From contig OX485806.1 in NCBI GenBank assembly GCA_950295325.1, forward strand, positions 53,439,169-53,503,168: a stretch of 64,000 nucleotides of DNA, given 5' to 3'. A program made the translations under genes and the position numbers. Shown piece after piece: positions 1 to 64,000 of this stretch (position 1 is its first letter; each line of letters begins with the position of its first letter). Origin of the DNA: Polytrichum commune (lineage: Eukaryota; Streptophyta; Polytrichopsida; Polytrichales; Polytrichaceae). A model generated the notes under the pieces. It was not told where the DNA came from, searched no databases, and saw only the letters and a program-made list of their open reading frames with translations.

Positions 1-315
1 CCATGGGCATTGGCCCATTGTGAGGCCAAGTTGCCTAGTATGGTTCGGGTTGTTGTAGTGTTGCTCCAGCAACGCCATGATCAACATGGGATTGGACTTC
101 CATGGATGGAAGTCCACATCTAGGAATGGGTTACCGATTGAGGGGTGAGTCTCGAAAGCAAAGTAGGAGGGTTGGTTCCCTCCTATGAACTATAAGGTCT
201 GGGGTAGGAGGAGCTAACCATTAGCATGGCGGAATGCGAATGGTTAGCGCTCGTAACCTTTGCTACAAAAGGAAAATTGGCAAGATTCCTAAGGGGACTA
301 GCAAGGGTTGCGACA
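1..315 (+). repeat. 5' LTR (3' portion) of the chromovirus
   Basis: The last third of an LTR ending in CTAGCAAGGGTTGCGACA, directly followed by a methionine-tRNA type primer site. The same sequence recurs at 16410-16758 and, inverted, at 1538-1850, 23363-23690, 59400-59725 and 62099-62465. The TGTCGC start of this copy lies outside the window. It contains the near-perfect inverted repeat around 93-118. Confidence 0.9.
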
Positions 316-317
316 CT

Positions 318-329
318 TGGTATTAGAGC
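318..329 (+). other. Primer binding site of the chromovirus
   Basis: TGGTATTAGAGC lies two bases after the LTR end. It matches the common plant primer site complementary to initiator methionine tRNA (TGGTATCAGAGC) with one change. Its position fixes the orientation of the element and of all TGTCGC-type LTRs in the window. Confidence 0.85.
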
Positions 330-1537
330 AGGGTTCCAATTTTTGAGCTAGCACTTTGAGGAAAGCATGGCTATCAAATCAGCGGGTTATGATGGTGGCC
401 CGGGGTTTCAAAAAGGTTGTGAGGCTCAAATTGGAACAAAGATCATGTGTAAATGGAATTTGACCATACCATTGGTTCTAATGACAATGGTGGGCATGAT
501 GGTGAATTCGGTAAGGAAAATGGTGGAGTCCTTTGAAAGGTCTCCCGCACACCTCAAAAAGCATTTGGGGCCTAGAATACCAAATGCACCCAAAACCTTG
601 GAGGGCATCAATGTTGGATTGAAATTCCAATTCCAAATGATTGGAAGGTATTGATGTTGGAATGAATTTGGTGGAAATGAGGCGTCCGGGCCTCTTAAGG
701 CATATATGCACGTATTTTACACCCGAATGAATTGTACATCTTAGATGAACGAGTTTTCTAAGAAATACATCGTTTTAGGTGGGGTTTCAAAAGTGGGTGG
801 TGAATACCAAGTTCAAATTTCCAAAAGTTTATTGAGGTTGTGGCGGGGATCATCAAAATTGCCACGAGCATTAAGGCCAATGACCCCAATAAGAAATTTG
901 GCGGTGCCTTACAACAATGAACGTTGAGGGGAGATAGGTACCACGCCAAATAATATTTGTGCCGCGGACCGAATGTAAGACGATGGCATTGTGGCCAAGG
1001 CTACTAGCATTAAGCCGAGGGCAAGTCTTTTGTACCTTGAGACTCAAATGAATGGGGGAAATGTTTCATGGGTTGACAAAGAGGCTACCACTTCTTCTTG
1101 AGCCCAAAGCTTTCAAAGGGTTGGGGCTTGCCAATTGATAGAGCGGGCAAGCCCACCAAGGTGCGGTTTGGAAAAGGTGAAAAGCATGAGACAAAGGAGG
1201 CCGGATGCATGTAACCTTTCAATGTGGGACATTGGATTTTTGTCAAAATTTCACACCATGTGAAATAGATGAAATGCATGTCATTGTGATGGCCGCCTTC
1301 TTTGAAACTCACATGATGGATGTGAGGTGCAAGCCGGTGTGCTTGCGGTGCATTATGATGTGTCATAATGGCAAAGAATTGAAATTCAAATTGACAAGGA
1401 CTCCTATGGTAGGAGGACCCAAGTTGAATTTGGTCTTAATGGACCAAATGAAAAATAGAAAACTTAATGGTCATGGTTCAATTGGAGCAACTCCAAGGAA
1501 CGTTTGGGGAGGCTAGGCAAGATGGGCCTCCCCCAAA
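330..1537 (+). pseudogene. Decayed gag-protease region of the chromovirus
   Basis: No long frame survives. Around 1360-1480 the reading includes NGKELKFKL and GGPKLNLVLMDQ, which resembles the spacer between protease and reverse transcriptase. The minus-strand copy at 63440-63800 preserves the same passage (for example VVQLEQLQGT...DEPPRNYTCG). I cannot delimit gag or the protease active site. The solo LTR at 1538 cuts the spacer just before the passage that introduces the reverse transcriptase. Confidence 0.55.
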
Positions 1538-2475
1538 TGTCGCAACCCTTGCTAGTTTTCCTTCACTTAGCTTGACCGCCTTTCCAACCTAGCAAGTGCC
1601 ACGAGCGCTAACCTGCACATCCCACGCACATGCATCGTTAGCTCCCAAAACCGCGGACCTTCAAGCTCATGGCTTGGTCACCAAACCCTCCTACACATGC
1701 ATTCGGGACTCTCCCCTTAGTTGGTAGCCCATGGATAAGGTGGACTTCCATCCATGGAAGTCCACTCTTGAGTTGATCATCGTGTTGCCAAAACAACACT
1801 ACAACTACCTGGAGCACATTGCCAAGTGTGCTCCGGGGGGTCGATCGGCTAAGCCGCCTCACCCATATAAGCCTCTAGGACTTTGGGCGGGGCCCCTACC
1901 CCACCTTCAAGTATCCTTTTGTCTCTCTACAAGGGTTGGGGCCAAGTGGACATTTTCCCGTAGCCGCTGGGGCTAGAACCCCCCTTAGCAGCTTCAGACC
2001 ACCATAACTTCTACATATCATGTCTGATGCTCTCAAACGACCACTCTATCGTCCCCTACTGTTTGCGTAGATGCCGATGGACCCCTCACTTGCCTCATTT
2101 GGGCAAGTATTGAGGAAGTTATGGCTCTTCAAACCTTGGCAGTCCCGGGCACCACTCCCAGGTCATTGCTGTCCCAGGGTGCTGTCCCGGGACAGCGCCC
2201 CACTCAAATGGCCATATCTCCTAGCTAGCACCTCCGATTGAGGTGTTCCTTAGCATTCTAGAATTCCACTGCCATAAGCTACTCATAACTTATGGCCTTA
2301 CCCGCATGACTCTTAGTTCCCGTGGGTGAGAGGCGTTCTCAACGCCCGGGGCCCTCACCCACACTAAGAGTACTTGGGCCCTCTCACCAATGGCGCCACA
2401 AGTCCCGGGTGTCACTCCGGGGTCCCCCTTGTGCCCATGGTGTTGCGGGCACTCCTCATAAAGAGGTGCGTGACA
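1538..2475 (-). repeat. Solo LTR of the chromovirus family, inverted, with perfect 5-bp target duplication
   Basis: 938 bp from TGTCGCAACC to GTGCGTGACA, flanked on both sides by CCAAA (1533-1537 and 2476-2480). The reading that stops before it resumes after it (HIGGMLVRYKVVF...LPKKLPPR), so it inserted into the spacer ahead of reverse transcriptase. It carries the GGACTTCCATCCATGGAAGTCC and GCGCTGTCCCGGGACAGCGC palindromes of the family. No internal region is present, so this is recombination between LTRs after a full insertion. Confidence 0.93.
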
Positions 2476-2774
2476 CCAAACCACATTGGTGGGATGTTGG
2501 TGAGGTACAAGGTTGTATTCACCAATGTGTTGCCCAAAAAGTTACCGCCAAGGACTGAAAAATAACTTTGCTCAACGAGAGATTGAGCACTTGAGGTATG
2601 TGGTGACAAAGGAAGTTGGTGGACGAACATGAAGAATGTCAAGGCAATCCAAAAGGAAAATTGACCCTTCATTCAAAAAAGGCTTAGGTCATTTGTTGGC
2701 CTAGCCAACTATTACCAACACTTCATTCGAGAGTTTTTGAAGGTTGCTAGGACCTTATTCAACTTATTGAGGAA
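2476..2774 (+). pseudogene. Reverse transcriptase remnant of the chromovirus
   Basis: Two pieces are readable. One is the lead-in (VFTNVLPKKLPPR, 2515-2560). The other is the end of the domain in the style VKAIQ...FVGLANYYQHFIREF (2635-2745), which matches the conserved GLANYYRRFI passage of chromovirus reverse transcriptases. The catalytic core, including the YxDD box, is missing between them, so an internal deletion precedes the tandem repeat block that follows. Confidence 0.7.
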
Positions 2775-3640
2775 GATGGCTATCTCAAGAGTAAGATGAG
2801 CCTTGTCACCAGGCCTTTGGGGAGCTCAAGAGCAAGTTCTTTTAACAAGATGTGGTTAAGATTCCGGGTTTTCATAAGCATTTTGAGGTGCACATGGAGG
2901 TGAGTGACTTTGCCATTGGCGGATGGTTAATGTAAGATGGATGGCCATTGCATATAAGAGCATGAAACTCGATGGTTGTCCGACCTTGTCCAACTTGTGC
3001 AAGAAATGGCTATCCCAAGAGTGGGATGAGCCTTGCCACCAAGTTCTCATCGCTGCCCGTGCTCAAGTTTGCGGAATTTGACAAACCTTTTGAGGTGTAT
3101 ACGGGGGCGAGTAACTTTACCATTGGCGGATATTGATCCAAGATGGATGCCCATTGCATATGGGAGCATTAAGCTTAAAGGTTTTCGAACCTTGTGCGAC
3201 TTGTGAAAGAAATGGCTATCTCAAGAATGGGATGAGCCTTGTCCCAAAGTCTTTGGGGAGCTAAAGACAAAATTCTCTTGCCACCCGTGTTCAAGTTCGC
3301 GGAGCTTGACAAACCTTTTGAGGTGCATACGGGGGGCGAGTGACTTTGCCATTGGCGGATGGTTAATATAAGATAGATGGCCATTGCATATGAGAGCATT
3401 AAGCTCGATGGTTATCCGACCTTATCCGACTTGTGAAAGAAATGGCTATCCCAAGAGTGGGATGAGCCTTGCCACCAAGGCTTTGGGGAGCTTGAGGGCA
3501 AGTTTTCTTCGCCGCCCGTGCTCAAGTTCGCAGAGTTTGACAAACCTTTTGAGGTGCATACAGGGGTGAGTGACTTTGCCAATGGCGGATTGTTGATGTA
3601 AGATGGATGGCCATTGCATATGGGAGCATGAAGCTCGATG
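2775..3640 (+). repeat. Tandem repeat of a reverse transcriptase/RNase H boundary segment, about four units
   Basis: The string AATGGCTATCycAAGAgTGgGATGAGCC recurs at about 2775, 3005, 3211 and 3441, giving units of 230, 206 and 230 bp. Each unit encodes the passage WLSQEWDEPCHQ...GELKSKF...KPFEVHTG...DFAIGG...IAYESMKLDGC, the normal junction between reverse transcriptase and RNase H. Unit lengths are not multiples of three, so copies sit in different frames. The same expansion occurs on the minus strand at 54110-54467 and 62560-63260. Confidence 0.85.
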
Positions 3641-3785
3641 GTTGTCAAACAAGACAACCAACTCATGACAAAGAACTTCTTTGCCGTTGTGCATTGCTTG
3701 AAGATGTGGCGACACTATTTGGGGTCGCACAAAACAAAGGCGTGAACAAAGGTCTACATGGACAATGTGTCCTAAAAGAATTTTG
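3641..3785 (+). pseudogene. RNase H remnant of the chromovirus, cut by the MULE
   Basis: Reads like QPTHDKELL...VVHCLKMWRHYLGSHKTKVYMDNVS with frame breaks, matching the middle of a gypsy RNase H (glutamate of DKELL and aspartate of YMDN). It stops at AAAGAATTTTG, the target site of the MULE. The continuation of the same gene is at 18698. Confidence 0.8.
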
Positions 3786-3860
3786 GGGAAAGTTACAGCA
3801 TGAGCGTAGAGCGGTGAGCGTCATGTTTTCGTGAATTTCTCCGCTCGCTTTTCAAAAATT
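3786..3860 (+). repeat. Left terminal inverted repeat of the MULE
   Basis: Starts GGGAAAGTTACAGCATGAGC and pairs imperfectly with the right end. The best matching stretches are GCATGAGCGTAGAGCG and TTTTCGTGAATTTC. Length of detectable similarity is about 60-75 bp. Confidence 0.8.
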
Positions 3861-5311
3861 TATTGAAACATAAGGATCCTATTACCACTGAATTTGGTCC
3901 GGACAAAACTGTAAATGTATATTTTCAGGGAAAAGAGTACCCCAAATTTGTGGAAGGGTGTTATATATATAGTGAAATTAGGGCTGACGTCATCATTTAA
4001 ATGAAAGGGTTATTTAAATGAGGACCGTTCAAGGTGGAACTGAAATTTTGTTTTAATTAGTTTACAAATTTGTTTTAGTGTTTAAGGCTAAGGGCGTAAT
4101 TAGGGCTGGCTCCATCATTTAGATGCGGGCATCCTCGAAACAATAATTTAAATGGCGAAGTTTATACAATCCAACAAGTGAATATTCTTGTGCTCGTTAA
4201 TCGGTCATGTAGGTAGGTCCCCTCAAATATGTTCATTAGGTGTTGCGTCTAGGATGGGGATCATACTATAGAGTATATAGTCCAATCTTTTTTATTTGTT
4301 TGGGTTTTCATTTTTGTAGCTACATCTAACCACATACCACTCAAAGATAGGAGTTCATTAAAATAAGCAACTGAATTAAGCACGTCTACTTTAAGCCCAA
4401 AACCTCTTGACACATGGCTCTTTTGAAGTGGCTAGAAAAGGGTGATTATCACGTACGAGCATAACTTTCATCCATACATTATCTAGACTTGACCCCTTTA
4501 GGTTTAATGCTGATTGGCCTCAAATTTTGATGTCAAGTTACTAAGATACAATAGTACTCAAAGTTACATACTATTCTAGGGTTTTCACGGTGGATGAGTT
4601 ATAGATACGTTCGTATGCAATAATTCCCTCCCCCACCTAGATATAAAGCTTATATGATGTGTGGAGAATGGAAACAATTACTAGGTCAAGGGCTTTTACT
4701 ACTTCATATAAGAAATTATATGGCAAAGAGTTTAAAATCGAGCTCCAGCCATTCCAAACATCACTTTAGAGACGCATGTGCCCATAAACATAACCAAACT
4801 CCCCACGGGTGTTTGGAGGCAATAAAAATTATTTTTTTGTGTTAAAATGCTATTCATATTTTTAAAAATGCAAAATAACTATTGAAGGAAATGCATTGTC
4901 CTTCTAGTGAGATTATCCAATTGAAGAAATGAGTTAAAACTATGGTTCAAATACGGTAGCATTTATGGAAGAATACAATATATATGTATATATTTCTAAG
5001 CTTTAAAATAAACAAAATGCACTTCAACAATTTATATACAATTGACATAAAAACGGAAGACATGTCCTTCCTAGGTTTTGTTAGATAGAGTCAATTCAGT
5101 GTTCAAGTTTGAAGTGTGCACATGCATTTCAGTGCAAATGGCTTAACTCAAACTTTCAAACTTCAACTTCTTTGAACTTCTTTGACAAGTCTAGAATAGC
5201 TATGACACAAAGAAACTTGTAGGTGTTTTATTTTAAAAAGAAATGGCCATTTGAAATGGCTACATTATGCACGTGGCGAGAGAAAAGAAACAAACATATG
5301 GATAGTCTTGA
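3861..5311. other. AT-rich non-coding left arm of the MULE
   Basis: No frame of note and no similarity to other parts of the window. It includes AT-rich stretches around 4850-5060 and lies 3' of the minus-strand cargo gene, so it probably holds that gene's 3' untranslated region and polyadenylation signals. I see no further gene. Confidence 0.5.
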
Positions 5312-8300
5312 TCAAGGTGAACCAACATCGAAACTCTTGTCACATTGATCAGCCTCGACATCCATGTATCTAAGCACTGTAGGGTTGAAAAATTGACGTG
5401 GAGAATCTGAAAGGATTGGAGATGGGCCGCGTATGAAATCCTGTGCTATACGTTCGGCATATGAAGGTAAGGCGAACAAAATAGGAGGACTCATGTAGAC
5501 ATCAGCGTGGCGGATCAAACGTCGTGCGAGACCTGCGTCACTAAATAATAAAACAAAGTCAGCATGACAAATTGTATGAATACATCAAATGTTTGAGAGA
5601 CTTAAGACATGGAGTTAAGACGCACCGCAATACTTGCGACCCTTCTTCTTCTTTGGCGCAATGTCTTCCTTAGAATCAGAGTCTGTGGTCGAATCCGCGC
5701 GCTCTTCTGGTTGCGGGATTGCATCCACGTAAGGCTTGAGAAGCGCCTCGAAGATTTCTAAATCCGGCTCCAACGCTATGAGGTGTCGGTTTGAACGTTG
5801 GCAAGCAATGACAGAAGCACCTGCATTTTGGGAAACGGAAATTAGATCGTGGAATGCAAAAAACTGTTGTGAACGATGAAGGGAGAGATTGAAGACCTAT
5901 ACTAGGGCTCCAGTCGCAGACGATATCACGCTCGTCTGTTAGACACTCGATGAAGCACTGAACAAAGGATGGGTCCTTCTCACGCGAGCCACGCCAAGGA
6001 AGTCCGGTAGGGCGTAGAAGCTGGGAATCGGTTGTCGTGAAGTTCGTCAAGTCGTTGCGCTCTTCGGGAAGGATCTCCATTTGTACGAACTGTGGTCGCA
6101 ATCAGCGAGTGCGGAACTTGGAACTAAGGCGTGCAAAGACCTTAATGTTGAAGTTATGGGTCTGTAAGACAACCTCAAGGATTAGTAGATATTGAAACTG
6201 ATTGTCGGATTGAGAAATTCAAATTATGAACATAAAAGATAATACCTCTTTCTGGTGTGGAAGGGAGGAGGCCATGGGAATGGGATTATAGCCCCACCAA
6301 TCCCGGACAATCGTAAAATCATAGATTTTAATTTTACTATCTAACTTCTTCTCGATTCGGCGGTCTTTGGGATGGAAGAGTAGAACAACTCCGTCATCGG
6401 TCAAGTGACAATCTGCGAAGGCGAAGAGTTGGTCAAAGTAGTCTGTCTCTCGCTTGTTCCACGATGGTACGGACATGGGGGAGATGACAGGCACGACCAA
6501 GTCTTTGGGAGCGTCAACAATCACGAGATCAATTCCAGGATGCCTAGGCCGCATTTGCATCGATTCACAAGGATAAGTACGGCCCACCCCGGCCTGTATG
6601 AATAAGAGTAATGGAAAGCATGAGTTACCGACAAAAAAAAACATCACAAGTCCAAGATAATTTTCAAATTGATAGTGTTAGTGAGATATGGTATTGTGTG
6701 ACCTTGATAATGTGGTCTACGATACGCACAAGCTGCGGATCCATGAATTGCTGGTGTTCAAACTGGTTAAGCAAGGCACAGAAGTTTCCATGCTCAAGAA
6801 ACATCGGTAGGGTCGTCTTAAACGGCGAAGACGAAATGGCACCTACACCTTTCGGGGGTGGTACACCACGGCCAGAGTGTGTGATATGAAGAGTTTGGCT
6901 AGATTGAACATCCAAGTTGGAAAGTCTTGGTGATTGCGGATTCGAAACCGTGCGTTGCGAAGTCTGAGTCGAAGCCAAAGGAGCTCGCTCAGGAATTTGA
7001 ATTCCTGCAGGTGGGGCTGCCACAACGGAACCGTCGCGAGAACGAACCTGCCCTCGACGTTGAACTTTTGGCTTCGGAGCAGGTTCAGGCTGAAATGCCT
7101 CGTCGTCGTCGTTGTCGTTTAAGTCAGTGACCATAGGAGCCGGTCCTCCTGCAGATTGTTCCGGGATAGGGACGAGGTGTTTTTCCTCCTCAGGAACGAA
7201 GTTCGGTTGGCACTCGAGGAACCAACCACCTGTGAGCAACACCTCATTGGGAAATCGATTGCGTTGGTCTTCGGTCCAAAGTTCCTCAATTGGCGTTTGT
7301 GTAGACGGTTTGAGCTCGACATGAGCCGGAACTTCCCAAGCCGCAAGAGCACGTTTGGCGATGAGCTCTTGCTTCATGTACCTGCATATATGCGTTACAT
7401 TTAGTAAGGGTGATAGAGACAAAGAGAACACTGAATCAAACAAGAAGTCAAATCATACAAACCTGTAAAACAAGCGGCCCGCTAAAATTCCACCATCAAT
7501 CTTTAGGAGCTCTGAACCTTTCAGAAACCTTGGGCTTGCATTTTCCGAGAGGTAGAAGGGGAAAGCCTTCTTCCACAATAGCGATCTCCATTTCTCCACG
7601 TATTCTGCCGGCTTGAGAATAACGGAGCTCCACTCAATGTTGATCTTAAGTTTAGCGACATACTTGTCCATGTGGTCTTGAAGGAAAGTAGACAACTGAC
7701 ACACATTATGAAACGATGGGTGTTAGAAGTAACGACGATTACAACGGATTAAAAATGAAGAGACTAGAGGAAGTAAGTATCGTCATACCTGAGCCTAGAG
7801 AGAAGCCCTTGGCAACCAGGCATCAAGGAATTTGTCCTTCATTGGACGATCTAGTGGAAAACGGTAGGCTGCCCGTTCCTCGTCCGTTCCGTTCCACAAT
7901 TGCAACCATTTTCCTTTGAAGTCTTGATGGACCTTGGTGCTTGCAATTTTATGAAGTCGCTCAACGGTCAAGTCCAATGATTTTCCGCTAGTATAGTGTT
8001 TATTGAGCTGGGTGGAAAATGGAGAATTATATTAGAATTGAGAGTAGAGTTGAGTTGAAAGTTGAAAGTTGAGTTGAGAGTTGAGAGTTGAGAGTTGAGT
8101 TGAAAATTGAAAATTGAAAATACCTCTTGTTCAAATAACTCTCCATTGGCTGGGTTGGCGATTGCAACCATCTTGTCGAACCTTTGGCTGCGCCAATGTT
8201 TCACACACTTCGTGATCGCTTTGTCCATCGCACTCCAGACTCCAGGCCCAGTCCTCTCATTCTCGGGCACGGTCTCGTAATAGTTCGAGCAAGCAGCGTC

Positions 8301-9517
8301 GGATGCAGCAGCGCATTGTCTCTGTACGACAATAATTAAGATGCAAGAAACGTATGATGCACTTCATAATATGAAAACGATAAGCACATAAATTTGGAAA
8401 ACTTACCGCATGGAGGAATTTAACGAAAATGTCCATGGTGAGTGGATACCATGACGGTACACGGGGTTTATAAGCCTCACAAATAGCCATGTCCTCTTTG
8501 CTAATAAGACCTTTGAAATCAGAAAGTTTGAATGTGCCGAAGGTTCGAATTCTTTGCAACTTGGCAATAGTACTGTCTTGAACATGATCATGTTCCGTGG
8601 ACCTGTGAGCGACGAGATGAATATTAAAACAAGGTTCACTGAATAAATGCAATATGAAATTAATGAAAATGGATGTGCAAGTATACTTACCAGTTGATGT
8701 CGTTCATGGCGTTGAGGAGGATTGAGCATTGCCCACGTGCGTCGAGAACAATGCAGTCAACGGAAATGTACGAGTCAGGATTATTGTAGTGGTACTTGTG
8801 GATGTAACCCATCCAAGCCATCACACGGTGATTGCCTTCGTAGACGTAAAAGTATTTGTTCCGAAACTGATTGAGATCAGGATCAGAGGACAAATACTCT
8901 TCGAACTCATCATTAGCGGACTTCCATAGCGGGTTAGACCAAATGGAGTCGTCCTCTTGAACCGCTAGCTCGTTGTCGGAGATGTCGAAAGGAGACACGT
9001 ACAATACTCGATTTCCTTCTCGATAGCCTTTGACGAACTCGTTCGCCAACATCTCAACGTCCGAATCGACAATTGGACGCACCTTCGGGTAGGTCTTGAG
9101 ATGGCAAAGAGGAATAAGGAATCGAGACTTCTTAATGGGTTTGGTGCGAAGCTTGGAGATGACGGTGTTATAATCACTCTTCTACAGCAACCTCATCTCA
9201 TTTGCACTCCACATGGGGTCCTTGTCCTGCAGATGAGGGGGCATGTGAACAATGCCAAGTTCAACACCACCAGCTGGACGTAAGGGCTTTGTCGAGCGTT
9301 TCTCGCTCGACTCGGGTGCTTCTTATGTGTCCTCTTGTATGGTATACGCTTCCTCCACATGTTGGCAAGTATCGAGAAGGGGTTGATCGGTGGATGGGGC
9401 AATCGGAGGAACATCCTCTTCCACGACTGCAACACGTGGAGAATGTTGAGAGTCCGGGGGAATGCTAGACTCAACGGAATTTGTCGATGGAGGTACGGGC
9501 ACATCGGATAATGCCAT
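5312..9517 (-). pseudogene. ParB-like / permuted DNA-methyltransferase-like protein carried by the MULE, ten coding exons, four nonsense codons
   Basis: Exons by position: 9517-8691, 8602-8407, 8321-8124, 8007-7789, 7695-7463, 7381-6703, 6593-6246, 6161-5897, 5820-5626, 5532-5312. All borders are GT-AG and phases agree, giving 1126 codons plus the terminal stop. The first exon resembles a ParB/sulfiredoxin-type fold: RPIVDSDVEMLANEF, then YVYEGNHRVMAW (GxHR-like) and VDCIVLD. The seventh exon holds a motif IV-like strand (DLVIVDAPK, where active enzymes have DPPY or similar) and GVVLLF. Exons eight and nine hold PWRGSREKDPSF, then a motif I-like DWSPSIGASVIA and RHLIALEPD. That order (IV before I) is that of beta-class N6-adenine/N4-cytosine methyltransferases. 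The C-terminus has a KKKKGRK stretch. In-frame stops: TAA 9323-9325, TAG 9183-9185, TAG 7795-7797, TGA 6102-6104. The middle exons I do not recognise; exon six is proline-rich and acidic. Confidence 0.72.
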
Positions 9518-10969
9518 CTGAAAGGTAGGCAAACGACTCACAATACACTTAGAAAAAGTATGAATTACTAGAAATCAGCAATACGACTAACAACTAAAGG
9601 ACTCAATAAGACATAGTTGTCACAACATGTAAAACTATGACTAAACGACGAGTAGCTAAGACACAATGAAGCATGTCCGACAAGTCACTGTTGTAAACAG
9701 AGTCAGCCTCCGCTCAATCTCCACTTGAGAAAACTGCATACAAAAAATACATGAAGATGGATTAGAATAAGTGCGCCAACGCGACAGTATATATTCACGG
9801 GTCCCAGTTGAAATCAAAACATTTTCAAAAAAATTCAAGAGGTTGGGCCTCTGGGCTGAGCCCATCACAGGCACCAGCCCTCACTCTCTATATTCGAAAA
9901 CCAAGTATTAATTCACATTCAGGGGTCCCTGCATTGGCGAAGGGACCCTCCTAGTTGAAATCAAAACAATTTGAAAACAAATAAAAAGGTTGGGCCTCTG
10001 GGCTGAGCCCATCCCAGGCACTAGCCCTCACTCTCTATATTCGAAACCAAGTATATATTCACACAAGGGACCCTCCCAGTTGAAATCAAAACATTTTGAG
10101 AAAAAATAAAGAGGCTGGGCCTCTGGGCTGAGCCCATCCCAGGCACCAGCCCTCACTGTCTATATTCCAAAACCAAGTATATATTCACACAGGGGACCCT
10201 CCCAGTTGAAATCAAAACATTGTGAAACAAAAATAAAGAGGCTGGGCCTCTGGGCTAAGCCCATCCTAGGCACCAGCCCTCACTCTCTATATTCGAAAAC
10301 CAAGTATATATTCACATTCAGGTGTCCCTGCGTTGGCGCAGGGACCCTCCCAGTTGAAATCAAAACAATTTGAAAAAAAATAAAGAGGCTGGGCCTCTGG
10401 GCTGAGCCCATCCCAGGCACCAGCCCTCACTCTCTATATTCCAAAACCAAGTATATATTCACACAGGGGACCCTCCCAGTTGAAATCAAAACATTGTGAA
10501 AAAAAAATAAAAAATTGGGCCTCTGGGCTAAGCCCATCCTAGGCACCAGCCCTCATTCTCTATATTCGAAAACCAAGTATTAATTCACATTCAGGGGTCC
10601 CTGCGTTGGCACAGGGACCCTCCTAGTTGAAATCAAAACATTTTGAAAACAAATTCAAGAGGCTGGGCCTCTGGGCTAAGCCCATCCCAGGCACCAGCCC
10701 TCACTCTCTATATTCGAAACCAAGTATATATTCACATTCAGGGGCCCCTGCATTGGCGCAGGGACCCTCCTAGTTGAAATCAAAACAATTTGAAAAAAAA
10801 TCAAGAGGCTGGGCCTCTGGGCTAAGCCCATCCTAGGCACCAGCCCTCACTCTGTATATTCAAAACCAAGTATATATTCACATTCAGGGGTCCCTCACTC
10901 TCTTTATTCTGAAACAAACACTCCTTTGAGCTCAAACATACAACAGTATAGGGTTTTGAATTCACATAC
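9518..10969 (-). other. Probable long intron containing a minisatellite
   Basis: Between a possible upstream exon (10970-11170) and the ParB-like exon. Acceptor CCTACCTTTCAG precedes the ATG at 9517, and the donor after SQKDSKYK is AAG/GTATGTG. Both exons are in phase 0. An additional 5' exon near 9650-9735 (preceded by TTTTTTGTATGCAG) is possible, in which case translation could start at 9517. Confidence 0.45.
9800..10912. repeat. Minisatellite, eight units of about 126 or 147 bp
   Basis: The core GGGCCTCTGGGCTgAGCCC starts at 9845, 9992, 10117, 10244, 10391, 10517, 10665 and 10811. Spacings are 147, 125, 127, 147, 126, 148 and 146. Long units carry an extra 21 bp (TTCAGGGGTCCCTGCGTTGGC) that pairs with the adjacent GCAGGGACCC to form a 10-bp hairpin stem. 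Every unit also holds TTGAAATCAAAACA, and the last one is partial. Confidence 0.92.
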
Positions 10970-11170
10970 CTTATACTTTGAGTCCTTTTGTGAATACCTG
11001 GTCCGCTTCTTCTCCACTCCTTCGTCCTTCCACATATTCGCTAATTCGTCCACAAATGACCCATGGGCATATGAAATCGATGAAGATGGACTTACGTTCT
11101 CCAGGTGTACGTCTATAAATTTGGTGGTGCCCTCCATCCTTGTAACTGCATCTCCTCCTTGATCTGCCAT
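10970..11170 (-). CDS. Possible first coding exon of the ParB/methyltransferase gene
   Basis: ATG at 11170, preceded by an acceptor-like TTTTACAG, opens 67 codons (MADQGGDAV...SQKDSKYK) ending at AAG/GTATGTG. A stronger internal donor lies at GAGAAC/GTAAGT. Both donors leave phase 0, which fits the exon that begins at 9517. The passage FVDELANMWKDEG is unrecognised. It could instead be the end of the neighbouring small gene at 11700-12423. Confidence 0.4.
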
Positions 11171-11699
11171 TTCCTGTAAAATGATATGATCCACTGTTAA
11201 CACCTTTTGACTCCCAATCACATCCCTAAAGCTACTACCCCTTGTATCCCCTCAGACCCTAAAGCTTCTCTATGCTGGTTACTTTAGAATTTTAATAAAT
11301 ATGTCTTCAAGCAGCAAAGCCTATACGGCTGAATCCAAGAACATTTCTGGGTGCTAATAATCCACCACAACCTAACGAATGCCACAATCCTTTTCTAACG
11401 TGCCTCCCTCACCTCCCAGTTCCGCTTGTGCAACCAGGCCACTTCAAGGACCAGGCCCGTCCAACCCTAACCCGTGTCTTTCTCTTCCAACCCTTACCGG
11501 GTCCCTCTCTTCCCGGGTCCCTCTCTTCCTGGGTCCCCTCTTCCCATGTGCCTCTTTGCAAGTTGGGTTATTTTTTAACTTGTAATTAAATATCTAACTG
11601 CCCTTCCTGAAACATTCATACATTTGCAAACCCAATCAAAACATTCTTCAATATCAACTTTACAAATCACGGGTGAAATATAAATCAATGGTTCTTTGG

Positions 11700-12423
11700 T
11701 GAGATTCATCTGGATCCTAATCCGTTGTCAGATTATCATAAACATCGGACGAATTTCCATATTTTCACCCTGTCCAGGGTTTGGGATAAGTACCAGTAAT
11801 CCCTCTTCTAATTCGCCTTCCTCTCCAAGTTTCGTGCATTCCATCACATCGCGTTCTTCGACTTCGAATTCATCTTCGTTGGGTGCGCCCTCACTTGCAG
11901 CACCTTTGTGCTCTTCTTGCTGTCCAAAAGTTTGACCAGCCATTGTCTCAATTTCTTCGCACTGAACACATCAAGGCAAGGAAGACTCTGACTGAAGTTT
12001 AATACTCATCTTTCAATATTTTAGGGTCTTAGAACTTACAACTTTATCGATCCCTTCTTCGTCACTGTCGTGTTCGAATCCCAAAGAACCACTCTTCGAT
12101 GATGAGCGCCTTCTACATTCTTGCTCTTCAATTGCATTATTCTTGTCCCCTCCATCTTCACCCTCAACATTTTCTACAACAGCATCCAGGTTCAACACCC
12201 GCATCTTGATAGTCTTCCCAAACATTTCTGGCTCGTCCTCATCGTTCTTATTTGCTTCATCTACTAGTCGATCGTCTTCGCAATAACCAGACGAATCCCT
12301 CTTCCGCAACGCGTTCCGTCGCAAAGCCTTGGACCCACTGAATTTCATACCCCCCCCCCCTCTTCTTCTTCCTGCCCCGCCCTGCGTCATTCACTTTATC
12401 TATTTTGCTACTTGTACCCTCCA
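11700..12423 (-). CDS. Small acidic protein gene on the MULE, two exons, frameshift in a G tract
   Basis: ATG at 12423 opens a lysine/arginine-rich start (GRGRKKKRG) that runs into a tract of eleven G (plus-strand C at 12350-12360). The following exon (12349 to about 12040; KALRRNALRKRD...) is in another frame, so the tract has lost or gained a base. A donor (GTT/GTAAGTTC) and an acceptor (GTGTTCAG near 11965) join it to an acidic stretch, MAGQTFGQQEEHKG...EEGELEEG (11943-11728). I do not recognise the family. It lies head to head with the transposase gene, sharing the spacer 12424-13039. Confidence 0.4.
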
Positions 12424-13039
12424 TGGCTGGATACTTCGATCAAAGAACACAAATTTGTAAAACAACGATAACACCCTAAATCCAACTACAACGCAACTTG
12501 TATTTGAATGACCTAGTCCTCCGAATCCCTTTCCTTTATATTTGATTTCTGGCAAGCTATGTCATCGAATTATAATCCCGCGTTTAATAAAACGCGGAAT
12601 CCGATATTAGATATCTGACAACACTGCCATCAGTTACTAATCTATTTCGAATTTGTCAATATATTTACGCATCTCCCGTGACAATGACGGCCTCCATAAA
12701 TATTTTTCCATACAAGGTACAGACACCTCTAAGGTTTAACTTCAGCATTTCGGCATAGCATATATTGGGTAATCAAGAATGTGTTATTATTTGGTGCGTA
12801 GGAAAATTAGTCTATACTGACATGTATCATATTTAGTGGTCATAAAGTAATGACTATTACTGGAGTACATTCTAATCCTATATGAAACAGGTTGTCCAAA
12901 ATTTACTTTAATAAATTTTGACTATTAATTGATCTAATAGGTTGTCAAATATTCGGGTATTTGTGTCTACCCAAAGTGTATATAATACCCGATTGTTGGT
13001 ACCCTTTTACTTCATGTCATCTCATCATATTCTTCTTCA
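12424..13039. promoter_or_regulatory. Divergent promoter region of the MULE
   Basis: AT-rich spacer between the minus-strand small gene and the plus-strand transposase genes. A TATA-like box, TATATAATA, sits at 12979-12987, 53 bp before the ATG at 13040. No comparable box is obvious on the other strand. Confidence 0.5.
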
Positions 13040-13477
13040 ATGGGTACTGACTCACGCCTCCCAAGCCTTGCTCCATTAGATGCTCCTGGTTCATCTCAAA
13101 TTCACACCACGTTTTCCTTCGATGGATCTCCAGGCGTCAACAACATGAAGAATCTCAATCCACCTGACTGCTCAGTTACTCCTGCGGTCGTCGTTCACAC
13201 TCCTAAACCACAGACTCCATCTTTGCGGGCAGTTGATGCAACACTGATACAGAACAAGTCTACTTTCAAGATTCATGCCTATTCTAGAGTAGGGGTTATT
13301 AAACCTGGCACGTACTCTAGATCCATATTGAGGAGTGCCAAAGGTCAGAAACTCGATTGTGCAGGATGCACTGCAGTTCGTAGTTTAGGGATTGACCATT
13401 GTCATAAACATGACAATGACAAATATGGCAAAGGGCCCCATATGGCAAAGGCCTCATTTTCGTCTGGCACTCCATGA
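13040..13477 (+). CDS. MULE-encoded protein of unknown function, 145 aa
   Basis: First frame after the TATA-like box. The C-terminal half has a cysteine/histidine group, CAGCTAVRSLGIDHCHKHDND, which could bind zinc; the N-terminal half is serine/proline-rich. It may be a separate short protein or the first exon of the transposase. No splice donor is clear before its stop at 13477. Confidence 0.45.
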   Translation: MGTDSRLPSLAPLDAPGSSQIHTTFSFDGSPGVNNMKNLNPPDCSVTPAVVVHTPKPQTPSLRAVDATLIQNKSTFKIHAYSRVGVIKPGTYSRSILRSAKGQKLDCAGCTAVRSLGIDHCHKHDNDKYGKGPHMAKASFSSGTP

Positions 13478-13679
13478 TGTATTGTTCACAATACTGTTCA
13501 TACAGTTTATTAATATTTCTCATAATTTACCAAACATTTTCTGACTACATTCTGTATATGTCTGGGATGTCCAACGTCTTCATCAACCTCTCATGTATAT
13601 ATCCCATTGTTTCCTTTCGATCCCCCTTTTGCAAATTCCTTCTCACATAGCATTGTCAAATTGTTTCTCAATGTCTTCC

Positions 13680-14249
13680 GCTGCTGTCCAAGCTCCACTC
13701 GTCGATGTCATCAAATTTGTTTCTCCTGGATCTCTTATCCCTACATGCATACCTCCTGGCCCTCATGGAACCGCTGATCTCACTCCCCAGTGGCTATCCA
13801 TTCGTTTTGGTTTCGATGCTGATAGCTTATGGTTAGAGACAGATGTTGTCGATCCGGAAACTCAAAATGTCCTTTATTCCTTATACGTCCAGCCCGTTAC
13901 GTTAGACAATAATGCTTGCGTTTGGAAACTCAAGCCCGGAAGGTATCGCGTCTTTGGCTTGTCAAAGTCCATGAATGCTACTACAGTCCTCCTCACTCCT
14001 CGCAGTTCCTCTACATTGTGCACTGAAGCCCCCTTACTATCTCGTGTCAAGATCGAGCCAGGTCTCCGCGTTAGCATCGATTTGTCCGATTCTTCTGATG
14101 ATGAGGGGATACCTTCCCATCCATCAATCCGGTCTACTGCTAAGCGTCCATCTCCCTCCTCTTCTCAAGATTCACGTAGGACTACTCCTTTCATTATACC
14201 CTTGCAAACTACAAAACTGATAAACATTTTCCCTCCCTTCGTTCCCTAA
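13680..14249 (+). CDS. Probable N-terminal part of the MULE transposase
   Basis: ATG at 13680 (MSSAAVQAPLVDVIKFV) opens 190 codons that fold plausibly up to VKIEPGLRVSIDLSDSSDDEG and then become serine-rich. The motif VKIEPG...IDLSDSSDDE looks like a SUMO attachment or SUMO-interacting region (hydrophobic-x-hydrophobic followed by serines and acids). The frame ends at 14249, six bases before the transposase frame at 14255, so one frameshift or a short intron could separate two parts of one protein. Confidence 0.5.
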   Translation, partial: AAVQAPLVDVIKFVSPGSLIPTCIPPGPHGTADLTPQWLSIRFGFDADSLWLETDVVDPETQNVLYSLYVQPVTLDNNACVWKLKPGRYRVFGLSKSMNATTVLLTPRSSSTLCTEAPLLSRVKIEPGLRVSIDLSDSSDDEGIPSHPSIRSTAKRPSPSSSQDSRRTTPFIIPLQTTKLINIFPPFVP

Positions 14250-14254
14250 GTAGC

Positions 14255-15693
14255 ATGCATGGAAACAAGTCAGTTCTTAAGAAACTGAATTATGATTCCA
14301 TCTGTACTGAAAACGTAGATTTCCTGCCACCGTCGTTCAATGGGGATGTAATCTTCATTCTTCCTCCCACCCTTCCAACTGCCGTCCATAAGAATGCTAA
14401 ATCTATGGAAGGTATGGACAAACGTTACGATGGCCATATATGGACAAAGACTATGACTACTAACATCAGTAACACGCTGGGGCTGTCATTCCGGTCGTCT
14501 AACTGTGTAGGTCATCTTCAATGCCACAATCCCAAATGTGGGTTTCTGCAGCGGCCTGAACGCGCATATGGAGTGAACGAGGTCGAGTTTGAAGGTTCTT
14601 CCAAAGATGCCTTCCCTCTTGCAGACGCTCCACCTCCAACTTCAACATTAGTCTGTAAGATCTGTAAAGAACCTCCTGTTTGTGTAGCATCTTGTGATGC
14701 AAAAATCTTCTACGTTTTTGGAGATGATACGCAAGAGCATGCTTGCGTCCATGTAGGCAACCACAAACATCCTGTCAAGGTAGGAGACTATAGGGGCACG
14801 CGGAAGATAATCGACGATTTTCTCGAACAACATGTTGAGCGCAACCTGCAGGCTACCATTTCCAAAATAGTCTTAGAAACTAGCAAGGATATTTTAGGTA
14901 ACGTATTGCTCCGCGAAGAAGACGACCCTCCCACCTTACTTTCTCTGGAACAGCTAAAGCCTATCTTCCAATGCTGCAAGGAGCTCAACTCCCCCAACTT
15001 AAAAAACCGTGTCTACAGTTTCAAGTATCTACGCAGATATGGCGTTCTTGATGGCATCACTAAGCTCAGAGGGCTTAGCAACTGGGCCTACGTGCAACGA
15101 AACATGTTTCCAGGCCAAGGTGACGACTCCGACAAGGTTTTCATCTTCAAGATGTCCGAGGTGGGACCTGGCAGCGGTGTTGATCTTGTCCACCGAATGC
15201 AACCTAGCGGAGATTTAGAGCACTCATGGATGATGTTTGACCACGTCAAACAAGTTGCCAACTAGACCACCATGGCCTACCACGTGTACGACTCCTCTTA
15301 CGAACGTGTACTCACCATTGCTTGCTGTGATTTCCAGTCTGAGGACAAAGATGCTCAACTCGTTTTCTGGAAGAACCTTAACCATGTCATGGGTAGGCAT
15401 GGAATACACAAGCCGTAGTTCAAAGGTTTCATGGCTGATAGTGCGCAAGGCAATTGGAACGCTGTGCGCATCATCTACGGATCCGGAGACCCAAAGATAC
15501 CCATGGAAGGCTGCGAACGAACGTGTTATTTCCATTGGGCGCAATCCCTAGAAAAACACACCAAACAATACATCGTGCACGAATTGCAAGATCAACACAA
15601 GAAATTGTGTATGCAGTACAAAGATGCACGGTCTGTGGCAGAGGCTGAAACACGTTACTTGGCAATCAAAGCCAGGTGGACATCTTCGGGTGC
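14255..15693 (+). pseudogene. MULE transposase, N-terminal zinc domain and DDE core, two TAG stops, truncated by an LTR
   Basis: The first 336 codons contain a cysteine/histidine module (HLQCHNPKCGFLQR, then CKICKEPPVCV...HACVHVGNHKHPV), typical of the DNA-binding part of MULE transposases. Next comes the DDE core: YHVYDSSYERV (first aspartate) and MADSAQGNW (second aspartate, codon 15437-15439), then CERTCYFHWAQSLEKH, matching the C...H signature of the family. TAG codons at 15263-15265 and 15416-15418 break an otherwise continuous frame. The frame enters LTR sequence at about 15694. The third acidic residue is not seen and was probably lost with the rearrangement. Confidence 0.85.
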
Positions 15694-16758
15694 AACTACA
15701 ACAACCCGAACCATACTAGGCAACTATGGCCTCACAATGCGCCAATTCCCATGGACGCCTTGCCGTTTGGCCTCGGGTGGGTGAGGCCACACCACCTCAC
15801 CATGAGGAGTGCCCGAAACACCATGGGCACAAGGGGGACCCCGGAGTGACACCCGGGACTTGTGGCGCCATTGGTGAGAGGGCCCAAGTGATCCTAGTGT
15901 GGGTGAGGGCCCCGGGCGTTGGGAACGCCTCCCACCCACGAAGATTAGGAGGCACAAGGGTAAGGCCATGAGTTATGCGTAGCTCATGGCGTGGTGATTC
16001 TAGAAAGCTCAAGAACACCTCAATCGGAGGTGTGAGCTAGGAGTTATGGCCATTTGAGTGGGGCGCTGTCCCAGGACAGCGCCCTGGTACAGCAGTGCCT
16101 GGGAGTGATTACCAGGACTGCCAAGGTTCAAACAGGCATAACTTCCTCAAGACTTGCTCCAATGGGGCAAGTGAGGAGTCCATCGGCATCTACATGAAGC
16201 GTAGATGAGGATGAAGTGGTTGGTTGTTATGATCAGACATCATACAAGGAAGTTATGATGGTCTGAAGCTGCTGGGGGGGTTCTAGGCCCAGCAGCTAAA
16301 GGAAAATGTCCACTTGGCCCCAACTCTTGGTGGAGAGACAAGAGGTTGGTTGACGGTGGGGTAGGGGCCCCGCGTGAAGTCCTAGAGGCTTATATGGGTG
16401 AGGTGGTGTGGCCTCACCCACCCGAGGCCGAACGGCAAGGCCTCCATGGGTTTTGGCCTATTGTGAGGCCATAGTTGCCTAGTATGGTTCGGGTTGTTGT
16501 AGTGTTGCTCCGGCAACGCGATGATCAACATAGGATTGGACTTCCATGGATGGAAGTCCACATTGGGGAAATGGGTTACCAATTAAGGGGTGAGTCCCGA
16601 AAGCAAAGTAGGAGGGTTGGTTCCCTCCTATGAACTATTGGTCCGGGGTAAGAGGAGCTATCCATTAGCATGGCGGAATGCGAAGGGTTAGCGCTCGTAA
16701 CCTTTGCTAGAAACGAAAATTGGCAAGATTATTAAGGGACCTAGCAAGGGTTGCGACA
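15694..16758 (+). mobile_element. Rearranged chromovirus LTR inside the MULE, with an inverted duplicate at its left end
   Basis: From about 15805 to 16758 this is a plus-oriented LTR ending GGGTTGCGACA. Its normal start (TGTCGCGCACC) is replaced by about 110 bp (15694-15803) that are the inverted copy of its own segment at 16399-16512. No matching target duplication is visible. The transposase coding on the two sides does not join smoothly, so MULE sequence was lost. Confidence 0.8.
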
Positions 16759-16983
16759 ACTTCCCCAAAAGCAAAGCGTTCCTGTGAGCCGCACGTTCAA
16801 CAGTTCAGCACCGCCACCGGATCTGTCACAGGTTCCAATGCCAGATAATGCGGACATTTATCCAAAAACACGAAAGTCAAAGAACATGCGCCGCTCAATC
16901 ATTTGTGCCAGTTCGAAGCACATGCAGAACATTTATTCCGCTAGAGCAATGAAGGCAAGTATTCTGAAGGTAGTAATGATACC
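16759..16983 (+). pseudogene. MULE transposase, segment before the SWIM domain
   Basis: Reads LPQKQSVPVSRTF...KSKNMRRSIICASSKHMQNIYSARAMKASILKVVMIP and is then cut by the MITE at ATGATACC. The frame continues at 17925 with MIPQPGFGCVV after one copy of the duplication. It is the hinge between the DDE core and the SWIM finger. Confidence 0.65.
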
Positions 16984-17924
16984 CAGGGTTGTTTATCGCG
17001 ACGTCATGACGGGGTCGTGCCGTCATGACGCGTCGTGTCGGGTCGGACCCCTCCGTCACGACACAATAGGCTCCTCGTAGGGTCAAACTAGGGTCAACCT
17101 AGTAGGGTGGGTAAAATACTTACCTTCTTGCCAAGGTGGCGTCCTATGTGGCAAAAAATGATGACGTGGATGTGCATATTTCCCTTGGCATGTAAACCAT
17201 TTTGCCATTGTGTTTACCATTTTGTTAAAATCAAAGTAATAAAATATTACTAAGGAGGGTGTAGGTCGGACGGGGGAGAGGGTCGGACGGGAGGGTCAGA
17301 CAGGGGGAACGGGTGGGGAGCGCGGGCCGACGTGTGGGAACGCGGGGGAACGTGGGGTCGGATGGGGGTGAGGGTCGGGCGGGGGGGGGCGGACGGGGGG
17401 GGGGGGGGGAACGCGGGGAGCGTGTGGGAACGTGGGGAGCGGGGGATGGGAGCGGGTTTAGGAGGTTTGGATAGGACGGGATGGATGGGAACGGGATTAG
17501 GGGAACGGGGGAGGGGGGAGGGGAACGGGAGGGAGGACGGGGGGTCGGACGGGAGGGTCGGACGGGAAAAGGGAGGACGGGAAAGGGAGGACGGGGGGGT
17601 CGGACGGGAGGGAACGTAGGGAACGGGTTAGGGAACATGTTAATGGGCTAAGGGACCGAGGTTAGGATACGGGGAACGGGGGCGGACGGGCGCTAGTAAT
17701 TTTATTCCCCACTTTACCTCTAGTTTGCTGACATGTCATCACACGTGGACATCGTAACTCCTACGTGTCCGCAATGGGGTAATGTAAATACACAAAAAAA
17801 TCGGTAAAATTCAAGTCCGGCAGGATAAAGACATCATCCGGCATAATGTCGTGACGGATACGTGTCGTGACAGCACGACATTATGTCGGGATTACCCTCC
17901 GTCACGACACAATAGACAACCCTG
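16984..17924. mobile_element. Non-autonomous hAT-type element (MITE) with G-rich core
   Basis: 941 bp bounded by CAGGGTTGT...ACAACCCTG inverted repeats and flanked by the perfect 8-bp duplication ATGATACC (16976-16983 and 17925-17932). TCCGTCACGACACAATAG occurs near both ends in the same orientation. No transposase is encoded. The core (17255-17680) is almost only G and A on the plus strand, with many runs of three or more G. Confidence 0.9.
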
Positions 17925-17932
17925 ATGATACC

Positions 17933-18230
17933 TCAACCCGGTTTTGGATGCGTTGTAACTTTGCAATCTAAACCAGCTCCCACGAAATCAGTTTACCATC
18001 TCTCAATCGGTGCCTACCCAGACTGCAATTGCCCAGCGTTCAAAGAGACAATGGCTAAGCTAGGTAGACGCGGGTGTCCATTCCGACCTTGTAAGCATCT
18101 TTACTATCTCTACGTACAAGTCTGCAAACTAGAGGCCGACCATGACCTCTTCATGCATGCGCCTACCCTCAGTTTCAAGGAGGTGAAAACAATTCTTGAA
18201 AGGGGGATCTTAGCCCATGCTACAGTTTAA
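17933..18230 (+). pseudogene. MULE transposase, SWIM zinc-finger C-terminus
   Basis: The passage YHLSIGAYPDCNCPAF...GCPFRPCKHLYYLY shows the SWIM pattern CxC...CxH, which in MULE transposases lies C-terminal to the DDE core and helps bind DNA. The frame ends at 18230 and no stop interrupts this segment. It is separated from the rest of the transposase by two later insertions. Confidence 0.85.
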
Positions 18231-18697
18231 AGTCAACGGCTTTATTTATTAGTCTCATATATATGTTCTTTTTCATAAACGTGTATGACACACGTCACTC
18301 TATGTAATTTCACAATTTAGTGAATACGTATATATAAATATATTTTTTATATATATTATTTTTTCGCTATGTTAAATTTATGAATCAGTTGTACTTGTCC
18401 TTCACTTGTGCTCTTCCGTGAACATGTGTCCTTGTAGTTCTCTTCAATGAAGTCATCTATTTCCTCTAAAATTCGGTCACATATAATTTTTTTCCATATG
18501 TCAAGCCCATTTTGCACGGTTATGGGTACTAAATTCCACGGCCATAAGGCTCATATATTCGAATATTCCGAAGAATATACTATTTGAAATAATAATAATT
18601 TTATTTTTGGAAATTTTATTACTAAAAATGAAAACTCTCCGCTCGAAATTCAGAAAATCTACGTTCTACGCTCTACGCTCATGCCCTAGCAACGCCC
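18231..18697 (-). repeat. Right arm and right terminal inverted repeat of the MULE
   Basis: AT-rich 3' flank of the transposase. The terminal 60-75 bp (about 18625-18697) pair with the left end: CGCTCATGCC and GAAATTCAGAAAA on the plus strand mirror GCATGAGCG and TTTTCGTGAATTTC. It ends ...AACGCCC before the target duplication. Confidence 0.8.
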
Positions 18698-20165
18698 AAA
18701 GAATTTTGACATACAAACGCAAGTGAGCGCCAAGTCATTGCGGTGGCATGATAATTTGGCGCTTATGAAGGTGGATTTGATCCACAAACCGGACCGTGGA
18801 AATGTGGTGCCGGATGCACTAAGTAGACCGGAAGAGTTCCAAGCAATGAGAACCATCCAAACCTTGTGGCTAATGTGTGCTGGCCAATGAAACTTGTGAT
18901 GCAAGATACGGAAGGGGTAAATTAACTACCCTAAAGTACAAAAATTTTAGGTGAGCTTCGCAAGAGCAAGGTGCTCAAAGAGGTTAAGCTGTTGGACGGA
19001 TTGTTCAAGCATAAGCAAAGCTGGGTGTATGTGCCACAAGGCAAGTTGAGGCTATCGGTTCGAAAAGAAGAATGTGATAGTCACATTGCCGGCCATAGAA
19101 GAGAAAGAAAAAACCGTTATAGAATGGTGTCAAGGAGGTATCATTGGTGGTGCATAAAGGAGGATATAACCCACTTTGTGAAGGCGTGAATAAAGTGCCA
19201 AGTGAACCGAGCCTCTTACCAAAAGCAAGGCGGTTTCTTGCAACCGTTGCCTATCCCGTCAGCGCCATGGCATAGTATGTGCATGGACTTGATCACAAGT
19301 TTGCCGGAGTCACATGGGTATGATGCCATTTTGTTGATGGTAGAGCGGTTTGCCAAGTTGGCACACATGATGCCGATTGTGGGAACCATGACCGTGTTGG
19401 ACACCGCATAGCCTTTTTCAAATGATGGTTGAGGCACCACGGGTTGCCAAGAGTGATTGTGTGGGATCAAGATCCAAAGTTCACAAGTGCATTTTCAATG
19501 CATTTCTCTAATGTGGTCGGAATGAAACTAAGGTTTAGCACGACCTTGCATTCCCAAATGGATGGGAAAGCGGAACATTTGAATGGAGTCTTGAAGCAAT
19601 ACTTGAGGAACTTGGTGGGGGCGGACCAAGGAGATTGGGCGGACTATGTGGGTCGAGCGGAGTGTAATTGCAATGTAGGCACGCACTTGGCTACCAAGGG
19701 GTGGTCTTTCGTGGTGGCTTATGGAGTGGATGTGCTCCAACCTATTGACCTAGTTCTTGAGGGGGCACATTCAACACTAGAGTTCAACCAAGATGGTGAG
19801 GACTTGGCCAAGGATGGTAAACAAGTCTTGGAGATGAGCAAGTTGTTGGTGGAGAAAGCCCGGAAGTGCTACGAAGTGCAAGTCAATGCCGCAAGACGCA
19901 AAGTGGAGTATGAGGTGGGCCTAAAAGATGCTGTTGAGTGAGGACAACTTCACCTTGGAAGGCCTCACTCCAAAGTTCATATCCAAAATTGGAGCCTCGT
20001 ATTCCATGGTGGAACAAGTGTGCAAGGACATATATAATTTGGAATTACCTCCCGAGATCAAAGTGCATCCCACATTTCATGTCTCATTCCTAAAGCCATT
20101 TAAGGAACCCACCTTGTGGCCCGATTACAACCAAAAGATTATGCCACCTCCCGACCTTGTGGAGG
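18698..20165 (+). pseudogene. RNase H end and integrase of the chromovirus
   Basis: Resumes after the MULE with SLRWHDNLALMKVDLIHKPDR and VVPDALSRP, the end of RNase H. The zinc-binding part is unreadable. The integrase core has CMDLITSLP (first aspartate), VWDQDPKF (second) and DGKAEHLNG (glutamate), spread over frames 19202-19411 and 19429-19941. A 20-kDa-type tail follows at 19928-20165, with LTPKFISKIGASYSM and HPTFHVSFLKPF, typical of the GPY/F-like end of chromovirus integrases. Multiple stops and frameshifts. Confidence 0.82.
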
Positions 20166-20335
20166 TCATTTGGAACATGAGGTAGGAGGGCATCCTGAAG
20201 TGTAGGAAGCCTAAGTGAAAAGGAAAGAAAATGTACAAATGAGTACTTGATGAAATGGTGAGGATACCATGATTAAGAAACCGTTTGGGTAGCCGCATGA
20301 GACATGATGAACGGCAATGAATTGGTGAAGCACTT
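20166..20335 (+). pseudogene. Decayed chromodomain of the integrase tail
   Basis: After PPPDLVEV the translation, broken by stops, follows a chromodomain: EGILKCRKPK, YLMKW.GYHD, ETVWVAA.DM, NELVKHFEE. Chromodomains in this position define chromoviruses and direct integration to marked chromatin. Stops at nearly every second motif show long inactivity. Confidence 0.7.
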
Positions 20336-21186
20336 TGAAGAAACTTAGGCTAGACATTCCAATGAAAAGAAGTGTAGGCATTTATGAGGACATCAATCTC
20401 CTTTAGTGGGGGAGAGACGCTAGTAGCACACTTAGCTTCGAGGCTAATTATTCCACAACATGAACTTGTTCTTTGGCTTGAGGGAATAAAGTCCAAACTT
20501 TAGTGGTGCAAAGAGAAAAGTATGAGATGAGGTCCTAGTCTTGTACTTGTGTTTGGTTAATGCAAGAGGGGGAATAGACATGCCAAACTAGGTTGGGTAA
20601 GCCGAGTAATTGGGGGCCATGGCTTGGAGGGGCCTTGGATAAAACCAAGAAACTTCTTAGTTGTGGGTTTCTCCGGGCGGGGGCAAGGTGATGGCGCGTG
20701 CTCATAAAAGTGCTACCCGCGAGCTAACGAGAGTTGGCACATGGGAGTCATGAACCCATGTCTCGAAAGAGCACAGTGGGAACCGAGTCAGGCGGGACTT
20801 GGCATCACCCCCGTGCGATCGAGGCGTGGCTTAACAATGGAAAGCCATCTCGGAGTTGCAACCGAGACAACTTAGTGGAAGCGTTGAGATCTCCCCTAGA
20901 TGTGTTATATTAGGCTAGTGGAGCCCAATGGGGGAGACCCCAAATGACGGGCAACCCAAGTGAATTCCAAAGTAGGTGGGTCTCGTATAGGTTAGGTTAT
21001 TGGAGGAAAGATCCAAGGTCGCTAAGGGAAAACCTAGGAACAAAACCTTTGGGACTATGCCAAATTTGAAGATGCATTGTGGGGGTCGCGCCCTAAGGTG
21101 AACACAATGCCGCACCATAGAGGATGGCAACTTGAGAATTGGTGTGCCGACTACGAGTATAGTCGATGAGGGCATCGACTTCGTTT
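20336..21186 (+). other. 3' untranslated region of the chromovirus
   Basis: No coding evidence. Contains GTGGGGGAGAGACGCTAGTAGCAC (20407), typical of the spacer after plant gypsy pol genes, and unmatched sequence up to the polypurine tract. Confidence 0.6.
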
Positions 21187-21198
21187 GGTGGGGGTAAG
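21187..21198 (+). other. Polypurine tract of the chromovirus
   Basis: GGTGGGGGTAAG sits immediately before the TGTCGCGCACC start of the 3' LTR, where the plus-strand primer is expected. One T interrupts the purines on each side of the G run. Confidence 0.7.
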
Positions 21199-21778
21199 TG
21201 TCGCGCACCTCTCCATGAGGAGTGCCCAAAACACCATGGGCACAAGGGGGACCCTGGAGTGACACCCGGGACTTGTGGCGCCGTTGGTGAGAGGGCCCAA
21301 ATGATCCTAATGTGGGTGAGGGCCCCGGGCGTTGGGAACGCCTCCCACCCACAAAGATTAGGAGGCACAAGGGTAAGGCCATGATCTATGCGTAGCTCAT
21401 GGTGTGGTGATTCTAGAATGCTCAAGATAACCTCAATCGGAGGTGTGAGCTAGGAGTTATGGCCATTTGAGTGGGGCGCTGTCCCGGGACAGCGCCCTGG
21501 TACAGCAGTGCCTGGGAGTGATTACCGGGACTGCCAAGGTTCAAACAGGCATAACTTCCTCAAGACTTGCCCGAATGGGGCAAGTGAGGAGTCCATCGGC
21601 ATGTACGTGAAGCGTAGCTGAAGACGGAGTGGTTGGCTGTTATGATCAGACATCATACAAGGAAGTTATCATGGTCTGAAGCTGCTGGGGGGATTCTAGG
21701 CCCAACAGCTAAAGGAGAATGTCCATTGGCCCCAACTCTTGGTGGATAGACAAGAGGTTGGTTGATGGTGGGGTAGGG
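21199..21778 (+). repeat. 3' LTR of the chromovirus, first part
   Basis: Starts TGTCGCGCACCTCTCC and matches the other LTRs until the hAT insertion. A short continuation lies at 23295-23322 (GGGTAGGGGCCCCGCG...AAGTCCTA). The remaining third or so is missing and replaced by a gag fragment of another family. Confidence 0.88.
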
Positions 21779-23294
21779 CAGTGTATATGTTTGACAAAGT
21801 TTTTGCAAGTTTTTCTCTTTTGACACGCAAAAACTTGCACACAAAAAAAATGCACGTCAATTGACACGCACAATCTAGAAATTGACACGTACTGTGACTT
21901 GTGAAGAAAAAAACCACATGTCAATTGACACACTAGAAATTGAAATGACACGTATTACTTGAGTACTATAAAGTGCAGCTCAAGTATTCGGAAAACATAA
22001 CCCATAACAGTAGGAGAACTTCCTACACTCACTCACATACTTAAGTTCAACTTTGCTCTTGCAATTTCCTTTGTAACCGGGAGCTAAGACGGTGATCGGA
22101 GAGCGAGACTAACTAGGAGGATGGCGAGGCAAATGTTTGTATCACCGTGGTGCTTGCACATCCTCCACTCCATATGAGTTTTTTCTTGCTTGCAACCAAT
22201 GTGAGTTTTTCTTGCTTTCAACCAAAGTTGGCTTGAGCAATTCCCTTCGAATCGCAAAGCTCCCTTGTTGAAAGCATCTGAATCCCTTTGAGCTTTCTTG
22301 GAGTTGGCCTTCTTATTGCAAAAATGACGCAGAAGTGGCACGAAGATCAGCGCTTGCTTTCGGTTAGGATTTTATCCGGGAATGTACCTATGTTTGGTCG
22401 TACAAGCAAGAATTTGGGAAAATTCTTGAGGGAATCTGCAGAAAATCTTCAATTGAGTTATGAAAATAATACAGGATATCGTATTATTCATGCATTGGCA
22501 ACCGATGGGCCCAATGAACTACAACAATGCGTATTGTTGGGTGCATCTTATGTGCAAAGAGTTGTTCATGCTTTGAACGATCGTTTCCCAGACCTTCCAA
22601 TATTCAATGCGGCCAAACTTTTCAACCCTCGTAATTATCCAAGCGATGATAGTTAGCGAATCACAAATACCAAATTGTGGCTCGAAAGGATATTGTTGAA
22701 GTTTCAATACACTGAAGAAGAGAGTGGCATGTGCAAGGGAGAACTCTTGGAATTTACAGAAACACTTCGACATGAGTGCGAGAACAAAGCGATATTTGAG
22801 GCTTGACGCATATGTGGTAGCAATTTGGAATGGCACACAAATTGGCCTAAACTTATGCAACTTTGGCAAAAAATTATACTCATTCCATCAAGTATAGCTA
22901 TTTGTGAGAGAGGATTTTCCAAACAAAATTCAATCAAAAGCCACTTGCGCAATAGGTTGAACTTGAAGACCCTTGATGCTCTTATGCGGGTTTCTCTTTG
23001 TGGGCTTGAAGTGGATGCAATGGATTGGTCTACCATCTTCAATATTTGGAGAAACATGCGAGACCGAAGGATACTTACGGTCGATTGATAGTTTTTTTTT
23101 TGTTACAAATCAAGTTTGTTTTTTATTATTCAAAATATTAGTTTTCTAAAATATTGTGTAAGCCAAAAATTGAGGTGACATTTTGGAATAAAATGTAGAT
23201 GTCAATTGACATTCATTTTTGTTTTTGAAAACGTCACGTGACACTTTGGATTTGAGGTTGAACGTCACATGAAATTTGTCAAACATACACACTG
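21779..23294 (+). mobile_element. hAT DNA transposon, 1.5 kb, deleted, with perfect 8-bp target duplication
   Basis: Terminal inverted repeats CAGTGTATATGTTTGACAAA and (right end, inverted) CAGTGTGTATGTTTGACAAA. The flanks are GGGTAGGG (21771-21778) and GGGTAGGG (23295-23302). It lies inside the 3' LTR of the chromovirus. Subterminal DNA holds several copies of TTGACACG and relatives. The transposase frame at 22288-23088 is too short to be complete. Confidence 0.95.
22288..23088 (+). pseudogene. hAT transposase fragment with C-terminal dimerisation domain
   Basis: One frame with two stops (TAG 22654-22656, TGA 22804-22806). The C-terminal part LIPSSIAICERGFSKQNSIKS, then LRNRLNLKTLDALMRVS is the conserved hAT dimerisation region, in which relatives read S.A.CERGFS..N.IK...R.RL....L..L.R. 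The N-terminal zinc finger and catalytic core are absent or reduced to about 120 codons with no recognisable DDE residues. An internal-deletion derivative. Confidence 0.85.
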
Positions 23295-23322
23295 GGGTAG
23301 GGGCCCCGCGTAAAGTCCTATT

Positions 23323-25068
23323 TAGAGTTGATCCTTATTTAGAGGAGGTGGAGAAGTGGTTGTGTCGCAACCCTTGCTAGTTTTCCTTCACTTAGCTTGA
23401 CCGCCTTTCCAACCTAGCAAGTGCCACGAGTGCTAACCTGCACATCCCACGCACATGCATGGTTAGCTCCCAAAACCGCGGACCTTCAAGCTCATGGCTA
23501 GGTCACCAAACCCTCCTACACATACATTCGGGACTCTCCCCTTCGTAGGTAGCCAATGGCTAAGGTGGACTTCCATCCATGGAAGTCCACTCTTAAGTTG
23601 ATCATCGTGTTGCCAAAACAACATTACAACTACCCGGAGCACATTGCCAAGTATGCTCCGGGGGGGTCGGTCGGCTAAGCCGCCTCACCCATATAAGCCT
23701 CTAGGACTTTGGGCGGGGCCCCTACCCCACCATCAAGTATCCTTTTGTCTCTCTACAAGGGTTGGGGCCAAGTGGACATTTTTCCTTAGCCGCTGGGGCT
23801 AGAAACCCCCCAGCAGCTTCAGACCTCCATGACTTCTACATAAGATGTTTGATGCTCTCAAACAACCACTCTATCGTCACCTACTCTTTGCGTAGATGCC
23901 GATGGACCCCTCGCTTGCCTCATTCGGGCAAGTATTGAGGAAGTTATGGCTCTTCAAACCTTGGCAGTCCCGGGCACCACTCCCAGGTCACTGCTGTCCC
24001 AGGGTGTTGTCCCGGGACAGCGCCCCACTCAAATGGCCATATCTCCTAGCTTGCACCTCCGATTGAGGTGTTCCTTAGCATTCTAGAATTCCACCGCCAT
24101 AAGCTACTCATAACTTATGGCCTTACCCTCATGACTCTTAGTCCCCGTGGGTGAGAGGCGTTCTCAACGCCGGGGCCCTCACCCACACTAAGAGTACTTG
24201 GGCCCTCTCACCAATGGCGCCACAAGTCCCGGGTGTCACTTCAGGGTCCCCCTTGTGCCCATGGTGTTGCGGGCACTCCTCATGGAGAGGTGCGCGACAG
24301 GTTGGGTGCTAGTCAGTTGGGATTTCAAGAGGCCATGATTAAACATATGCAAAGTCTCACGGATCAGATGTCATTGATGGTTAGGAGCGAACAACATGGT
24401 CCTCTTCCTCAAGTTGAGTCGGGTAGGGATGCCTCCGGATTGTGGTGCGTTCAGTGTGGCCAACCAGGTCACACTCGTCAGTTTTGTAGGAATGAACAAA
24501 ACCGGGATCAAATAATGAACGGTGGTCCACCTCCACAAAACCAAAGGGGTCAAGGACAAATTCAGTATGAACAGAATAACAATAGGGAACCTCTTCCTAG
24601 AGGTCAAGGTGGTCAAAATGTGGAGAGGAAGGAGTTCCATTCTTTTTGTGGAAGATGACATGCACAAGGTCAATGTTGGTCCGAAGGAAAAGGTTATGGT
24701 TGTAGTAATTGTGGGGGAGACCATCCTTCGGATGAGTGTCGTCAACCGGATAAGATCATTAGCATGCCCAACTCGGTGGCCAACCCACAACAACAAGCTA
24801 GAGACAACATGAGGGGAGCTAGGCCATAAGGTGGACCACCGAATTAGCTTAGACCATCAAACTTGTATTATGACCATGACAATGCAAGACAAACTCTTCA
24901 TCCTTCGGCGGGATTGCAAACGACTAATGAATACATTCCAATTCAAAATAGGCAAGGGGTCCCACAAAATTTCAACAATAGGAGGCAAGCTCCTCCCACG
25001 TGTGGTACTTTCGGGCCACCCCCTTTCGAGGGAGCCTAAAAGTATCACACAAGTCCTTCGGTGAAGGT
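23323..25068 (+). pseudogene. Gag fragment of the third gypsy family, interrupted by a solo LTR
   Basis: Coding starts abruptly after the broken LTR (VDPYLEEVEKWL), is cut by the solo LTR at 23363-24299, and continues LGASQLGFQEAMIKHMQSL. Zinc knuckles are visible: CVQCGQPGHTRQFC (CCHC) and CSNCGGDHPSDEC (CCHC), with a partial FCGR.HAQGQC between. A parallel, better preserved copy is on the minus strand at 57500-58790. Gag coats the genomic RNA in the virus-like particle. Several frameshifts and stops. Confidence 0.85.
23363..24299 (-). repeat. Solo LTR of the chromovirus family, inverted, with perfect 5-bp target duplication
   Basis: 937 bp from TGTCGCAACC to GTGCGCGACA, flanked by GGTTG on both sides (23358-23362 and 24300-24304). 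The gag reading resumes after it. Very similar to the copy at 1538-2475. Confidence 0.95.
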
Positions 25069-26279
25069 GGCCTGCATTTGCAGGCGCCCAAGCCGAACCC
25101 GAATGACATGTGTATAACGTGAGTAGTTAGATTTTTAAGGGAGATTAAATATGCGTCGTAGTACCTCCGGAGGTTAGGCCTTAGTTTTTTACTAGTGTGG
25201 CTTTAAACTCCACTAACCAATTTCATATCTAGTTCTAACCTTAACCTACAACCTATTTTACGCGCAGACGCACCAGCCTTGAAACCAAGGCAATCCTAAT
25301 TTGTGAATTGGGATGGTTCTGATACACCCAACCGGGTGTGACTCATACCACCCTAACTCAACGAACGGAATAACGACATTTTGATGGACCATTCAATTCT
25401 TCCTATTTCTTTATTTAGTTCTATTTAGTTTTCTAAGCGGGGGAACTTGGCCTAAGTCCCACCCTTCACACAAATTCCTTCTTAATTACTTACTTTTGTT
25501 TGCACGTCCTAACTCACTACATTAACATATTAGGCATCACCCCTTACCTGGTTGGCGCACCCCTTACCTCGGAACCTTCTAAGGCCTCGTGCAGGTGTCA
25601 CCAAAAAGCCTCCACCCTTCAATTTCGTCCTAGCCCGAATGGAGAAGTTTATAATGACATGTAGAGATTTCTCTCTTTGTAACACAATGTATGATTCCAA
25701 TCTATCGTTGGAATATACGCAACTTAGCCAAGTCTATACTATGTCTGCTTACACTCTTTAATCTCGAAGTTTGGAAGTCTCGGTTTTTTGGCTCTCAAAA
25801 CTTCATATGAAGTCCAAAAAATGAGTTCTTGGTATCCATGGATAGGTAATGAAGTCCTCTACATGAATATGCAATAATATTTCTACTGCCACAAAGTATA
25901 TGGTCGCAATTCTACGCTGTTCCCTTTGAACCTACATTTTTTCACTAGTTTTTGGAAGTTTGGACATAGTCTCGGTTTTTTGGCTCTCAAAAATTCATAT
26001 GAAGTCCAACAAAACTAAATGCTCCAATAAGAGACTTTGCACATCCGCATAAGTATAAGGCTAATCAAAGTAAATCCAAGTATTCAAACAAAGCCATAAA
26101 TTGAACTTTAAATCATTCACGTCCAACTATTACTAACAAGAGGTTGACTTTGACTTTGAGGGGGTGAGCACCCTCAAGGCTTACGATAAGCCCTCGAGAT
26201 TTCCTCCTACTTTGTAGGATCGAATCCTATCTTCTAAGCTTTCCTCCCTCAAATGATCAACAAAGATCCTAATTCAAAT
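25069..26279. other. Unassigned AT-rich DNA
   Basis: No convincing coding frame. A phrase AGTCTCGGTTTTTTGGCTCTCAAAA.TTCATATGAAGTCCAA occurs twice (about 25770 and 25970), about 200 bp apart. It may be part of an LTR of the third family, whose end is seen at 26494, but I cannot prove continuity. Confidence 0.4.
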
Positions 26280-26494
26280 ATTTAACTAACCTTGGCTTTC
26301 TACCTACCACATTTTACCAAGGTTTGTCCTTCTCCCACTTAAATCCACTCCACAAAAGCCTAATGCTTCAAACTAAATTTTCTTCAAGCTTCACTCTTTT
26401 TATATTTTTGTGAATAATCATAAATCACCAAAACACCACTTGTAATGTTTTACAAGTGTTAACAACCAATGTGGGCATCAATTTTGGGCTCACA
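26280..26494 (-). repeat. LTR end fragment of the third gypsy family
   Basis: The plus strand ends ...TGTGGGCATCAATTTTGGGCTCACA, which on the minus strand is an LTR start (TGTGAGCCCAAAA...). The preceding 100 bases resemble those before 53781 (TTTTGTGAATAATCATAA). The other end of this LTR is not found with confidence. Confidence 0.6.
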
Positions 26495-27283
26495 GCAAGT
26501 CCTTTGAAGGTCGAGTAACATCTCAAACCCTTCGGACATCAATGGTTCGAAGGGTGGTGTCACTCTACTGAGTTAAGTTTCCGATTCGGGTCTCTTGCCA
26601 ACAAGGGTTTACGATTTATTTTGTATGTTTTGATTGTTAAATGTGTTTACACTGGATAGACCACGAAATGCAACTCAATGGGACCAGGGTGACGGCCGAC
26701 CTGTAGGTTCAACCTGTTGCGCAATCTTCATAAATTGGGCCATTACTCCCAATCTATGGGGCCAACAACATAATAGTGGATTCGCGGGTCATCAACCCCA
26801 CCTTTCCACCAACAACATTCAGAGTGGTCGTGTCGGCGATTAATCCGACTTACCACACACGAAACTTGCTAATAAATGAAGCTACTACCACAAAACATAC
26901 CAAGGGCCCCGAAAACAATGGAGTTGGGTATTCCCTTGGCGGTCAAGTGGTCAAGCCACACTTGACCTTACAAGATAGGTGAGTGGGTGTAGAGATGTGT
27001 ACCTTAGCCGCGCTGCCTCCAACCCTAAATGGAAGGCTAGCGTTAGTAAATTTACCTCAATTCTCCTCGGTTGATTTGGACTCGATGGAGGCCGAGCCGC
27101 TACCTCCTTCCTTGCTCCACTTCCCGAACGTCGACCTTGCCTCCTTCTTTGTAACTAGTTTGGTAGTAAGCGTACCTTAGTTAATAACTAAAATATAAAG
27201 TATTTATTCTGCACTGTAATTTAATCCTAAGCATGATATTTATATTTAGTGCACCTAATTATCTTTCCAATGATCTAAAAATC
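26495..27283. other. Unassigned DNA left of the 17.9-kb element
   Basis: Short open stretches around 26634-27180 show no motif I recognise and change frame. The final bases ...CTAAAAATC join, across the element, to ACTTTAATCGG at 45187, giving the empty site. Confidence 0.4.
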
Positions 27284-29452
27284 TGATGGACGCCGTGGGT
27301 CGTTCCTTTGCAAAATTAGCTAAGAAGACTCACGATGCTCATCACGTAAAATTTATATTCGCTTGAGAACTACCGTGCCTCATTAATATGTTCGGTCCTC
27401 AAATTAACAACTCCTCTCTTCTCCTTATGATATGAATATATTTATCGGAGTGAACACAATCTCATTATCTTAGTTCTTATTCTCAATGTAAGGCATCAAT
27501 GACAATAAGAACCTTTAGATTTAAGAAAGCTTCAAGAGGTGTAACAATAACATATATTAATATAGTTTCAATATGTTGTTTGAATCCTTAAGTTTTGTAG
27601 TTCATAACATCAATCACATAAATGATAGTAATCTTATAATAAGGAAGAAGATACAATATTCTTAAGTCTTCCTTTTTAAGCTCAAGTGTTACTACTTATA
27701 ATATTGTAACTTGACATATATAATTCATGAACACAACATTAATTGTTTTGCAATGTCACGTTGATCTTCAAAGTGTTTTAATGATAAGATTAATTATAAT
27801 TCTTTTGAGGTTTGCTCAAAAGATGATAACTCTTCTCCGATTGTTAATGACATCCAACAACTCACAAAGTATCTTAAAAGAAGTTCAATAACAATTGTAG
27901 TAAGTAGATTATCTTATATTAATATTACTTCATTCATATGTATTCAAACTTTGATGTGAATTAATGTCTTCATCATTCTTGTCAATCACAAGTTCAACAA
28001 TCAATATGTAGTATAATAGGTATAATACTTATAAGTCAATTATGTAGTTTTCAATAATAAGCTCCTCCTCTTTTGAAGGAGTTTGTAATCGTTAAGTGGT
28101 TTTGCTTTAAACATGCATATAATTCTTCAATCATTCAATCACATGTATATTTATAATTCCCTTTTGAGGAGTTCAAAGATAAGTTCCACTTTAGAGAGTC
28201 AATCGTAATTCCGACGTTCAAGTCAAATTGTCGTTACTACTCACAACAACTACTCTCAAAGTTCCATTGATACTCCAACTCTTCTTAAGCGTTTTGTTCT
28301 CACCCTCGCACTAATACTTTGAGTTCTTTCTCAAAGCACCTACTCTTCTCTCGTTTAATAATCTCTTGAGTCACAAGTACCAATTGACAACTCGTAGTTC
28401 GACTTGAGAAAAAGAGAGAGAAAGGTCACACACATTTGTGGAAAAGATATTGTATTGCAAAAGAGCTCCGAGAGGAGAGATACAAAGAAACTCAAGTGTT
28501 TTTTACACTCAAATTTGTGATAACTTCGTTGTGTAGAAAATGAGGTATAGGTCTCCTAATTTGCTTCCCTTATATAGTATTTTCTTCCTATCCAAAATCT
28601 ATACTAAGAGTGGTTGTTAACTTCCACTTTCCTAGATACTTACTATCTTTGATATATGTAGATGATTCCTATCCTAAACGGTTACAACCGTTTCATCATC
28701 TTAATGTTCATAATTCCAAGATTTCCCTAACTCCTTGTTGTGGCTACATTCTAAATTCTTTTTTTGGAGATCAATCAAATCTTTATGTTGATTGATTAAT
28801 GATCATGCTAGTAGAATGTACCATATTCCTATATTCCCCTTAATGTCTTCATAATGTCTCCTTGAGTTTAATATCTAAAATTCCCATATATTCCATAATC
28901 GTGCTTCCTCAAAATCCTACATTCTACCTATTCCATAATCGTGCTTCTTCGGATAGACATTCATCCTCAATACAATTCTAAAACATAATTATGTCTCTTC
29001 AAAAATACTACATTCCTATATACTCCGTTAATATGTCTCTTCATATAGTCATTGATCTTCCCTTCCTAAATACTTGTCTCTTTAATGGTCCTTTCATCTC
29101 AATATCCTATTTCCAATATGCCCTAATATACTTCATAATGCCTAATACTAATTTCTTAATACTAGTATAGTAGCCTACTACTTAAATCCTAAGTATTCCT
29201 CCTTAAACCCGCTGGGCACCCATTGCCGTGGTATAGGAGGACCTATTGCCGCGCGTAAGGTGCATAATGCCGTGGGAAAGGGGCCTTAAGGCCGTGGCCG
29301 AGCTCCATGGCCGAGAGCTTCTTCGGCATTCTTCTTCGGTGTTGTTCTTCTCCTTCTCTGTGAATCCTTCTTGCTAGTTTGCATGCTTGTTGATTTAAGT
29401 GCCGTTACCTTACTCGAATTTGTCTTCTTCTCTTTAATGTTGTGACTCAACA
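27284..29452 (-). repeat. 3' LTR of the 17.9-kb element
   Basis: 2169 bp, TGTTGAGTCACAAC...GGCGTCCATCA on the minus strand. Lacks 152 bp present in the 5' LTR. The deletion lies at about 27876, between two copies of a 30-base repeat (ATGACATCCAACAACTCACA...) that are still both present in the other LTR. Contains no coding frame. Confidence 0.95.
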
Positions 29453-29467
29453 TTTTACTCCCCTCCC
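29453..29467 (-). other. Polypurine tract of the 17.9-kb element
   Basis: Minus-strand GGGAGGGGAGTAAAA abuts the TGTTGAG start of the 3' LTR. Confidence 0.9.
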
Positions 29468-29484
29468 GGATTGAGATCCTGCCC

Positions 29485-32040
29485 TCAGGATCGTTTTGCT
29501 ATCTTCATGCTCCCTGGATCGTATTGTGGGAGGTAGAGTAGGGTTCGTGCATGAGGTGTAGAGATTTGTCTTTGTTCCAATGTGTATTTTCTATCTTCTA
29601 ATGCTCTTGTTACATAGCCATGTAGTTGAATCCGATGAAATGCTGTTGGAAATGAATCTGGAAACTTTCTCACCAGATTTTGATGTTGATGTATAGCCTC
29701 ATGTAATAATGTTGTGTCTTCTCCCGCGAGTATGTCTAACGCAGATAGAAACTCTGGAAATTGATTGTTCGCCATCTCCTGGATTTCCTTAGTGAGCTCC
29801 TGGTCATAGGGTTCGATCTGTGGCAGGGAGTTGCGAGTGTCAATGTTTGTGTAAAAGGCTTCGTGGTGACAATTGATGTGTGTAAGGGCCCCGATGCAAA
29901 ATCTGGTGAGGTAGAATGTTGAGTTTGTAGTAGTAATTTCAACTACTCCCTTTGGGACTATTAAATCTTTTAGTACCCACATAAAAGTGAGGAGGTCCCT
30001 GGCTCCCGAATTTGCTTGAGCCCACAAAATTTGAAACTGCTATTTTGATAAGTGGGTTTGAAGTTTGAGATCTGGGAGGTTGCTCGAGTTGAAGATCATA
30101 GGCTTATAAGCCTGGTAGTATTGATAGATGCTAATGGGAGGGGGTAGGTTTTTCATTGTCGCTGTGATGAGGTTCCCTTGGTCTTCGATGTTGCTCAACC
30201 CTAGCAAATTGTCCCATTTCAGATGTTGAGTGGCCTCTTCCTCTTGTTGCTCTAATATCGCTTGTAGATCATCTCTCTCCGTGGTTGCTTGGTATAACTC
30301 TGTTTTGAGAGTTTTCAGTGTATGGCTAATCTTTGTCGTGACTCTTTGCAGAAGAGTCTGTATCGAAATTTGATGTTCGGTGTCGGAGGTGGATCGCTGC
30401 TGTACCCAGAGGTCAAAAGCCTCGATTTTTGCTAATTCTTGCATTCGATCCGGGTTTACATGTGTAGCTGTGTGTAGAGCTAATTTCTGTATCTGTGGCT
30501 TGTAGCCGTCGACTTCTGTGTGGAAGGCTTCGAATTCCGCCGCGGCCTCTTTGTGAATTTCGGAGATTGAGTGGCGGAGGTGTCGAAGTTGCTATGCGGC
30601 TATGGCCGCGATGCTGGTGCGATTGTTGAGGTCAGTCTGCATGACTTGTCTCTGCATCAGAAATTTGTTTTGTTCTTCCATCATGGCTTGTTGGTGTTGC
30701 TGGATTGTCGTGGTGTGCTTCTCTTGGAGAAGCTCATGCTTCAGCTGGTAGTCTGTAAGTTGTACCTTGTTTTCGGCGCTCTCTCGAAGTTGATTTTCTG
30801 CCGCAGCATACTGAGTCTCTAGGTGTGCATATTTTTGTTGCAGCTCCTGGTGTCGAAATGAGGCATCTTCGGCGTCTTGGCGACTCTTCTGTTCCGCTAA
30901 GGTGTAATCAGTCTGCAGGTGTTGTAGTTGGTTTTCTAGTTCCAAGATACGGTTCTGTGAATTAGGATTTTGATCTCCAAATACTGGAATAAGTTCCCTT
31001 TTGTGTCCTGCTGCGGTGTTGAAATGGGAAGTGCCTGTGATCCAGTTCTCCAAGAGCTGGCTAGTGTGATTGAATTGTTGTAGAATGTTTTTTAGTGGTT
31101 TTGAATCAAATTGTGAAGTACCATTTGTGCTTATAAGCACAGTTTGATCTGTTGCTGGTTCCATTCTTGCCACCAGAATCTGTGGCTTTTCGCCTTGTTT
31201 GGATGAGTTCCCTTTTGTGTGTGATGGTTCTCCTTTTTCTGTGCCTAATAGTTCCATTTCAGTGTCATGCTTTCTCTTCTTGGAACTGGGGACAGATTTG
31301 TCCTGAAGTAACGAGGTCTCTAAAAAACCTGCTTCAATCTCCTGCTGTACGGTTAAGAGTCCTTCAGCCATAAGGATCATGGTGAGAGGAGGTCCCACCA
31401 TTGTCTTGAGCAATGTGGATTTTTCCCTAAGAAGTCCCTCTTTGAGATTCTTGAGTTCTGCCTCTATCAACTCGCGAAACAATGCTGGCCAGTCTACTGG
31501 CTTGCCATTTAGAGCATCAGATATATATGTAATTGCTTGACAAGGAATCGTATTTGTGTTTGTGTGTAATAACAAAAGAGAGTTAAAGAACCTCAATGGC
31601 CGTTTCGCTTCAGGAATAGTACACTCCACCACTTTGCAGGTTCCTGCTTTGCTTCTGGCCTTGTCGCTGTAACTTGGAAAAATATCTGCAGCTGCAACCT
31701 TAGGAGTTCCTGGTTCTCTTCTCGCGGAAAATGGTGTCAGAAAAAATACTACACGCATTTTATTCCTCCAATCCTTGCTGAAAATTGGGAAGACTCGGCC
31801 ATTCAAAATAGACTGCATGGTCTCTAAGTTGAGATTTGTGAGCACTTCTTGAATGACAGAGACATTTAACATCTCCCATGTGACCCTTGTCACAAACCTA
31901 TCAAGGCCTATAAGTTGCAAAAACGTCTCTTCTTCTAACGAAGGCTCAAAATCAAGGGCGGCCATTTCGGTGCTAAAGACAATGTCATCAACTGCCTTCG
32001 TCTGGGAAGCTTTTCCCTTCTCTTTACTGGGAGTCCTCAT
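29485..32040 (-). pseudogene. Extra post-integrase reading frame, about 850 codons, unknown function, two TAG stops
   Basis: An ATG at 32040 (MRTPSKEKGKASQ) lies in the frame that follows the integrase tail. The frame runs to 29485, interrupted only by TAG at 30592-30594 and TAG at 30040-30042. A globular part (about codons 20-250 from this ATG) has passages such as LDFEPSLEEETFLQLIGLD, PEAKRPLRFFNSLLLLHTNT and KTMVGPPLTMILMAEGLLT. A basic KKRKHD (nuclear-signal-like) follows. Then comes a long glutamine/glutamate-rich region (about 360-480) with the heptad character of a coiled coil. After the first TAG a second helical segment (ATTERDDLQAILEQQEEEATQ) and a C-terminal domain follow. I do not recognise the family. 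It sits where env-like genes occur in some elements, but has no signal peptide. Whether it is a separate protein or a polyprotein end is open. Confidence 0.7.
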
Positions 32041-33540
32041 GTTTGAAGAATGAAACACTCTGATTCCGAATGTGCTTACTATATTGGCAAGTGGAAACTT
32101 TCTTCGAAGTGAAAAATTAAGCGGCAGCTGAATGAGCTTCTGGATCAGTCGAACCATCAGTTGAGGTCCCTTGTAATCAGCTGTCCTTGTGTGATTCATA
32201 ATGATGCTGGTTGTTGAAGTGGTTAAGGTTCTTGGTTTGTTGAAGGCCTTCTTGCTCATTACTTTAACAGTAAGTTGGTTGAGATGATAATCGTGGCCCC
32301 TACTTGGTTTACACTGATTTTGTAATAATCCAGGATATAGGCTGGTCTTACTGCTGCTTGCTTGAACATTAATCTTATTTGGTTGATAATTTTCGAAACC
32401 GCTTTTATCAAGTTTAATCCTCAATAATCCGAGAATTATCTCGTTTCCTCTTTTATTTGATGAATGGATGGATGAACCCCTTGGATGTAAGTACAAATTT
32501 TTAAGTACGAGTTGTATGAAAATTATGCACCATATCCCACACATATGTTGTAACCACTTAGTGGTTAATTCGTTTGACGTCGTATATTTTGAATGTACTT
32601 TGTACTTGTGATATGTGTTGTTGTTGATGGTTGTCTCGCGTAATGTGTTTGGTGGCGAATTCTCCGATAAACATATGTATGGGGTACTCCTCTTGAAATC
32701 ATATCCTTTTGTTAATAATTGAGTAAATATTTTCTCAATTTCCGTAGTTTTTACGGCGTTGGTAAATTTCTCATTCACAGTTTCTTTTCTCATTGGTTGT
32801 ATAGAATAACATCCAAGCATTTTGTGATGGACTTCATCATAATCCGGGGATGTAAAAGTCTCCATTTCTCCTTGATCAAAAGTGATAACTTGGTTGGGAT
32901 TAACCCAGTCGTATGGTAAAAATTTCTTCGATCGCCATCGTCCCAATTGTTTTTGATGAACGGTCTTGATCTCCAAGGTATCGTCATCATGGATTCTTGT
33001 GATGGTGTAAGGGCCTACCCATCTTTGTTTCTCAAAAGGTGTCTCGACTTGTTTGTTTGATAGGTATTTGGTCACTACTTTTTGCCCTTCGTAAAATGAA
33101 CATGTCTTCCTTGATCCTCCTTTGTGGTGGTTGGTATAATTGGATCCGTTTGTATAATTTGTACTTGTTTTATCAAGTGGTGAGTTCGTGGCGTCATTCA
33201 CTTCTAAAACATATGCCTTTGCTTCAAGGGGTTCATGGTAAGGTTTAATCTTACTCATGTTTACCCTCCCAAGAGTTTCTCCTTGCAATGTGCTTACATC
33301 CACGGTATTGTTATCGTAAGTTTCTGTAATTTCGTAAGGTCCACTCCATCGGATTCTAAATTTGCCTGGACCGGGCTTGTTCATCCTTTGATGCCACAAA
33401 ATCTTTTGACCCTTGTAAAATTTGGGATTTTTGTTTTCTTGCGAATTCTCCTTTGCTTGATGAGTGTTGTTAGTCTTTTCCTTGGTATCATAAGAGGGTT
33501 TCTTGCAATGTTTGCACCTCTTGCCTTCTATTAAAGTTTT
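32041..33540 (-). CDS. Integrase tail with two GPY/F modules and long linker
   Basis: In frame with the extra reading frame. Module one: FYKGQKILWHQRM, then RIRWSGPYEITETYDNNTVDV (33229-33425). Module two: FYEGQKVVTKYL, then QRWVGPYTITRIHDDDTLEI up to KKFLPY (32911-33105). Both show the same order FYxGQK...RWxGPYxIT...DxxT, so one arose from the other. GPY/F modules are SH3-like folds at the end of gypsy integrases that contact DNA or chromatin. The remaining 290 codons to 32041 are low in motifs. One hydrophobic run (MCGIWCIIFIQLVLKNLYL, about 32540-32500) could be a membrane segment. A one-base shift in an A run at about 33540 separates this frame from the integrase core. Confidence 0.75.
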
Positions 33541-36380
33541 ATCTTATCTTCTCTTCTCATGGTTTGAGTATGCTCAATATTCTCCTCCGCTTCGATACGG
33601 GTCAAATCTAGTGTCTTTAATTGTTCCATTCTCTTTTTAAGAACGGGATGCCATTCTTGATTCCTTTGAAGATTCTCCTCGTGGTAAATGAATGTCAATG
33701 GAAGTAATGCTTCCGTTCCAAATACCAATGAGAATGGTGTATGCTTGGTGGTGACTTTGTATGCCGTTCTATATGCCCATAGTGCCGCATATAGTTTAGT
33801 GTCCCAATCCGTGCGATTGGCGTTTACCATTTTGGTAAGTGTCGTTTTAATGACTTTGTTCGTGCTTTCGGCTTGTCCGTTGGCTTGAGGGTAGTAAGTT
33901 GTCGATTTACGATGTAAGACCATAAATGTCTTGGTTAAAATTTGAATTGTCTCATTTAGAAAGTGATTCCCTTGGTCACTAACTAGTTCAATCGGACATC
34001 CGAATTTGGTGATGATCTCCTCAAATATGAATTTCGCGGTAGATGTCGCGGTATTATCCTTAAGTGCTCTCGCTTCAACCCATTTGGTAGTGTAGTCCGT
34101 GGCGGTGATGATGTATCTATTTTTAGTACCTTTGGCGGGAGGATTGATTGGACCTATAAAGTCTAATCCCCATCTTTGAAAGACTTCCGTAGGCATGATT
34201 GGGTGTAATGGTTGTGCGGATTTGGAGACTTTTGGTCCCACTCTTTGGCATATGTCGCATTGTTTGCAATACATATATACATCCTTTTTCATAGTAGGCC
34301 ACCAATAAAGAGCCATTAATATTTTGTGTAATGTGATGTTTGCCGCGAAATGTCCTCCCGCAATGCCCTCATGTGCTTCGGCAATGATCGCCTCGGTAAT
34401 TGGTCCGGATACACATCTCCTTTTCATGCCATCGGCTCTTTCTTTGATTAATTGGTCTCCGTTGATGAGTTGAAAAGGTCTACTTCTTATCGCTATTTGT
34501 TGTCTTTGAGAAGTTGTTGCCGGTGTTGTCAATCTCCCGTGCGATAAGTAGTCAATAAATGGTGTTCTCCAATCTTCTTGTTGATCGGTGGTAATTGCTC
34601 CGCATTGAATTTTGGTTGTTTCTTTCTTCTTACATTTCGGACATTCTCCATTGATATAATGTTCCGTATCTTGTACTATGGTAGGCCACCAATAAGGCCC
34701 GTTAAATATTTGTTGAATTGTATCATTCGGGTTGAGATGATAACCATTTTGTTCATGCACTCTTTTTATTAGATGCTTGATTGGATCTCCCGCGATACAT
34801 ATTTTCGTTTCTCCGTGGTCTACTTCCTTCCGTAAATCTCCCTCTTCCATAAAGTAAGTTCCATTCTCTTGTTCAAATGGATGTCGATCTCCGGTTGTTC
34901 CTTGAATCAAGTACTCTACTATTGGTGCTCTCCAATCCAAATTGGTTGATTCATTCTTTCGTGTCGTTGGTCTAGTACCAATTCTTTGTTTGATGAAACT
35001 TTGAATATCGCGAGTCATCGTAGGCCACCAATATGGTCTTTGTGTTGCTTGTTTTATCATTTCTTCACATGTTTGATATTTTTCATGAAGTTCCTTTAAA
35101 AATCCTTGTATCCGATTCTCCGATATGCATTCTTTAGGTATCTCATTGGCGACAAATCGTCTCATTAGTTTCCCATTCATGATGGCGAAGAATTGACTTC
35201 TATTCGCAATCCGTTCCTTCTCTTCTCCGGTTAAGTCATTGCTCATTACCTTTCCGAATAATAAGTATTCGAGGTAAGGTTTTCTCCAATCCGATGGTGA
35301 CATTTGCTTTAATATAGTCACTTGTTTATCTTTTAGATTCATCTCTTCTTGCTTCCCATTGAGTTGTAACATGCATTCTTCACATTCGTATTCCGCGTGA
35401 TACTTGATGTCTTCGTCAATTGTAGGCCACCAATAAGGACTAAAGAATATTAATTGTTTAGTCATAGGTAGGGTCAAATGCTTGCCTTTTGCGTTGTGAG
35501 TGGCCGCTATGAATTTTCCTCCTCGACTTCGTGTGACACATATTCGTGTATCTCCGTTGGGTAGTAATCTTATCAAGGTTCCTCCGTTGAGGATGAACCG
35601 TTTGCATTTGTTTGCCCATCGGAGTTGTTTTTCATTGGTAATATTTTCTCCACTTACTTGTCCATTTCTTAAGTACTCAAAATAGGGTTTTCTCCAATCC
35701 GTCGAGTGGTTTTCTTCCGTAGTTGACTCGTCATCCGATACCGAGTCTAGTACTAGAGTATCATTTTCAAGTTCATGTATTCGTCCTTCATTTTGTCGTA
35801 AGCAAACCGGACATTCTTCGCAATAACTTGCTACGTCCCTCTTTCTTGTTGGCCACCAATAAGGTCCACTTAATATGGTGAACCAAGTATTTTCGAAGGG
35901 TTGATGATGGCCTTCTTGTTCATGCGCTTCCGCGATGATCTCCTCAATAACTTGTCCCGCTATGCATGTTTTTGATTCTCCACTTGGGCTAATTCGTATT
36001 AGTTTATCTCCATCCATGATGTAGGGTTCACTAGCCCGTCTTATGCGCGTTTGTTCCTCTTCCGTTGTTCCGATTGTTAACAATTTTCCATACTTGAGAT
36101 ATTCTTTGAACGGTTTTCTCCAATCTTCCGTTGGTTGGACATATACCATGTACCATTCAAGGCATGGTGTCATGTTTTCCTTTCCTCGTTCACTTTCTTC
36201 ACTTACTTGCTCTTTTCCTTCCATGTAATCATCTTCTTCTTCTAGTACCTCTATACAAAATAAATTTGCATCCGGTAGTTGGTCGTTTACTCCGGTGGGT
36301 GGTTCTCCATTATCAATTCTTGAGAGGTGATCCGCCATCACGTGTCGTCTCCCGGGCATATACACAATCTCAAAATCGTA
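33531..36380 (-). CDS. Integrase with five tandem H2C2-type modules and DDE core
   Basis: 944 codons from 36365, continuous with RNase H except for the TAA at 36381. It starts with the end of RNase H (YMPGRRHVMADHLSR). Then come five copies of a module opening DW(R)xPxxxYL..G and closing YWWPT..xD: 36125-35802, 35699-35373, 35291-34980, 34937-34632 and 34574-34248. Zinc ligands: copy 1 HEQEGH...CPVC, copy 2 HNAKGKH...CEEC, copy 4 HEQNGYH...CPKC, copy 5 HEGIAGGH...CDIC; copy 3 has lost the second histidine and the CxxC. The catalytic core has LDFIGP (Asp 735), VSDQG (Asp 797) and QAESTN (Glu 833), a D-x61-D-x35-E arrangement. Usual gypsy integrases have one module. Confidence 0.92.
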   Translation of the reverse strand, partial: YDFEIVYMPGRRHVMADHLSRIDNGEPPTGVNDQLPDANLFCIEVLEEEDDYMEGKEQVSEESERGKENMTPCLEWYMVYVQPTEDWRKPFKEYLKYGKLLTIGTTEEEQTRIRRASEPYIMDGDKLIRISPSGESKTCIAGQVIEEIIAEAHEQEGHHQPFENTWFTILSGPYWWPTRKRDVASYCEECPVCLRQNEGRIHELENDTLVLDSVSDDESTTEENHSTDWRKPYFEYLRNGQVSGENITNEKQLRWANKCKRFILNGGTLIRLLPNGDTRICVTRSRGGKFIAATHNAKGKHLTLPMTKQLIFFSPYWWPTIDEDIKYHAEYECEECMLQLNGKQEEMNLKDKQVTILKQMSPSDWRKPYLEYLLFGKVMSNDLTGEEKERIANRSQFFAIMNGKLMRRFVANEIPKECISENRIQGFLKELHEKYQTCEEMIKQATQRPYWWPTMTRDIQSFIKQRIGTRPTTRKNESTNLDWRAPIVEYLIQGTTGDRHPFEQENGTYFMEEGDLRKEVDHGETKICIAGDPIKHLIKRVHEQNGYHLNPNDTIQQIFNGPYWWPTIVQDTEHYINGECPKCKKKETTKIQCGAITTDQQEDWRTPFIDYLSHGRLTTPATTSQRQQIAIRSRPFQLINGDQLIKERADGMKRRCVSGPITEAIIAEAHEGIAGGHFAANITLHKILMALYWWPTMKKDVYMYCKQCDICQRVGPKVSKSAQPLHPIMPTEVFQRWGLDFIGPINPPAKGTKNRYIITATDYTTKWVEARALKDNTATSTAKFIFEEIITKFGCPIELVSDQGNHFLNETIQILTKTFMVLHRKSTTYYPQANGQAESTNKVIKTTLTKMVNANRTDWDTKLYAALWAYRTAYKVTTKHTPFSLVFGTEALLPLTFIYHEENLQRNQEWHPVLKKRMEQLKTLDLTRIEAEENIEHTQTMRREDKIKL

Positions 36381-39300
36381 TTATTGTAGAAGAAGCATCC
36401 ATCTTGCGATTCTTCCCGAGATTATTGGTCTATTTATCAAGTATAACAATGCTTGATGATCCACGTAAAACACGAAATGATTCGCCAAAAGGTAGTGTCG
36501 GAATTTGTTTACCGAATATACCATTGCTAATGCTTCGCGTTCCGTTGTACTATAATTTTTCTCCGCTTGATTTAGTAATCGGCTTGCATAATATATAGGT
36601 GAGTCAATATTTCCATTCACATTTTGCGCTAGTACCGCTCCAATGGCTATGTTTGATGCATCATAATGGACATGGAATTCCATTGACCAATTTGGAGCCA
36701 TTAGTATTGGTGTCATAGTTAGAAGTCTCTTGACTAGTTCAAATGTTTGTTGGCAATTTGTCGTCCATTCAAATGCTTCATCCTTTTTGAGGAGAGCATA
36801 AAGAGGTCTCGTAATTTGTGCAAACATCCATATGAATCTCCTATGGTATGTTACCGAGCCTAAGAATGCTCGTAAACTCTTGACATTTGTTGGTGGTGGT
36901 AAGTTTTGTATCACGGAGATCTTTTTGGGATCTATCAAAAGTCCCTCTTTGCAAACTACGTGACCGAGTAATCTTCCCGAGGTCACGCAAATCATGCACT
37001 TCTCCGGATTAAGACTTAATCCACACTCTCTACATCGTTGAAGACAAAGTTTAAGGTGTTTGATATGATCCGCCTTTGTCCCATATATACTAAAATCGTC
37101 CAAAAATACTTTCATAAAATCATTTAGAAACTCCGCGAAAATCGTCATTACTCCCCTTTGGAAAGTAGATGGCGCACTCATAAGTCCAAATGACATCACT
37201 CTAGTAGCATAAGCTCCCCACTCCGTAATAAAACAAGTTTTCGGTTGATCCTCCGGTGCTACCCTCACTTGATTGTAACCACTAAATCCATCTAGTAGTG
37301 ACAACATCTCGTGTCCGGCTACCGTCTCAAGAATCTCCTCCGTGAATGGTAATGGAAATGGGTCGGATTTTGTCGCTCCATTGAGTTTCCGATAATCTAC
37401 GCATACTCTTAACTTCCCATTTTTCTTTGGTACTATCACTATTGGTGAGAGCCATTCCGCTCTATCTACCGGGTAGATGAATCCGGCCTTGAGCAATTTG
37501 TCGATCTCCTCTTTCACCTTCGCCGCATAGTTCGGATTCATTCGATATCTACTTTGCTTGATCGGCTTGGTATTTGGTTTGAGCTCTATCTTATGTTCAC
37601 AAATGTGAGGTGGTATCCCTTTCATATCTTCATACGTCCATGCAAATACATCCTTGTAATCCCTTAATATCTCAATTACTTGGTTTTCATAGGTCGGGTC
37701 AAGTTCCTTTCCTATTCGTACCATTTTGGGATCCTCCGTTGTTCCCAAGTTAATTTCTTTTATCATATCTTCATCTTCGATGGTCCATCTGGCGATTGTC
37801 TTCCCTTTCACCGCTTCGGATGCCGGTGTTCGGTCTATCGCTTGTTCTCCTTCCTTCATCTCATAAAAGTGAGGTGGATAGACTGGTTTCTCTCCCATGT
37901 CTTCTTTTTGTTTTGGAGTTCCTTCTTTGAGTTTAGGGACTTGCTTTTCTTCTTTCTTGGCCTTTGTTTTAGTCCCCTTTTTGTTGATATTCTTCATCTT
38001 TTCTCCATCGACGCTTGTCATAACCATATTGCAATCGGTTTCATATAATTGCTTCAATCCATCTAGCTCCACATCGGCTATGTGGTGTAAGCTTGGATAA
38101 GCTTGATAAACTACTTGTTCCTCTTCATCGGTCAATCCGGCTTCCCAATCAAAACCTTCAATGTTGATTGGTCTTGATGAATCCGGAAGCTTCGGTCTTC
38201 GATTTGTACCAATACATACATCTATTCCATTTTGATATAAAATTAGTTGACTCTTTCCCCAATCGTGCTTGGCACGTGCTTGCTTAAGCCATGGCCGTCC
38301 GAGTAACATTGAGTAGCTATTCTCTTGATTCTCCATCTTAATTACCGTCACGGTAATCTTAAAAGTTAACCCTCCAATATTGATTTTCAAATTCTTGATG
38401 ATTCCAAGTGGCGTTACTTTCCGTTGATCCGCCATCTTGATTGTGAATGGTGCCACTTCAAGTTGTTTCTCTATTCCTAGTTTCCTCATTAAAGTGTCCG
38501 TAATAATGTTTACTCCTGATCCTCCATCTAATAACACATTTGGTATTCGTCGATTCTTAGTCCATACCGTGATCATCGGCATTTCTTCATCGAAATCTTT
38601 TGTGGCTACGAGATATGTTTGAGGGACTTCCCTCTCATCTCGCCCGTTCATGTAAATTGCTTCCATTACCCTTCTTTTGCAATAAGGGGCTATCTCCAAG
38701 AGTTGCCCTATTGTGATATTTGCTTGAGTTGAATCTAGTACTTTTCGAATAATTTGTCCTACCCTCGTCCGGGGTTCTTCTTTCATCGCTTCTCCCTTAG
38801 CGGATTTTCGGTACTTTGGGGCCAGATCTTCTGGCTCTAAAAGATCTTCGCCCGCTTCCCGTTGGATCTCCTTGATCTCATTCGTTACTTGGCGGTGTAT
38901 CTCCCCCTTCTTCTTCCACTCCGAATCCTCCGGTGCATCCCGCAACACTTGTGACTCGTGTTCTTTTCGCCTATTCTTTGGCTCATTCTCATTCTCACTA
39001 AGCTCTTCGCTTTCTTCATCCATAACCTTTATAGTATCCTTTTCATCATCACTATCACTATTCTCCGAGTCTTCGCTCTTTCTATCATCTTCTTCATCTT
39101 CCAATTCACTCTCTTCCTTAGAGTTTTCTTTCGCCGCTCTTTGGGCTCTTGTCATCACACACACACTTGGTGTCACTACATTTGCCGCCACCATGGGCTT
39201 CTTCGCGTAATCATTCGCTTCATCTTGATGTTTCCTAAACAATGAGCACTCCGGCTTTCTATGACCCGGTTGATGACAATAATAGCACTCGTCGGCGTTG

Positions 39301-41096
39301 CCTTCCCGTCGCGGTAGGCCAGTGTACCCGATTCTCGGCGCGGCTTTTTGGCCATTGTTGTCCATCACATCCCTTGGGTATTCCAATCTCCCGTGATTAA
39401 TAGGTCCTCTAGGGCCGCCTGTAAAGGGGTATGTCGCTTCCCTCCGGTAATTGTCATACGGGTACCGATCTCCTCTTCGGTATTCCTGCCCGTGATAGGG
39501 GTATTCTTCATCCCTTTGCTTATCTCTCCCTTGATAGGGGTATCTCATATCTCGCCGATTCTCCCCGAACCGCGGTCTATCTTCATCTCTAAATCTCGGA
39601 GGTTCGGCTCCCGCCCTTCTCCGGTTGTTGTTGAATTGTGGTTGTACTTGATTCACTCCATATCTCCTTTCTCTCCTTCGTCCATCATAAACACATTCAT
39701 TTGTATTGTGGGTAGTACTATTGCAATTTGTGCAATTCTTTAATTGGCATTCATTCGAATAATGACCTTCGTTCCGGCATTTCTGGCAAGTGACTCCTGT
39801 TCTAAACTTCCGAGTACCGATTGCGAGTTCCTCTATCTCTCGTTTAAGAGCCTTTAAATCATCCTTAGTAATATCGGCTTTCTTAGCCTTTCCCTTTTTC
39901 TTCTTTCTCTGTGCTTCTCCGTCGGAATCGCTACTTGAATCTCCACTTGATTCGTCTTCTCTCATTCTTTCCCTTTTCGTTTTGCTCATCTCAATCTTTC
40001 GTGCCGAAGCTAATGCTTCCTCCAAGGTATCACTTGGTAAAATGTTCACGTACTTTTCGTACTCTTTCCTTAGTCCATTTATGAACCAAGTTTTTCTAAT
40101 TTGTTCTCCCGGCGCAGGTTGAATCTTTGCAGCCGCTACCATTACTCGTTCATAGAATTCTTCCACCGATTCATCTTTCTTTTGCTTTACGTGTGACAAG
40201 TTGTTGATGATCTCCCCTTCCGATTTGGTTGATCGGAATCTTTGGATAAAAGTTGTCTTTAAATCGTTCCAATTCAAAAAGTGATTCGCGGGAAATTGGG
40301 TGTACCATTCTAGTGCCTTTTTCTTAAGAGTCACCGGAAACAATCTTAGTTTCTCCGCATCGGTTCCTTCTTGATTGGCATGACATATATTGACATACTC
40401 TTGTATGTAAGTGTCCGGATCCTCTTTTCCTTTGTATGTGGGAAGAGGTATCTTCCCTCTTCTAGGCGGGGGTGGTGCTCCTCCCGACATGGCTATAGTT
40501 CCACTTCCTCTTCCTCCTCCGGAACTTCCAATATTCGTCCCTAATGACGTTGTTCCGGATCTTGTTGTGCTATTAATCGGTACCCTATAGTCAAATCTTT
40601 GTTCACTAGCCCTTACTTGTTGCAAAAATTCTTCAAATGTTTGGTTGACTTGTCTTGATGTTGGTTCCTCACTTTGAGTTGTTGTTGAATTTTCGTTCTC
40701 TACTATGCTTTCTTGTGTGTCTTGATCAAAATTAATATTCCGGGGTATCCCTTCTCTAGTGTTCGTTCCGAATGTTCCTAATGGAGTGACGGTGTCTCCT
40801 TGCTCTTCTCTATTTATGTTTTCGTATTCGTAAGGTGATGGTCGGTCTAGGTTATCATTTGTTAGTGGTGGGGATGGTGATCTAGATACTTCAAGACCTT
40901 CGGCTCTTTGTTTCTCCCGTCTCTCGTATCGTTCCGCTCTCTCTCTTCTTTGCCTCTCGGCTCTTTCTTCTTCGCTATTGGGGTTTACTCCATGTTGCAT
41001 ACGGTTAATGTGCTTACGTTCGGCCTCGGCCTCTCTCCTAGATGGCGGCGAACGACTTCGCTCCCTAGTGTCTTCCTCTTCGTCGTACATTAACAC
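36381..41096 (-). CDS. Gag-protease-reverse transcriptase-RNase H polyprotein, 1571 codons
   Basis: ATG at 41096 (MLMYDEEEDTRERSRS). Residues 1-110 are charged, arginine/glutamate-rich. Gag core about 215-375 (TYKGKEDPDTYIQEY...ALEWYTQF...FIQRF). Three CCHC knuckles: CQKCRNEGHYSNEC (437-450), CTNCNSTTHNTNEC (455-468) and CYYCHQPGHRKPEC (604-617). Acidic linker 660-720. Protease with DGGSG at 857-861, the variant of D(S/T)G common in plant gypsy elements, and LLGRPWL (931-937). Reverse transcriptase about 1180-1440 with LLDGFSGYNQ (Asp 1269) and FLDDFSIYG (Asp 1333, 1334). RNase H from 1475 with HVHYDAS (Asp 1479), TTERE (Glu 1519) and YVDHQAL (Asp 1546). The frame ends at TAA 36381-36383, where the RNase H end continues in the same frame, so this stop is a break inside the polyprotein. 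Confidence 0.95.
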   Translation of the reverse strand: MLMYDEEEDTRERSRSPPSRREAEAERKHINRMQHGVNPNSEEERAERQRRERAERYERREKQRAEGLEVSRSPSPPLTNDNLDRPSPYEYENINREEQGDTVTPLGTFGTNTREGIPRNINFDQDTQESIVENENSTTTQSEEPTSRQVNQTFEEFLQQVRASEQRFDYRVPINSTTRSGTTSLGTNIGSSGGGRGSGTIAMSGGAPPPPRRGKIPLPTYKGKEDPDTYIQEYVNICHANQEGTDAEKLRLFPVTLKKKALEWYTQFPANHFLNWNDLKTTFIQRFRSTKSEGEIINNLSHVKQKKDESVEEFYERVMVAAAKIQPAPGEQIRKTWFINGLRKEYEKYVNILPSDTLEEALASARKIEMSKTKRERMREDESSGDSSSDSDGEAQRKKKKGKAKKADITKDDLKALKREIEELAIGTRKFRTGVTCQKCRNEGHYSNECQLKNCTNCNSTTHNTNECVYDGRRRERRYGVNQVQPQFNNNRRRAGAEPPRFRDEDRPRFGENRRDMRYPYQGRDKQRDEEYPYHGQEYRRGDRYPYDNYRREATYPFTGGPRGPINHGRLEYPRDVMDNNGQKAAPRIGYTGLPRREGNADECYYCHQPGHRKPECSLFRKHQDEANDYAKKPMVAANVVTPSVCVMTRAQRAAKENSKEESELEDEEDDRKSEDSENSDSDDEKDTIKVMDEESEELSENENEPKNRRKEHESQVLRDAPEDSEWKKKGEIHRQVTNEIKEIQREAGEDLLEPEDLAPKYRKSAKGEAMKEEPRTRVGQIIRKVLDSTQANITIGQLLEIAPYCKRRVMEAIYMNGRDEREVPQTYLVATKDFDEEMPMITVWTKNRRIPNVLLDGGSGVNIITDTLMRKLGIEKQLEVAPFTIKMADQRKVTPLGIIKNLKINIGGLTFKITVTVIKMENQENSYSMLLGRPWLKQARAKHDWGKSQLILYQNGIDVCIGTNRRPKLPDSSRPINIEGFDWEAGLTDEEEQVVYQAYPSLHHIADVELDGLKQLYETDCNMVMTSVDGEKMKNINKKGTKTKAKKEEKQVPKLKEGTPKQKEDMGEKPVYPPHFYEMKEGEQAIDRTPASEAVKGKTIARWTIEDEDMIKEINLGTTEDPKMVRIGKELDPTYENQVIEILRDYKDVFAWTYEDMKGIPPHICEHKIELKPNTKPIKQSRYRMNPNYAAKVKEEIDKLLKAGFIYPVDRAEWLSPIVIVPKKNGKLRVCVDYRKLNGATKSDPFPLPFTEEILETVAGHEMLSLLDGFSGYNQVRVAPEDQPKTCFITEWGAYATRVMSFGLMSAPSTFQRGVMTIFAEFLNDFMKVFLDDFSIYGTKADHIKHLKLCLQRCRECGLSLNPEKCMICVTSGRLLGHVVCKEGLLIDPKKISVIQNLPPPTNVKSLRAFLGSVTYHRRFIWMFAQITRPLYALLKKDEAFEWTTNCQQTFELVKRLLTMTPILMAPNWSMEFHVHYDASNIAIGAVLAQNVNGNIDSPIYYASRLLNQAEKNYSTTEREALAMVYSVNKFRHYLLANHFVFYVDHQALLYLINRPIISGRIARWMLLLQ

Positions 41097-41390
41097 TACT
41101 TAGCATGATCTTAGACCACCCTAGTTGGCCCTCCCGGCTTCAACTATGTGCATTCTATATTCACCCTTTCGCTAGTACGGTTCTTAGGACACACTATTCT
41201 TCTTGACTCAATTAGTTTTCTCTTCCTCTTCGTCGTACATTAACACTACTTAGCATGATCTTAGATCACCCTAGTCGGCCCTCCCGGCTTCAACTATGTG
41301 CATCTATATTCATCCTTTCGCTAGTACGACTCTTAGGACAAATTGTCTCTTAATCTAATTTTCTCTTCCTCCCCAATGGATTCTTAAAAT
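41097..41390 (-). repeat. Tandem duplication in the leader, about 120-bp unit, two copies
   Basis: TTCCTCTTCGTCGTACATTAACACTACTTAGCATGATCTTAG... occurs at about 41070 and again at about 41221, including the sequence of the gag start. The upstream copy therefore repeats the gag start context (MLMYDEEEE-like) without continuing into gag. Confidence 0.8.
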
Positions 41391-41391
41391 T

Positions 41392-42625
41392 TCACTCGTT
41401 TAACTTGATCAACCCTCGCTCACTATTTTCCAATTTCTCTAGTCCGTTGTAAAGTTTTATCATCACCCTTTCGAAGTACAAGTTATATAATAATCCCTCT
41501 TGTGGGTAGTGGTACCCTCTATGAGTCTTGTGGCGCTTTTCGCCCGTTTCCCGATTCCAATTCTCCCGTGATTCCACACCTTTGAGAATATCTTTGCTTG
41601 TAGTTCTTCCGGTAGTTCGTAGATTCTCCTCTCAAACTCCGATCGATAAGTAAATCCGATTTGTTTCTTGATAAAGTTCTTGGTTGCTTTTGTCTTATAA
41701 ACTTTGTGCATGTTCCACATCAAATCATGGAACCTCTTTACTCCTTCATATTGAGTTAGTACCTTTTCGTCCCAACTAAACTTCGGGTACTCCCAAGGCC
41801 AATGACTCACACTTCCTTTAGTGTCAATGTCTTGTATAGTATCATCAATCACGTATACTCCTTTCACGTTTGATCTCTCAATTTTTCTCAAAATCGCTCT
41901 TTCAACATGTGAGGCTTCAAGTGGTCCGATTAAATGCTTCTCCTCGGATCCTTCTTCTAATCTTTCTCGTAAGTTATCGCGGCAATGGATGTTCTCAAAC
42001 CAAGGAATCATTGATCGTAGCCGGTACCATTACTCGTGTGTAGTATATGTCGTAAAAGAACCCTTCTAGATTATAATGGTACCCACTTTGTTTTGTTGTT
42101 CCCGGCATGCATTCCCACAATGTATCCTTGCCTTTGTTCCACACTTTTGAAAATATGATGGCTTGTAATTCTTCGGGTAAGTCTTTGATTCGTTTCTCAA
42201 ACTCCGATCGGTATGTGAAACTAATCCGTCTTTCTTCAAAACTTCTCTATGCTTGATCGATGTATACTCGGTTCATACATACCATTAAGTCACGAAATCG
42301 TTTGGTGCTAATCCATTCTTCCGCTTTGTTAGATTCTATGATGTAATCGGGATATTCCCACGGCCAACTTGATATTAGTTCCTTTTGGTCGTTCGCTATC
42401 TTCTCCTTTGATTTAACGTTCCAATTTTGCTTGTTGTTCATTGGAAATTTCTCCCGTTGTGTGCCACAATTTGTAAAGTAGTGACTCCTCAATTTCCACT
42501 TGATAGAATTCCTCTTGAGTTTCGATCTCCTTGAGTATCGCCTCGCAAAAAATGATGAAGTTTAATTCATTCAACGTATCACGTATCTCCCGGTCGTCTT
42601 CCGTATGTCTCTTCTCATTTGACAT
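41392..42625 (-). CDS. Leader reading frames upstream of gag, two tandem diverged copies
   Basis: Copy A spans about 42011-41392 and copy B about 42625-42020. Both contain WPWEYP...KRF.DLM..M..VY, then FTYRSEFE.RI..LPEELQA.IFSKVWN, then GYHY..EG..Y..Y..RVM, with a change of frame before the last part in each copy. The longest single frame is 182 codons (42011-41463). Function unknown and no zinc or enzyme motif. Position before gag resembles the ORF1 of Tat/Ogre elements, though I see no sequence relation. The repeated phase change could mean an intron, a programmed shift or decay. Confidence 0.6.
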
Positions 42626-42836
42626 TCTTACTAGTAAGGCGCATTATCTTCGAATCGTGTTTAGTTCCAATTGGTAGATATGACGTTGCGGTTGTCCGCT
42701 CTTCTTGGCGTAATTCTCCACGTGCTTAGTTAACGCATTCGCCAAGAACCTCCGCTTTCGTCCTTTTCACACTTAAACACCGAGACACATTAAATCACCC
42801 TTTCACATTTAATTTACCGAAACACATTAATGGCAA
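42626..42836 (-). other. 5' untranslated leader of the 17.9-kb element
   Basis: Between the primer binding site and the first leader frame. No coding evidence. Expected to hold packaging and splice signals. Confidence 0.6.
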
Positions 42837-42857
42837 GAATCCCCAGCATGGTCGCCA
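42837..42857 (-). other. Primer binding site of the 17.9-kb element
   Basis: Minus strand TGGCGACCATGCTGGGGATTC, three bases after the 5' LTR end. It starts with TGG, the complement of the CCA tail of tRNA. The TGGCGAC...CTGGGGA pattern resembles arginine-tRNA sites described for Ogre-like elements. The exact tRNA needs matching to a tRNA set. Confidence 0.75.
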
Positions 42858-42860
42858 AAA

Positions 42861-45181
42861 TGATGGACGCCGTGGGTCGTTCCTTTGCAAAATTAGCTAA
42901 GAAGACTCACGATGCTCATCACGTAAAATTTATATTCGCTTGAGAACTACCGTGCCTCATTAATATGTTCGGTCCTCAAATTAACAACTCTTCTCTTCTC
43001 CTTATGATATGAATATATTTATCGGAGTGAACACAATCTCATTATCTTAGTTCTTATTCTCAATGTAAGGCATCAATGACAATAAGAACCTTTAGATTTA
43101 AGAAAGCTTCAAGAGGTGTAACAATAACATATATTAATATAGTTTCAATATGTTGTTTGAATCCTTAAGTTTTGTAGTTCATAACATCAATCACATAAAT
43201 GATAGTAATCTTATAATAAGGAAGAAGATACAATATTCTTAAGTCTTCCTTTTTAAGCTCAAGTGTTACTATTTATAATATTGTAACTTGACATATATAA
43301 TTCATGAACACAACATTAATTGTTTTGCAATGTCACGTTGATCTTCAAAGTGTTTTAATGATAAGATTAATTATAATTCTTTTGAGGTTTGCTCAAAAGA
43401 GGATAACTCTTCTCCGATTGTTAATGACATCCAACAACTCACAAAGTATCTTAAGAGAGAAAGCACTTTTACTACAAAGTGTTTCTTGATGACGAGAAGT
43501 AAACCTATCTCTCTTGAATTTTGCTCAAAAAAGAGAGAGAGATCTTCTCTTTAATAAATAATCCTCCAAATTGTAATGACATCCAACAACTCACAAAGTA
43601 TCTTAAAAGAAGTTCAATAACAATTGTAGTAAGTAGATTATCTTATATTAATATTACTTCATTCATATGTATTCAAACTTTGATGTGAATTAATGTCTTC
43701 ATCATTCTTGTCAATCACAAGTTCAACAATCAATATGTAGTATAATAGGTATAATACTTATAAGTCAATTATGTAGTTTTCAATAATAAGCTCCTCCTCT
43801 TTTGAAGGAGTTTGTAATCGTTAAGTGGTTTTGCTTTAAACATGCATATAATTCTTCAATCATTCAATCACATGTATATTTATAATTCCCTTTTGAGGAG
43901 TTCAAAGATAAGTTCCACTTTAGAGAGTCAATCGTAATTCCGACGTTCAAGTCAAATTGTCGTTACTACTCACAACAACTACTCTCAAAGTTCCATTGAT
44001 ACTCCAACTCTTCTTAAGCGTTTTGTTCTCACCCTCGCACTAATACTTTGAGTTCTTTCTCAAAGCACCTACTCTTCTCTCGTTTAATAATCTCTTGAGT
44101 CACAAGTACCAATTGACAACTCGTAGTTCGACTTGAGAAAGAGAGAGAGAAAGGTCACACACATTTGTGGAAAAGATATTGTATTGCAAAAGAGCTCCGA
44201 GAGGAGAGATACAAAGAAACTCAAGTGTTTTTTACACTCAAATTTGTGATAACTTCGTTGTGTAGAAAATGAGGTATAGGTCTCCTAATTTGCTTCCCTT
44301 ATATAGTATTTTCTTCCTATCCAAAATCTATACTAAGAGTGGTTGTTAACTTCCACTTTCCTAGATACTTACTATCTTTGATATATGTAGATGATTCCTA
44401 TCCTAAACGGTTACAACCGTTTCATCATCTTAATGTTCATAATTCCAAGATTTCCCTAACTCCTTGTTGTGGCTACATTCTAAATTCTTTTTTTGGAGAT
44501 CAATCAAATCTTTATGTTGATTGATTAATGATCATGCTAGTAGAATGTACCATATTCCTATATTCCCCTTAATGTCTTCATAATGTCTCCTTGAGTTTAA
44601 TATCTAAAATTCCCATATATTCCATAATCGTGCTTCCTCAAAATCCTACATTCTACCTATTCCATAATCGTGCTTCTTCGGATAGACATTCATCCTCAAT
44701 ACAATTCTAAAACATAATTATGTCTCTTCAAAAATACTACATTCCTATATACTCCGTTAATATGTCTCTTCATATAGTCATTGATCTTCCCTTCCTAAAT
44801 ACTTGTCTCTTTAATGGTCCTTTCATCTCAATATCCTATTTCCAATATGCCCTAATATACTTCATAATGCCTAATACTAATTTCTTAATACTAGTATAGT
44901 AGCCTACTACTTAAATCCTAAGTATTCCTCCTTAAACCCGCTGGGCACCCATTGCCGTGGTATAGGAGGACCTATTGCCGCGCGTAAGGTGCATAATGCC
45001 GTGGGAAAGGGGCCCTAAGGCCGTGGCCGAGCTCCATGGCCGAGAGCTTCTTCGGCATTCTTCTTCGGTGTTGTTCTTCTCCTTCTCTGTGAATCCTTCT
45101 TGCTAGTTTGCATGCTTGTTGATTTAAGTGCCGTTACCTTACTCGAATTTGTCTTCTTCTCTTTAATGTTGTGACTCAACA
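42861..45181 (-). repeat. 5' LTR of the 17.9-kb element
   Basis: 2321 bp, nearly identical to the 3' LTR. Holds the 152-bp segment (about 43456-43607) flanked by two copies of a 30-base repeat that the other LTR lacks. Promoter elements are not obvious. The GC-rich part (about 44930-45060) with repeated GCCGTGG contrasts with the AT-rich remainder. Confidence 0.95.
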
Positions 45182-46498
45182 AAATCACTTTAATCGGATA
45201 AGAATTGCAAAAGTTATGAGGGTTGGAAGTGTGAGGTCGATTCAACCGACCCTTCCAACCCACCTATCTAACTTCTAACTTCAAAAATTCATAGCACATT
45301 CCTTACTACTTGAATCTAGGCTTTCCTTATACCATTGGAAAGCTATGAACAAGTTCTAACTAGGAAAATTATGACATCAGCAGGTTAAGCTAATAGAAAT
45401 TCAGCAGACTCCTTGTAACACAGCAGTCAATCAAGAAGGCTTAAACTATGTATCTCGCCTTCAACAATTCATATCTAATTCAAATCTTATTCAAATCAAA
45501 CGTTTCATATGACCCTGGAGAGATATTAAAAAGATGTATTTGATAAAAATATGTGATTGGAAAGGTAAGCCGAAGTGAACCCAACAGATCCTCTGTAATG
45601 CAGCAGTCAACCAAAAGTTCTCAAACTATGTGTCCCATCTTCCACAATTCATATCTAATTCAAATCATGCTCAAATCAAATGTTCTAAGCCATTTTGGAA
45701 ACCTACACAAAAGTTGTACTTGGGAAAAATATAACTTCTTAGAATTAAAATTCCTATTGGGCTCGCAGGTCTGATCCAGCAGCCGCTACCCACAAGACCA
45801 CCCAGTTTTTCTACTGCATCTTTGGAAATCCATAACTAATTGTCATCTTAACCAAATCACAAATGGGAAACGGCTATGGATAGCTATATGAAATCTCTCT
45901 AAGAGAAAAATGATAAGTTTCTTGTTCTAGCTTCTGAACTAAGCTTTCAGGACATTGGCAGATGAGGTCTACAATGCCTCTAGTCAAAACTCTACCATCC
46001 AACCTACCTCTACAAAAGAAGGAATAATTTTGTTGGTGTGTTAATAAACACACATTCTAACTAGGAGAGAGAGTAGAGGAGGTTCTCAAGCCTTTCTTTT
46101 AGACCATTGAGAATGCATGCTAAAGGATTTTTTCCTAACTACATTGACGCAGGGCTTCGCCCAAAAACTAGAGAAAGAGAGAGAGCTACAAGGTGGAAGG
46201 AGGGGTTTTTAAACCCTCTCACAAAAGGGTTGGACCCCTCCTCCACCGGATCCATTTTTCAAACCCTTTCCCGAAATTTTGGCTCGGGGGTTTTCCCGGT
46301 TGAGGTTGCCACCCTCTCGCCGAGGTGGCTCCGACGAGAAACCTTTAGAAATCTTTCTAATTTCTTCGCCATCGAGTTGGCAAGGGGGCAAGTGGGCAAG
46401 TAACCCCCTTGCTCTCTTTCTAATTTTCTTTAAAAGTCTTCAAGCCGGTTTTGTCTTCTTACGCAAAACACCTCCAATAGTCTTGTGTGCCTCACACT
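45182..46498. other. Unassigned DNA right of the 17.9-kb element
   Basis: Continues from 27283 across the target duplication. CAGCAGTCAA and CATATCTAATTCAAATC recur around 45420-45660, suggesting an old duplicated repeat. AT-rich up to 46080, then purine-rich leader-like sequence. No coding frame is supported. Confidence 0.4.
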
Positions 46499-46650
46499 AA
46501 CTAATAAACTAACACTTGCTTAGCTAGCATCTACTAACATTTGTTTAATAGCTAGCATCTACTAACATTTGCTTAATAGCTAGCATCTACTAATATTTGC
46601 TTAATAGCTAGCATCTACTAATATTTGCTTAGCTAGTTGTTTTTACTAGC
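46499..46650. repeat. Short tandem repeat, about 29-bp unit, four to five copies
   Basis: AGCTAGCATCTACTAACATTTGCTTAAT and close variants follow each other between 46520 and 46640. They lie just upstream of the protease frame of the third gypsy family. Confidence 0.9.
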
Positions 46651-46718
46651 TAGCATATTTTTTCTACTTTGCTATCTTCTAGCACTACTTAGTTTCATTT
46701 TGACCTTCATTTTGACAG

Positions 46719-47810
46719 TTGTTGGAGATATCACCCATGGCTCGTAAGACTCTCAAGGAAGGAATCCCAGTGAATAGAAGGACTATGAAGGTGAAGACTA
46801 AGGTGGCTTCTAGAATTCAATTGCGAGGAGGAGGGCGTGATGTCAATGCAATTGAAATCGAAGTTGTGGTGGTGGACAAAGTAGTACCGAATGTGTTAGT
46901 GGATGGAGGTAGTGGTCTAAACATCTTGCCGGAGCACACTATGAAGAGGCTGGGTCTTAGTTTTACAGGTCCATCACCTTTCATCATCAACATGGCGAAT
47001 GAAACTCCGGCCGTGCCTTTGGGAATGATTAAGGATTGTAGGATTAGCACCGGAGGCAAAGAATATGTGGTCAACTTTCATGTCATCAAGATGCATTCTA
47101 ACAAAGATATATTTCCCATTTTGTTAGGTAGGCCATGGTTGAGAATGTCGGATGCCATAGTAGAGTGGGGAGGTCCCAAGTCTTCCATCACTTATGGTCC
47201 TAAGGATAATAGGGTGAAGGTTTTCATAGGGTCATTAGGTGGTTGGGTGAGAAAAAAAATCACCTCATTCTCGGAAGATGAAGTTGATGACAAAGAAGAC
47301 GACAAGGATGGTGAGGCATTGGTAGGAGTGGTCCACTCGGATGGTCATGGGAAAATCATAGATTCAGGATCGGGTGGCTTAGGTCCTAGTTTCTATCATT
47401 ATGAGGATGACGGAGAATATGCACAGTGGTTGAGGGATTATTTGGAGTCGGCGTTTGATGTGATGGTGACGTTTCACCATGCATATTTGAACGATGAGAT
47501 TATTAGTTATAGGGGTTAGGAATATTCTTTGTTGGAGCCATGTGAGGTGCTCACTGAGGAGGAATGGATTTTAGGGGGATTGATACCTTGGGTAGATGGT
47601 GTGGAAGACAGTAATGATAGTTTAGTACATGTAGATGGGACTCAGGATGAGGAGGCTATTGTGGAAGTTGCGAGGTTGGTGGAGGCTCTGCACTTCAAGA
47701 CTACGTCGACGGGCATAATGGTTGGACATGATGTCAAGAATTATTCTAAGGTTCCTCCGGATTGGTATAGGAACAAGGATGAACAAACTCATGTGTTGGA
47801 AGCAGATTGA
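46719..47810 (+). pseudogene. Protease and linker of the third gypsy family (plus-strand copy)
   Basis: Frame 46719-47519 starts LLEISPMARKTLKEG and contains VDGGSGLNIL (Asp 62), LGMIKDCRISTGGKEYVV and ILLGRPWL, the retropepsin fold of gypsy elements. A second frame, 47529-47810 (WILGGLIPWVDGVED...), is the linker toward reverse transcriptase. The gag part expected upstream is missing; the copy starts abruptly within the polyprotein. Closely similar to the minus-strand protease at 56309-56926. Confidence 0.9.
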
Positions 47811-48846
47811 AAGTATGTGGATGTGACAACAAGGAATGGAAAGGTAGGCAAATGAAGATGGGGTCTAAATTGGAGGAGAAATAAATTAGGGAATATAGCG
47901 AGTTGGTGGATGACTTTAGTGACATCTTTGCTTGGAGCATTGCATTCCTTTGATTCCAGGCGCTAGGCCAATTAGACAAAATGAGAGAAGAATGAACCAA
48001 CAATTACAATTGTTGGTTAAAGCAGAATTAGAGAAATTATCGAAGGCCGGTTTTATTAAGCCGGTAGAGATTACGGATTAGGTACCTCCAATGGTCTTGG
48101 TGAAGAAAAAGAATGGGAAGTTGAGGGTGTGTGTCTATTATCAGAAGTTGAATGCGTGCACAGAAAAAGATCATTTCCTATTACCATTCATCACACTATT
48201 GCTAGAGGAGGTAGGTGGTCATGCAAGATACACGTTCATGGATGGATATAAATGCTACAATCAAATTTCCATCGCTTTTCAAGACATTCATAAGACGGCC
48301 TTCACCACTCATTGGGGCACCTTTGTTTGGGTTGTCATGCCTTTTGGTTTATGTAATGCTCCGGCTACATTCCAAAGGTTGGTCATGTACATTTTAATCG
48401 ACTTGTTGTACAAGTCTATGACTGTGTTCGTCAATGACTTTAGCATTCAATCTAGTGCTAATTCACATTTAGAGTATGTTAGGGAGGATTTGATTAGGTG
48501 TAGGAAAATGCAACTTGCTTTGAATCCGGACAAAACATTCTTAGGTGTCCAAAGGGGAGTATTATTGGGTTATGTTGTGAGTGAGAAGGGAAGAGAGCCT
48601 GACCCCGAAAAGATAGCTGTAATAGATGGATTGCCCACTCCCACAAATGCTAGGGAAATAGCCAAGTTGTTAGGACATGTGGGTTGGTATAGAGAGTTGA
48701 TTCCAAATTACTCCAAGATAGCCGTTCTCATTACTCAGTTGCTTAGGAAGGATTTTAGGTTTGAAAGGACAGAGGCTTGCCAAAGGGCATTTGAGGAATT
48801 GAGGGATAAATTGAGCACCTATCCGGTGTTAGTGCCACTAGACTAG
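47811..48846 (+). pseudogene. Reverse transcriptase of the third gypsy family with altered catalytic residues
   Basis: The lead-in (47811-48090) is frameshifted. From 48091 a frame of 251 codons gives VKKKNGKLRVCVYYQKLN, TFMDGYKCYNQI, MPFGLCNAPATFQR and VFVNDFSI. The usual VDD box reads VND, so one of the two metal-binding aspartates is lost. The VDYRKLN and DGYSGYNQ motifs are also changed. The thumb (LLGHVGWYRELIPNYSKIA) is present. The frame ends at 48846 before RNase H. Confidence 0.9.
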
Positions 48847-49270
48847 GAAAAACTTTTTCATGTGTTTTGTGATGCTAGCTCAGTAGCTGTAGGTAGTGCA
48901 TTATGTCAAGCGACGGGAAAAAAGAAGAAGGATCAACCCGTGGCTTATGCGAGCCGGCAATTGACACCAACAGAGAGAAACTATTCTACCACGAAGAGGG
49001 AGTGCTTGGCCATGTCTTCTCAGTCAAGAAATTTTGCCATTTCCTGATGTGTAATCCGGTAGTTTTCTTTGTCGATCACATGGCTATCAAGTTCTTGGTC
49101 AGTAAGGCGGAGTTGAGTGGTCGGTTGCCTAGATGGATGCTACTCTTAGAGGAGTTCGGCTACACGGTAGACTATAAACTTGGTCGTATGCACCTGCAAG
49201 CTGACCATTTATCAAGGTTGTCTAACGAGGTGGGCGACAGTCCAGTGGACGACAGTTTGAGAGATGACAA
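48847..49270 (+). pseudogene. RNase H of the third gypsy family, frameshifted
   Basis: LFHVFCDASSVAVGSALCQ (first aspartate) and YASRQLTPTERNYSTTKRE run in one frame to about 49035. The end (FLMCNPVVFFVDHMAIKFLV, LQADHLSR) is in the frame opened at 48903. One frameshift lies around 49000. Confidence 0.88.
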
Positions 49271-50549
49271 CATTTTCTTGGTGACAGCTAGCGCGGATTG
49301 GTACTCGGGCATCGTGGAGTTCCTCACGACTCAACAGTTGACGGGGGATCGAACAAGAAAGGAAAGGAGAAATGTTAGAATTAATAGTCTGTACTATACA
49401 GTGATAGGGCATAGACTATTTCGGAGAGGGATGGATGGGATCTTACGGCGATGTGTGCCGGAGATCGAGGCTCCCTCTATATTGGCAGCTTGTCATGATA
49501 GTGCATGTGGTGGGCATTTCTCAGGATTGCTCACTGGACAAATAATGCTTAGAGGAGGTTACTTTTGGCCGGATTTGTTCAAGGATGCTAAGAAATATGT
49601 TAGGAAATGCGATGCTTGTCAAAGGTATACGAGGAATGAACTCCGCATGGAATTGCCTCTTCACATATCTTTACCTCTAGTTCTCTTTGACAAATGGGGA
49701 ATTGATTATGTTGGTGAAGTTCACCTCCATTTTTCTATGGGTATGGCTTACATTATAGTTGCCACCGAGTACTTGACTAAGTGGGCGAAAACAAAGGCGG
49801 TGAAAAGAAATATGGCCGCCAATGCCGCCACATTCATGTATGAAAACATCATCTCAAGATTCAAATGTCCCAAGATTCTTGTTAGCGATAGGGGTACACA
49901 CTTCTTAAATGAAATGTTCCAAGACTTGACAACCTGATTTAAGATTGACCATAGGAAGACAACACCTTATCATCCGGAGACCAACAATCAAACGGAGTGT
50001 GTTAACGGGACCTTGATGAGCATCCTTCGCAAGACAGTGCTAGATTCGAAGAGGGATTGGGATGTCAAGTTAACAACGGCATTGTGGGCGTATCGCACAA
50101 CCTTCAAGGCGACAACACAGGCAACTCCATTTTCCTTGGTGTATGAATTGGAGGCAACACTACCTATTGAATTCGAGGTCGAGTCACTACGAGTTGCGGT
50201 GCAATCGCGTCTCACAGATAGTCAGTCCTTGAAGAATCGATTGACAACCTTAGAGGAACTCGATGAAAGGAGAAGGAGAGCAGCTCAACATATCGAAACC
50301 ATCCAACGCCGGAAGAAGATCACCTTCGGCAAACGACACAAGAAGAGGGCACTGAGACCAGGTATGATGGTGATGATTTAGAATGCTAGAAAACTTGACT
50401 TTCCGGGTAAGTTTGATGCATGTTGGTTAGGGCCTTATTTCGTTCGAGAAGCATTCCCAAACAACTGGATTCCCAAGCAATTGGAGACATTAAGTGGGGA
50501 GAGCTTCCCGACACGCACATCGGGCAGCCGGTGCAAGGAGTATCGTGCC
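49271..50549 (+). pseudogene. Integrase of the third gypsy family, single zinc module, two stops
   Basis: One H2C2 module (ADWYSGIVEFL... CHDSACGGHF...CDACQR). Core: GIDYVGE, LVSDRGTHF and QTECVNG as the D, D, E residues. Tail: KFDACWLGPYFV, a GPY/F module. In-frame TGA at 49935-49937 and TAG at 50379-50381 break a frame that otherwise runs from 48903 to 50549. It gives the normal single-module design for comparison with the 17.9-kb element. Confidence 0.9.
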
Positions 50550-50609
50550 TAATTGACACTTGTCTGCGAACCAAGACATTCAGGATTCATTCCTAGATGG
50601 TCGCCAATA

Positions 50610-51715
50610 TGTGAGCCCAAAAAGGATGCCCACATTTGTTGTTACTCTTATTAGTGTGCTAGGACTTGGTTTTTTAATTGTGATCGCTATTCAAAAAACT
50701 AAAAAGAGTGCAAGCCTTGTGTTTGGATTGTTCTTGAGTTAACAGTGAATTATATCACTGGTGTGTTGTAAGAGGGTTAATGTTAATTGGATTGAATTAA
50801 AGGTGTTTACGTATGGGACTTAAGTCGATTGGGGTAAATGTTAAGGTTAGGTTAAGGTGCTGGGATTAAGTAACCTTGTGGGGCATGTCAACTGTTCGAA
50901 TTAGGCTGATGGGCTGTTTGTTAAGGGCAAGGTCACCGGACCCTAGAAAATCCCGGGCCTCTGGGTTTGGAAACTGCCCACCGTTAGGCTATTGCTCTCG
51001 GGGAAGCCTCATGGAAGAAGGAGAGTTTTCGGTCATCTCAACATACAACTGCCACTGTGCGGCTCACCTCAAGACAAAAATGCTAGTTTGGTGACAGGAA
51101 GGCGGGGATCACCTCTGAAGAGGGAGGCAGCTGCAGCTGCACGAAGGGGAGGAGGTTGAATGGATGTGTAGGGTGCATAGGAGGGTGACTAGCTGAATTG
51201 AGAACAGATTGACACCGGGGCCGCAATCTTGAGGCTGGCCGAAGGTGCCTCTCACAACTGAGGAGCTGAATGCACTCAACATGATGGAATGTGGTTGTGA
51301 AGAATCAATGCAGTATGAAGAATCTGTGACCTTGTGGCTGCAGAGGGAGAGCCCTTGGATGGTAGTTCAAAATTTCAAGTCAGGCCGAATTGATTTCAGC
51401 TGCGGAGGTACCAACAGAAGTGCACCTGGTTTGTTGGGATGGGTCTTGACTTAAATGAGGATCTGCGAGAGAAATGGTGTGAAAGCCCAAGCCTGATGAG
51501 ACAACCCAGGGGAATTCGCAAGGAGCAACTTCGCACCCAGCTAACTGGTGCGAGGCGTGAGAGCTTCGGTGAAGGGGCAACTACCTGGCTCTACTGGGGA
51601 AGACCCCTGGTGACGGGGGAAGGCCGGTCACTGGACCAGAGAGTGCACTAGGAGGCCAGGGGCCGAAGCCATGCCTGATGGGCAATGACGGGCAAACCGT
51701 TGGAGAACTGCGTGA
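50610..51715 (+). repeat. LTR of the third gypsy family, plus orientation, truncated
   Basis: Begins TGTGAGCCCAAAAAGGATGCCCACA 60 bp after the integrase frame, so it is the 3' LTR of the plus-strand copy. Its end is not seen. At about 51715 it passes into leader sequence of a minus-oriented copy (TACCTTCGCCGCGCTCC...). No clear polypurine tract precedes it. Confidence 0.65.
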
Positions 51716-51964
51716 AACGTACCTTCGCCGCGCTCCTTGTTCAAAAATGAAATTGCATAATTGACAATGTAATTCATCCCAAGGAATTAATTGAAATACA
51801 CCAATCTAATAAATTCAAATATGAAACTCAAGAGAGAAAACTTACCGCACTTCGAGTGCTCTTTCCTCTCTCTCAAGTTCGTGCCTCCAAGTCTCCCTAG
51901 TTGCCTCCAAGTCTTCCTAGTTGCCTCCAAGTCTTCGATCTACTCCCTGCTTCACTCCCATTTA
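51716..51964 (-). other. Leader of a minus-oriented third-family copy
   Basis: On the minus strand it follows the LTR end at 51965 and matches the leader at 60890-61107 (GGGAGTGAAGC, AGACTTGGAGGCAAC, GAAT..CAT, AAGGAGC.CGGC.AAGGTA). The primer site bases present at 61086-61103 are deleted here. TTGCCTCCAAGTCTTCCTAG is tandemly repeated. Confidence 0.65.
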
Positions 51965-53781
51965 TGTGAGGCCAAACCCACCACCCTTAAGCGTCCTAGT
52001 CCGGGTGATGGTTTTGAGAATCACATTCACTTCATAACATCATAATGTGAATTGTTATGTGGCTCTCATGCCCAAGGTACTCACTTTATCTTAACTCAAC
52101 TTGTTACATTATTTTGAATCTCTTGGCGTGTGGTGGAATTTGATTTCTCAAGGGTCCAACCCGCGGCCTTGGCCACGCATGCCCTTAAAGAGATTCCCCT
52201 AGCACCCTTGATCTTTACTTGCCTTGTATTGCCCTTGCCAAGATCCTCCACATTTTCCATTCGTTGCACACGTGATCTTATTTTGACCAAAAAAAAGTGC
52301 AAGTGTTAAAAAACATTTTTCTCAATAGTCAATATTTGAACACAATCACTTGTGACACCACACATGACACTGCCTAACCTAATGAATCTAACACTTATCT
52401 ATAAACTAATCTAATCTAAGATGGTCTAATGCGTCTATGATTATTTTGGTAATGCCACCCACTTAAACTATGCCTTGGCTAATGAAACGAGCTCCCGGCT
52501 GCGGTTGTCTAATGCAGTCAGCATCAGCTAATTAAACCAGATTCCAGGGCCTTCGTCCAACCGGTCCCAGCTGCAGTCCAGCAGCAGAGTCTCTACCGAG
52601 TCTCGGGGCCTTCGTCTAACCGGTCCCAGCTGCAGTCCATCAGCAGAGTCTCCCAATCCAGGGGCCTTCGTCTAACCGGTCCCAGCTGCAGTCCAGCAGC
52701 AGAGTCTCCCAGTCCAGCAGTAGAGTCTCTACCCAGTATCGGGGCCTTCGTCTAACCGGTCCCAGCTGCAGTCCAGCAGCAGAGTCTCACAGTCCAGGGG
52801 CCTTCGTCTAACCGCTCCCAGCTGCAGTCCAGCAGCAGAGTCTCTACCCAGTCTCGGGGCCTTCGTCTAACCGGTCCCAGCTGCAGTCCAGCAGCAGAGT
52901 CTCACAGTCCAGGGGCCTTCGTCTAACCGGTCCCAGCTGCAGTCCAGCAGCAGAGTCTCCCAGTCCAGCAGTAGAGTCTCTACCCAGTATCGGGGCCTTC
53001 GTCTAACCGGTCCCAGCTGCAGTCCAGCAGCAGAGTCTCACAGTCCAGGGGCCTTCATCTAACCGGTCCCATCTGCAGTCTAGCAGCAGAGTCTCACAGT
53101 CCAGGGGTTTTTACTCAATCTTTTCTCTTTGTGCCTTAATCAATAAACTAATTTATTCCTATAATGAACTAATCCCACCCACTAATTCCACTAAAGGGCT
53201 ACCTAATCCCCACACATTGTGTCAAGCTCTGAGAGCTCACTCTACTTGAGAAGTATTGAGAGAGAGAGCTTAACTAATTAACTTCACTAAAACTAATAAC
53301 CCACACACGTGGCTCAAGCTCTTAAGAGCTTGCTCCCTTGAGAGCGCTTGATGGAGAGAGAGGAAAATGAGAGAGAAAACACCTTAAGTAGTAAAGAGGG
53401 AGAGAGGGAGAGAGAGGTGAGGATAGGGTGAGAGGATTAGCACCTCCAATCACAATCCCTTAACCTTCACCTCTAAAGTAGGGACTAATCCCCTTCCACC
53501 AAGCTTCCTTCTTCCTAAACTAACAAGGCGGATCCAAAAGTGGCCATTTAACCCGCGGAGCTCACCTTGCTTCACCTTACCCCCTATTTACATAATCAAG
53601 GCATTCTCCTATCGAAATCAAACCTTGAAATAATCACACAACACCACTTAATGCCTAAACTTAAATCCACACCACACTTCACTATTTTTATGCTTTGTGA
53701 ATAATCATAACACATCAAAGTCAAACTAAAATTGGTTTCGAAGAGTTAATCACCACATGTGGGCACCATTTTGGGCTCACA
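51965..53781 (-). repeat. LTR of the third gypsy family, minus orientation, with internal minisatellite
   Basis: 1817 bp from (plus strand) TGTGAGGCC to TTTTGGGCTCACA. Ends are inverted repeats in the manner of TG...CA LTRs. It is followed on the minus strand by leader sequence, so it acted as a 5' LTR. It contains a nine-copy tandem array (52540-53105) and purine-rich GAGAGAGAG runs near 53270-53420. Confidence 0.75.
52540..53105. repeat. Minisatellite inside the LTR, nine units
   Basis: The unit CTTCGTCTAACCGGTCCCAGCTGCAGTCCAGCAGCAGAGTCTC plus a variable tail (CCAGTCCA, ACAGTCCA or TACCCAGTCTCGGGGC) gives lengths of about 55-80 bp. Units of two tail types alternate, so higher-order duplication is likely. 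Confidence 0.93.
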
Positions 53782-54109
53782 CCTCAGCAACACATTCCGA
53801 ATCCATTCGGAATTCACCTAGATCCGGCTTCCCAGCTGGTCACCCTTCTCCTCCATCCAAGGTCCGGCCTTTCGGTCCAGTGTGTCACTTCACTGCACCC
53901 ACATTGTCCATCCCTCCCTCGGCGGCCGCCTCTTTCTTGGCCACTCTCTCAGTCTCCTTGCTAGACCCCAGTTTATCCCTTTTTTTTCTTTCCAATTTGG
54001 CCTTTTCTTTGGCCTCAAAATTGAGATCAGACTAACCTCTCCTCAACACCCTACCTACTTAAACAACCACTCTCTCCTTAATGACCAGCCTGCCTACCTT
54101 ATACCCACA
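53782..54109. other. Unassigned DNA between rearranged elements
   Basis: Pyrimidine-rich on the plus strand. An open stretch of 92 codons (53757-54035) crosses the LTR boundary and shows no motif. Confidence 0.35.
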
Positions 54110-54467
54110 ATGCCCTAACCTTAATGGCCATCCATCTTACATTAACCATCCGCCAATGGCAAAGTCACTCGCCCCCATATGCACCTCAAAAGGTTTGTCA
54201 AACTCCGCGAACTTAAGCACGGGTGGCGAAGAGAACTTGCTCTTAAGCTCCTTAAGGACTTGGTGACAATGCTCATCCCACTATTGGAATAGCCATTTTC
54301 TCACAAGTCGCACAAGGTTAGACAACTATCGAGCTTCATGTTCTCATATGCAATGATCATCCATCTTGGATCAACATCCACCAATGATAAAGTCACTCGC
54401 CCCCGTATGCACCTCAAAAGGTTTGTCAAACTCCGCGAACTTGAGCACGAGCGGCAAAGAGAACTTG
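54110..54467 (-). repeat. Chromovirus reverse transcriptase/RNase H tandem repeat, minus strand, about two units
   Basis: Minus-strand copies of the unit seen at 2775-3640 (GGATGGCCATTGC..., GACAAACCTTTTGAGGTGCA, AAGTTCTCT). They end exactly where the LTR start TGTGAGCCC begins at 54468. Confidence 0.8.
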
Positions 54468-55896
54468 TGTGAGCCCAAAATTATGCTCACCGGTTTTTTT
54501 TATCCTCAAATCATTAAAAGGTTAGGCTTGGGTATCGTCTTGAAAACTCAGGAAAGGATAAAAAGAGTGAAGTGTTAGATTTGGGGTTTGAGTTGAATTA
54601 GTGTTGATTTGTTTGGTTAGGTGGGGTTTGGATTATGAAACGGGGAAGAACTAGAAATAAGTAGGATTGATTTTAAGAAGTTGAGTAATTAATATCAAGC
54701 TTAAGGGTTTATGGCTCGGCTCAGTGCTTATTTAGGCTTGGTTGCTGTCCATTTAGGGGTAGAAGCTCGTCAAAGCCGGGGATAGGGATTTGGATCCTCG
54801 GATCTAGGTGTGTGGACTCTCAGTTCAACAGAGAGAAGGGGGTGTGTGCGCAGAAGTGGTGTGGTTCGACGGCGGCTGGGAAGACCTCGGCCCAGCAGAG
54901 AGAGGGGACTGCGAGAGGAGGATGGACGATCAGTTAGAGCTATGAGCCGCGGCTTCAGGAAGATTGGAGGAGGGTGCCTTAGGGGGTCAAGAATTACACC
55001 CTTAAGATGATGAGGGGTGGGTTCAGCTGGGAAGGTGGCATTAGTGGCAGCTGGAGGTGTTGTGTGAATTGCAACACTAGTTGAAGGTTCAATTCATTCT
55101 CTTGTTTTTGCCTTTGCTGTTTTGAAAGAGAACTAATCTTAGATTGAGGGGGTAGGCAATGCGGGGAAGCACTCACGACTTAGTGACGACCTGCCAAACA
55201 AAGGGGTGAGGCTCACAACTTGGAGTGAGAGAATGCGGACGCCACTGCAGCCGAGGTGATTGTTGGAGGGAATCCGGGCATTATTCTAGTTAGGTATCGA
55301 GGAGGCGTGTGGGTGTTGTAGTCCGAGGTGCAGGTGGGGAGTCTGTCCCCGGAAATGATCGTTACTTTGGAAATGTGATGCCGCAGTCGCCGAATTTGGA
55401 ACTCCCTCAGTCCTTTTTGTGGGTCAGGTGTCACATTCTGCGGAAGGATCAAAAGGCTGGCGGCACCACGGGGGGGGGGCTCACACGGTGACATTGCTAG
55501 TTGAGATTTTTGGAACGACTAGTGGCGGCTGGCACCTTGAGCCAAGGGGATGATGAGCAACGACAGAGTGCATTTCAGCTCGGTGCGGGAGGCTGGTGGA
55601 CGCTCCTACGCGTGGCCAAGGGGGTGGCAGCCGAGCAAGGGATCCAGCTAGGACGAGCAAGGGATCTGCTGGGAACTCAGAAGCTGAGGCCTAGGTGTAA
55701 GGGGTTGAGCATCAGTTAGTTAGAAGTAAGCTTAGCGGGAATTAGGTGGGAAATTGGGATCTAGTAGCTTGGTACTTAGGTGATTAAGCGGGGTTGAACT
55801 AATGGGTATGGTCAATCCAACTGTGTGATTTGGTGTGGCCGAAATTCATTAGTATATAACAATGGGGATGCCCATTGGATGATTGTGTAGCAATGA
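54468..55896 (+). repeat. LTR-like block of the third gypsy family, plus orientation
   Basis: Starts TGTGAGCCCAAAATTATGCTCACC. Style and some phrases resemble 50610-51715. No frame is convincing. Its end is uncertain; at 55897 a minus-oriented LTR piece begins. GC-rich and G-rich around 54820-54980 and 55440-55680. Confidence 0.5.
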
Positions 55897-56352
55897 TGTG
55901 AGGCCAAACCACCCACCCTTATACGTCGTAGTCCAGGTGAGGGCGTGGGGCTCACATTCATACTCGTCCTAGTTTAATATTTTCAACATCATTCATCCCC
56001 ATTACATCACACATCCATGTTGTCACACCAATTTATTCCATGTCATGAGTACAAGCGTTGACAAACGCTTTTCTCGATTATTGTTCTCTTAACACACCCT
56101 ATCAAAATCCCACACGAGCTCACCCCTAATTCCATAGATAACCAATGATCTAAACCAATCCATCATCTTAAACTTAGTTAGTTAGCCATGATATAATGTA
56201 GTGTGGGCACTACTAAGTCCCATCCTTTGTATAAACCCAATCCCCATTATCATGGCCCTAAGCCCAACTTCCATCCTAAAACCCGCCCCTCAGCACTTAG
56301 GCCCAACCTTATCCTTGAAAACCATTAACTTCGGCACTCAAGCCTAGGTTAT
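55897..56352 (-). repeat. 3' LTR portion of the minus-oriented third-family copy
   Basis: Almost the same as 61108-61563 (TGTGAGGCCAAACCACCCACCC..., ATAATGTAGTGTGGGCACTACTAAG). Its upper end runs straight into the protease frame, so protease and the LTR middle were joined by a deletion that removed reverse transcriptase, RNase H and integrase. Confidence 0.85.
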
Positions 56353-57444
56353 CCTTCTTGCCCTCCTCCTTGGCATCACCTTCATCTTCCGAAGATGTAG
56401 CAATCTTTTGTCTAACCCAACCACCTAACGATCCTATGGAAACCTTGACCCTATTATCCTCCGGGCCATAGGTAATAGATAGTTTGACTCCCCCCCAATC
56501 CACTATGGCATCCGATATTCTCAACCAAGGTCTACCTAACAAAATGGGAAATGTATCCTTGTTAGAATGCATCTTGATGACATGAAAGGTGACTACATAC
56601 TCTTCTCCTCCGGTGCTAATCCTACAATCCTTAATCATTCCCAAATGCACGGCCGGACTTTGATTCGCCATATTGATGATGAAAGGTGACGGACCCGTAA
56701 GACTAAGACCCAACATTTTCATGGTATGCTCCGGTAAGATGTTTAGTCCGCTACCTCCATCCACTAACACATTCGGAACCACCTTGTCCACCACCATAAC
56801 CTCAATCTCGATTGGTTTAACATCCCGTCTTGCTCCTTGCATGTGAACTCTAGCCGCCACCCTAGTCTTAACCTTCCTACTCCTCCTAGTCAACGGCATT
56901 CCTTCCTTGAGAGTCTTTCTAGCCACGGTGAAATCTCCAACAATTGTCCAAAGGTAATATCGGCTTTAAGTGAACTAAGATCGACCCATAAATCATAGCC
57001 ACTCGACTTCTCCACCTTGACATGGCCAAGATCATCGAACTCATCCAATAGAATCCCCGGTCCTTCCCATTCTCCCATCTCACTACCCTCCAAATCATGA
57101 ATGACATTAGGCCTCTTTCTATCATGAAGAATCACATTCTCCTTCTCTAACTCCCTAGTGGTCCTTCTAGCTACTCTAGCTACCCTATCCAATTCGGAAA
57201 GGTTTGGAGCCTCATCCGAAGAATACTCCTCTTGACCCTTTACTCCTACCTCTAATGGGGTCTTCCCTCTCTTAGCTCTAGTGGTTACCGCTAATGCCAG
57301 TGCCTCATGAGTGACCTCATCTCCTAGACTCTTTAACTCATAGGTGATCGCATTAGTGTGTGGAGGCCATTCACCTTGTTCCTCTCCAATCTCCATTTGG
57401 AGAGGAAGGGTGTCATCATGATGTGACTCCACTACACCATCCAT
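56309..57444 (-). pseudogene. Protease and gag-protease linker, minus-oriented third-family copy
   Basis: Linker frame 57444-56890 (MDGVVESHHDD...GQLLEISP) and protease frame 56926-56309 (MARKTLKEG..., VDGGSGLNIL with Asp 56, ILLGRPWL). The two frames overlap because one base is missing just before MARKT relative to the plus-strand copy. The protease ends about 30 codons after SLGGWVRQKI, at the deletion junction to LTR sequence. Confidence 0.88.
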
Positions 57445-57499
57445 AAACCTGACATCCTGAGAATTAGACGGACCCGGATCCGTAGGAGGAGACTACCGC

Positions 57500-58787
57500 C
57501 TATTGTCGAAATTTTGTGGACCCCTTTGCCTACCTTGAATCGGAATTTAATCATTCGCCGTTTGCAATCCCGCCGGTGGATGAAAAGTTTGTCTCGTATT
57601 ACCATGGTCGTAATACAAATTCGGTGGCCTAAGCTCATTCGGTGGTCCACCTCGAGGTCTAGCTCCCCTCATGTTGTCCCTCGCTTGTTGTTGTGGATTG
57701 GCCACCAGGTAAATCGCACTAATGATCTTATCTAATTGACGACATTCGTCCGAAGGATGGTTTCCTCCACAATTGCTACAACCATGACCTTGTCCCCGGA
57801 CCAACATTGACCTTGTGCATGCCATTTTCCACAAAATAGATGGAACTCCTTCTTCTCCATGTTTTGACCACTTTGACCTTTAGGAGGAGGTCCCGTATTG
57901 TTACCCTTGTCCATATTGAGGTTGTCTTTGACTTCTTCGGTTTTGTGGAGGTGGACCACCGTTCATTATTTGATCACGGTTTTGTCCACTTCTACAAAAC
58001 TGACGAGTGTGGCCTGGTTGGCCACATTGAACACACCACAACCCCGATGCATGTCTACTCGACTCAACCGGAGGAGGAGGACCCGGTTATTGACTCTTAA
58101 TCATCAAAGACATTTGATCCGTGAGACTCTGCATTTGCTTAATCATGGTTTCTTGAAATCCCAACTGACTAGCTTCCAATCTTTTCTCCACTTCCTCTAG
58201 GTGAGGATCCCTTCTAGGAGCTGGTAATGCCAAAAGTAGTGCCAGTTCCCTAACCGCCAAAAGACGTGGACCCGTGTCAACAATGGCATATGAGACTTGA
58301 CTCTCATACTTGGCCGGCTCTCCCGCCATAATCCTAGGTCGAATAGGAATAAATTGTGGGATCAATTCATCTTCCCTTCTCCACAATCTCTCATGATCTC
58401 TATCCAAGCTCTCCATCTCCCTAGCCGCCCGCTTCGCATCCGCTAATGTTTGAGGATTCCTTTCAAGAACACCTCTAATTGTTCATGACTTAAAGAATCC
58501 TTGAATGAAGAATTGTTCTAGTGTGTCATCACTAAAACAAACCTCCTAATGTAAGCCAAAATATCCTCTTCCCTACCTTGCTTTAATGAAGCCAATGCCC
58601 TCAAAGCCGTGCTTTGACCAACTTCCGACTGGAACTCATTCAAAAACTCCCTTTGCAATTACTCCCATCTTCTAAAATGTCCTTTGGCATGATCTCTATA
58701 CCACTCATAAGCCTCACCCTCTAGGGTAGTAGGAAACCACACCAACCAATATCCCGGGTTGGTCACAAGAGAACTAGCCAACCTCAG
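57500..58787 (-). pseudogene. Gag (C-terminal and zinc-knuckle part), minus-oriented third-family copy
   Basis: On the minus strand: NPGYWLVWFPTTLEGEAYEWY (gag core, 58787-58660), then LEEVEKRLEASQLGFQETMIKQ (58200-58120). The CCHC knuckle CVQCGQPGHTRQFC lies near 58040-58000, a histidine/cysteine group FCGKWHAQGQC near 57830 and CSNCGGNHPSDEC near 57780-57740. Frameshifts and stops separate the pieces. The same gene is present as a fragment at 23323-25068. Confidence 0.87.
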
Positions 58788-59725
58788 TGTCGCGCACCTC
58801 TCTATAAAGAGTGTCCGCAACACCATGGGCAGAAGGGGGACCTCGGAGTGACACCCGGGACTTGTGGCGCCATTGGTAAGAGAGCCCAAGTACTCTTAGT
58901 GTGGGTGAGGGCCCCCGGCGTTGAGAACGCCTCTCGCCCACGGGGACTAAGAGTCATGAGGGTAAGGCTATAAGTTATGAGTAGCTTATGGCGGTGGAAT
59001 TCTAGAATGCTAAGGAACACCTCAATCGGAGGTGCTAGCTAGGAGATATGGCCATTTGAGTGGGGCGCTGTCCCGGGACAGCACCCTGGGACAGCAGTGA
59101 CCTGGGAGTGGTGCCCGGGACTGCCAAGGTTTGAAGAGCCATAACTTCCTCAATACTTGCCGGAATGAGGCAAGTGAGGGGTCCATCGGCATCTACGCAA
59201 AGAGTAGGTGACGATAGAGTGGTCTCTTGGGAGCATCAGACATCATATGTAGAAGTTATGGTGGTCTGAAGCTGCTGGGGGGTTTCTAGCCCCAGCGGCT
59301 AAGGGAAAATGTCCACTTGGCCCCAACCCTTGTAGAGAGACAAAAGGATACTTGATGGTGGGGTAGGGTCCCCGCCCAAAGTCCTAGAGGCTTATATGGG
59401 TGAGGCGGCTTAGCCGACCGACCCCCCCGGAGCATACTTGGCAATGTGCTCCGGGTAGTTGTAGTGTTGTTTTGGCAACACGATGATCAACTTAAGAGTG
59501 GATTTCCATGGATGGAAGTCCACCTTAGCCATTGGCTACCTACTAAGGGGAGAGTCCCGAATGCATGTGTAGGAGGGTTTGGTGACCTAGCCATGAGCTT
59601 GAAGGTCCGCGGTTTTGGGAGCTAACGATGCATGTGCGTGGGATGTGCTGGTTAACGCTCATGGCACTTGCTAGGTTGAAAAGGCGGTCAAGCTAAGTGA
59701 AGGAAAACTAGCAAGGGTTGCGACA
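58788..59725 (+). repeat. Solo LTR of the chromovirus family inside the gag gene
   Basis: 938 bp, TGTCGCGCACC...GGGTTGCGACA, plus orientation. Gag reading breaks at HMERYIES and resumes at LRLASSLVT. Flanking five bases are CTCAG and CTCTC, so the target duplication is imperfect, unlike the other two solo LTRs. Confidence 0.9.
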
Positions 59726-60189
59726 CTCTCGATGTACCTTTCCATGTGCCTAGAAGGATCCTCATCTTTAGTTCCATAAAACTTAGGGAGGTGGGATGGC
59801 ATATCCACCGCTTGGAAGTTTTGTGGAACCACAATTTGTAGACCTCTCGGCCTAACCAATGCATCAATGGGTGGCATAGGAGGTATGGGTGGCGGATCCG
59901 TCCCATGGTCCGGCTCCATGGTGACCGGTGTGTTCCCTTCTATTTCCCTATCAATGTATATCGGAATCTCTTCCCTAATTGTATAAGTCTCCGATGATGT
60001 CTCACCATTCAACTTAGAGGGAGTTGCATCTTTCTCAAATCGAGCCTCTACTTCTAATGTCTCTAGCAATGGACTAAAAATATGCTCAACATTCAAACAA
60101 CTTTCTAATCTAACATCAACTTCTTCTACAACTTCACTAATTCTAGAAACTCTCCTCCTACGTGTAGATTTGTCTAATCCTAATATCAA
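59726..60189 (-). pseudogene. Gag N-terminal part, minus-oriented third-family copy
   Basis: ATG at 60189 (MILGLDKSTRRRRVSR) opens an acidic region, then PPPIPPMPPIDALVRPRG and MPSHLPKFYGTKDEDPSRHMERY, the entry to the gag core. It is intact up to the solo LTR. Confidence 0.8.
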
Positions 60190-61085
60190 GCTTGGTTTTT
60201 GAGATCAAGTCTTACCTTGCATTCCCCAAAGAATTCATCAACCCTCACTTGACCAAACATACTGCTCACTACCTTCACTCTTTAATGTTATCACTTCTCT
60301 TGGTGTGACTTAAGAATTGAGGAGGTATGGAAGAGAACTTGTAAGCCCACTTAAATGAAAAATCCCAAACAGAGGATAGGCATGTTCATGTCAATTTTTG
60401 GTTGGACTAGAGCATCACCTCTAAAACCTTTCCTCCAACTGACACTCACCACAATACCAATTGTGAGGGGCTAACCTTCGCCATGCACTATGCGGAGGAC
60501 CGAGGCATCATCCTCTTGTCGTCGCACAATAACACAACTAGGAAATTACCCTCTCCAATGGATAACGACAATAATAGTTACAAAAATTATTCCTTAATTA
60601 ATTTAATAAATTCACTTGGAAGAATGCCATAACTTAAGCAATTCGTCCTCTTCTGCAAGTTAGCACTCTTCTCGACCGTAACTCAATGTGACATAACAAC
60701 ATAATTTCTAAAATAACAATCTAATGTAGAGCATCAAATTTAAAATTCCCAAGACTTGGAGACTCACCCCGAAGTGAGTGTCGAAGTCTAATCTTCCTAA
60801 AATTAATTATCCCTCTAAGATTTTAGTGAACTAACAATCATAAGGATATTTTTATGTTTTTAGCAAATCCCCAAAAATATTGAGGACATACCTTAGCCGT
60901 GCTCCTTCCTCGAAACAAAATGCATAACAGAAGTATGCAATTCATCCAAGGCAATAAAGAAAATAAACCAAACTTAGTTAATGACAAAAATCAAAGACTC
61001 TAAGTAAGATACTTACCATGAGCCAATCGCTCCTCCCTTTCTTCCAAGATGTTGCCTCCAAGTCTTGACTCCTAATCCCGCTTCA
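60190..61085 (-). other. 5' leader of the minus-oriented third-family copy
   Basis: Non-coding. A phrase CATGGTAAGTATCTTAC near 61015 resembles a splice donor. It matches 51716-51964 in part. Confidence 0.55.
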
Positions 61086-61103
61086 CTCCCGGCGGACGCA
61101 CCA
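61086..61103 (-). other. Possible primer binding site of the third family
   Basis: Minus strand TGGTGCGTCCGCCGGGAG, four bases after the LTR end. TGG start fits a tRNA CCA tail; the tRNA is not identified. Confidence 0.5.
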
Positions 61104-61107
61104 TTTA

Positions 61108-62098
61108 TGTGAGGCCAAACCACCCACCCTTATGGGTCGTAGTCCGGGTGAGGGCGTGGGGCTCACATTCATACTCGTCCTAGTTTAATGTTTTCAACAT
61201 CATTCATCCCCATTACATCACACATTCATGTTGTTACACCAATTTATTCCATGTCATGAGTACAAGCGTTGACAAACATTTTTCTCGATTATTGTTCTCT
61301 TAAATCACCCTATCAAAATCCCACACGAGCTTACCCCTAATTCCACAGATAACCAATGATCTAAACCAATCCACCATCTTAAACTTAGTTAGTTAGCCAT
61401 AATATAATGTAGTGTGGGCACTACTAAGTCCCATCCTTTGTATAAACCCAATCCCCATTATCATGGCCCTAAGCCCAACTTCCATCCTAAAACCCGCTCC
61501 TCGGCACTTAGGCCCAGCCTTATCCTTGAAAACCATCAGCTTCGGCACTCAAGCCTAGCTTATCCTTGAAAACCAGCAATTTCGGCTTCAAGCCCAGCTC
61601 ACTCTTTGAGAACCAGCAACTTCGGCATTCAAGCCGAGCTTACTCCTTGAAAGACTAGCTCTTTCGTCATCCAAGCCTAATTTCGGCATTAGGCCCAGCC
61701 TAATCCTTGAGAACCAGCAACTTCGGCATCAAGCCTAGCTCATCCTTGATAACCAGCAATTTTGGCATTCAAGTCGAGCTTACTCCTTGAAAGACCAGCT
61801 CCTTCGTCATCCAAGCCTAACTTCGGCACTCAGGCCCAGCCTTATCCTTGAAAAACCAGCAACTTCGACATTCAAGCCGAGCTTACTCCTTGAAAGACCA
61901 GCTCCTTCGTCCCCAAGTTCCCTCGCTCTTGAGCCTCTCCCCCTCCACTAACTAGAAAAAAACCACACAAAACCCGAAGAGAACTTAACCCCTCACCCCT
62001 CTCCTACATAATAAAACCTCATCCTATCCACTAAACCCTCACCCCTTAAACCAACACGAACATGTCATAATTCAAACACTTAAACCCAAGGTCTTTCC
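61108..62098 (-). repeat. 5' LTR of the minus-oriented third-family copy, truncated, with minisatellite
   Basis: Ends (minus strand) ...GGCCTCACA at 61108. Between 61500 and 61920 it carries a tandem array built from CTTCGGCATTCAAGCCGAGCTTACTCCTTGAAAGACCAGCTCCTTCGTC and shorter relatives. The upper end is cut by the chromovirus piece at 62099. Confidence 0.8.
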
Positions 62099-62465
62099 TG
62101 TCGCAACCCTTGCTAGCCTCCCTTGACAATCTTGCCAATTTACATTTCTAGCAAAGGTTACGAGCGCTAACCATTTGCATTCCGCCATGCCAATGGTTAG
62201 CTCCTCCTACCCCGCACCATATAGTTCATAGGAGGGGAGCCAACCCTCCTACTTTAGTTTCGGGACTCACCCCTTAATCGGTAACCAATTCCAAAATGTG
62301 GACTTCCATCCATGGAAGTCCAATCCTATGTTGATCATCGCATTGCCGGAGCAACACTACAACAACCCAAACCATACTAGGCAATTATGGCCTCACATTG
62401 GGCCAATGCCCATAAAGGCCGTGCCGTTCGGCCTCGGGTGGGTGAGGCCACACCACCTCACCCAT
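62099..62465 (-). repeat. Partial chromovirus LTR, minus orientation
   Basis: TGTCGCAACCCTTGCTAGCC... matches the LTR end at 1-315 and extends to the CACCTCACCCATA segment. It then joins RNase H sequence directly, so the first part of this LTR, integrase and the 3' untranslated region are deleted. Confidence 0.88.
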
Positions 62466-63880
62466 ATGTCAAAATTCTTTTAGGACACATTATCCATGTA
62501 GACCTTTGTTTTTGTGCGACCCCAAATAATGTCGCCACATCTTCAAGCAATGCACTACAGCAAAGAAGTTCTTTGTCATGAGTTGGTTGTCTATTTGACA
62601 ACCATTGAGCTTCATGCTCCCATATGCAATGGCCATCCATCTTACACATAATCCACCATTGGCAAAGTCACTCACCCCCGTATGCACTTCAAAAGGTTTG
62701 TCAAGCTCCGCTAACTTGAGCACGGGCGACGAAAAGAACTTGATCTTAAGCTCCCCAAAGACTCGTGACAAACATCATCCCACTTTTGGGATAGCCATTT
62801 CTTTCACAAGGTCGGACAACCATCGAGCTTCATACTCCCATATGCAATGGTCCTCCATCTTGGATCAACATCCGCCAATGGTAAAGTGACTCGAACCCAT
62901 ATGCACCTCAAAAGGTTTGGCAAACTCCGCAAGCTTAAGCGCGGGCGGTAAAGACAACTTGATCCTAAGCTTCCCAATGGCTTAGTGGCACGGCTCATTC
63001 CACTATTGGGATAGCCATTTCTTCCACAAGCCGGACAAGGTGCGACAACCATGGAGCTTAATGTTCTCATAAGCAATGGTCATCCAATTTGGATCAACAT
63101 CCGCCAATGGTAAAGTCCTTCGTTTCCATGTGCACCTCAAAATGATTATGAAAACCCGGAAACTTAACCACATCTTGTGAAGGGAACTTGCTCTTGAGCT
63201 TCCCAAAGGCTTGGTGACAAGGCTCATCCCACTCTTGAGATAGCCATTTCTTCAATAAGTTGAATAAGGTCCTAGCAACCTTAAAACAAATCTAGAATGA
63301 AGTGGTGGTAGTAGTTGGCTAGGCCAACCAATGACCTAAGCCTTTTTTGAATCAAGGGCCAATTGTCCTCTTGGATTGCCTTGACATTCTTCATGTTTGT
63401 CCACCAACTTCCTTTGTCACCATATGCCTCAAGAACTCAATTTCTTCTTGAGCAAAGTTGCAATTCACTCCTTGGCGGTAACATTTTGAGCACCACATTG
63501 ATGAATATATCCTTGTATTTCACAAACATCCCACAAGTATAATTTCGGGGAGGCTCATCTTTCCTAGACTCCACATGAGTTCCTTGGAGTTGCTCCAATT
63601 GAACCACGACCATTATGTTTATCATTTTTCATTTGGTCCATTAAGACCAAATTCAACTTGGATCCTCCTACCATAGGAGGCCTTGTCAATTTGTAGTTCA
63701 ATTCTTTGCCATCATGGCACATCACAAATACACCGCAAGCTCACCGGCTTGCGCCTCACATCTTTCATGTGAATTTCAAAGAAGGTGTCCTCCAAAGTGA
63801 GGGTACCTCATAGTGTAAAATGTCCACAAATTCCAATGTCCCAAATTATAACGTGAAAGACATCGCCATTACCTTATTTT
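62466..63880 (-). pseudogene. Chromovirus pol remnant (spacer, reverse transcriptase end, tandem repeats, RNase H), minus strand
   Basis: Read on the minus strand. The protease-reverse transcriptase spacer (VVQLEQLQGTHVESRKDEPP) is near 63610-63550, and the end of reverse transcriptase near 63390-63260. About three tandem RT/RNase H units follow (AATGGCTATC at 63232, 63013 and 62785 in inverted form), then RNase H ending VYMDN at 62500. Structure parallels 1300-3785, including the loss of the catalytic core. Confidence 0.8.
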
Positions 63881-63894
63881 ATGGGGTTCACCCT

Positions 63895-64000
63895 TAGTGA
63901 ACTAGGAGGTGTGAACTAGGAGTTATGGCCATTTGAGTGGGGCGTTGTCCCGGGACAGCGCCCTGGTACAGCAGTGCCTGGGTGCGATTCCCGGGACTGC
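63895..64000 (+). repeat. Chromovirus LTR fragment at the window end
   Basis: AGGTGTGAACTAGGAGTTATGGCCATTTGAG... to CCCGGGACTGC matches LTR positions such as 21438-21535 and holds a one-mismatch version of the GCGCTGTCCCGGGACAGCGC palindrome. It continues beyond the window. Confidence 0.85.

What the first reader, a model, noticed from the sequence alone, without database searches (positions are those of the whole stretch)
34248..36125. Integrase with five successive H2C2-type modules
Directly seen: one open frame holds five diverged copies of a ~105-residue module (DWRxPxxxYL ... YWWPT ... CxxC) before a normal D,D-35-E core. Four copies keep both histidines and CxxC; copy 3 has lost zinc ligands but stays open. 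Known gypsy integrases, including the third-family copy at 49271-50549 here, have one such module. The copies differ strongly from each other while the LTRs are almost identical, so the expansion is old and the frames were kept open through many transposition rounds. That suggests selection, perhaps for multivalent DNA end binding or integrase assembly. I know of no description of this design.
Basis: partly seen in the sequence, partly recalled or inferred. Interest (0 to 1): 0.88.

Follow-up and report, generated by a model that had tools for sequence, protein, structure and literature searches.

The report
Retrotransposon integrase with five zinc modules
A recently inserted jumping gene carries an integrase whose usual single DNA-gripping front module has been multiplied to five, and apparently its tail module to two, and the front copies look kept by selection rather than decaying.

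Summary
A 17.9-kb LTR retrotransposon (27284-45181, minus strand; matching 5-bp target duplications; LTRs differ at 5 of 2169 aligned bases plus one 152-nt insertion) has a 949-codon open frame with five diverged, in-frame copies of the unit that precedes an integrase core: an N-terminal extension plus the H2C2 zinc domain. A profile of the other four recognises each copy at 88-131 bits; the best shuffle reached 9.9. Copy 3 has lost three of four zinc ligands but is still predicted to fold (pLDDT 86). A D,D-35-E core follows. Codon-position statistics and a neutral simulation argue that the modules diverged under purifying selection. A six-sequence tree joins module 5 to the single module of another element in the window. 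I read it as a Ty3/gypsy integrase with amplified end-binding/assembly modules: a new variant of a known kind. Limits: no relative or second copy could be examined, this copy's pol is interrupted by a stop and a frame change, function is inferred, and the literature check covered listings of open papers only.

The parts
27284..29452 (-). 3' LTR (2169 bp, TG...CA)
   Evidence: matches 42861-45181 with 5 substitutions in 2169 aligned bases
42861..45181 (-). 5' LTR (2321 bp; holds a 152-nt insertion absent from the other LTR)
27279..27283 (.). target-site duplication AAATC, left
45182..45186 (.). target-site duplication AAATC, right
42840..42857 (-). probable primer binding site beginning TGGCGACC, three bases inside the 5' LTR
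   Evidence: sequence and position only; tRNA identity not tested
29453..29467 (-). probable polypurine tract GGGAGGGGAGTAAAA
   Evidence: sequence and position
36381..41099 (-). ORF1: gag, protease, reverse transcriptase, RNase H (1572 aa, ends at an in-frame stop inside the RNase H end)
   Evidence: the best protease match, E 1e-5, lies just below its Pfam cut-off
33531..36380 (-). integrase frame, 949 codons: end of RNase H, five modules, D,D-35-E core
35700..36125 (-). module 1 (H2C2 ligands present)
   Evidence: Pfam 41.1 bits; leave-one-out 131.0 bits
35292..35699 (-). module 2 (ligands present, weakest Pfam match)
   Evidence: Pfam 15.0 bits, below cut-off; leave-one-out 104.6 bits
34938..35291 (-). 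module 3 (second His and CxxC lost; fold still predicted)
   Evidence: Pfam 26.0 bits; leave-one-out 87.6 bits; AlphaFold2 pLDDT 85.7
34575..34937 (-). module 4 (ligands present)
   Evidence: Pfam 29.5 bits; leave-one-out 88.0 bits
34173..34574 (-). module 5, canonical copy next to the core (stretch runs slightly into the core)
   Evidence: Pfam 58.4 bits; leave-one-out 98.1 bits
33888..34190 (-). integrase catalytic core by Pfam rve; the third acidic residue, E838, lies just beyond at 33867-33869
   Evidence: D740, D802, E838
33217..33420 (-). first GPY-containing stretch, read as integrase C-terminal domain, in another frame than the core
   Evidence: domain name recalled, no Pfam match at E up to 10
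32893..33096 (-). second GPY-containing stretch, same frame as the first
   Evidence: 39% identity over 62 positions to the first by BLASTP, 36% by MAFFT; no Pfam match at cut-off and no significant PDB match
49296..49646 (+). comparison only: single NED-NTD module of another gypsy element in the window

Best explanation
This is a recently inserted Ty3/gypsy LTR retrotransposon without a detected chromodomain. The front part of its integrase, the N-terminal extension domain plus the H2C2 zinc domain (NED-NTD), was duplicated in frame until there were five units; the C-terminal domain was apparently duplicated once. Shown: anatomy, homology of the modules, order, old divergence, and a constraint signature on the modules. 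Inferred: module 5 does the ordinary work next to the core. Modules 1-4 are extra grip surfaces for LTR ends, target DNA or neighbouring integrase chains, so that one chain supplies in cis contacts that other integrases gain by adding subunits. Module 3 works through its fold without the usual bound zinc.
For: Five copies. Homology to the integrase zinc domain. The profile of the five modules plus the other element's module aligns to PFV integrase residues 29-105 (best E 2.6e-5) and to Ty3 integrase (2.8e-4). Module 3 predicted with two helices and three strands, then three helices, pLDDT 85.7. Constraint: identity between modules at codon positions 1, 2, 3 is 0.50, 0.58, 0.40, against about 0.28 for random codons; in a neutral simulation five open modules at this divergence have probability about 3e-8 to 3e-10. 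Tree: m5 with the single-module element, bootstrap 94%; short branches for m5 (0.08) and m1 (0.33), long for m2-m4 (1.1-1.5). Second C-terminal copy. [quoted passage not shown] Larger integrase multimers as multivalent assemblies: PMC9065133 (abstract).
Against: This copy's pol is broken: an in-frame stop between ORF1 and the integrase frame, and a frame change before the C-terminal stretches. No second copy or relative was examined, so the architecture rests on one element. Module 3 lost three zinc ligands and module 2 falls below the Pfam cut-off, which relaxed constraint would also give. Searched alone against the PDB, module 1 reaches PFV integrase only at E 0.029 and module 3 no integrase at all; the whole frame matches solved integrases only over module 5 and the core. 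m1 and m4 with their linkers are acidic (pI 4.8 and 5.3), which does not favour direct DNA binding by those two. No function was measured.
Confidence: 0.5

Rival explanations
1. The extra modules mainly serve targeting: they bind chromatin or host proteins and tether the pre-integration complex, and do not take part in holding LTR ends.
For: [quoted passage not shown] m1 and m4 are acidic (pI 4.8 and 5.3) and m2, m3 basic (9.2, 9.5), linkers included, so the copies differ in charge. m2-m4 have long branches.
Against: All five keep the same core residues (D, W, R, P, Y, L, G, T, C, H, YWWPT, D), more than a free adaptor would need. No target-site data.
Confidence: 0.2
2. The element's protease cuts modules 1-4 away from the integrase, and they act as separate small zinc-binding nucleic-acid proteins, like extra nucleocapsid.
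For: Linkers between modules vary in length. ORF1 has an aspartyl protease match, E 1e-5 though just below its cut-off. Module 4 also has a weak zf-CCHC_5 match (E 0.029, below cut-off).
Against: The modules are integrase-type, not knuckle-type, and lie in one frame with the core. No cleavage motif was tested.
Confidence: 0.13
3. The array is tolerated baggage: tandem duplications in a permissive spacer between RNase H and integrase, carried passively.
For: The same window holds other tandem duplications within retroelement-like DNA: ~230-bp fragments at 2740-3650 and 62597-63540 that look like RT/RNase H by eye, and a 150-bp duplication at 41071-41371. Modules 2-4 evolve fast.
Against: Those two ~230-bp arrays have 8-19 stops in each of six frames (their period is not a multiple of three), whereas the 1953-bp module array has none in its frame. 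The codon-position pattern and the simulation speak against free drift over most of the divergence.
Confidence: 0.13
4. Assembly or chimera artefact.
For: Only one copy was seen.
Against: LTR pair with matching target duplications, PBS-like and PPT-like sites. The modules are 27-38% identical in protein, so they are not collapsed or repeated reads.
Confidence: 0.02

Closest known systems
Ty3 integrase (PDB 7q5b) and other Ty3/gypsy integrases
   Same: NED, H2C2 domain and catalytic core in the same order; module profile matches it at E 2.8e-4, whole frame at 3.8e-16
   Different: one NED, one NTD and one SH3-type C-terminal domain as described in PMC8632968 (passages); here five NED-NTD units and two GPY-type stretches
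Prototype foamy virus integrase (PDB 3l2q and others)
   Same: best solved match, E 9.3e-26 over H2C2 plus core; module profile aligns to residues 29-105
   Different: one NED-NTD unit (recalled), retroviral
Plant non-chromovirus gypsy elements (OTA superclade: Athila, Tat, Ogre, Retand)
   Same: domain order, long element, further open frame after pol, no chromodomain detected (OTA as described in PMC6317226, passages)
   Different: no multi-module integrase is mentioned in the passages seen; no archaeal-type RNase H match here, unlike Tat
Other gypsy element in this window, from 46716 to about 50000 (+)
   Same: same NED-NTD unit starting with DW, 58.5 bits to the module profile
   Different: a single module; its frames are decayed
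Maedi-visna virus hexadecameric intasome
   Same: idea of multivalent integrase contacts (PMC9065133, abstract)
   Different: multivalency by sixteen subunits, not by repeated domains in one chain

Membership tests
Ty3/gypsy LTR retrotransposon | domain order gag-protease-RT-RNase H-integrase | tested here: met
   gag, protease (E 1e-5, just under cut-off), RVT_1, RNase H in ORF1; H2C2 and rve in the next frame
Ty3/gypsy LTR retrotransposon | paired LTRs, PBS, PPT, short target duplication | tested here: met
   PBS and PPT called by position and sequence look only
Retroviral-type integrase | HHCC zinc domain plus D,D-35-E core | tested here: met
Retroviral-type integrase | a single N-terminal zinc domain | tested here: not met
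   five units
Retroviral-type integrase | one C-terminal SH3-like domain | tested here: inconclusive
   two similar stretches (no shuffle control), but no Pfam or PDB match confirms the SH3 fold; the structure job was lost
Chromovirus | chromodomain at the integrase end | tested here: not met
   no chromodomain in the Pfam scan of ORF3 at E 0.1; weak evidence, since Pfam also misses the C-terminal domain there
Tat/Ogre/Retand | second, archaeal-type RNase H | tested here: not met
   no such Pfam match at E 0.1 in the three large frames nor in the frames 29488-30039, 30043-30591 and 41466-42029
Athila | place in the RT/integrase tree | not tested

The most novel reading that the evidence does not exclude
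A single-chain multivalent integrase: amplification of NED-NTD to five and of the C-terminal domain to two lets few chains build an intasome that other elements build from many, a route to a large intasome by domain repetition instead of oligomerisation. The slow end modules (1 and 5) would hold the LTR ends and the fast middle ones would act as spacers or targeting surfaces.
Probability: 0.25. Interest if true: 0.87.

Novelty: new variant of a known kind. Interest (0 to 1): 0.7.

Why it matters
To my knowledge (recall) integrase domain architecture is treated as nearly fixed, with size differences among intasomes explained by subunit number. A working integrase with repeated end-binding and C-terminal units would be a natural experiment on which contacts an intasome needs and whether they can be supplied in cis. 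It would also show that a retroelement kept a costly array of domains through many rounds of transposition. The degenerate module 3 offers a test of zinc dependence of the fold.

Tried and rejected
Programmed readthrough at the stop before the integrase frame: the RNA there folds no better than shuffles (z -0.01, 91 of 200 shuffles as good), and the stop lies inside the RNase H end, so I treat it as a lesion of this copy. This does not exclude readthrough without a structure.

Chance origin of the modules: rejected by leave-one-out against 300 shuffles per module. Neutral drift: argued against; the simulation used equal substitution rates and no indels and started from the first 118 codons of module 2; with indels the probability would be lower still. 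At residues identical between two modules the codons are the same in 177 of 349 comparisons against 147 expected from codon usage, so silent sites are near saturation with a small excess; the ten pairs share sequences and are not independent.

Relatives: viral contigs with the whole frame gave none; with the module alignment 6 pattern matches, none confirmed; genome contigs 4 pattern matches, none confirmed. Those collections are viral and prokaryotic, so the absence says little. Within the window the module profile found one further significant match, the other element, and two weak ones at 10.1 and 8.2 bits that I set aside. Host identity: not determined; no tRNA (bacterial code) and no Rfam match at gathering scores. 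'Plant-like' is my inference from the element type. The tree has six short, diverged sequences; one internal node has bootstrap 46%, and long branches may distort it. PDB searches of single modules were made for two of five: module 3 found no integrase, module 1 PFV integrase at E 0.029. The C-terminal pair found nothing significant.

Full report
WHAT IS THERE. The window holds an LTR retrotransposon on the minus strand, 27284-45181. Its LTRs (27284-29452 and 42861-45181) begin TG and end CA, differ at 5 of 2169 aligned bases (4 transitions, 1 transversion; K 0.0023) and by one 152-nt insertion present only in the right LTR. They are flanked by AAATC on both sides, with a purine tract before the 3' LTR and a TGG-starting primer-site-like stretch after the 5' LTR. 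ORF1 (36381-41099) carries gag, protease, RT and RNase H (the protease match, E 1e-5, lies just below its cut-off); the next frame (33531-36380) carries the integrase modules and core. The two are separated by a single in-frame stop inside the RNase H end, and the integrase C-terminal part lies in a different frame (30592-33543). So this copy is recent but interrupted.

THE FIVE MODULES. Five units start at residues 86, 228, 364, 482 and 603 of the 949-residue frame. Over the whole modules they are 27-38% identical pairwise; over the 112-118-residue core of each, 31-44%. A profile of any four recognises the fifth at 87.6-131.0 bits; the best of 300 shuffles per module was 4.8-9.9 bits. Invariant in all five are D1, W2, R3, P5, Y9, L10, G13, T20, C54, H68, YWWPT and the D four residues on. 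Pfam Integrase_H2C2 scores the modules 41.1, 15.0, 26.0, 29.5 and 58.4 bits against a cut-off of 25.5, so module 2 is below and module 3 just above. Modules 1, 2, 4 and 5 keep two His and CxxC; module 3 keeps only the first His.

WHAT A MODULE IS. The profile built from the five modules plus the other element's single module (alignment A2) aligns to foamy virus integrase residues 29-105 (E 2.6e-5) and to Ty3 integrase (E 2.8e-4). The seven PDB sequences listed there at E up to 1 are five integrases of the foamy virus type (one labelled only INTEGRASE), Ty3, and one genome polyprotein at E 0.19. Single modules do worse: module 1 reaches PFV integrase at E 0.029, module 3 no integrase; the other three were not searched singly. 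AlphaFold2 on module 3 with these six rows gives mean pLDDT 85.7, with helices 4-12 and 22-34, three strands, then helices 58-71, 75-84 and 92-104; residues 107-118, past where CxxC would lie or overlapping it, are below 50. I read the first half as the N-terminal extension domain and the second as the H2C2 domain. The comparison with solved folds could not be run.

THE TAIL. Two stretches at 33217-33420 and 32893-33096, in one frame, are 39% identical over 62 positions including a GPY motif (36% by MAFFT). Their naming as integrase C-terminal (GPY/F, SH3-like) domains is from recall of the motif and their position; Pfam and PDB searches gave nothing significant, no shuffle control was made, and the structure job was lost. 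If the reading is right, both ends of this integrase were multiplied.

AGE AND SELECTION. Between modules, identity at codon positions 1, 2 and 3 is 0.502, 0.575 and 0.395 over 1181 codon comparisons (10 pairs, not independent), against 0.276, 0.275 and 0.278 for random codons of the element. A substitution-only neutral simulation reaches such divergence (aa identity 0.42 to 0.29) with probability 0.031 to 0.0125 that one module stays open, that is about 3e-8 to 3e-10 for five. As a contrast within the window, two tandem arrays of ~230-bp fragments that look like RT/RNase H by eye (2740-3650 and 62597-63540) have at least 8 stops in each of six frames; their period is not a multiple of three, so they are a contrast, not a matched control. 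So the modules probably spent most of their divergence in working elements. This says constraint, not which function.

HISTORY. In a six-sequence tree module 5 groups with the single module of the other element (bootstrap 94% of 200 replicates), modules 3 and 4 group at 80%, and the remaining node is weak (46%). Branches are short for m5 (0.08) and m1 (0.33), long for m2-m4 (1.14-1.51). The simplest reading is that the copy next to the core is the ancestral one, that modules 1-4 come from it, and that the outermost module has stayed conservative while the middle ones changed fast.

HOW IT MAY WORK. [quoted passage not shown] Lentiviral intasomes hold sixteen subunits, and their expanded architecture is tied to multivalent interactions with chromatin (PMC9065133, abstract). 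By analogy I propose that the extra units supply DNA-end, target or chain-chain contacts in cis. The acidic charge of modules 1 and 4, linkers included, speaks against simple DNA binding by these two and leaves room for protein contacts or targeting. Modules released as separate proteins, and passive baggage, are the other rivals.

WHAT IS KNOWN. The survey of plant LTR elements (PMC6317226, passages) describes the archaeal RNase H as an extra domain and lists chromodomains among its abbreviations; the passages I saw do not mention repeated zinc domains, and the word zinc does not occur in its main text. Nine answered literature searches of open PMC papers showed no description of such an integrase. 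I saw titles and starts of abstracts only, apart from the three papers opened, and four listings were cut (25 of 32, 15 of 39, 15 of 16 and 12 of 13 papers shown). Subscription papers and preprints were not searched, so this is weak evidence of novelty.

LIMITS. One copy, host unknown, no relatives examined, own-genome search unanswered in 12 of 12 tries, protein database off. The finding is solid as anatomy, moderate as evidence of constraint, and open as to function.

Noticed in passing
33217-33420 and 32893-33096 (-): Two similar GPY-containing stretches, 39% identical over 62 positions, placed where an integrase C-terminal domain belongs: an apparent doubling of that domain too.
   Followed up: partly
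2740-3650 (+), 62597-63540 (-), 54123-54467 (-): Tandem ~230-bp copies of a fragment that looks like RT/RNase H by eye, in other retroelements; the period is not a multiple of three, and the first two arrays have stops in all six frames (the third was not counted).
   Followed up: partly
right LTR, about 43412-43573: A 152-nt insertion present in only one LTR; its exact place is ambiguous because the flank is partly repeated.
   Followed up: no
41071-41371: A 150-bp tandem duplication across the start of the ORF1 frame.
   Followed up: no
29485-32900 (-): The frame of the C-terminal stretches runs on, with two in-frame stops, into a long stretch of unknown function that looks coiled-coil by eye; no Pfam match reaches its cut-off.
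   Followed up: partly
41463-42029 (-): A 188-aa frame upstream of gag with no Pfam match; an 83-bp stretch in it recurs at 42137-42219 with 80% identity.
   Followed up: no
52543-53107: Nested tandem repeats with units of about 56, 115, 136 and 251 bp.
   Followed up: no
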